A DNA stretch of 35,407 nt from a virus, in the IMG/VR virus record IMGVR_UViG_3300044630_006602, positions 1-35,407 of that record; one strand, given 5' to 3'. How positions within the stretch are numbered: position 1 is the first letter of the stretch; each line of letters starts with the position of its first letter. A model generated the notes under the pieces. That model saw only the letters and a program-made list of their open reading frames with translations, did no database searches and was not told where the DNA came from. The position numbers were made by a program, and so were the translations under genes. Below, piece after piece: positions 1 to 35,407 of the stretch.

Positions 1-147
1 CCATGTTTCTTGCTTGTCACGATGGAAGTGCATGCTGAATTTTGCACCCGTATTAAAGTGCATGAACTTGCTACAGTACTGGTCGTTGGTTGCCCAGATT
101 TCTTCCGAACCCCAACCTTTTTCTACTCTACCTGTCAGTCTTGTCAT
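1..147 (-). CDS. Cupin-domain sugar isomerase-like protein (N-terminal part, runs off window)
   Basis: The minus strand from an ATG at 147 reads 49 codons with no stop and leaves the window at base 1. The visible peptide contains VEKGWGSEEIWATND, then a GKF/HF-type strand and the metal-site pattern SMHFHRDKQETW. This matches the start of the cupin found in type II mannose-6-phosphate isomerases and related sugar-phosphate cupins, where the HxH and Glu residues bind a metal. The start overlaps the stop of the upstream kinase gene as ATGA (144-147), so the two are translationally coupled. The neighbours are HldE-type kinase and nucleotidyltransferase genes and two glycosyltransferases, so a role in making a nucleotide sugar or its precursor is likely. 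With only 49 residues visible, the substrate cannot be named; it could equally be a dTDP-sugar-type or unassigned cupin. Confidence 0.8.
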   Translation of the reverse strand, partial: MTRLTGRVEKGWGSEEIWATNDQYCSKFMHFNTGAKFSMHFHRDKQETW

Positions 148-905
148 TTGATTTCGTCCAGTCTAGGTGCATACACACCTATGTGTTGTACTGTGATTGC
201 TGACGCTTTGTTGGCAAATTTAACAGCATCAGGCATGTGTTTTGTTTCTAAAAATTTGTACACAAGAGCCGCTAAGAATGTATCACCTGCTCCGCATACG
301 TCAGTGACATCTCCCGCAATCTCAGCAGGAAATACCCAACCGTTCCATTCTGCACCATCACTTCCGTGAGTGACAATCAAATGTTCTGTGTCAGGCAAAC
401 TTGTTGCACGACTTTTTTCCAGTGCATTGATCTTGACATAGCAACCTGCTAATCTTGCCAAATCTGTTTTCTTTGTGTCAACAAAGATAGGCACGTTGAC
501 TTCTCGAACCAGTTCTTCTATGAGTTCGTAAGTCACTGTGCCTTTGTTGTAGTCACTGATCACAACGGCATCATACCCGGGAGGTATTGCTGTTTCGAAT
601 GTAATAGGTTTGCCTTCAACATCACGGTCCACACGCAGTAATTGTTGTTTGGTACGTTCGTCAATCAGTCTGTTTTTCTCACTGACCCTATCTTTGTCTC
701 TTATGAAATCAACCACACATCCTAATGCTTCTAGATTATTTTTTACATTGCCTGCCATGCCATCTCGGCGAATGGTATAGTGTGGTTCAAATACTGGAAC
801 CGGTGCTTCGGGACTGATGCGTTTCACATAGCCATATGTGTAAACGTCATTGCAGTCATCACCGATTAACAATATCTTGTATTTTGTTTGTTGTGCTGTA
901 TCCAT
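144..905 (-). CDS. PfkB-family sugar kinase, HldE N-domain-like (heptose-7-phosphate kinase type)
   Basis: This 253-aa protein resembles the kinase half of bacterial HldE/RfaE, which phosphorylates D-glycero-D-manno-heptose 7-phosphate at C1. Visible landmarks are the first strand KILLIGDD (10-17), the HldE signature RISPEAPVPVF (29-39), the substrate-loop segment GMAGNVKNNLEALG (49-62), SDYNKG (117-122), and the PfkB catalytic motif DVCGAGDTF (202-210) whose GAGD Asp is the expected base. The family's kinase domain is usually about 315 residues, so this copy is compact. The ATG at 905 lies 47 bases inside the upstream nucleotidyltransferase gene in another frame. No later in-frame ATG would keep the first beta-strand, so the overlap appears real. 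The stop overlaps the cupin start. The exact sugar substrate is inferred from the HldE resemblance only. Confidence 0.88.
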   Translation of the reverse strand: MDTAQQTKYKILLIGDDCNDVYTYGYVKRISPEAPVPVFEPHYTIRRDGMAGNVKNNLEALGCVVDFIRDKDRVSEKNRLIDERTKQQLLRVDRDVEGKPITFETAIPPGYDAVVISDYNKGTVTYELIEELVREVNVPIFVDTKKTDLARLAGCYVKINALEKSRATSLPDTEHLIVTHGSDGAEWNGWVFPAEIAGDVTDVCGAGDTFLAALVYKFLETKHMPDAVKFANKASAITVQHIGVYAPRLDEIK

Positions 906-1251
906 TTAATCTTTCAAAAAAAACTATTTGTTTGCATATCTCTTGACCAACTATGGGTTTGTCTCGGTAATCTGAACCTTTTACCATAACGTCACATGCT
1001 TGAATGAGACTTGTTAATTCATCGTCTGTGTCAAACACAAACACTTCATCTACACTTTTAAGTGCGCTGAGTATTGTGCCTCTTTCAACTTGAGAATTTA
1101 TAGGTCTGTCAGATCCTTTTAATAACTTAACTCGGTCATCACTGTCAATCCCTACAACCAACCGGTCACCTAGACTTTTTGCATAGTCAAGCAAGGCAAT
1201 GTGTCCTACATGTAGTATATCAAATGTGCCATTCACAAACACTTTCTTCAT
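859..1251 (-). CDS. HldE C-domain-like nucleotidyltransferase (heptose-1-phosphate adenylyltransferase type)
   Basis: This 130-aa cytidylyltransferase-fold enzyme resembles the C-terminal half of HldE/RfaE, which makes ADP-heptose from heptose 1-phosphate and ATP. The sequence shows NGTFDILHVGH (7-17) with the nucleotide-binding HxGH, the segment DRPINSQVERGTILSALKS (48-66), KGSDY (91-95), and the C-terminal FFERLNGYSTTNKI (111-124) typical of the family. I start it at the ATG at 1251, directly before the first strand. The open frame continues upstream to 1338, but those residues have no counterpart in the family and lie inside the preceding glycosyltransferase gene. The ATG overlaps that gene's TGA (1248-1251, ATGA). 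Its own 3' end overlaps the kinase gene by 47 bases. In bacteria the kinase domain precedes this domain in one polypeptide; here the order is reversed and the halves are separate. Confidence 0.9.
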   Translation of the reverse strand: MKKVFVNGTFDILHVGHIALLDYAKSLGDRLVVGIDSDDRVKLLKGSDRPINSQVERGTILSALKSVDEVFVFDTDDELTSLIQACDVMVKGSDYRDKPIVGQEICKQIVFFERLNGYSTTNKIQDIVNR

Positions 1252-2051
1252 TGTGCCCGCCACTGCTTGACATTGTAATGAAACGCACCTGTCTGTGCTA
1301 CTGTTTGTATTCGCAAGCGACAATCCTGATATTCCCAAACCAATTCATCCAACCAATGATCAGTTTGCGTACCAGCTATGTGTCGTTTCATATGCACAAT
1401 CTTTGGGTATGTACTGAATGGCGTTGTGACACGGTCTCGACCCATGATTTCTGCAGCCATGGCATACACTAAGTCAGTTGATGGTGTCTCATCTGGAAAC
1501 TTTATGAGTTTTCGAAACTCTGCCCAATTGGCAAATATGTTGCCTACCCAGCCAAAAAATTCCTTGGCAGTCTCGCTACGCCGCCAGTATGTGATGGCAT
1601 TGTACACGTCAGGCAAGTTGTTGACATCAAACACTCTGCGGTAATGTCTTGCTGTGCTGATGTTATCTTTCCAATCTCTACAGCCTGTGCTAATCACAAC
1701 ATCACGATGTCTGAACTGTGTCCACCAGTGGTCAATGGGACTCACAATAAACATGTCTGCTTCTAGTTTGATAGTTTCGCGAAATGGTGTGAGTGCAAAC
1801 AGTTGTGCATCATTGGCAAATGGGTTGGCATTGGGCACAATCTGTCTGTGATGATCATACAAAGGTTCAGTGTAAGCACGGTCTGTGACTAAACATATAC
1901 GTGCTGACGGATCCCAGTAGCGTATGGTTTTGGCTAGAGTCCTAGCACAATCTTGATAATCTACTGTGTCGCTGTTAACCGCAACAATCACATAACCTTG
2001 TTCGTCAACTGGCTGCAACGATGGCCTCCAGATGTCGTTTGCACATGGCAT
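1248..2051 (-). CDS. GT-A-like glycosyltransferase (second of a tandem pair)
   Basis: A 267-aa protein with the layout of a small nucleotide-sugar glycosyltransferase: a first strand GYVIVAVNSD (19-28), a region resembling RTLAKTIRYW (37-46), ICLVTDRAY (52-60), and the metal-binding neighbourhood KLEADMFIVSP (95-105). EAD here stands where the upstream gene and most GT-A enzymes carry DxD. It is a diverged relative of the upstream gene, sharing the strand / helix / VTD / xAD order. The acceptor is unknown; the ADP-heptose-type genes just downstream suggest a heptose-like donor, but that is inference. The ATG at 2051 overlaps the preceding gene by 47 bases. An in-frame TTG at 2018 has a much better ribosome site (GGAGG at 2025-2029, six-base spacing) and would leave nine residues before the first strand, so the true start may be 2018. 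Confidence 0.7.
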   Translation of the reverse strand: MPCANDIWRPSLQPVDEQGYVIVAVNSDTVDYQDCARTLAKTIRYWDPSARICLVTDRAYTEPLYDHHRQIVPNANPFANDAQLFALTPFRETIKLEADMFIVSPIDHWWTQFRHRDVVISTGCRDWKDNISTARHYRRVFDVNNLPDVYNAITYWRRSETAKEFFGWVGNIFANWAEFRKLIKFPDETPSTDLVYAMAAEIMGRDRVTTPFSTYPKIVHMKRHIAGTQTDHWLDELVWEYQDCRLRIQTVAQTGAFHYNVKQWRAQ

Positions 2052-2823
2052 GAAAATCCAGTCCCTGCCAACTCATGGTTTTCAATCTGCCTTCTGTGTT
2101 GGTGTATGTGATTTCATAATGGTCCTTTTCCGTGCATGTCAAACCATGATCTGGCATGACATTGAGCATGGGCCGAAATATCTCATGCACTGATTGGTTG
2201 GCACCTGCTACCAGGCCCAAGGCAATGCTCAGTGCATAGTCATTGCGATAGTTGTTTTGGTGTATGCCATACAAGTCTCGATAGTGCTGCCAATTGTTGC
2301 GAATCATTTGCATACTATCAAATATGAATTGGCTGACGTTGCCACGACGAAACATCATCACAGTGGCCCACCACATGGGCATCTTGTACTCACCAAATGT
2401 TTCAAGATTGGTCATGCTGCTGGGTTCAAATGCATCTTTAAAGGCTGCGAACTGTTGCGGTATTTTCAATACATCCAACAGTGAGTTACTGGCCACAACA
2501 TAGTCGGCATCCAGTACTATGGTTTGATCAAAAGGTGACAACTCATAGGCATTGATGCGTCCAGCATTGTGCCAGGTCACTGTGGTGCCGTAGTCTGCAA
2601 AGTGTCTTGAGCCACCAGTATCCGGTGCTGTGACGATGATGTGTTCAAATGTATACTTTGCTGCCTCTTCGGGTGCATCTGTGACCACAGCCACAGGCAA
2701 GTCTAAATGGCGGCGAATGTTTTTTGCACTCCACGCAGCCATGGCAAGGTAATCTGTTGCCTCATTGTTGAAGGCAAAGATCACGACACCTTGTGTCAGC
2801 GTTTTTGGTTTAGTTCGTCCCAT
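2005..2823 (-). CDS. GT-A-like glycosyltransferase (first of a tandem pair)
   Basis: A 272-aa protein with GT-A/GT8-like features: first strand QGVVIFAFNNEATDY, a helix with SAKNIRRHLDLP, the strand VAVVTDAP, and the DxD motif in TIVLDADYVV (DAD at residues 105-107 from this start), expected to bind a divalent metal and the sugar nucleotide. I use the ATG at 2823 because it lies about ten residues before the first strand, as in the paralogue downstream. An ATG at 2835 and a TTG at 2856 are in frame and also possible. All three lie within the 3' end of the upstream 102-aa gene, so the genes overlap by 28 bases or more. Donor and acceptor cannot be told from sequence. Together with its paralogue and the HldE-type genes it forms a compact glycan-modification operon. 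Confidence 0.75.
   Translation of the reverse strand: MGRTKPKTLTQGVVIFAFNNEATDYLAMAAWSAKNIRRHLDLPVAVVTDAPEEAAKYTFEHIIVTAPDTGGSRHFADYGTTVTWHNAGRINAYELSPFDQTIVLDADYVVASNSLLDVLKIPQQFAAFKDAFEPSSMTNLETFGEYKMPMWWATVMMFRRGNVSQFIFDSMQMIRNNWQHYRDLYGIHQNNYRNDYALSIALGLVAGANQSVHEIFRPMLNVMPDHGLTCTEKDHYEITYTNTEGRLKTMSWQGLDFHAMCKRHLEAIVAAS
2025..2029 (-). promoter_or_regulatory. Shine-Dalgarno GGAGG that may set a TTG start at 2018
   Basis: On the minus strand GGAGG is followed after six bases by an in-frame TTG (2016-2018) of the second glycosyltransferase. The ATG at 2051 has no comparable site. Using the TTG would cut the overlap with the upstream gene from 47 to 14 bases. The same GGAGG also lies inside coding sequence of both frames, so chance occurrence cannot be excluded. 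Confidence 0.4.
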
Positions 2824-3104
2824 TCCACTTTCCATGCATTCATTTGTTCTTGCCAACGTTCGTGTGCTCGAGCAAACAAGTCTGTCACAGTGATTTTTAC
2901 TGGAGTCTCATACAAGTCTAGTATCACAACATCCTTGTCCTGTGCGCAGGCCAATAGCACAGTCAACAGTTCCGGTCCTGCACGCCACATTCCACCGGCG
3001 TGGGCAAAAACCATTTTGGCTTCGTATTTCTCTTTGAGCACACGCCGGGCGGCTGCATGATCAAATCGGGCTCGTGCGTGAGCAACTAGGGCATCAGTAT
3101 TCAT
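2796..3104 (-). CDS. Small conserved phage protein of unknown function
   Basis: A 102-aa hydrophilic protein without signal peptide or membrane segment. It begins with a helical Ala/Arg-rich stretch (NTDALVAHARARFDHAAARR), continues with a compact core (MVFAHAGGMWRAGPELLTVL), a strand VVILDLYETPVKI, and ends with a helix rich in Trp, Glu and Gln. I believe similar short proteins occur in T4-like marine phages without an assigned role, but I cannot confirm this here. It is the first gene of the glycan block, starting just after the terminator of the structural block. Its ATG lies only five bases downstream of a TATAAT hexamer and no Shine-Dalgarno is visible, so its mRNA may be leaderless. Its 3' end overlaps the first glycosyltransferase gene. 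Confidence 0.8.
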   Translation of the reverse strand: MNTDALVAHARARFDHAAARRVLKEKYEAKMVFAHAGGMWRAGPELLTVLLACAQDKDVVILDLYETPVKITVTDLFARAHERWQEQMNAWKVEWDELNQKR

Positions 3105-3109
3105 AATGC

Positions 3110-3138
3110 ATTATATAGGAAAAACAAAGAAAAGTAAA
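3110..3138 (-). promoter_or_regulatory. Candidate sigma70-type promoter of the glycan block
   Basis: On the minus strand, TTTACT (3138-3133, four of six matches to TTGACA) is separated by 17 bases from a perfect TATAAT (3115-3110). The start codon at 3104 follows five bases later, so transcription would begin at about the A of the ATG. The -35 element overlaps the foot of the terminator hairpin. The perfect -10 and correct spacing favour a promoter; the weak -35 argues caution. Confidence 0.45.
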
Positions 3139-3155
3139 GGGGCAACTGCCCCTTT
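3136..3155 (-). terminator. Rho-independent terminator closing the structural block
   Basis: A perfect nine-base inverted repeat (aaaggggca / tgccccttt) with a minimal loop lies three bases beyond the TAA of the 316-aa structural gene. On the minus strand it is followed by a T-rich run (CTTTTCTTTGTTTTTCC). On the plus strand the stem ends in TTTT, so some function in both directions is possible. It separates the late virion genes from the glycan block. Confidence 0.85.
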
Positions 3156-3158
3156 TGG

Positions 3159-4109
3159 TTAGACTGTTGAAGCAGCCACTGTGGGTGTGCCCCAGGTGTT
3201 GGTAAGGGTGGTTGTTTCAGGAGGGTAATAGGTGACAATGGTACAAGGTGCTGTGCCCGGAGTGGCGCCTGAAGCCGCTGTGCCGCCCGAAATTGCATCA
3301 CCATCACTGGCTGACCAGAGTGTGGTAATTGTCAGTGTATTCGACGAAGCTCCTTTGGCAATGGTATGCTGAATGAAATTGCTGGTATAAGGTGCAGTAT
3401 CAGCAAATTGTTTGTACACAATAGTACCAGCAGCGCCAGCCACAAGAGCGTCCCACCCAGTGCCTGTACTCAATATATTTGGTGCACCAGTGCCACCAAC
3501 TTTAGTTGTACCTGTGTATGATACCCCAGCGATAGTATGAGCAGTGGCCAGCCCAGAAATCCAAATGTCGCCACACAAGGTGTTGGCCAAGTCATTCCAT
3601 TCTGGATCACCAGTTTGTCCAGTTGCTGTTTTGCTTACATCAATTTTGATCAAACCACCGGCATTGAAAAAATAAGTTGCGGCTGCGGCACTGGTCCAGG
3701 TCACTGTATTAGTAAAAGTAATGCTCCAGGCACCAGGTCCAGTACCAGCAGTCTTGCTGTTGGTACCAGTCCATCCAGTAAATTGACTGCCCACCGCATA
3801 CGCATTGTAACGATTGTTAAACACGTTGGTGATATCTGTGTTGACAGCAGCCAACACACTGATAGTTGTTCCTGTTGTAGGAGCAGCTCTTGCAGTGATT
3901 ACGGTATTTGTATGTGTACCCAAACTGGCAGTAGTGTTAACTAGGCTGGCCCATTGGGTAGCGGTGACAGTTCCTGCAGCAGCCACAGTACTTAATGCTG
4001 TTTGCCCATATGCTGTGTTCCAGGTGGCGTTGATATTGGCACCTGCTGTGGTACTTACAAAGCCATTGTAATCTGTTGCTTGAATCAGTCCGCCTGATGA
4101 ATATGTCAT
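3159..4109 (-). CDS. Virion structural protein, fibre-like, low complexity
   Basis: A 316-aa protein extremely rich in Thr, Ala, Gly and Asn, predicted to be mostly beta-structure, with no signal peptide. It begins with GGLIQATDYNGFVSTTAGAN and has a repeated Asn/Thr/Val-rich texture. Such composition is usual for tail-fibre or baseplate-fibre proteins of T4-like phages. It follows the 608-aa tail fibre by 12 bases, with a good ribosome site (AGGGAAC just before the ATG), and is the last gene before the terminator, so it is probably a second fibre component or accessory. Enzymatic motifs are not visible. Structural assignment rests on composition and position. Confidence 0.75.
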   Translation of the reverse strand: MTYSSGGLIQATDYNGFVSTTAGANINATWNTAYGQTALSTVAAAGTVTATQWASLVNTTASLGTHTNTVITARAAPTTGTTISVLAAVNTDITNVFNNRYNAYAVGSQFTGWTGTNSKTAGTGPGAWSITFTNTVTWTSAAAATYFFNAGGLIKIDVSKTATGQTGDPEWNDLANTLCGDIWISGLATAHTIAGVSYTGTTKVGGTGAPNILSTGTGWDALVAGAAGTIVYKQFADTAPYTSNFIQHTIAKGASSNTLTITTLWSASDGDAISGGTAASGATPGTAPCTIVTYYPPETTTLTNTWGTPTVAASTV

Positions 4110-4121
4110 TTTTGTTCCCTG

Positions 4122-5948
4122 TTACTTGATAGTCACAATTGCTTCAATTGTGCCCAATTCTGCAGTGTGTTTGTTTTCCAGTGAGCGACCAATCACATTG
4201 AATGCTGTGGCTTCGCCTGGCTGTGCTGCTCTAGCAACACCTTCGCCAGCACTCACAAGACGATCACCTTTGCGTACTGTGCCCACACATTTTACAGGAA
4301 CTCGACCTGTCATTGCAACCGCTGGGTGAGTGTCATCTTCTCCAGCGCCGCCGTTCATTGTGTAGGCTGGTCTTGTACTTATAACCCCAAACACATTTTC
4401 GCTTAGATCTTCAGTAGATCGAGTGATTTCTTTTGCGCCACCCAATTCTACAACTGTGCCAGGTTCCAACACGTCATCAGCAGCAAAGCGTTCTGCAACG
4501 TCAGCGTATAGTGCTGTGGTAGCAGTGGCAAACACACGGTTAAAGTAGTTGCTTGATGACCCAATGTTACCAATTGCATTGGTGCCAGTTTTCTCAATAC
4601 CGATTGTGCTGACGTTACCGGCAAAAAATGCGGTACCTGATGTGAGCACCAGTACATTACTGGTTCCAGCAACATTGAAGTTGACATTGCCGTCGGTGAC
4701 GCCAATATTGCCTTCTGTGACGCCGTTGACAAATTTGGTAACGCTGACACCCAAACTCAATCCTGTGAGTTGTGATCCGTTGCCCAAGAAGAATGTGCCT
4801 GCAATATTTGCCTGACTGGTTATGTTACCAGTGGCACTGACTTGTCCACTAGTTCGCAGATTACCTGCTTGCACATTGGCTGTGGCGCTGAGTGTAGCAC
4901 CTTGTACCAGTCCAGCAGTTAATATGTTACCACCAGTGATGTTTCCAGTGGCACTCACTTGCCCGCCAGTGGTCAAGTTGCCACCAGAACTGTTGCCAGT
5001 TACGCCCAGTGTTGTACCTACTGTGGCAGCATTTGAAATTGCAAATGTACCATTGCTGCCCAAGGCTTGCGCCACATTAAATGTGGTACCGCTGACATTG
5101 GCTTGAATAATCAAATTACCACCAGAGATGTTGCTCTTGATGTTGGCATCAGTTGTGGTGGTATTGACGTTGAATACGTTGGCCGCACCCACAAACATCC
5201 CAGTGTTGTTTTGTACACGTAAAATACCTGTTGTGGCAGTGTTGGCATCTGCCCGCATGAATTGCGAACTGTCTAAACTGTCTAATAACTGTGCATTTGT
5301 AGCTGATCCAGCAAACACTGCACCTGCCACTGAAGAACTAAGGGTCACGCCTGGAAAGATAGTAGGGAACGCTGAAGCAACAGATGCCTCAGGCGTAAAA
5401 CTTGCACTGTAGTACACAATAGCAACACGCACGTTTTGCACATACAAACTGGTAATATATTTTGTGGCTCCAACGTTGTCTAAAATTGTTTCAGGAATAG
5501 CACCTGATGTGCCTTGTGCGCTGGAATACCCAGGCCCGACCACAATAAATGTTCCCGGATTGCCGCCCACAGTACATACATTGAGTTGTTGATTGGTAGT
5601 ACTGTACCACAAATCACCAACCACACTGGGGCTGGGTTGACTGCTGCTGGATGTGGCAGAACTAATGGTTTTCCAGCCCCCTGTGCCAGAATACACCTTG
5701 AGCAATGTATTGGTTTTATCCCACCACAACTGTCCAACCAACGGAGAATTCAATTGTGCCACAGTTGGATTGCCACCTGAACTTGTACTGGAAAAATTCT
5801 CCAGCATCTGGATAAAGTTTTCGTCTAAAAATTCACCGTATCCGGCGTAATTTTTACCTACCAAAGTCAAACTTGAACTGGTGTTGGTTGTACCGTCTGC
5901 AATGGTTGCAAAAACTGTGCCGTCGGTTAGATTGATTGTATATGCCAT
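4122..5948 (-). CDS. Tail fibre protein with C-terminal chaperone/autoprocessing-like domain
   Basis: A 608-aa protein. The N-terminal part has a motif seen in T4-like fibre proteins: ENFIQMLENF (43-52), then PLVGQLWWDKTNTLLKVY (69-86), echoed by VVGDLWYSTTNQQLNV (109-124). The middle is a Gly/Asn/Thr-rich repeat region with recurring SGQVSATGNIT units, likely a beta-helix or beta-prism shaft. From about residue 480 (YADVAERFAADD) to the end lies a domain like those ending many phage fibres, with EPGTVVELGG, GVISTRPAYTMN, TGRVPVKCVG and VRKGDRLVSAG. These are compared with the Peptidase_G2 / intramolecular-chaperone type; self-cleavage is not shown by the sequence. A perfect late promoter lies 22 bases upstream and AGGA precedes the ATG. 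Host recognition is the expected role. Confidence 0.85.
   Translation of the reverse strand: MAYTINLTDGTVFATIADGTTNTSSSLTLVGKNYAGYGEFLDENFIQMLENFSSTSSGGNPTVAQLNSPLVGQLWWDKTNTLLKVYSGTGGWKTISSATSSSSQPSPSVVGDLWYSTTNQQLNVCTVGGNPGTFIVVGPGYSSAQGTSGAIPETILDNVGATKYITSLYVQNVRVAIVYYSASFTPEASVASAFPTIFPGVTLSSSVAGAVFAGSATNAQLLDSLDSSQFMRADANTATTGILRVQNNTGMFVGAANVFNVNTTTTDANIKSNISGGNLIIQANVSGTTFNVAQALGSNGTFAISNAATVGTTLGVTGNSSGGNLTTGGQVSATGNITGGNILTAGLVQGATLSATANVQAGNLRTSGQVSATGNITSQANIAGTFFLGNGSQLTGLSLGVSVTKFVNGVTEGNIGVTDGNVNFNVAGTSNVLVLTSGTAFFAGNVSTIGIEKTGTNAIGNIGSSSNYFNRVFATATTALYADVAERFAADDVLEPGTVVELGGAKEITRSTEDLSENVFGVISTRPAYTMNGGAGEDDTHPAVAMTGRVPVKCVGTVRKGDRLVSAGEGVARAAQPGEATAFNVIGRSLENKHTAELGTIEAIVTIK
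4824..4982 (-). repeat. Imperfect direct repeats in the tail-fibre shaft
   Basis: A 42-base unit at 4824-4865 recurs with substitutions at 4941-4982, both encoding a GQVSATGNIT-type segment. Related but more diverged GGN/LTTG units flank them. They are in-frame protein repeats of the fibre shaft and could allow length change by recombination. Confidence 0.6.
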
Positions 5949-5969
5949 GTCAGATGTTCCTAGTTGCTA

Positions 5970-5977
5970 TATTTATA
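5970..5977 (-). promoter_or_regulatory. Late promoter TATAAATA for the tail-fibre gene
   Basis: The minus strand carries a perfect T4-type late -10 element TATAAATA, 22 bases before the ATG at 5948, leaving room for a short leader with an AGGA ribosome site. The element contains the TAA stop codon of the upstream 202-aa gene. It is the best match to the late consensus in the window. Confidence 0.8.
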
Positions 5978-6581
5978 CAGCATTTATGTTGCTCAGCGTC
6001 TGTATACGCAGGGTATAGTCGATTTGAATCTGTCGATTCAAACTTTTTTGCACCGGGTGAAAAATCACGTGTGTAATCAAGCGCAGATTATCCACAGACC
6101 CGTTCCATGTTTTTAACCCAAGTTCGTCAAACACAAACTCGCCATTGAAATTGGTCGAGTTATCAAATGCCTGTTGTTCAGGGGGTTCGCCGTAGTCCAG
6201 CAAACAAGTCACAAGAATATCACTGTATACATTGCCACTGGTATGTAACGCAGTCATTTTGTTGTTTTCAGGGTCTGTGTCAGCAGCTGAATTATCATCA
6301 ACTACTTTGGCGTAGGTTTGATTGTACAAGTCAGCGTTTTGTCCTGTGGTGTTTGGGGGCAAGTATGTGATGACACCTGTGGGATCAACCGAACTGCCGC
6401 CGTTGCCGAATGCCATTTGATAAATGTATCCGGTGTTACGATCACTCAATGTTTGGGCCATGGCCAAACTGATGTTTTCATAGTGAATAGCGTTCTTTTT
6501 GTCCACCAGTACTTCACCAGTTTTGGGATCGTGTATCTTGACGAATCCTTCAATTTTGCACAGTCCAGGCTGGATAATCAT
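5973..6581 (-). CDS. Virion-associated protein of unknown function (202 aa)
   Basis: A 202-aa protein starting with GLCKIEGFVKIHDPKTGEVL, followed by KKNAIHYENISLAMAQTLSD and a beta-rich middle with MAFGNGGSSVDPTG and ending in a strand-rich segment (FHPVQKSLNRQIQIDYTLRI). There is no signal peptide or catalytic motif. Its position between the giant structural gene and the tail fibre, plus the beta-rich sequence, suggest a baseplate or fibre-attachment component. Its first 20 residues resemble the C-terminal half of the 48-aa gene just upstream, with which it overlaps by four bases (ATGA). A strong GGAGG precedes its ATG by seven bases. The final codons run into the late promoter of the tail-fibre gene. 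Confidence 0.8.
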   Translation of the reverse strand: MIIQPGLCKIEGFVKIHDPKTGEVLVDKKNAIHYENISLAMAQTLSDRNTGYIYQMAFGNGGSSVDPTGVITYLPPNTTGQNADLYNQTYAKVVDDNSAADTDPENNKMTALHTSGNVYSDILVTCLLDYGEPPEQQAFDNSTNFNGEFVFDELGLKTWNGSVDNLRLITHVIFHPVQKSLNRQIQIDYTLRIQTLSNINAV

Positions 6582-6724
6582 GCTCTGCCCTCCACATAAG
6601 TTTTTTGGGTTTTTGGATCAAAAATTCTCATGTGAGCCTGGACACTAATACTGCCCGTTTCGTTCGGGCGGCGTGGTGCAGGCTGAGCCTGCTGCTTGGT
6701 CTGATCTTGTGATGTATTTGCCAT
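6578..6724 (-). CDS. Small protein (48 aa) sharing a motif with its downstream neighbour
   Basis: A short minus-strand gene from ATG at 6724 to TGA at 6578, encoding 48 residues. It has a Gln/Pro-rich N-terminal half (TSQDQTKQQAQPAPRRPNE) and then ISVQAHMRIFDPKTQKTYV. This last part parallels the start of the following 202-aa protein (IEGFVKIHDPKTGEVLV), sharing the pattern I-x-x-x-x-h-[KR]-I-x-D-P-K-T. It fills the space between the giant gene and the 202-aa gene: a NATAAATA element sits seven bases upstream, its stop overlaps the next start, and it carries that gene's ribosome site. This packing and motif support a real gene. Function unknown; a virion linker or assembly partner is possible. 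Confidence 0.75.
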   Translation of the reverse strand: MANTSQDQTKQQAQPAPRRPNETGSISVQAHMRIFDPKTQKTYVEGRA

Positions 6725-6731
6725 GGTCAGT

Positions 6732-6739
6732 TATTTATC
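6732..6739 (-). promoter_or_regulatory. Late promoter GATAAATA abutting the 48-aa gene
   Basis: The minus strand reads GATAAATA in the 19-base gap between the giant gene's stop (6744) and the next ATG (6724). It matches the NATAAATA late element. Only seven bases separate it from the ATG, so the transcript would have almost no leader; no Shine-Dalgarno is visible. Confidence 0.6.
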
Positions 6740-6743
6740 CGTG

Positions 6744-9700
6744 TTATCTGTCACACAAAAACCTTGCGGCCACTGTGTCGGTTTCTTGCAACGGTTCGCC
6801 GTTACTAGGTGTACCTGCACCTGGTGCATACCAAGTTGCTCCGCGACGTTGTAAAATAGTTACTTCACTGCCTGCTGCAGGCGCTGAATATGTGCCATCA
6901 ACAATGAATTCAATGGTCAATGGATCAAACAACGACACAATCCAACGATATTCGCTGTTGGCTGTGGTATCACTGTAGTTGTATTGGCGTATTCCGCCTA
7001 CATAAACTTCAATGCTTTCTACGTATATGGTGCTTGAATCGCCAAAATCAGCAATGTCAATATTAGGAGCATAAAATACTGCGGTGGTTCCATCGCCCAT
7101 GCCCGAGTCTTTGACTATGTAATCTTGATAAATTTGATTCAACAAATTACCCGAACCAATGTCATACACTTCTGCCCCAATTATGTGGGCAGCAGCAGCC
7201 GTGCCAGCTGTGCCTCTTTGCAATCCTGATATTGTATTATTAGGTACATCTCGATAACGATACATGATGCGTTCGCCGTCAATGGTCACGACTCCAAACA
7301 CACCAGCCGGCAGGTCCGGTTGAGTCAGAGCAGAAACATTTTCTACGTAAATTACGTCTGCGGTGGCACTCAGTGGTTGTGTTAACACTGTGGTGGTAGC
7401 ATTGGTTATTCTATACGTGGCCTGAACTCCGCGCATGTCTTGGAAAATACGGAATGCTGCTGCTTCGGGCACAATTGAATTGGTAAATTCCGTCACAATT
7501 AAAATTTGAGTACTACCAATGGCACCTTGAGCCAAAATTAAGTATTGCCCTGAAATGGTATAATCGTTGCCTTCAAACAATCTCAGGCCATCCAATGTCA
7601 CCCACAATCTGCTGGCGTCAAGATCAGTGCGCAGTAAATCGAAATCATTTGTTGGAACTGATGTGCCAACTTCATAGGCAAACTGTCCTGGCAATGGCTG
7701 GAAAACATCATTCAATGTTGGACTGTCATAATCTGTGGTATCATAAGGTTGATAGATGGTTGTACCTGTTTGAACTGGACCAGTAAATGTCAATGTCAAC
7801 GCATTTTGTTGAGCAGTGTCATTCCACGTTATTACTTCAATTTTGTTGCCTATATTCAAAACAGATGAGATTTGCAATTGATCTGTAAAATCTGGACCGG
7901 ACGGGTTATACGCAAATTTACATTGTGCTATGGTGCTCACAGAAATCAATATCACCGCACCGTCGGCTGGCACAGCCTCAAAAACTACTTGTCTCCCAGG
8001 AGTGTTGCTACCATTGTAGTTGGTAACACTGTATGTTCCATCTTGTGCGCCAAATGATTGTTGCTGTAGCACACCGTCAACCCAGACTTGAATATCATTT
8101 ACTTCATCAATTGATGCTTGAGAAAAACTGGTTCCCATGCGTTGAGGCAAGCCAAAACTATTAGTGGTGCCATCACCAATCCATTCTATACCACTGGGTC
8201 CTAGCACACGAACTCCATTGATGTTGACCACCATGTTGGCAGGATTTGTACCTATCGGTGCTTGAGCAAGAGTCACCGAGCCATTGTCAATTATTTCTTG
8301 ATCAACCACAAATGTTTCAATTACTGGTGTACTCCAACTTTGGAAAGTAGTTGGCGTAAATTTTGCTATCAATTCCCCGGCCCAGGTGGCCTGATCATCT
8401 ATTAGAGAAACTTCTGTGATTCCATCTTCTGTGATAGTAATAGCATTGATTGAATCACTGACAATTGTTAAAATTTGATACACTGTGTTGGTTTGTACTC
8501 CTCCTAGACTATATCCTGAGAATGTTACTGTTTGTCCTACACTGAGAGTATCAAGACTGCCTAACAGCACAATAGCATTGCCTTGTTGTTGTGTATCTGT
8601 CACAGGGATGCTGGTTGCAGCGCCAAGTACCAATACAGATATACCATCGGTGGCAGAAATAGACGCTGTGATTGTGCATTTAGTTCGAACAGAAGGAATA
8701 AACGGCAGCCAATAATCAGTATTTGTTAACGCAATACCTGGTGGCACAGTTTGAATAGATCTATAGTATGTGCCCTGGGGAGATCCAGTCATGGTACCCG
8801 AAGCAGTGGTCAGTGCCACCAAAGTTGCACTGCCAGCAGTGTCAGTTATATAAAACTGAGTGCCATTGGCAATCAGTTGCACATAGTATTTTTGTCCAGA
8901 TACTATTCCACCAAACACAGTGCCAGAGAACACAATAGGTTGACCTACGGTCAACGCACTGGTACTGTTACATGTAACAACATTGAATGCTGCTGTGGTA
9001 TTGGTTACGGTAATTTCATTATCATTAAAAACTACGTCAACTGTTTGATAACTGTTGTCCTGACTCCATACTTGACTGTCAGTGTATGGTACTGTTTCTG
9101 GGTTGGCCACTAATTGGCCATTGACAAACACATTGGTGCTGACTATTTGAGAATACCCTACTGGTAAAATTATACTATTGTCTGTGGCAATGATTTCACT
9201 GCCTGTGTAGTTACCTCGAAACAATTGGTCACCACCACCAATTTCATAAACATCAATACTGATAACATCAAACGCAGTTACCCCGGCATCTATAGTTACA
9301 TACTGTTCACTCCAATTAATAGTATAATCGATGTCCTGTGTCAATACCAGTCCAGTTGTTAAATTTGACACTACTAAATTAAAAGGATATTGAACAATAT
9401 TGGCCCAACTATAATCAAGTGTGATACCTGGCTCAAATGTATAACGTTTTGTTCCAATTTGGAAACCATGTCCATTGTTCAGCCAGTCAGATCCTGGGCG
9501 TGTGTAGATACGCAGATCTAAGGTGTCGTATTCGGCTCCATTGATCAATTCTTCAGGAGCATGACCTTCGTAGGGTCCAACAAACTCACCGCCGTCTACA
9601 TTGATATCTGAGAACCGTGTGCCAAGATAAATGTCAGCAAATTCACTTTGATAGTTGGCATCTAATGTTCGATTGTCGAGAAAGTATTCGCCCCAGACCT

Positions 9701-12700
9701 GGACTCCAGGATAATCTACGCCATTTACCAGCAATGGCAATTCTAATCCAGGTTCATTTACACCTGGCACATACAAGCCCATGGTACGGTCAACCCCGGT
9801 CAATCCAGTGGGAGTTGAACTACCGGGATAGGTGTAGGTGGCCGCATCGACCAGTTGCCAGTTTTCTAAATCAAATGTTGGGCCTACTACTGCGCTGCTG
9901 CCGTCGGCATTTTGTGCAGACCACACACGATTATCGTAACGAACCAAGGTACCATTTTCATAAGTTCCTTCACTGCTCCAAGTCTGAACGATGGTTTGAT
10001 ACTGGAATCTATCATACTTGATCACTGTACGGAATTGCCGCACAACATCATTGGTCATTCTTGGATATGCTACCGCTCCAGATCCGTTGCCGCCGCCGAA
10101 AATCACAGTTGGTGTAGATCTATATCCTGCACCGCTTACAGTTACATTGATTGCAACTACTTGTCCTGCACTGTTTAAAATTGCAGTTGCTTGTGCCATT
10201 GTGCTGGGCGCAGGATCATTGGGGTTGGCTACAATTTCAACTTCAGGGGGTTCAGTGTATCCTGATCCTCCATCAATCAAGTCAATGGAATCCAGTCTCA
10301 ACAAATAGTTGTTGTACCATTGACTGTATGGCCAAGATGACCACACAGTGGAATTGGCCGGCAAATCACTGAGATTATTTGTGTCAGCATTGAGTGCGGT
10401 GCTGTGATTGTATGGCAACAATATTGGACTGGTAAATTGCGGAACTTGCAAACTGGTATTGTAATATGCTGGTAAATCAAAATCAGCCATGTCACCAAAG
10501 TACTCATCAAACCCGTTGTAACGCAGATTAAACTCACGTATTTGAACATGATATGGTTTAACTTCTTGAATGTAGTCCAACACAAATTCTTGATTGTCAC
10601 GACTGTAATTTTGGAATTGTGTCAAACTACGAATTCTATGTTCAACATCAATCAACGATGTTTTTACCAGCCATTCGGGGGCAGCAAATTCACTCAGCAC
10701 AAAATTAAACATGCCAGTAAGGCTGCGATTTCGTTCGATCAATAAATCGTCGATGAACAGTTCTTCGTTGATGGCTTGAATAATTTTGCGTGTTTCAATC
10801 ACAGGCTCTTGGTCAAAATATTGTGCATCAAACACTTCAACGTCAAATCCAAATCTTCCAAGTGCATAATCCCACAACTCTGCAGAAAATTCAATTGTGC
10901 CATCTTGCAACCCAACACGGTCAAACCCAGTGGCTGTGCGTAGATAAATTTCAAATTTTCCTTGGCTGTTGGCTGTAACTTTGACACTGCTGCCTACCGC
11001 AACATTTAGCGTGTTCAAGGCGGCCACATTAGGAACCTCAGCAATAATTTTAGTGCTGCTGTTATAACCAGGTAGATACCAATTGATGTGACCCCAATAT
11101 TGTGTAGTGTCATAGTTCTGAACCTGTGTCAACTGCACTATACGCACAGGTCCGTCCACGGTGAACTGTTCAATTACTTTATATATGGTCCATAATCCAC
11201 GATTGCTGGCATCACTTTGAACCAAATATTTGTAACCCAATGGAACTGCATTTAAATTTTGAAACCCTAAAATTTCTAGGTTAGCAACTTTTTTATTCCA
11301 GTTCACTGTGGTAATTCCACCAACTGTGGTGATTGCACTGGGTTCAGGTTCACTGCTGTTCAACAATACAAATTGGCGATTTTCTACTATGGGATACAAT
11401 GCCAATACAGAATTCGCACGAGTCAAATAATTTTTAAGTGCAGAAAATCTATCCACAAACATACTTTGCCGCGGACGGAATTGTACTCCATAGCGTTCAG
11501 CTGGTCCAAGATTTACATCAGGCACTAAATTGCCATATGTATCTACTCCGCAGAAACTGTCTTGCATCTTACGATACAAATTGCTACTGATAAATGCATC
11601 TTCTCGACCTTGTGCTACTAACTCATACTCCACATGAACATTGTCATCTGTGAGTTCTTTATCAAATTCAATACTGATAATTGTGTCAGACGCTTGAATG
11701 TAGTCACCAGCATTGTACAATGCAATGGTGCTTGAGTTAATGGGAGCAATATAAGTTATACCACTTGCTCTGGGATTTTCAATGTAATCAGCCACAGTGC
11801 TGACTGACAATGTTTTGCCTTTTTGTGTAGCGGTGGCGGTGATACCTCGTACCCAGAAATAATATTCTGTGTTAAATGACCCAGTTTTACTCAACACTGT
11901 GTTGACCACATAACTGACGGAGTTAAAAGGAATTCCTTCTCCAATGTAAGCCGCAGGAGGCGTGTTGCTGACTGTCCATTGATACACATCCACTGTGCTG
12001 CCAGGAAATACTTGTCCCCAACGACGGCTTGCATACACAATGTCATCTTGGTTGGGATCAATAAATCTTACTGTGCTGGTATCCCACCAAGTTTCTCCCA
12101 CACGATCTTGACCCCAGGTTGTGCCGCGGATGCCAGTTGGCCCAACATTGTAACTTGCAGGATCCACTGCACCAATGTAATCTAAATTTTGTCTGGCAGC
12201 GCCAAGTATCTTTCCTTGCAATGGATCAAAGAAATCATAATATTGTGTAGTAGCCGATGTGATTCTGTCATATGAATACACAGAATTCAACAATCTCACA
12301 TCCACCACTGGTTTTTGTTCTCTCAACATGGTCCAAGCCGGAACACGAGTGTCATTAGTGCTGACAAATACTCGACCATAATTGGCCAGCATGGTGCTGT
12401 CGCCTAATTCATTTCCTGGTGCACCTGTGAACAATACTCCATCAGTGTAGTTTACTGCGGTGCCGTATTGATCGTAAGTCTGCACATCTGGGTTGCTAAT
12501 TTGTTGTCCAAACACAAACTTGTCAGGATTGGTCACTGATGAACTTGAACTGGTCACAAAATCATAGGTGTAAACTGCCCCGCTTTGTATAACCTGGTCA
12601 AAGAAATCTGTAGCACCTTCGTCCCAGTCTGTGTTGTTCAAGTCCCAAACTGTGATCAAATACAATGTGCCGCGAGGCGCACCAACTACTAAATTCACAG

Positions 12701-15700
12701 CCGAATCATCAATACTGACGCTGGTACCAAACCCAGCATAGTCTATAGGATATGGACTTTCAATGGTTTGTGTAAACACAAATGTTTCAAATTCAAGATC
12801 AGCAAACGCGGTACCAATAGAACCTGGTGCTACATTTAATTTGTCGCCAATTGGCGCAGCATCTGAATTTTTAACTGCAATGGTCAGGTAACCTGCAACA
12901 TCAACAGTGGCCTGAACATTTGGAACATCTGCATTTATTTGTGCAGCCAGGCCACGAACTCGTGCGCTGGCAGCAACTGTGGTTGTGGTGATCACTTGCC
13001 AATACGAAGTGTTGGTCAATGCAGTAGCAGCCGGAACACTTTGCAAACTCAAATATATTGTGGTTACTGTATTAACAGTGTTATACACCACAGTATTTGC
13101 AGAATAGATTGTTGAGATGTTCCATGCACCAGGAACCACAACATCTTGGTTGTTGACTCTGAGTGTATCACCGTTGTCTATGACAGCATTGGCCACTGTG
13201 TTGGTAATAATACCAAATGCGCGGCTTTGATTGACATTGCGCTCAACCACTCCGCCTTTGAAAATTTGCACACTGCTATTAGGCACGCCCACATACAAAC
13301 TGCAATTATAACTGCATAGGTCAGTGTCGTAACCGTAATTACTGAATTCTTCAATGGTGTTTTGATTGATTGTTTGCACCAGAGCGAAGCCATTGGTTTC
13401 AATGTCAATCAAATCGCCTACTTGCAAATTAGCAAGAATGGTAATGGTATTTCCACTCACTGAGAATGTATTTGTTTGCCCAGGTGTTGCAGATTTCTCA
13501 TTAACTAAAAATGTATTGTTGACCAGCACACTAACTGGCTCAGCCACTGAACCAAGCACTGTAAAAGTCACTGTTGACCCGTCTGTACCGTAGATAAATC
13601 GTTGTACATCTCTATCGTACACATACACTGTGCCTGCTTGTGTATAGGTATCGCTGGTCACCGGATCAGTGTACGTGGCATTGGGTGCGCTAATCAGTAT
13701 CTGTCGACCATCTGTGCCAGTGCTGACTGAATAGCCAAAATTGTCTCCACCAACACTTGCCGGATTGGTTATCGTTCCAGCATATTGGAAGTACCCTTCT
13801 GCTCGCACAAGAATAGTTGCACCAGCCACAGGAGAACTTGCGGCCACAAAAGTCATATCGCCGGTGTTATTATTAAATGTATAATCAATGGTGGGACGTT
13901 GTAATACATCGTCAACAAACACAGAAAAACTGTTGAGGTTATCGGCGGTGTACAGGTATTCATTCAATGAGAATGTCACTGTCAATGGCGGAGGGGTATA
14001 ACTTGGTGTGCCGTTGATTGCGGTGATTATTCCACTGTTTTCAGTGATAGGAAAAGTAATGTCATTGGCAGGACTCGAGCCGCCATCAAAACTTGCTGCT
14101 GGTATTGTTATAGTATCGCCAGTGGTGTACCCTGTGCCGCCGTTTTCCACACTCACTGTCACTGTTCCGCGGATTCTTGTGACCACAAACGTTGCGTCAG
14201 ACCCAGACCCGCCGGTGCCTGCTACTCCATAATAAACCTGGTAGTCCAGCAGTTTACGACTGGTTCTAGTTATTTCAACAGAATCATCAAGCGCAGGAGC
14301 AACAGCAAAGTCCACACTGGTAAACGAATTTGTCACATTATAATCTGTGCCAACAACAAGTACAGCACCTGCTACCACAACAGTAAGTTGAGTATCCGCA
14401 TCAATTTTAATATCTTCGCCAATATAGTAGGAAGTAGTGGCTCCATCACCTAATGTTTGTACACGTTGACGTTCCCAGTCTACACGACCATATGCATACA
14501 CCGCATTAGCACCTGGTGCTCCAACATACAACCAACGTTCGTCCTGACTGACCACAACACTTTGACCAAACAATTCAGCCGCTGTGGTTGATGTTGGTGA
14601 TGTCAACATTTGCCATTGTCCGTACGGGATAGTGCCTGATGCACCAAGTTGTGGATCTCGATAAATTACCACAGCATACCCATTGTCAACTGCGCCAGTT
14701 GATCCTAAACTGTTAGGAGCACCGGCTGCGGCCCAGGTTTGATTGCCAAAGTCTACCGATGTGCCATATCCACGTGCTGCTGTTTGCCCATTGAAAGGTC
14801 CGCCACTGACGTCTAATATGTCCAAACTCAACACTGCATCATTGGGAGCCAATGGACTGATTGGTGCGTATACATTGCTGTCACTTTTGACGTACACATA
14901 TACACCACCACGACGTGGCAAAGATGTCAATGAATAAGGTGTCCAATATGCCGTGTTATAGATGCTGATGCCTTGCGGCACAGGTGCAGGTGCATAGAAA
15001 AATTCAGTTTGATACGGATCAGGAATATAAACAATAGAAAATTCCACATACTCGTTGGCAATGTTCCATTCAGTTGCTCCCACTGGGAAACGATACCGAG
15101 GGCTACCTACCAGCGCCGCAAAACGATTTTGTGCTTGCGCCACAGAAGTGCCGTACTGTTCACCTTCATCAACTTCAAATGGAGTAAGGCTCAACAGTTC
15201 TGTAAACACTTCTTCTTTTTGTAACACGGACCACAGGCCGGCACCGTTGTTGTCAACCCAAACTTTAGCACCAGGTGCTATTGTATTGGCATATGGCAGA
15301 TTCAAAATATCACTGGCCTGAGCAACCCGTTGAGTTTTTAAAGTAAACCCAAGTCCTGTACCATTGACCACGGTGCGACTGCCAGTGAAACTAAATGCAA
15401 TAGTAACTGTGTTGAGATCCACAATACTCAGCACTGTGTATACGCCGTTGACTTCTGCGTCAAAGAAACGTATGATCAACTTGTCATTGACAGCAAGATT
15501 GTGTTGTTGAGAAAATATTGCTAAACTGGTTCCGTCTAAATTGTCACAGATATGATCAATAGTACCTGGTACAGATTCTGATCTATAAATTGCCCAATCG
15601 TAAGAATTAATTTTTGCAACACATATATTGGTTCCTACCCCAATTTGATTGATGTTTGCGGCCAAACTGTCTGTGTTATCGATATCAAACACAGTGATAT

Positions 15701-18700
15701 CCACATCATCCAAATTCACATACCCAGCACTGGGCAATGCAATATCTGTAGGCAATGTGTTGGTCACCGGCAAAATGTCAGGAGATGTTATTTTATAACT
15801 TTCTCTCCAGATATCTGAAAACAATATTGTCTGATCTGCTTGACTGCTTTGTTGCGGATTGATAATTTGCACCAAACTGGGATTTGAATCTAGTAGCGCA
15901 CGATTCAATTGAAGTTGGAAAAAACTTCTGTTGGCATTTGCGCCGTATACAGCACGTTGAACTGCCCAGTTTTCATAGATGTTATAATCTGCTGATTCTT
16001 TTCCAAGATTGGCCTGTGAAAATAATTCAGCACTGAGTATGGTACCTTTGCTGCCAAGGAATTGTCTATAAATGTTTAATTGACTTACATCATCAAGATT
16101 CAATGATGTCATGTATTGACGAGGACGGAATCCAATTAGTCCGTAACTCAACAAGTCGTTGTCTTGTTCAAGATTGCCACTGTTGATATCATAACTGCTT
16201 TGCAGTTGGTCTGCTTTGTTGGCCAAGTTAGGCAACAGTCCCAGTTCAATTTGAGTGTAGTCGCTGGCCAGCCAGTCATTGGCATTGAACACTGCTGTGG
16301 GTTGTACAATTGCTGCTGCCGACCAGTATGCACCTTTGTATTTGACAATTTGTCCTTTGGTATAAGTGGCATCAGAATTCCATTCTTGAATGTTGTCCTG
16401 ATTGAGAATAAAACCTTGCGCATCCACTGAGCCATTCCACTCTGTTGTGGTCACAGCAATCAAATTTAGTCGACTTTGGCGAGCACCTGTTGTTGGCTCA
16501 TAAATCAAATCGCCAAACACACTGGCATTGTCCAGCACTATCATGTGCTCGTAGGCAGTGTATTTTAAATCAATATAACTCAATGTTTGATCTGTGGCAG
16601 GCTCAACAGTGAATGTATTTTCAATGCGAGTAATGATCAAATTGCGTGTTTGCAATTCTTTTTTGTTTTGATCCAACAAAATGTTTTCTGCAGTTTGTGC
16701 TTGGATACTGTCGACCACAGCCCGGTCACGAGAAATGCTGAGTTTGAATGCCAGTGGGTTGAGATTGATCAATGCTTGTTCGTCCCATCCTTGTTGGCTC
16801 CAGTACAGGAATTCATTGACCATTTGTCCCCAACTCAAAATATATCCGTTGGCGGTGTCTTCAAATGTTAGTCCCTGACGTTCAAGGTATTTGCCATAAC
16901 TTAACAAAAAGTCACTGACTGATGTGATGTCAGAAAATATGTAACCATAAGGAATTTGTGCGACTGTGCCAGTGTAGAATGTAGGCACACGCACTGTGGC
17001 ACCACCTGCACTGTAAGTTTGCAGTTGTCCTGTGAACTGACTTTGTAGTATGTTAAAATAAGGTTGTGTGGTGCTATATCCAAACACTGCATATCCGCCG
17101 GCAGTTTTTTGTATTACCACTGATGAATAACTGGCTCGGTCAAACGGCTGATTTTTATACAACAAAAGATTGTAACTTTGATCAGGAATCAAGAAAGTTG
17201 TATTGGTAGAATTAGGGCTGGACTTTTCTGTGTAAATTTTGATATACTGTTTGTCTGAAAAACTGGCCATTCTATAGCACAATCTCACATCCAATGCGCC
17301 AAGGTCAGCAGTGAGGTCAGCAGTGCTATCCACACCACTTTGACGATTAAAATCCACAATCCAATCAATGTAACTGGCTTTACTTGTGCCATCTCCGTAT
17401 ATTTCCAAGTCGTTGGCATTTAATCTATAACGGTTGTTGTACAAATATTGATTTAAATCTGTATCAAACTTGTACAAATCTCTGTCAGCAAACAGTGCAA
17501 AGAATTTAGCAGGGCGTGTCAACGCCAACAGTCGCATGACTGCAAATGGATATGCACTTGAATTCCACCAGGATGCTTCTACAGGTCCACCGTCACCTAT
17601 TGCCCAACTCTTGCGGAATGCTGTTTCGTTGTAATTGCCCACTACACTATCAAAAGGACTCAATAGTTCGCCTTCGGTGCCTGTGGGTACAACAGTGGTC
17701 AATCCTGAACGTGCATATTCAGGCAAATAGTACGAAGCAACAGGATCTGCCACGTAGCCCGCTTCCAAGTCATCCCACAACACCAAGTTATCTTGCGTGT
17801 ATGGTCCTGTGCCGTAGGTAGAGTCCCACCAAGAAGGTTTTACAGTAAATCCTAGCATCTCCCAGGGCGTCTCTTGAGGTTGTTGAGTGTCATAGTAGTA
17901 ACGATTAATCCCGCGCCAGGCGCCAGGCAATGGATCATTGTTTAATTTACTTTGCGCACTACTGTAATTCCATGTGAACTCGTTGGTTGCAGAATAATTT
18001 TGTATTCGATAATCTAATTTGTTCCAGGCCACATAACTCAAAAAGTCTGTGCTCAAGATATTGTTGATCTGAGCCATGGTATAGCCAGTGGTCCTGAACT
18101 GTCCTGGCAATACATCTGTCACAGTCAACGGAACTGGGTTTCCATCTAACTTGAGGTTGCTGAAAATTCTAGTTTCAAATTCCAACAACACTTCATCTCT
18201 GATATCACCAAATGTTTTTGTCACACTACCATCATGACCAATTATCACTGTCTGTGTGCCTGAACTGGTTTTTTGGGTAACTATTTCTGGTCGATATGCA
18301 GGATACAACCCTAATTTTGTTGGAGTGTTTGGCACAAAACTACCAAAGGTAGAAGTATATTCTTGCAAGGTCAGCACATTGCCCAACGTCAGATCGACCA
18401 ACACTGTGATTCGAGGACCATCTGTGGCCACAATGTAATCTCTATCACGCACAAGAATTGTATCATTGAGGTAAACGTTCATACCCTGGTAGTTGGCCGA
18501 AGTATAGTTGTAAACTTGTGCAGTATCAAACACATCTGAAGTGGTGTTTGATATGGTGTATGTTGTGGTAGTAAACACTGATCCAGCGGGAATCATGTCA
18601 CTCCAATAGAATGGTTGAGACGACAGTCGACCAAGAGTGATGTCTGCTAATGCAATATCTAATACTTCACCAGCAGTTTGTTGTTGTACAACTTGTTGAG

Positions 18701-21700
18701 TTACTGCATTCAACAGTTGTCCCTTGAATTTTAAATATTCCTGGCTGTTGTATTGTAATGCTGAAAAAATATTAAATTGTTCGCTGCGTAAAAAATAACC
18801 GGCCAAAGTCATAGGCGCACTTTGTTGCAATATGGTCAAACCATAAGGCACCAGATTACCTAAATCTCTAGTGTTATTGGCACCGTTGACAGGACCAACC
18901 AATTGGGTCGACAAGTTTTCACATATAGTTTCGTACTGAGTGCGAATAGTACCCAGTGTAAAACTAGGACTGTTGTTGTTCAGCGGATTATTTTGCAGAT
19001 TAGTTGGTACTTGATAAAATGCTGTTGCACTGGTTTGATCGCTTAAAACCAATACTTCAATAATATCTGTTGGTAGATACACGTCAGACAATGTGATTGT
19101 AGTGCTATTAGTGTCTACGGTCACAGTATATTTGTCAGGTGCAATAAAATTTGATCCAACATAGATTTTCAATGCAGGCAGTACTGTGGTAGTGCTTGCT
19201 GCTATATCTACCTTTAACGATTGCCCAGTATAGTCAAATTTAAATTGTTGATATTGTTGACTGGTTGCCACTGCTGGTTGCCAGCCAATCAGTTTACCGA
19301 ATGTAGTACGATCTACATACTCTCTGGCCACACCTGAACTAATGTCTGATGTGACACTGACGTTGTCCAACACATATAAAAATGTATCTTTGTACAAGTT
19401 GTTTTCAAATACAATATCACCCACGTTGTCAATGTTTAAATATTGCAATGGGAACTGTAAAATAGGGTCAAGAATACTGGTATCACCCACTGCATAACTA
19501 AACAACTTGCTGCCAACAAAGGTTGTAGAAGGATAACGTGCCCTGCTGCCAAAACTGATGCTGTCAAGATCATACACATCAAACAATGGTGCCTGTTGAA
19601 CACTGGTTTTTTGTTGTGCTTCAGTCCACTCAACCCCGTTGTACCAATAAGACAGACCTATTTGGGTGGTTCCGTTTAAACAAACCACAGTTTGATCTAC
19701 CAGCACTAATCCGTCATCAGCCAGTATCAAATTTATAATAGGTTGTGCAATCAAGGGAGGCACACTGTCAGGTGTTACAAACTGTACCACATAAATTTTA
19801 TCACGTACATCAGGATCTGAATCCGCTGCAAAAATCACCCGACTACCATCTACAAATGTGTATCCATCCACACTGTATCCGGTACTTCCTTCGATGTTGC
19901 TCAGGGCGTCAGTTTCTGAAAAATCAATAATATCAACTGGTTGCTTGCCTTCAGTACCAAAATTGTACAATCTTATGCCTGGTCTGAAACTGATAATAGG
20001 ACGCTTGGCACGATAATTATTGTCCAGTGAGGCCACAGTGTTGTTGTAAGTGGCGCTGGCCTGAATAACATCTACATGGAACCAACGATTACTGCGTGTC
20101 CAGGCATTCAAGTCTTTGCTTGCTCTACTAATAGTCAAATAATCAATGGTGTCAGGTTCTCCAGCAAGAGTGCTGTCTTCTGCAGGAACCACATAAGGTT
20201 CAGGAGTAATAAAGTTGCGCACTGGCAACAATTCAATGGCTGTGCCAACGCCAGATACATAAAATTCATTGTTGGCAAATGCCACCGCAGTGAACCCTAA
20301 CACTGTGGCTGTGCCAAGTTCAAACGTGGCACCATCGCGCACTGTGGCTATTGAGAATTGAAAACCATTGGCTGATATAGTTTTGATATAATATGTCACA
20401 CCTGGTTCAATGCCACCTGCTGTGGTGCCTGAAAATATTATTTCTTCGCCTTCATACAATCCTGCAGTTGAACTACATGTAATGTAATTGCTGCCTGATT
20501 GAGTACCAGTGCAAGTAAATGTGGTCGTACCTGAACTATAACTTACTGGTAATACATCACCAGTGAATTTAACTTTGAGTCCATTGGAAAATACCACGCC
20601 ATTGGGACTGGTATAATTTTTCTTGCCAATTATTTGATCAACAAAAAGTGTGTTGGTTTCGGTTTGATCCAACAATCGAAATTTTCCGTACATTGCGGAA
20701 TCAGTGCCATCTTGGTACCACAATTCGTTTAGCACGGCTGTCAACAATGGAATCTGTAAGAAATATCCTGTACTGTTTTTAAACCAACTGGTGTTGCTGT
20801 AGGTGGTGCCGTAAATGATAGTAAACTTGTTATTTGTTGCTACAGTTTGCACCACAGCCAATTGAATAGTGTCCACAGAGCCCACGGTGACAATGTTAAT
20901 TTGCCAAATTTGATATCTGTTGGCAAAAGGTACTATTGATGCACCGTCGACCCAACCTGCTGAATCAGTGTTGGTAAACACCAGTGTACGGTTTGCCAAG
21001 TAGGTTACACCATCAATACCGCCATGAGTGGCTATAAACGAATCCAATGGTTGATTGTTGATTTGATCAAATCTCAAATCTGTCAATAAATCAACCGGCC
21101 CTACATCAGGCAAATTATAATAAAATTGTTGAGCAGTTTTTTGTGGTACATTAAAAGTAACCACACCCAAATCTTCTCCATTGTTGTTGACCCCAAACAC
21201 GTTGCGACTGCTGATATTAGGAGTAGAAGTGATGGTGCCATCTGTGCCTGGTGTGGTTTGAATCCAAAATCCAGGTCCAGTTCCTGAGGTACCATCAACA
21301 ATGTTTAAAGTACCACGAAGGTTGATTTGATTTTCGCTGACGTAGTACAAAGTGTCGGGCGCATCTTGGGGCACAACAAAAGTAACCACTCCAAAACTGC
21401 TGCCGTTGCGTGTGACGCCTGTGCTGTAAGCATCGCCTATGCCTAAACTAGGTGCAGTTTTGATCCAAAATGGGTACAGCCCATTCAAGGTAATGGTGAA
21501 TACATAGGTGTTGCCACGAACCAAAGTCAACTCTGGATTGGCTGTTTGGTCGATCAAATAAGACACAGTGCCGTTGTTGGACACACGATAATTCACTGTT
21601 TCTTTGGTGTTTTGTGCCACTTGGAATGTGTAACTGCCGCCACGCACCAAATCAATGGTGGGATCGTCGCTGGAGATCACAGTTTGATTATCAATCACCG

Positions 21701-22205
21701 TTGAAAAACTGTACCCTCCATTTTCTCTTGTGACTACATAATTAGCAGAATTAGGCACGGGCACAGCAGCCACATCCACAGTTTGTGGTCCAGACGGCAA
21801 CCAGTAATACTGACTAAAGTTAATGAACTCGTCAAGGTCCACAAATGGATCCCAGGTATAATAATCGCTGGTATACAACTGATCGGCCTTGGTGGCATCA
21901 CCGCCTTGGAATCCAATGGCATCATTCATGCCAGGATAAGTTATGACATTTTTAATGTTTTGAGTGTCAGGCTCAAGGCTGATTACTCCTGGCTCCAGTT
22001 GGTAATCTTGTCTGGTGACATCTGGCTCAACCACATACCGATCATTGGGGTTTACGCCAGGCCCTACTGTGCGACCAATGAAACCTTGTGTCTTTTTAAA
22101 CTTGGGCTCTTGAACCATTTGATCCAGGGTGGCAGCCAAGAACTGCTTGTTAACTGGTGTTCTAAAAATCTCTGGTAAAAAATCAACTGATCTGGTTCGT
22201 GCCAT
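6744..22205 (-). CDS. Giant virion structural protein (5153 aa), modular, baseplate/fibre type
   Basis: One unbroken frame of 5153 codons without signal peptide. The N-terminus (MARTRSVDFLPEIFRTPVNK) looks like a virion-docking segment. Residues about 223-372 hold two cupredoxin-like repeats. Recurring Y-x-x-G-x-x-V-x-Y segments ending near a Trp (about 1938, 3025, 4071) resemble carbohydrate-binding folds. A module with FSG...GG occurs near 590, 4430 and 4570. Seven FG-GAP-like motifs lie at 2351-3290. Near the C-terminus is VTIDGERIMYRYRD, typical of phage tail modules. The ATG overlaps the gp6 stop by one base (TAATG) and has GGAG seven bases upstream, so it is coupled to gp6 in the place where T4 encodes gp7 and further wedge proteins. 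It is probably a baseplate-attached wedge, whisker or adsorption protein; the exact role is unknown. The intact frame argues against decay. Confidence 0.9.
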   Translation of the reverse strand: MARTRSVDFLPEIFRTPVNKQFLAATLDQMVQEPKFKKTQGFIGRTVGPGVNPNDRYVVEPDVTRQDYQLEPGVISLEPDTQNIKNVITYPGMNDAIGFQGGDATKADQLYTSDYYTWDPFVDLDEFINFSQYYWLPSGPQTVDVAAVPVPNSANYVVTRENGGYSFSTVIDNQTVISSDDPTIDLVRGGSYTFQVAQNTKETVNYRVSNNGTVSYLIDQTANPELTLVRGNTYVFTITLNGLYPFWIKTAPSLGIGDAYSTGVTRNGSSFGVVTFVVPQDAPDTLYYVSENQINLRGTLNIVDGTSGTGPGFWIQTTPGTDGTITSTPNISSRNVFGVNNNGEDLGVVTFNVPQKTAQQFYYNLPDVGPVDLLTDLRFDQINNQPLDSFIATHGGIDGVTYLANRTLVFTNTDSAGWVDGASIVPFANRYQIWQINIVTVGSVDTIQLAVVQTVATNNKFTIIYGTTYSNTSWFKNSTGYFLQIPLLTAVLNELWYQDGTDSAMYGKFRLLDQTETNTLFVDQIIGKKNYTSPNGVVFSNGLKVKFTGDVLPVSYSSGTTTFTCTGTQSGSNYITCSSTAGLYEGEEIIFSGTTAGGIEPGVTYYIKTISANGFQFSIATVRDGATFELGTATVLGFTAVAFANNEFYVSGVGTAIELLPVRNFITPEPYVVPAEDSTLAGEPDTIDYLTISRASKDLNAWTRSNRWFHVDVIQASATYNNTVASLDNNYRAKRPIISFRPGIRLYNFGTEGKQPVDIIDFSETDALSNIEGSTGYSVDGYTFVDGSRVIFAADSDPDVRDKIYVVQFVTPDSVPPLIAQPIINLILADDGLVLVDQTVVCLNGTTQIGLSYWYNGVEWTEAQQKTSVQQAPLFDVYDLDSISFGSRARYPSTTFVGSKLFSYAVGDTSILDPILQFPLQYLNIDNVGDIVFENNLYKDTFLYVLDNVSVTSDISSGVAREYVDRTTFGKLIGWQPAVATSQQYQQFKFDYTGQSLKVDIAASTTTVLPALKIYVGSNFIAPDKYTVTVDTNSTTITLSDVYLPTDIIEVLVLSDQTSATAFYQVPTNLQNNPLNNNSPSFTLGTIRTQYETICENLSTQLVGPVNGANNTRDLGNLVPYGLTILQQSAPMTLAGYFLRSEQFNIFSALQYNSQEYLKFKGQLLNAVTQQVVQQQTAGEVLDIALADITLGRLSSQPFYWSDMIPAGSVFTTTTYTISNTTSDVFDTAQVYNYTSANYQGMNVYLNDTILVRDRDYIVATDGPRITVLVDLTLGNVLTLQEYTSTFGSFVPNTPTKLGLYPAYRPEIVTQKTSSGTQTVIIGHDGSVTKTFGDIRDEVLLEFETRIFSNLKLDGNPVPLTVTDVLPGQFRTTGYTMAQINNILSTDFLSYVAWNKLDYRIQNYSATNEFTWNYSSAQSKLNNDPLPGAWRGINRYYYDTQQPQETPWEMLGFTVKPSWWDSTYGTGPYTQDNLVLWDDLEAGYVADPVASYYLPEYARSGLTTVVPTGTEGELLSPFDSVVGNYNETAFRKSWAIGDGGPVEASWWNSSAYPFAVMRLLALTRPAKFFALFADRDLYKFDTDLNQYLYNNRYRLNANDLEIYGDGTSKASYIDWIVDFNRQSGVDSTADLTADLGALDVRLCYRMASFSDKQYIKIYTEKSSPNSTNTTFLIPDQSYNLLLYKNQPFDRASYSSVVIQKTAGGYAVFGYSTTQPYFNILQSQFTGQLQTYSAGGATVRVPTFYTGTVAQIPYGYIFSDITSVSDFLLSYGKYLERQGLTFEDTANGYILSWGQMVNEFLYWSQQGWDEQALINLNPLAFKLSISRDRAVVDSIQAQTAENILLDQNKKELQTRNLIITRIENTFTVEPATDQTLSYIDLKYTAYEHMIVLDNASVFGDLIYEPTTGARQSRLNLIAVTTTEWNGSVDAQGFILNQDNIQEWNSDATYTKGQIVKYKGAYWSAAAIVQPTAVFNANDWLASDYTQIELGLLPNLANKADQLQSSYDINSGNLEQDNDLLSYGLIGFRPRQYMTSLNLDDVSQLNIYRQFLGSKGTILSAELFSQANLGKESADYNIYENWAVQRAVYGANANRSFFQLQLNRALLDSNPSLVQIINPQQSSQADQTILFSDIWRESYKITSPDILPVTNTLPTDIALPSAGYVNLDDVDITVFDIDNTDSLAANINQIGVGTNICVAKINSYDWAIYRSESVPGTIDHICDNLDGTSLAIFSQQHNLAVNDKLIIRFFDAEVNGVYTVLSIVDLNTVTIAFSFTGSRTVVNGTGLGFTLKTQRVAQASDILNLPYANTIAPGAKVWVDNNGAGLWSVLQKEEVFTELLSLTPFEVDEGEQYGTSVAQAQNRFAALVGSPRYRFPVGATEWNIANEYVEFSIVYIPDPYQTEFFYAPAPVPQGISIYNTAYWTPYSLTSLPRRGGVYVYVKSDSNVYAPISPLAPNDAVLSLDILDVSGGPFNGQTAARGYGTSVDFGNQTWAAAGAPNSLGSTGAVDNGYAVVIYRDPQLGASGTIPYGQWQMLTSPTSTTAAELFGQSVVVSQDERWLYVGAPGANAVYAYGRVDWERQRVQTLGDGATTSYYIGEDIKIDADTQLTVVVAGAVLVVGTDYNVTNSFTSVDFAVAPALDDSVEITRTSRKLLDYQVYYGVAGTGGSGSDATFVVTRIRGTVTVSVENGGTGYTTGDTITIPAASFDGGSSPANDITFPITENSGIITAINGTPSYTPPPLTVTFSLNEYLYTADNLNSFSVFVDDVLQRPTIDYTFNNNTGDMTFVAASSPVAGATILVRAEGYFQYAGTITNPASVGGDNFGYSVSTGTDGRQILISAPNATYTDPVTSDTYTQAGTVYVYDRDVQRFIYGTDGSTVTFTVLGSVAEPVSVLVNNTFLVNEKSATPGQTNTFSVSGNTITILANLQVGDLIDIETNGFALVQTINQNTIEEFSNYGYDTDLCSYNCSLYVGVPNSSVQIFKGGVVERNVNQSRAFGIITNTVANAVIDNGDTLRVNNQDVVVPGAWNISTIYSANTVVYNTVNTVTTIYLSLQSVPAATALTNTSYWQVITTTTVAASARVRGLAAQINADVPNVQATVDVAGYLTIAVKNSDAAPIGDKLNVAPGSIGTAFADLEFETFVFTQTIESPYPIDYAGFGTSVSIDDSAVNLVVGAPRGTLYLITVWDLNNTDWDEGATDFFDQVIQSGAVYTYDFVTSSSSSVTNPDKFVFGQQISNPDVQTYDQYGTAVNYTDGVLFTGAPGNELGDSTMLANYGRVFVSTNDTRVPAWTMLREQKPVVDVRLLNSVYSYDRITSATTQYYDFFDPLQGKILGAARQNLDYIGAVDPASYNVGPTGIRGTTWGQDRVGETWWDTSTVRFIDPNQDDIVYASRRWGQVFPGSTVDVYQWTVSNTPPAAYIGEGIPFNSVSYVVNTVLSKTGSFNTEYYFWVRGITATATQKGKTLSVSTVADYIENPRASGITYIAPINSSTIALYNAGDYIQASDTIISIEFDKELTDDNVHVEYELVAQGREDAFISSNLYRKMQDSFCGVDTYGNLVPDVNLGPAERYGVQFRPRQSMFVDRFSALKNYLTRANSVLALYPIVENRQFVLLNSSEPEPSAITTVGGITTVNWNKKVANLEILGFQNLNAVPLGYKYLVQSDASNRGLWTIYKVIEQFTVDGPVRIVQLTQVQNYDTTQYWGHINWYLPGYNSSTKIIAEVPNVAALNTLNVAVGSSVKVTANSQGKFEIYLRTATGFDRVGLQDGTIEFSAELWDYALGRFGFDVEVFDAQYFDQEPVIETRKIIQAINEELFIDDLLIERNRSLTGMFNFVLSEFAAPEWLVKTSLIDVEHRIRSLTQFQNYSRDNQEFVLDYIQEVKPYHVQIREFNLRYNGFDEYFGDMADFDLPAYYNTSLQVPQFTSPILLPYNHSTALNADTNNLSDLPANSTVWSSWPYSQWYNNYLLRLDSIDLIDGGSGYTEPPEVEIVANPNDPAPSTMAQATAILNSAGQVVAINVTVSGAGYRSTPTVIFGGGNGSGAVAYPRMTNDVVRQFRTVIKYDRFQYQTIVQTWSSEGTYENGTLVRYDNRVWSAQNADGSSAVVGPTFDLENWQLVDAATYTYPGSSTPTGLTGVDRTMGLYVPGVNEPGLELPLLVNGVDYPGVQVWGEYFLDNRTLDANYQSEFADIYLGTRFSDINVDGGEFVGPYEGHAPEELINGAEYDTLDLRIYTRPGSDWLNNGHGFQIGTKRYTFEPGITLDYSWANIVQYPFNLVVSNLTTGLVLTQDIDYTINWSEQYVTIDAGVTAFDVISIDVYEIGGGDQLFRGNYTGSEIIATDNSIILPVGYSQIVSTNVFVNGQLVANPETVPYTDSQVWSQDNSYQTVDVVFNDNEITVTNTTAAFNVVTCNSTSALTVGQPIVFSGTVFGGIVSGQKYYVQLIANGTQFYITDTAGSATLVALTTASGTMTGSPQGTYYRSIQTVPPGIALTNTDYWLPFIPSVRTKCTITASISATDGISVLVLGAATSIPVTDTQQQGNAIVLLGSLDTLSVGQTVTFSGYSLGGVQTNTVYQILTIVSDSINAITITEDGITEVSLIDDQATWAGELIAKFTPTTFQSWSTPVIETFVVDQEIIDNGSVTLAQAPIGTNPANMVVNINGVRVLGPSGIEWIGDGTTNSFGLPQRMGTSFSQASIDEVNDIQVWVDGVLQQQSFGAQDGTYSVTNYNGSNTPGRQVVFEAVPADGAVILISVSTIAQCKFAYNPSGPDFTDQLQISSVLNIGNKIEVITWNDTAQQNALTLTFTGPVQTGTTIYQPYDTTDYDSPTLNDVFQPLPGQFAYEVGTSVPTNDFDLLRTDLDASRLWVTLDGLRLFEGNDYTISGQYLILAQGAIGSTQILIVTEFTNSIVPEAAAFRIFQDMRGVQATYRITNATTTVLTQPLSATADVIYVENVSALTQPDLPAGVFGVVTIDGERIMYRYRDVPNNTISGLQRGTAGTAAAAHIIGAEVYDIGSGNLLNQIYQDYIVKDSGMGDGTTAVFYAPNIDIADFGDSSTIYVESIEVYVGGIRQYNYSDTTANSEYRWIVSLFDPLTIEFIVDGTYSAPAAGSEVTILQRRGATWYAPGAGTPSNGEPLQETDTVAARFLCDR
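12338..15155 (-). other. Seven FG-GAP-like motifs, candidate beta-propeller in the giant protein
   Basis: Seven segments follow the FG-GAP pattern, [FY]-G-x-[SA]-V, then about ten residues, then a hydrophobic strand and a [VSA]-[GA]-x-P turn, usually followed by a G-x-V-[YF]-V-type strand. They begin at Y2351, Y2480, F2546, F2823, Y2957, F3159 and Y3247. Examples are FGQSVVVSQDERWLYVGAPG and FGTSVSIDDSAVNLVVGAPR. The fifth is the most diverged (YGYDTD...VGVPNS). Seven is the blade number of integrin-alpha propellers. Other modules are inserted between motifs, so spacing varies from 66 to 277 residues. Confidence 0.7.
21087..21539 (-). other. Tandem cupredoxin-like repeats in the giant protein
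   Basis: Residues 223-304 contain ELTLVRGNTYVFTI, YPFWIKTAP, a GVTRNG turn, GVVTFVVPQDAPDTLYYV and a final strand. This is the order seen in cupredoxin-like domains of phage and bacterial surface proteins. A second partial copy follows at about 307-372 with FWIQTTPG, GVVTFNVPQ and QQFYYNL. The usual Cys/His metal ligands after the LYY strand are missing (SENQINLRG), so a structural rather than a redox role is likely. Confidence 0.5.
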
Positions 22206-25200
22206 TAAATTACTCCGCTGCCTGGGGCAGTACGCAAGTTGGTGCTGGTCAATGCTTCAATTACATCGATATTGTCAATGGTTGCACCATTGGCAAAAAT
22301 TTCGTTTGGTTGGCTGCGTATTTCATACAGGTCACCAAAACTCTTTTGTTGGTCTAGAGGTACTAGTACCACTGAACTAATGATGCTGCCCAGTTGACTG
22401 TGCAAGTATGCTGCCAATTCTGAGAAGTAAAATGTGTCACCAAAATTCCATTTATCAATGCTGAAATACGCATTCATCTCTGCCAACACTGAACTTTTAA
22501 TTTCGCTGGTGCTAGCTGTGCTATTTTGAGCACGAATAACTTTGATTGTGGCACGTAGTTGTTGCGCCGCTTTGGGACCAAACAGCGGCTTGAAAACCAC
22601 TGAGTTGACCACAATGTTGTCAGAGATCATTTTGTAATCTTCAAGCCCTTGATAGTCTGTACTGAGTTCGTTGATGGTAGGCATGTCTGGTTCTATCACT
22701 GTTCCAGTGGTATCACGCAACCAGTTTTGATAGGCAGTGTAGTAACTTTGAGTGACCACGTAAAGATCAATAATGTTAGTGGTGCCTGGATCAATTCTAT
22801 TGGTCAATGGCGAATTGTGTCGGTATTGGAAATACAAACTTTGTCGACCTGTGCGAGCAATCCATCCTGATACGCCGACAATGGTGCGAACCCCAATGGT
22901 ACTAATGCTAAGTTGATAAAATGCATCTTCATCATAGGCATAGAATACTTGCCCTGGAGACCATTCAGTTTTGACCAGTTCAATTTCTTCTAATGTGCCA
23001 TAATCATAGACCACAACATCTGGTTCAACCAACAGGTAACGTTGCAAGTTATCAAAGTCCACTGTTTGCTGAAAGAACACATACGGGCCAGCCATGGTAG
23101 AAGGTCCTACAATTTCTTCAAAAAAGTCAGGATTGTCAGGTACACCGTCATTGTCCGAATCTCGATAACTTACCAACACCTGGAAGTCGTCTACATAACC
23201 ATCACTTTCCACAGGTTGACCAATGATTGTGGTATAGATATCACCGGGCAATGGCTCTGTTGAGTTGGGTTGTGTGTTGACTGCCAGCACATTGATAAAG
23301 TCTTTGATAATAGTGCCAGTGCGGCTGTCGTATACCAGTTGGTCTTCGTAGAAGAAGAAACGTGTTTGCAATACTGATCCAAAGTTGTAACTCAGACCAC
23401 GGAATGTGATTGTATAGTTTTGATTTTGTACTACAAATTGCACCAACCAGGAAGCATCAAGATTGGTACCTGAAGTATTGCCGGCATACTGTTGACTCCA
23501 CGACGCAGGGTTGCTTTGTGAATAAGCATCAAGATTAGTGCTGGTAATGAGATACCAACTGTAAGGTGTTCCAGTTATGTCACCGTTGCTGTCATATCCT
23601 AGACCAAAATTACGATACAACAACATTTGTTCGGCTATTTGTTGTTCAATGGTAGTGGGAAGATCTGTTACAAACAGTGGAATAATTGTGTCAACCAGTG
23701 CACCAGTGGGCACAAAATTGTTGATAGTAACTGGGCCTGCACCGGATGTTAAGTTGCCAACGCCATTGTTGTATCCATCGCCGACGATTTGTTGCGGACT
23801 GGCCCAGATTTCCAAGCGCTCGTCTGCTCGCATGGGTGTGCCTTGCACCAATCTGTTGTTGCGATCAAAGTAGTAGCCAGTGGGCGGCACAAACTTGATC
23901 AAACTGCCCACAATTACATATTGAAACATTGTGGTAGTAGTAGTACCAATGGGTATAGGTGTTCCTGTGGCATCAGTGAAGTACCCAGTGGTTTCATTGG
24001 CCAGCGTTGTGCTTTGACGCCATTGATAGTTAGGTAACCATGTTATGCCATTGGGTGTGGTTGTAGAAGTAACTCGTGGAAAATTAGCATAATAAAATTG
24101 CCGCATGGTGTAACCACCAATGTCAGGCTGCACTTGATTGGCAATAACATCTGCAATTTCGTTACGATTGGTCCAAGAGAAAAGTATAGTAGGCAAAATA
24201 TTTTGTTGCCATATGCCGCCATCACTGCTGAATGTGTTGGTTGAACTGTACTTGCCTGTGTTGTCTACCAAGTCAAGATATCGGCTGGTACCAATTGATG
24301 CACGATTCAATGCTTTGCTTTTGATAATACTGTTGTACTGTGTGTATGGAAACAGATTGTAATCTTCTCCGTTGACCATGCGGTTCTGTGTGTAGTAACG
24401 AGCAGGAGCACGTTGTTTGATTTCGCCAATGGGCTCACGTGCTTGGCTGTTGCTCACAGGACGTGTGATGCCGCAGGTGAATGTGATGGTCTGCAAGTTG
24501 CCGTTGCGGTCAGTGTAACTGATGGGCAGCACAACGTTTTGCATTTCTTCTGGGTTGATGATGTATTGCAAACCGTTTGAGGCTCGCACATACGCACGGA
24601 AAATGCCCACAGGAATCTCTGAGAACACCCCATCACCAAATACCATGGTAATCTGGTCGTTGGCTCTGCTGGTCACAGAATAAATGGGTTGCAACACATT
24701 GTTGCGTTGTGCTGCCGCAGTATAAACATTTTCTACATATTGCCATGAACGATTGATATTGCCCACGTTGTCCAGTTGAAACAGCCAACGGTCTTCGTTG
24801 TTGACTCCTTCAATGTTGATGTCTACTGTACGATTGGCAATGCGCTCAGCCAAGTTAAAGTCTTGATTTTGTAAGATACCTTGTTTGAACAAGAAAAAAT
24901 AACCTGTATTAGAACTTTGAAATCCCAGTTGATCGTTTCTGAACAGTACGTTAAAACTGGTGTTGGGAGTAGGAGCAGGTTCATACACATAATCTCTTCC
25001 TACTGATGTGGATGTTATTGCTTCAAACGGCATGTTAATACCGTCCACAGTGGCCGAGTAAGGAACCACTGGTAAAAATCCTGGCACCAAATTTACAGCA
25101 TATTCAGCAGTGTCCACACCCAAAATAGTTTGACGATTACCTGGACGACCCACACGTTGACTGTCTACCAGGCTGGCGTTGATAATAGCAGTAAACTGTT

Positions 25201-25660
25201 CTTGCCAGTCTACGTTGGTAGGATCAGCCCAGTTTACAGTGACATTGCTGAGATTTACACCGTTGTAATCCACAACATTTTCTGTTGTTGTGACATTGAA
25301 TACTTTGAGATAACCTTCGGCTGCTGTGTTGCGTTTGGCTGTGTAACTTACTAGGTTGGCCAGACGTGTGACACTGTCTCTGCGTTCAGCTGTGTCAATG
25401 TAGTTTTCGCGAGTGTTTAAGTCTGTGCGAAAGGCCAGTGCCTGCCCCATGAACGCCATGACGTCCAGCAGGGCAATAAATTCTGACGATTCAATGTAGT
25501 CATTGAATGTTTCAGGATAGTACAAACGCAAATAATCAATGAAACTTTTACGAAGAGTTTCAAAGTCATAACTTTGAAAATCGGCTTCGCGGTAAGTTTG
25601 GTAGATTTGTTTCCAATCTTCTACACCAAATATTGCTGTTTGTCTTGTGGTTGTTGCCAT
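22205..25660 (-). CDS. 6: Baseplate wedge subunit gp6-like
   Basis: A 1151-aa homologue of T4 gp6, the wedge protein that forms the inner baseplate ring through dimers. The N-terminal domain is characteristic: DFETLRKSFIDYLRLYYPE, then SSEFIALLDVMAFMGQALAF and TAERRDSVTRLANLVSYTAK, leading to GYLKVF. Later come RAYVRASNGLQYIINPEEM and QRAPARYYTQNRMVNGEDYN, the usual baseplate-J-like core. The C-terminal part (PLFGPKAAQQLRATIKVI onwards) fits the ring-forming domain. T4 gp6 is 660 residues, so this version carries about 490 extra, mostly in the middle and C-terminal half. It follows gp25 by 46 bases, has its own NATAAATA element, and overlaps the giant gene's start by one base. Confidence 0.92.
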   Translation of the reverse strand: MATTTRQTAIFGVEDWKQIYQTYREADFQSYDFETLRKSFIDYLRLYYPETFNDYIESSEFIALLDVMAFMGQALAFRTDLNTRENYIDTAERRDSVTRLANLVSYTAKRNTAAEGYLKVFNVTTTENVVDYNGVNLSNVTVNWADPTNVDWQEQFTAIINASLVDSQRVGRPGNRQTILGVDTAEYAVNLVPGFLPVVPYSATVDGINMPFEAITSTSVGRDYVYEPAPTPNTSFNVLFRNDQLGFQSSNTGYFFLFKQGILQNQDFNLAERIANRTVDINIEGVNNEDRWLFQLDNVGNINRSWQYVENVYTAAAQRNNVLQPIYSVTSRANDQITMVFGDGVFSEIPVGIFRAYVRASNGLQYIINPEEMQNVVLPISYTDRNGNLQTITFTCGITRPVSNSQAREPIGEIKQRAPARYYTQNRMVNGEDYNLFPYTQYNSIIKSKALNRASIGTSRYLDLVDNTGKYSSTNTFSSDGGIWQQNILPTILFSWTNRNEIADVIANQVQPDIGGYTMRQFYYANFPRVTSTTTPNGITWLPNYQWRQSTTLANETTGYFTDATGTPIPIGTTTTTMFQYVIVGSLIKFVPPTGYYFDRNNRLVQGTPMRADERLEIWASPQQIVGDGYNNGVGNLTSGAGPVTINNFVPTGALVDTIIPLFVTDLPTTIEQQIAEQMLLYRNFGLGYDSNGDITGTPYSWYLITSTNLDAYSQSNPASWSQQYAGNTSGTNLDASWLVQFVVQNQNYTITFRGLSYNFGSVLQTRFFFYEDQLVYDSRTGTIIKDFINVLAVNTQPNSTEPLPGDIYTTIIGQPVESDGYVDDFQVLVSYRDSDNDGVPDNPDFFEEIVGPSTMAGPYVFFQQTVDFDNLQRYLLVEPDVVVYDYGTLEEIELVKTEWSPGQVFYAYDEDAFYQLSISTIGVRTIVGVSGWIARTGRQSLYFQYRHNSPLTNRIDPGTTNIIDLYVVTQSYYTAYQNWLRDTTGTVIEPDMPTINELSTDYQGLEDYKMISDNIVVNSVVFKPLFGPKAAQQLRATIKVIRAQNSTASTSEIKSSVLAEMNAYFSIDKWNFGDTFYFSELAAYLHSQLGSIISSVVLVPLDQQKSFGDLYEIRSQPNEIFANGATIDNIDVIEALTSTNLRTAPGSGVI

Positions 25661-25679
25661 TTTCGTATCGTCCGTGCTT

Positions 25680-25687
25680 TATTTATT
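25680..25687 (-). promoter_or_regulatory. Late promoter AATAAATA for gp6 and the giant gene
   Basis: The minus strand reads AATAAATA, matching NATAAATA, 20 bases before the gp6 ATG at 25660 in the 46-base gap after gp25. Unlike the sites abutting starts elsewhere in the window, it leaves room for a leader of about a dozen bases, though only a weak ribosome site is visible. Confidence 0.6.
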
Positions 25688-25706
25688 GATAATAAAAACG
25701 GCGTAG

Positions 25707-26081
25707 TTATACGTAACTGGCATTGCGAGTTTGTTCGTCGAAGAATATGCTGAGAATTTCAGCGTTAGTGGTGTTTACAATGGTGATTTGTAATTGTATC
25801 AAGATGCCATTTTCTTGCGGAAACGTTTGAATGTCGCTGACGATCATTCTAGGATCTCCTCCAGCCACACGTTGTACTTCGGCGCGGATATCTTGTTGCA
25901 ACTGTTCAACTTGATTCTCAAACAAATAATCCCAGAGCACTGTGCCATATCCAGGACGGCCTGGCAGTTCACCTTGCCGTATGTTGAATGCATTCAGCAG
26001 ATCACGTTGAATCAAGTCAAAATCAGTCAGTGTGAATTTTTTGTTTTGATTGATGGTGTTGAAGCCAATAAATGTGGTCAT
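25707..26081 (-). CDS. 25: Baseplate wedge subunit gp25-like
   Basis: A 124-aa member of the gp25 / GpW family, the protein at the core of contractile-tail baseplates that helps trigger sheath contraction (T4 gp25 is 132 residues). Landmarks are the N-terminal FTLTDFDLIQRDLLNAFNIR, the family's ELPGRPGYGTVLWDYLFE region, and DPRMIVSDIQ, where DPR sits at the position of the family's conserved EPR motif. The family was once called lysozyme-like, but no catalytic site is evident. It sits directly before gp6, a common arrangement, and has a CATAAATA element five bases before its ATG. Confidence 0.93.
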   Translation of the reverse strand: MTTFIGFNTINQNKKFTLTDFDLIQRDLLNAFNIRQGELPGRPGYGTVLWDYLFENQVEQLQQDIRAEVQRVAGGDPRMIVSDIQTFPQENGILIQLQITIVNTTNAEILSIFFDEQTRNASYV

Positions 26082-26086
26082 GACAA

Positions 26087-26094
26087 TATTTATG
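26087..26094 (-). promoter_or_regulatory. Late promoter CATAAATA abutting gp25
   Basis: The minus strand reads CATAAATA within the 21-base gap between the 577-aa gene and gp25. It matches the NATAAATA element, and only five bases separate it from the gp25 ATG. Transcription would start at or next to the start codon, and there is no Shine-Dalgarno. Confidence 0.55.
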
Positions 26095-26102
26095 GTGTAA
26101 TT

Positions 26103-27836
26103 TTAGGCTTGCTGGCGTGCCTGGGCTTGACGTTTTTCTTGTCTAATGGCTTTTTTCAAATCATTTGCCAATCGCATAGCAGTAATGATGTCAATTAGTT
26201 GTTTTCGAAGTTTTTCACTGAACTCTGAACTGTACGGGGTAGCATTAAGGGCTCGGGCTTCGATTGCTGAAGTCTTATCTAGAACAATTTGAAATTCAGC
26301 CAATAATGCATCAAGTTTTGCATTTTCTGCATCTAATTGATCAAATGGGGCCTCTGACACTTTTATTTCTGTCAGGCGGACAAGCAAGGCCTTTATTTCT
26401 TTTCTCAATGCTTTGTTTTCAGCCACCAAGGCTTCATCGGCCGGTTGGGGACCATAGTTAAAACTAGGCACTTTGTCATTGCCCACCACTCGAGTTGTGG
26501 CAGCATCTACGGTTTGTCGATTCACTGTGTTTTCTGATTCTCCAGGAGGAGCCTGTTGCTTTACAGGGTCGTTGAGTTTTTGTTCGGCCGTACCAACAGC
26601 AAATTTTGCATCAGCAAATCGCTTGTCAAAATCTGCTTGCTTGTCTGCTGGCAATTGTCCTCGAATCCAATCAGCGCCGCCAGCTATGTCTTTGCTGAAC
26701 ACTGATGATATACCACCTAATTCTTTGGGATTAAGAATGTCTGTTGGAACTCCCAAAGATTTGGCGGCACCCAACCCTTTGCTCATCAAATCTTGTTGCG
26801 TTAAACTTTGGGCTGCAGGGTTGCTTAACAAACTGTCAAGATTGTTGATACCACCTTTGCCAGTCCACACTGCAGGACTCTTTAACACATCTGTGAGTTG
26901 ATTTGCACCACCTGCAAGATATGTGCTTGCTGTTCCTGGCTTGAGCAGGCCTGCTGTTTCTAGTTGGGTGGCGTCAAATCCAAATTTGCCTACACCCACT
27001 GCATTGGTAAACTGACTAAAATCTTGTCCAGTTGCTGTGCCCACTGATGCCACTGTGGCTCTGACATCTATGTTTTTTAAATTTGACATGGGCACCAGGG
27101 CTGATGCAGTTTTTGCAAAGTCAGCAGTGCTGATTCCGTCGGTCACTGGAGTTCCAAACAATGCACCAATTTTTCCAACTGTGTCTTTGGCAATGCCTCC
27201 AGTAATGCCCACTGCGCCGCTGAGGCTGGTGCCGGTGGTGCCGGCTGCAATTGACTGTTTGGCTGTGTCTGCTAGACTCTTGAAAGAATTCAATACGCCA
27301 GTATCTGTGCCCGGAAATCCACCTCTTGCCTGCGCCAGTTCTGCCCGGGCTTCTTCAAGGCCATCTTTGGCCTGCGTTTGCGCACTGAGAATATCGCCAG
27401 AGGAAAATCCTGTGAGTCCACCAGCATCGGCCTGTTTCTTGAAAATGTCAAATGCTTGTTCGCGAGTCATGCCTGGTGGACCATTGACTTTGAAAGTTTC
27501 GGCCACTGCGGTAGGGTCTGGCAATCCAAACTGTTGTGCTATGGCAGCAGCCCTGGCTTTTTCTTCTTCAGTCAAGGGTCTGTTTGGTGCAGTACTGGCT
27601 GGTGGGGTACCTTGAAATCTTCCATAAGTCTTACCATCGTCTATGGGTCTAGTGCCAGGCAGTGGACTGAGTCCTCTACGAAGACGTTCGTTGTTGGTTC
27701 TGTCCCAGACGATGGGATCCTTGCCTGAGTATGTTAATTTGTCATCGGGTGTTTTGGAAAACAGTCCAGTCTCAAGCGATGTTGTCGCACTAGTAATTCC
27801 GCTTAGACTGCTGAGATCAAATGTAAATTCGCTCAT
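26103..27836 (-). CDS. Baseplate-region protein of unknown function with C-terminal coiled coil
   Basis: A 577-aa soluble protein that I cannot assign to a family. The first 100 residues are Pro/Thr-rich with a helical TEEEKARAAAIAQQFG segment. The middle is Ala/Gly/Ser-rich with IAAGTTGTSLSGAVGITGG and a stretch WTGKGGINNLDSLLSNP...LTQQDLMSKGLGAAKSLGVP. Residues about 463-522 (ALVAENKALRKEIKALLVRL onward) form a likely coiled coil, and the end is a basic helix rich in Lys, Arg and Gln. It starts inside the stop of the gp5-like gene (ATGA at 27833-27836), so the two are coupled, and it lies before gp25. A hub accessory, spike partner or tape-measure-like helper is possible. No catalytic motif is visible. 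Confidence 0.8.
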   Translation of the reverse strand: MSEFTFDLSSLSGITSATTSLETGLFSKTPDDKLTYSGKDPIVWDRTNNERLRRGLSPLPGTRPIDDGKTYGRFQGTPPASTAPNRPLTEEEKARAAAIAQQFGLPDPTAVAETFKVNGPPGMTREQAFDIFKKQADAGGLTGFSSGDILSAQTQAKDGLEEARAELAQARGGFPGTDTGVLNSFKSLADTAKQSIAAGTTGTSLSGAVGITGGIAKDTVGKIGALFGTPVTDGISTADFAKTASALVPMSNLKNIDVRATVASVGTATGQDFSQFTNAVGVGKFGFDATQLETAGLLKPGTASTYLAGGANQLTDVLKSPAVWTGKGGINNLDSLLSNPAAQSLTQQDLMSKGLGAAKSLGVPTDILNPKELGGISSVFSKDIAGGADWIRGQLPADKQADFDKRFADAKFAVGTAEQKLNDPVKQQAPPGESENTVNRQTVDAATTRVVGNDKVPSFNYGPQPADEALVAENKALRKEIKALLVRLTEIKVSEAPFDQLDAENAKLDALLAEFQIVLDKTSAIEARALNATPYSSEFSEKLRKQLIDIITAMRLANDLKKAIRQEKRQAQARQQA

Positions 27837-29335
27837 AATGCTTGAATGGTTACTCCGGCTGGCACAGCAGGTGCACCTGGAGGAGGCGTGGGCTTGCCTT
27901 CTTCAAATTTGATTTTGACATCAACTCCTAGATTGTGATATGGATAAGGCTCATGTGTGGGTGCTCTGGGCACAATAGTTGTCAATGCATCAGGATTTAC
28001 TTCCCAACCATTGGCTGTGCTGAACTTTGTGTCATCCAGTTTGATTGTGGCAATGGGCACAGGGGCAGTAACCGAGGGTGCCGCCGGGCCATTTAAGTCT
28101 ATGCCGCCGGCAGTGAACAACAATGACTCGCCGCCATTCCAAGATCCGCCTGCACTTTGTAGTGCCATGGTGCCATCAGCCTTGACACCAAGAGTGGCTT
28201 TGCTGTAAATTTTAAAATCTTTTTGTGCAGAGATGTTGAAGTCTGTGACTGCTTCCATGGTGGTGCTTTTTTCACTTTTGACTTGTATGTTGCCGCCTGC
28301 ATACATGTTGATATTGCGATCAGCATGCATGTTGATGTCGCCATTGGTACGAATGTTCACTGAGTTGGTAGAAAATATATCTACTGTGCCTTCTGCGCCA
28401 AACTCCAACCAGGTTTGCCCATTGGCATGTGTGATATAGAAAAAGTTGCCCGAGTCGTTCATTGTGATCTGATGACCTTTGGGTGTACGCAAACGGAACA
28501 AAGCATTATTGCCCTGAAGATCACCATCGTCCATCACCATTGTATGCCCGCCCATACGGCCAATCACCCGAGCATCTTCAGGTTTGATTTCGTTGTTTTG
28601 AATCTTTTGTCGGATATCATTGGGTTTCATACCACCCTGGTACACTGGAATACCTGGAGTACTAATACCAAACACCGTGCTGGGCGTTTCTCGTTGACTG
28701 CTGGATCTTATAGGACCACGCTCGACATCATTGTTCAGCCCTTGTTGAAACATTGCACTGGCTACAACACTGTGTACCGGTTTGAGTTGGTTAAAAAAGT
28801 TGTCTGCGTTTACTATTCGGTCATTGTTGGTGTTTACGTCTATGACAGGCAATAACTCACTGTCAGTGAAATAAGTTTCTTGATTTTTGTTTGAGACCAC
28901 ATATTTTGTGCTACCGCCAATGGCAGGCACCATGTGTCCTAGACCAGTATCGGGCACCACACCAATATAATACCCCAACTGGCGATCACCATTGGCAAAC
29001 ACACACAACACTGTGATACCAATGTCTGGTGGAGTAAACCACATGCCGTATGAGTTTTGATTTTGAGTGTAATTACCAACATTGTTGTCGGCGTTTTTTC
29101 CTGATGGAGTATATCCGTAGAAACCTGGCAAGTATCTCACTGTGGTCCATTTGGTTGGATCATTTTCATTACCGCCAGCAAACGTTTCAATATACACTTG
29201 TAAACGGCCAGCACGAGTAGGATCCACATTGTTTTTTACTATGCCAACAAATGGTCCAAACTCCGCAGGTGTGCCACCGCGGTCCATTTTATAGTTCGAC
29301 GGTCTACCAGTACTTCGTTGTATTTCTTCTGACAT
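27833..29335 (-). CDS. 5: Baseplate central spike gp5-like, without lysozyme domain
   Basis: A 500-aa spike protein. Residues about 26-130 form an OB-fold domain like those of gp5 and VgrG (FGPFVGIVKNNVDPTRAGRL, with DIGITVLCVFANGDR). Residues about 275-318 carry the spike entry motif LRTPKGHQITMNDSGNFFYI. From about 318 to 395 a run of short repeats (SVNIRTNGDINMHADRNINM and similar) forms the triple-stranded beta-helix needle. The C-terminal 80 residues are Pro-rich. T4 gp5 has a lysozyme domain between the OB fold and the needle; here that interval (about 130-275) shows no lysozyme catalytic pattern. AAGGA lies just before the ATG, nine bases after the preceding gene. Confidence 0.88.
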   Translation of the reverse strand: MSEEIQRSTGRPSNYKMDRGGTPAEFGPFVGIVKNNVDPTRAGRLQVYIETFAGGNENDPTKWTTVRYLPGFYGYTPSGKNADNNVGNYTQNQNSYGMWFTPPDIGITVLCVFANGDRQLGYYIGVVPDTGLGHMVPAIGGSTKYVVSNKNQETYFTDSELLPVIDVNTNNDRIVNADNFFNQLKPVHSVVASAMFQQGLNNDVERGPIRSSSQRETPSTVFGISTPGIPVYQGGMKPNDIRQKIQNNEIKPEDARVIGRMGGHTMVMDDGDLQGNNALFRLRTPKGHQITMNDSGNFFYITHANGQTWLEFGAEGTVDIFSTNSVNIRTNGDINMHADRNINMYAGGNIQVKSEKSTTMEAVTDFNISAQKDFKIYSKATLGVKADGTMALQSAGGSWNGGESLLFTAGGIDLNGPAAPSVTAPVPIATIKLDDTKFSTANGWEVNPDALTTIVPRAPTHEPYPYHNLGVDVKIKFEEGKPTPPPGAPAVPAGVTIQAL

Positions 29336-29343
29336 TTCTATCC

Positions 29344-32300
29344 TTAGTATTCACGAGCACCACTTTGTGTTCTATTGGGAACAGCCGCTTTTGTTATCTT
29401 GCCAGGTGCATCGTTGAACAGCCTTGCAGAGCCTAACCCGCCTACTACTGTGCTTACCAACTGCCCATTGCTGGCCACTGCCAGGGCCGGAGGTAAATTA
29501 GAAATATCTGGTGCCGGCAATGACAATCCGCCTGCGGCTGCTGCATTAGTTACCGCATTTACAGTAGAGGGTGGCAATAGTGTGCCACTAAGTCTTGCTG
29601 CGGTAGATTTTGCCCGCAATTGATCTGCACTAAACCCGCTGACAGGACTTGCAACAGTGTTGTCTGTGGCAGGTGCAGTATTGGGTCTAGTGGCGGTGGC
29701 CTGTGCATTTTGTCTAGCCAAGCGAGAATCTTCGGCGGCGCTTTGATTGGGTGCCGATGCCACAATGTTTTTACCTGACGGGATTGGAAAATTATACAAA
29801 CTTCCTTCTATGGTCTGTTCAAATTTGCCGCTTTTGAATTCGCTGACTATTTTGTTGGCTTTGTACACATTGCTCTGTTGAGGTTGTCGTGCTTGATTGC
29901 CTGGTCGTGCATAAGGGTCGGCTAGGCCAGTACTGAGATTGTAATCTTCAGGACGTTGCCAGGCAATTTCAAACATGACCTGACTGGCATCAAAGTTGAT
30001 TGAGCCGTCGGGCAAAAATGCCGAGTATCCAAATTCTGCGGTGTTTACTCCGCCGGCCAGGCTGCCTTGTTGTATCCACGCAGGATCACCAATGATGCGA
30101 ACTTTGCCAATGCCCAGGTCTCCAGGGCTGTACAAGTATTCGCTGGCGTTGGCGCTGATTTCATTGGCTGGGCCATCGGCTCCTTGGCGACTGGCATTGC
30201 TGGCTGGAGCATAGGCGTATTTGGCAATGTCTCGCATGCTGGCTGTGTTTTTTTTACGTTGCTGTGCGGCTGCGCTTTGATCAGCATGCGTACCTGTGAC
30301 TGTGATGTTGTACAAATAGTTAAAAGTAGCGGTGTAGTCTAACACTGCTGAGTTTTGTCCTGTAAACCAGTAAAGATAACTTTTATGCACTCCTCGGAAT
30401 TTTGTCAAAGGAAAATATTTGCTGTCAAATTGGGTAAGTTCGTACGGACTTATAACAAATTTAATATTGTAAGCGTAGTCATTTCTGGCTTCATCGTATG
30501 CACCTTGCTGTGCTTCCATGCTGATTTGAAACCATCTCATCGGAGACTGTGCATTCACTGCTGTTTCGGGATTTTCTAGTTCTACTCCATTGCTGTACAC
30601 CGTCAATGCCTGATCAGTTATGTAAGTTGAATTTCTAATGGCCAGGTCGATAGCCTGTACCATTTGCATGCCGGCAGTGATACTCCAATTGCGATTGCTG
30701 ATGTCCATGGAGTTGGCTGCTTCGTTGAAGGCCTGCCCTCCTACCTGGTTTGCGCCCGGCTTCATGGCAGTTTGATCTTGAGTAACTATTCTGTTGGCTG
30801 GCAAAGTTATTTTGGCATCACGAATCGGCTGATGCCCTTGTTTGTCTGCCACGAATACAATTTCATATGTGTCAGCCACCTGATATATGCCATCACGCAC
30901 CAACTGTTGTTGAAACGCATTCATTGCCCCAGTTAATCCTTCTTTTATGGTATTTTTAGCCGATGATGCTGCATTGGCCTTGGGCGGCGCACCAGTGGCG
31001 TCAATGGCATTGTCCACTGCCCGCACCGATGCTTGTGTAGATTTGACTGGCAGGCGCTGTTGCTCTTGATTGGCAAGAATTCTAGAATCTGTGGCGGCAG
31101 TTTTTCTTCCTGAAGAGTCAGTGTTGGCAGTGGTTTGCGATCCTGGTGCATTTGTTGGTGCAGCGGGAGGTGCAGTAGATGCGTACACCAGATCACCACC
31201 CAACAGTTTTCCCACATTGCTGTCAGTGAGTTGCACATCATAAGGAATGGTACCACGCCGTGTGCCGCCGGCTACTATTTGACTTATTGGTGCGCATTCA
31301 AACTCGTACGATACCAACTTTGAACTCACACTCCAGTTGATTTTTTTAATAAGGAACGGTATGAACTTTTCAACCACAGCATTGGGGTCAGTCAATCCTG
31401 TGTTGGGGTCAGCGGCACCTACAGGAACTAGATTACCGTTTTCGTCGTAACCGTACCATCTTATGACCATGAGGTAAGCCGCGGCAGTGTAATTGATGGG
31501 TTGGTCTTTTTCTCCAATTTGCCCCATGTCTTGCACTGCTTGGTACAGTCTATCCAACAGCGTGATATTGCCTGGTTCTACCACTGTGAATTTCATGTTG
31601 GTGACCATGTGTGGACTTTGAGTCAGTCGTCCTGGCAACACGTTGTCTATGGTCACTGAGTCAATGTAAAAATCCAAAGGGAACGCAGGGTTGCGGCCAC
31701 GATCCACACTGTTGGTTCCCAACACACCACCAGGTGGTGCTGTGCTTACACTTTTATCTCCTCCAGTGCTGCTTTGTTGACCAGTGCCTAGTTGTCCTAA
31801 AAATCCTCCATTGTTGGGAGGTGCGCCACCACTTTGAAACAACAGGTTGTAACCGTTGATGCTTTTCTTTTTACTGCGCAACAATTGAGTGTACTGCTTG
31901 GTACTCATTAGATACACACTGGCTTGCCAAGTATAACTGGCGAATCTATCCAGCACATTGGGCTGTGGAACAATGTCTGTGTTGGTGTTTAATGCACCTG
32001 ATATCTTGATACCTGGCGAAGTGTTGGCAGGTCCTTGAGGACCGGGTGCTGCGGCGCCTTGATTTTTGTTCTGCGGATTGTCATCCTGTGCCACTCGCTG
32101 TTGTGTCTGTGATGGATTCTCAGCAGTAGGAGGAGCAGTTGTATCGCCAGTGCCTTCTGGCGGCACTGGTGCTGGTTTGTCAACCACAGGAGTGGTTTTG
32201 TCAGACTCCACAGCAGCCTGTTTTTCTGCTGCTTTGGCGGCTTCAAGTTCCTTGTTTATTGCGTTGAGCTTTTGACCTTGTGCGTTGAGTTCAAGCCTAA

Positions 32301-32475
32301 GAGCATTTGCCGGTGCGTTGGCTGATACGACATTTCTTTCGGCGTCGGTCTGTGCGTTTTTATACGCAGCCGAATTTGCGGTCTCCACCAATGCCGCTTT
32401 GTACTCACGTTCTATGCGCTGGTATTCTAAATATGCTGCTTCCCATTGTGCATCTAATTCTGCGACTGTGGCCAT
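29344..32475 (-). CDS. Large baseplate hub-region structural protein
   Basis: A 1043-aa protein. The first 95 residues are a strongly helical, probably coiled-coil segment (WEAAYLEYQRIEREYKAALV and KLNAINKELEAAKAAEKQAA). A Pro/Thr/Gln-rich linker follows (about 95-155). The globular part includes RFASYTWQASVYLMSTKQYT, PLDFYIDSVTIDNVLPGRL, MKFTVVEPGNITLLDRLYQA and PFLIKKINWSVSSKLVSYEF, and later SPYELTQFDSKYFPLTKFRG. This recalls large hub/tail-tube-proximal proteins of marine T4-like phages, but I do not recognise a T4 counterpart with confidence. It lies between the gp53-like gene (stop three bases upstream of its ATG) and the gp5-like spike, which suggests a place in the hub near the spike. 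The C-terminal 150 residues are low complexity. Confidence 0.8.
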   Translation of the reverse strand: MATVAELDAQWEAAYLEYQRIEREYKAALVETANSAAYKNAQTDAERNVVSANAPANALRLELNAQGQKLNAINKELEAAKAAEKQAAVESDKTTPVVDKPAPVPPEGTGDTTAPPTAENPSQTQQRVAQDDNPQNKNQGAAAPGPQGPANTSPGIKISGALNTNTDIVPQPNVLDRFASYTWQASVYLMSTKQYTQLLRSKKKSINGYNLLFQSGGAPPNNGGFLGQLGTGQQSSTGGDKSVSTAPPGGVLGTNSVDRGRNPAFPLDFYIDSVTIDNVLPGRLTQSPHMVTNMKFTVVEPGNITLLDRLYQAVQDMGQIGEKDQPINYTAAAYLMVIRWYGYDENGNLVPVGAADPNTGLTDPNAVVEKFIPFLIKKINWSVSSKLVSYEFECAPISQIVAGGTRRGTIPYDVQLTDSNVGKLLGGDLVYASTAPPAAPTNAPGSQTTANTDSSGRKTAATDSRILANQEQQRLPVKSTQASVRAVDNAIDATGAPPKANAASSAKNTIKEGLTGAMNAFQQQLVRDGIYQVADTYEIVFVADKQGHQPIRDAKITLPANRIVTQDQTAMKPGANQVGGQAFNEAANSMDISNRNWSITAGMQMVQAIDLAIRNSTYITDQALTVYSNGVELENPETAVNAQSPMRWFQISMEAQQGAYDEARNDYAYNIKFVISPYELTQFDSKYFPLTKFRGVHKSYLYWFTGQNSAVLDYTATFNYLYNITVTGTHADQSAAAQQRKKNTASMRDIAKYAYAPASNASRQGADGPANEISANASEYLYSPGDLGIGKVRIIGDPAWIQQGSLAGGVNTAEFGYSAFLPDGSINFDASQVMFEIAWQRPEDYNLSTGLADPYARPGNQARQPQQSNVYKANKIVSEFKSGKFEQTIEGSLYNFPIPSGKNIVASAPNQSAAEDSRLARQNAQATATRPNTAPATDNTVASPVSGFSADQLRAKSTAARLSGTLLPPSTVNAVTNAAAAGGLSLPAPDISNLPPALAVASNGQLVSTVVGGLGSARLFNDAPGKITKAAVPNRTQSGAREY

Positions 32476-32478
32476 ATA

Positions 32479-32778
32479 TTAAAATCCCAATGCAGATGTA
32501 AGTGTGGTAATTTTGGGCAAAAATATTTCTGTATTGGCCACAAAATCCAAGGGAGGTTTGGTCAGTGTGTTGGGATTGCGCTGATAAAAAACCCACCACA
32601 ATCTAGCATCACCATACAAGTCATGCGCCAGTAGGTCAGGTCTGTACTGATATGTGAGATTCAACTTGAACTTCAAGTCGTCACTTTCTTGTGGAAACGG
32701 TCTGTCAACCATGACGTCAAGAAAAAATTGGCTGTATCCTGTGTTAAAATACGGACTGGTTGCATCATAGTTGGCCAT
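32479..32778 (-). CDS. 53: Baseplate wedge gp53-like protein (LysM-like core)
   Basis: A 99-aa protein whose middle, YRPDLLAHDLYGDARLWWVF followed by RNPN, matches the conserved core of T4 gp53 and LysM-type baseplate proteins (patterns such as RPEELANAIYGNPQLYWVLL). T4 gp53 is 196 residues; this is a minimal version holding little but the core and a short N-terminal FPQESDDLKFKL strand region. It starts inside the stop of the upstream gene (TAATG) with a strong GGAGG nine bases before the ATG, so it is coupled. In T4, gp53 joins wedges around the hub. The match to the core is good; orthology with gp53 rather than another LysM-like baseplate protein is likely but not certain. Confidence 0.75.
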   Translation of the reverse strand: MANYDATSPYFNTGYSQFFLDVMVDRPFPQESDDLKFKLNLTYQYRPDLLAHDLYGDARLWWVFYQRNPNTLTKPPLDFVANTEIFLPKITTLTSALGF

Positions 32779-34547
32779 TACCAGAACCCTCCTCGTAGCA
32801 GTTGACCGTTGGCAAATTTTTCAACACTGAACTGTTGGCTTTGTTGGCTGCGTGTTTGTATGGGTGCCAATGTTATCTGTATTTCTATCTTGGTAGGAAC
32901 GTAGGTATCGTTGGCAACATTGGTCACACTTTGCTCAATTGTTAATTCCTGTGCGGCAGTGTTGGGCAGCGCACCTTTGGGCAACAATGAATTTTTCAAC
33001 CGGTTCACCACAGAAGCAATGCCGTTGGCAGGCGATGTCTGTGACTTGACCAGTCTGTTGTTTAGATTGATGTTGTAGTTGTTGGGTTTGGTACGAATGT
33101 AGTCAACGTCATTTGGCAAACTGTAATTGAATGATTTGACCACACAAGGTTGATTGTTGAATTGATATTCCCCTAGTCCTTGGATATACACCAAGGGAGG
33201 AGGTGCTCCACGTTGTGGATCTTGGCCGTAGAACATTTTTGTCACACTACGGAAAAAGTGTATCACTGCCAACAAGTAGTTGGCTTCTCTGGTGTCCTGT
33301 GCTGTGAACGTGCCGGTGATTTGAACGTCGCCTACATAACTGCTGTTGTAAAAATATCCTCTGTAGTTGCTGTGAGTAAGCGCAGATTCTGAATAGTCAG
33401 CATTGTAACTGGTTTGTATAGTGGGCATGTAAGGAAATACCACACCATTGCTGGCTGCCAGCGGAGACAGCAACTTGTTTTTTTCGTCCATGTACAAGTA
33501 AGTAGCACCGGGTGCCAGTTTGAGTCGCACACGCCAGTCACCGTCGGCAGGTGCTTGGAACTGATCCTGAATGGCTTTTTGTTCTTTGGTCTTTTGTAGT
33601 GTGGCTGCTTCTTGATTGGCCTGCTCTTGTTGAAGTGCGGCGGCTGCTGCTTCAGGATTTTGTGCGGCGGCGGCATTGGAGGCAGCACCACCAAACGGAC
33701 TTTTGGCGCCAGGGTCAGTGGCTCGGTCTACCGGTGCTGGTGTTCCGGTGATGGCTTCAGAAGAAAAATCTGGATTGGCAAATACCCCAGTATTGGTTGG
33801 TTCAACATCGGCTGGTGCAGTGGTTTGAGCTTGTGCAATGGATTCTGCTGGGGTCAACAATGGCGTGTCAACTGGTTCAGGTGCCGAAGTGTTGACTAAT
33901 TCTTCGCCGGGTGAGAGACTGTCTTGCACAGGCACTTGTTGCGGTTCTGCTGCGACCGCTGTGGGCACAGGCTCTGGCGGAGGTGCTGGCACAGATGCTG
34001 TTACTTCAGCACTGGTGCTGTTTCCCCCTCCTGATTGACTTGGCTGCTGAGTCTCGGCAGGAGGGATATTGCTGGGAGCCGTTGCAGTTTGATTTATGCT
34101 TTGTTGTGCGGCTGCATAGGCTGGAGAGTTTTTGGGGGTCACTGCAGCCAAAGTCTCAGGAGGTAGGCCAGCAGATTTTATTTTTGCTTCTGCTTGTTCT
34201 TGACTAATTGTTTGCCCAGTTTTTAAATCCTGATATGATCCGTCTCGGTTGCCTATCACACCTGCTTGTCTTTTTCCAGCAGTCAACAACTCGTTTTGTC
34301 TGTTTATAGCATCTTTTTCAGATATAATAGCATTGGAATCAAAAGTTCGAGTTCTTGGATTGCCCGTGTTGGGATCTGTTGTAGTGATCGTAGCAGGAAC
34401 ACCAGTGGCAACAGAATTTACGTACTGATTTAATTGATCTTGTGTGTCCGCATTGACACGAACCGTTTTGCCTTGAGCATTGGTGATAATATATAGACCT
34501 GTGTTTGGGTCTTGTTTGACATTGGGTGGTAGCTTGATATCGGCCAT
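32778..34547 (-). CDS. Baseplate/tail protein with Pro/Ala/Gln-rich N-terminal half
   Basis: A 589-aa protein. Residues 1-130 include a short domain (NTGLYIITNAQGKTVRVNAD). About 150-330 is a long disordered linker rich in Pro, Ala, Glu, Gln and Thr. Residues about 333-589 form a globular domain: DWRVRLKLAPGATYLYMDEK, PYMPTIQTSYNADYSESALT, then DTREANYLLAVIHFFRSVTK, and near the end TKIEIQITLAPIQTRSQQSQ and SVEKFANGQLLRGGF. This domain type occurs in baseplate proteins of marine T4-like phages; a gp48/gp54-like tail-tube-cap or hub role is possible but not demonstrated. It is the first minus-strand gene of the block, starting 99 bases from the divergent sigma gene. Confidence 0.8.
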   Translation of the reverse strand: MADIKLPPNVKQDPNTGLYIITNAQGKTVRVNADTQDQLNQYVNSVATGVPATITTTDPNTGNPRTRTFDSNAIISEKDAINRQNELLTAGKRQAGVIGNRDGSYQDLKTGQTISQEQAEAKIKSAGLPPETLAAVTPKNSPAYAAAQQSINQTATAPSNIPPAETQQPSQSGGGNSTSAEVTASVPAPPPEPVPTAVAAEPQQVPVQDSLSPGEELVNTSAPEPVDTPLLTPAESIAQAQTTAPADVEPTNTGVFANPDFSSEAITGTPAPVDRATDPGAKSPFGGAASNAAAAQNPEAAAAALQQEQANQEAATLQKTKEQKAIQDQFQAPADGDWRVRLKLAPGATYLYMDEKNKLLSPLAASNGVVFPYMPTIQTSYNADYSESALTHSNYRGYFYNSSYVGDVQITGTFTAQDTREANYLLAVIHFFRSVTKMFYGQDPQRGAPPPLVYIQGLGEYQFNNQPCVVKSFNYSLPNDVDYIRTKPNNYNINLNNRLVKSQTSPANGIASVVNRLKNSLLPKGALPNTAAQELTIEQSVTNVANDTYVPTKIEIQITLAPIQTRSQQSQQFSVEKFANGQLLRGGFW

Positions 34548-34552
34548 ACTGT

Positions 34553-34560
34553 TATTTACT
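34553..34560 (-). promoter_or_regulatory. Weak late-promoter-like element AGTAAATA
   Basis: The minus strand reads AGTAAATA, one base off NATAAATA, five bases before the ATG at 34547. Its distance to the start codon matches the sites before gp25 and the 48-aa gene. As first gene of the block, this gene needs a promoter and no other candidate is seen nearby, but the mismatch lowers confidence. Confidence 0.4.
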
Positions 34561-34591
34561 CAAATCAAAAACCATGTAGTTTAACAAGAGG

Positions 34592-34619
34592 TTGACAAAT
34601 GTTGTAAATGTGCTACAAT
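34592..34619 (+). promoter_or_regulatory. Strong sigma70-type promoter for the late sigma factor gene
   Basis: A perfect TTGACA (34592-34597) and TACAAT (34614-34619, five of six) are separated by 16 bases, pointing toward the sigma gene whose ATG is 27 bases further. This is a host-RNA-polymerase promoter of early or middle type. An imperfect inverted repeat TGTTGTA-N7-TACAATA (34600-34620, six of seven paired) overlaps the spacer and -10 and could bind a repressor. Confidence 0.8.
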
Positions 34620-34631
34620 AAGTACATATCT

Positions 34632-34636
34632 GGAGA
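34632..34636 (+). promoter_or_regulatory. Shine-Dalgarno GGAGA of the late sigma factor gene
   Basis: GGAGA lies ten bases before the ATG at 34647, in the short leader downstream of the sigma70-type promoter. It supports this ATG as the start. Confidence 0.6.
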
Positions 34637-34646
34637 AACCCCACCA

Positions 34647-35407
34647 ATGACTTTACTTGCAAAACCTGCAGCCAAGGTTAACTACCTTAACAACCGTGAC
34701 ATCTTGAAAGAAATACATCTCAGCAAAAACACCTACTGTGCTTTTCGAGACAGAACAACTGATCATCAGTTTGACATGATCCTGCCTTCGGTAGACAAAA
34801 TCAATCAAAAAACTGTAGCCGAAGCACGCCGCAATCGTGCTGACCGTCACAAACGTGAAACTGGCGAAGTGATTGACCCTAAAAAAATACCCAATACGGA
34901 AGTGGTTTTCCGCGTCATGACTTGGGAACACATACCCATGGCGCCCAAGAAAGTGCCCAAAACTGCCACTAAAAAGAAAAAGATCGAAGACATTTTGGAC
35001 CTCGATGACGTTGTAGAAGACCCACTGGCGGATCTAGTAGAGGACGTGGTGCTGGATCCCACACACATGCGTGTGAACTTTCCCCCGTTCTGGCACTACC
35101 GACTAGACGAAGACAAGAACCCTGTGCTGGTGGGCAAAAGCCACTGGCGGGGTGATTTGGACTCAGGCGAGTTCTGCAAGGATCATGGCAACATGACACG
35201 CAAACTGGCCACTATGTTTATGAAACTGTGCGAACGTTATGCCACAAGATCAAACTGGAGAGGATACACCTACAATGAAGAAATGCGCGGACAAGCCCTG
35301 CTACAACTCAGTCAAATCGGACTGCAATTCGACGAATCAAAATCGCAGAACCCTTTTGCGTATTATACTGCCGCTATCACTAATAGCTTTACTCGCATCC
35401 TGAACAT
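34647..35407 (+). CDS. 55: gp55-like late-transcription sigma factor (3' end outside window)
   Basis: A plus-strand frame of 253 codons, open to the edge of the window. The N-terminus KVNYLNNRDILKEI (10-23) matches the start of T4 gp55 (KYNYVNNKELLQAI). Residues 189-253 match its sigma region 2: TMFMKLCERYATRSNWRGYT, EEMRGQALLQLSQIGLQFDE and KSQNPFAYYTAAITNSFTRI, parallel to T4 GYTQSWKQEMIADGIE and NPHAYITQACFNAF. T4 gp55 is only 185 residues and joins these parts almost directly. Here about 140 residues are inserted, with a Lys-rich then Asp/Glu-rich stretch (100-137) and NFPPFWHY (144-151). With gp33 and the gp45 clamp, gp55 directs RNA polymerase to TATAAATA late promoters, which occur before the genes on the other strand. 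Confidence 0.9.
   Translation, partial: MTLLAKPAAKVNYLNNRDILKEIHLSKNTYCAFRDRTTDHQFDMILPSVDKINQKTVAEARRNRADRHKRETGEVIDPKKIPNTEVVFRVMTWEHIPMAPKKVPKTATKKKKIEDILDLDDVVEDPLADLVEDVVLDPTHMRVNFPPFWHYRLDEDKNPVLVGKSHWRGDLDSGEFCKDHGNMTRKLATMFMKLCERYATRSNWRGYTYNEEMRGQALLQLSQIGLQFDESKSQNPFAYYTAAITNSFTRILN

What the first reader, a model, noticed from the sequence alone, without database searches (positions are those of the whole stretch)
6578..6724. Unlisted 48-aa gene that shares a motif with the N-terminus of the next protein
Both proteins contain I-x-x-x-x-h-[KR]-I-x-D-P-K-T followed by a Tyr/Leu-Val strand. The short one has a Q/P-rich tail before it. The genes overlap by ATGA. This suggests partial duplication, perhaps giving two proteins that compete for or share a docking site on the baseplate or fibre.
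Basis: partly seen in the sequence, partly recalled or inferred. Interest (0 to 1): 0.5.

Follow-up and report, generated by a model that had tools for sequence, protein, structure and literature searches.

The report
Baseplate adaptor's detached N-terminal peptide gene
In this giant bacterial virus a tiny 48-residue gene is a detached copy of the front end of the neighbouring tail-tip protein; relatives carry that front end either as a separate gene or attached to the big protein, so the virus seems to need the piece but not the attachment.

Summary
The 48-aa ORF (6578-6724, minus) is a real gene: a variable disordered tail, a PNExG motif and a conserved C-terminal beta-hairpin. It was found in 80 of 80 close viral loci, with dN/dS 0.09 in frame. 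The hairpin is homologous to the first hairpin of the 202-aa neighbour: 26.9 bits against at most 5.8 in 2000 shuffles, profile-profile E 2.5e-9.

New result: other relatives lack the small gene, and their 202-aa homolog itself carries tail and hairpin. Of 283 distinct loci, 190 have the separate gene, 84 the tail on the big protein, 9 neither at threshold, 0 both. The states seem to have interconverted several times (5 changes; AU p=0.016 against one two-gene clade). So tail and hairpin appear to work in cis or in trans.

The 202-aa protein lies in a T4-type baseplate operon and modestly resembles tail/baseplate-periphery proteins. The small start lies 1-9 nt after a T4-late-promoter-like TAAATA in 189 of 190 loci, suggesting near-leaderless mRNA. 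Virion presence, docking partner and stoichiometry are untested. Partial duplication is supported; competition for a docking site is not.

The parts
6578..6724 (-). small gene, 48 aa (tail + PNExG + hairpin), stop overlapping the next start as ATGA
6644..6724 (-). residues 1-27 of the small protein: variable disordered Q/P/K-rich tail ending in PNETGSIS
   Evidence: alignment A1; no secondary structure predicted there
6584..6643 (-). residues 28-47 of the small protein: conserved hairpin VQAHMRIFDPKTQKTYVEGR; the ORF ends one residue later
   Evidence: (strands 32-36 and 41-45)
5973..6581 (-). 202-aa protein, phrog_11259, probable baseplate-periphery / fibre adaptor
6495..6554 (-). residues 10-29 of the 202-aa protein: homologous first hairpin IEGFVKIHDPKTGEVLVDKK
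6589..6593 (-). GGAGG, Shine-Dalgarno-like site of the 202-aa gene, inside the small gene's V-E-G codons
   Evidence: a site in 108 of 116 loci
6732..6739 (-). GATAAATA, T4-late-promoter-like element ending 7 nt before the small start codon
6744..22205 (-). giant 5153-aa virion structural gene directly upstream (context)
   Evidence: a long ORF ends 10-22 nt before the small start in 79 of 79 testable close loci
4122..5948 (-). 608-aa protein downstream, weak matches to tail-fibre families (context)

Best explanation
The small gene is a detached tandem copy of the 5' end (disordered tail + PNExG + first beta-hairpin) of the neighbouring adaptor gene. In single-gene relatives one protein carries tail, hairpin and body; here the tail-bearing hairpin is made separately and the adaptor keeps a hairpin without tail. 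Most likely both are late baseplate components: the hairpin of the small protein docks in the same kind of beta-sheet site as the adaptor's own hairpin, and its tail reaches a neighbour (perhaps the giant wedge protein), so that tail function and body function are divided between two proteins (subfunctionalisation). Expression would be split too: the small start lies directly behind a late promoter (near-leaderless, no Shine-Dalgarno), while the adaptor's Shine-Dalgarno lies inside the small gene. Shown: a gene under selection, homology, the cis/trans exclusivity, the promoter-like and SD-like sites. Inferred: direction of evolution, virion location, docking, stoichiometry.
For: Small ORF in 80 of 80 close loci; dN/dS 0.090; homology of hairpins; tail+hairpin on the big protein where the small gene is missing; 190 / 84 / 9 / 0 of 283 distinct loci with small gene only / tail on big only / neither / both, and 89 / 64 / 9 / 0 of the 162 loci whose body DNA was new in the second round; repeated interconversion on body trees; single-gene hairpin intermediate between the two types (mean score -3.4 against +20.3 and -19.9); counterparts of 41-42 aa in PA5oct and Atu_ph07 at the same place; T4-type baseplate neighbourhood and MS-detected relative in the PA5oct record; fold matches to A511 gp105, phi812 arm and phiKZ gp139; start-adjacent TAAATA and internal SD.
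Against: No virion, binding or complex-structure data. The PA5oct counterpart is not annotated as MS-detected though its neighbours are. Small and own-partner hairpins are no more alike than shuffled pairs, so co-adaptation is not visible. Fold matches are modest (Foldseek PDB best E 0.037; Z 4.9-8.6, where the tool says Z under 8 may be only a common arrangement). The small protein's model has low confidence (pTM 0.21). Several giant phages (Phosso, SCTP-2, Vibrio 2.275, RaK2, Munch) have neither a recognisable small gene nor the PNExG tail, so the module is not universal. Transfer of the 5' end between phages could mimic interconversion.
Confidence: 0.55

Rival explanations
1. The small protein competes with the adaptor for one docking site (a plug or regulator).
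For: Homologous hairpins and adjacent, overlapping genes.
Against: Single-gene relatives carry the tail on the adaptor itself and have no separate competitor (84 of 283).
Confidence: 0.15
2. The small ORF acts mainly as a translated leader: its near-leaderless translation opens or couples to the Shine-Dalgarno of the 202-aa gene, and the peptide itself is incidental.
For: ATGA overlap (77 of 80 printed; the same ATGA in L027, L029, L032) and SD inside the small gene in 108 of 116 loci.
Against: Amino-acid constraint over the whole conserved part (dN/dS 0.090); 80 of 190 two-gene loci have no ATGA overlap; an endonuclease-type ORF separates the genes in some; the same residues appear fused to the adaptor elsewhere.
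Confidence: 0.1
3. The two-gene form is a scar of homing endonuclease insertion near the 5' end: the gene was split and the downstream part rebuilt with its own hairpin; the upstream stub was then kept.
For: GIY-YIG/NUMOD3 gene between small gene and adaptor in Atu_ph07, SegE-type in L217, similar-sized ORFs at the same place in L196, L200, L203; in Atu_ph07 the stub's start resembles the start of Phosso's single gene (sequences, by eye).
Against: On the body tree the insertion-bearing loci scatter among insertion-free two-gene loci (5 separate changes for 5 rows), so later insertion into an existing two-gene arrangement is equally likely; L196 and L200 ORFs match no Pfam family at E 0.1. It explains origin, not function.
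Confidence: 0.15
4. The small protein is an assembly chaperone for the adaptor or fibre and is absent from the virion.
For: Small genes near fibre genes are sometimes called chaperones (63-64 aa proteins tabulated as 'Chaperone' in PMC11406892, passages seen); PA5oct gp356 carries no MS note.
Against: In single-gene relatives the segment is a permanent part of the adaptor; a chaperone need not be.
Confidence: 0.1
5. Chance ORF with a coincidental motif.
For: The two single sequences do not align by BLASTP.
Confidence: 0.01

Closest known systems
PA5oct gp356 (41 aa) + gp357, and Atu_ph07 gp179 (42 aa) + gp177
   Same: A 41-42 aa gene between the giant structural gene and the 202-aa homolog, matching the small-protein profile (17.4 and 19.0 bits); PA5oct also has GATAAATA 5 nt before the start
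   Different: Much diverged; annotated only as hypothetical proteins. In Atu_ph07 a GIY-YIG/NUMOD3 gene lies between the two, the PNExG tail is missing and the C-terminus runs on past the hairpin
A511 gp105 / phi812 arm protein (baseplate wedge 3, proximal tail-fibre part)
   Same: Similar overall fold to the single-gene relative of the adaptor (Z 6.6); [quoted passage not shown]
   Different: No sequence similarity found; Z in the range of common arrangements; the small genes next to it were not examined
phrog_22784 (76 aa, function unknown)
   Same: Weak match of small-protein residues 21-44 to its positions 46-69, E 0.011
   Different: Below any safe threshold; members not seen
Gene fission / fusion and subfunctionalised partial duplicates in general (recalled, no call)
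   Same: One-protein and two-protein versions of the same set of segments
   Different: Here the detached unit is only a tail and one hairpin, kept in duplicate on the other protein, and the exchange seems to have happened several times

Membership tests
phrog_11259 (for the 202-aa protein) | match to the family profile | tested here: met
   E 1.6e-71, residues 9-195 on profile positions 13-208 of 383
phrog_11259 / 202-aa family (for the 48-aa protein) | beta-sandwich body after the first hairpin | tested here: not met
   the ORF ends right after the hairpin; no match to phrog_11259 listed for it
phrog_11259 / 202-aa family (for the 48-aa protein) | homologous N-terminal hairpin | tested here: met
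phrog_22784 (for the 48-aa protein) | match to the family profile | tested here: inconclusive
   E 0.011 over 24 residues
A511 gp105-like wedge/arm proteins (for the 202-aa protein) | shared fold | tested here: inconclusive
   model of relative L209 against 6hhk and 9fko: Z 6.6 each, 123-127 residues, rmsd 5.4-5.7
A511 gp105-like wedge/arm proteins (for the 202-aa protein) | position in the virion between wedge and receptor-binding proteins | not testable with these tools
   only gene context: baseplate families upstream, weak fibre-family matches in the next protein
T4 late promoter (for GATAAATA at 6732-6739) | TATAAATA-like octamer before late genes | tested here: met
   five minus-strand TAAATA in the window, all 5-21 nt before ORF starts; motif and its -13 to -6 position from PMC1524935 (passages)
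T4 late promoter (for GATAAATA at 6732-6739) | late transcription start 6 nt downstream of the element | not testable with these tools
   no transcript data

The most novel reading that the evidence does not exclude
A phage baseplate module in which a beta-hairpin of the adaptor is supplied in trans by its own mini-gene, completing or flanking the adaptor's beta-sheet by strand donation. The ratio of tail-bearing to tail-less hairpins would be set by near-leaderless against Shine-Dalgarno translation from one late mRNA, and the module would switch repeatedly between one-gene and two-gene forms, perhaps through homing-endonuclease insertions at the junction.
Probability: 0.15. Interest if true: 0.7.

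Novelty: new variant of a known kind. Interest (0 to 1): 0.5.

Why it matters
It shows that an easily overlooked 5-kDa ORF is a constrained part of a giant phage's baseplate region, and that a 45-residue segment can be exchanged between cis and trans. That is a natural experiment on which parts of a baseplate adaptor must be covalently joined, and it gives a handle on stoichiometry in giant phage tails. The start-adjacent late-promoter-like elements make near-leaderless late mRNAs in such phages directly testable.

Tried and rejected
tblastn of the small protein against 50,697 phage records found nothing at E 10, so the PA5oct and Atu_ph07 counterparts were found by position. PDB sequence searches with both profiles gave nothing useful (one hit at E 1.1; none). 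Foldseek against PDB was weak (best E 0.037). Pfam gave no family at its cut-off for either protein.

Rejected: recent duplication or visible co-adaptation (own hairpin pairs 0.346 identity, shuffled pairs 0.354; 1871 of 2000 shuffles as high; a look at paired hairpin variants showed no clear link); the idea that the single-gene hairpin derives simply from the small one (it is intermediate); chance ORF. A single origin of the two-gene state is disfavoured (AU p 0.0162), but I had seen earlier trees when naming the group, the bootstrap had not settled, and well-supported branches force 3 of the 5 changes.

Literature searches were narrow and none asked for this gene pair itself, so I make no claim that it is unpublished. 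The main texts of two RaK2 papers do not contain gp063-gp065 (PMC10253068) or gp63-gp65, gp064, orf64, orf064 (PMC3622015). phiKZ gp139 was not followed in print (listing only).

Caveats on counts: the first set of loci is biased, since each keep the 80 best of about 600 matches. Loci L094-L173, fetched with the small protein itself (80 of 255), were not counted. Loci with identical DNA were merged (378 loci to 283); the same rule on body DNA alone gives 282: 189, 84, 9, 0. In one search the start codon was allowed to be any in-frame ATG ahead of the hairpin, so it favours a close TAAATA; without that freedom the count is 111 of 116 small and 17 of 23 single-gene loci within 30 nt. Rows over 90% identical were thinned and PA5oct, SCTP-2, GAP32 and PBECO4 left out of the second tree, Vibrio 2.275 also out of the third. 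L200 was left out of the big-hairpin profile. L203's inserted ORF was not scanned against Pfam.

Full report
What is there. On the minus strand a 48-aa ATG ORF (6578-6724) lies between a 5153-aa structural gene (6744-22205) and a 202-aa gene (5973-6581) and overlaps the latter by ATGA. Genes upstream match T4-type baseplate families (wedge subunits, hub/lysozyme), and the first 500 residues of the giant protein contain a stretch of a 'baseplate wedge tail fiber protein connector' family. The 202-aa protein is phrog_11259 (E 1.6e-71) and has relatives in 60 phage records, among them RaK2, PBECO4, PA5oct and Atu_ph07. In the PA5oct record the relative carries an ESI-MS/MS note. The window is a 35,407-base virus record, probably a fragment.

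Is the small gene real? In 80 of 80 loci fetched with the 202-aa protein the same small ORF precedes it. In 79 of 79 with enough flank it starts 10-22 nt after the end of an ORF of over 300 aa; L048 had too little flank. The last 28 or so residues are conserved (PNExGxIxVxxHxRIFDPxTxxxxVExR); the first 15-20 vary in length and are rich in Q, P, K and N. Over 63 distinct DNA sequences and 1271 pairs (not independent) dN/dS is 0.090 in frame; other frames give 0.25-3.3 and contain stops. The N-tail is looser (pN/pS 0.41, 134 pairs), and the last 150 codons of the 202-aa gene are about as constrained as the small core (pN/pS 0.096).

Is the shared motif homology? But a profile of 62 small proteins scores the 202-aa protein at 26.9 bits against at most 5.8 in 2000 shuffles, is significant for no other of 16 window proteins, and aligns with 19 tail-less 202-aa homologs at E 2.5e-9. 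Against an alignment that includes single-gene forms the E-value is 5e-15.

The key finding. In a wider scan some relatives have no small gene, but their 202-aa homolog begins with the same tail, a PNExG-like motif and the hairpin, e.g. L218 at E 1.7e-15 to the small-protein profile. In the first 139 loci, 116 had the separate gene and 23 the single gene. Three more sets were fetched as a test. Over 283 distinct loci, 190 had the separate gene only, 84 the tail on the big protein only, 9 neither at threshold (short N-termini), and none both. Counting only the 162 loci whose body DNA was not already in the first round, the numbers are 89, 64, 9 and 0. A whole-record search of 19 records found no separate small gene in the eight single-gene records, among them one of 328 kb and one of 197 kb; one weak extra hit (E 0.002) lies inside an 1181-aa frame of one of them. 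These records may be incomplete.

History. On a quick tree of the body alone, single-gene forms lie at the base, and the two-gene forms lie in a 50-row clade (SH-aLRT 95) that also holds 11 single-gene forms; that tree warns of long branches meeting. The careful tree of 83 rows needs 5 changes, 3 of them forced by well-supported branches, and the AU test gives p 0.0162 against one two-gene clade. The first tree gave a similar picture (fused label 6 changes, 4 forced). Recombination of the 5' end between phages would look the same. The hairpin of single-gene forms is intermediate between small-type and big-type hairpins, as expected if two copies diverged from a dual-purpose ancestor; small and own-partner hairpins are no more alike than random pairs, so the split is old where seen. 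Endonuclease genes lie between the two genes in Atu_ph07 (NUMOD3, GIY-YIG) and L217 (SegE GIY-YIG), and similar-sized ORFs in L196, L200 and L203, of which L196 and L200 match no Pfam family. Whether insertions caused the split is open.

Expression. The small start has no Shine-Dalgarno-like site in 114 of 116 loci, the 202-aa start has one in 108 of 116, and single-gene starts lack one in 21 of 23; in the window the site GGAGG lies in the small gene's V-E-G codons. TAAATA lies 1-9 nt before a possible small start in 189 of 190 loci (the exception, L335, lies at a contig end) and before the start of 60 of 93 single-gene forms within 12 nt; several of the remaining single-gene forms shown there have TAAATA further up followed by an AGGA-like site. 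With starts fixed beforehand the count was 111 of 116 for small genes. For the next gene after the 202-aa gene, found in 264 loci, TAAATA occurs within 60 nt in 202, in every case more than 9 nt before the start. In the window TAAATA is rarer than chance (8 against 17 expected), and the five minus-strand copies all lie 5-21 nt before ORF starts. The T4 late promoter TATAAATA occupies -13 to -6 (PMC1524935, passages read); if the spacing holds here, the small mRNA would be leaderless or nearly so. That is inference.

Structure. AlphaFold2 of the single-gene relative L209 gives a disordered first 20 residues, a hairpin (28-35, 42-48), a helix and a beta-rich body (pLDDT 73, pTM 0.69). The small protein alone gives only the hairpin 32-36/41-45 (pLDDT 64.5, pTM 0.21). 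Structure comparison points to tail and baseplate-periphery proteins: HFTV1 tail chain Z 8.6, phiKZ gp139, phi812 arm and A511 gp105 Z 6.6 each, Bas63 connector 4.9; Z below 8 may be only a common arrangement. [quoted passage not shown] In the viral library 24 models match at E 0.001 or better, mostly uncharacterised phage proteins. A 48-aa entry there (A0A6J5LV91, E 0.3) may be the small gene in UniProt; not checked.

Reading. The small protein is a detached N-terminal module of a baseplate adaptor that can be supplied in cis or in trans. Homology, constraint and the cis/trans exclusivity are shown; direction of change, virion location, docking and stoichiometry are inferred.

Noticed in passing
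window 34553-34558, 26087-26092, 25680-25685, 6732-6737, 5970-5975 (minus): All five minus-strand TAAATA copies lie 5-21 nt before ORF starts; three of them (before 34547, 26081 and 6724) end only 5-7 nt before the start codon, as if those late genes were near-leaderless.
   Followed up: partly
L217:2295-2984, L082:2252-2965, and ORFs in L196, L200, L203: Endonuclease-type genes (GIY-YIG/NUMOD3 in L082, SegE-type in L217; the others of similar size but without a Pfam match or not scanned) sit exactly between the small gene and the adaptor.
   Followed up: partly
L074:3001-3780: This adaptor carries an extra C-terminal extension of Gly/Ser repeats.
   Followed up: no
L089:2968-4176 and L090:2956-4152: The XacN1 and RAS14 relatives of the adaptor are about 400 aa, with a long insertion in the body.
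   Followed up: no
window 20706-22205 (minus), residues 183-304 of the giant protein: The giant 5153-aa protein contains a stretch matching phrog_677, baseplate wedge tail fiber protein connector, E 2e-16.
   Followed up: no
window 144-2856 (minus): Three proteins downstream look by eye like a sugar kinase and two glycosyltransferases; recalled resemblance, no search made.
   Followed up: no
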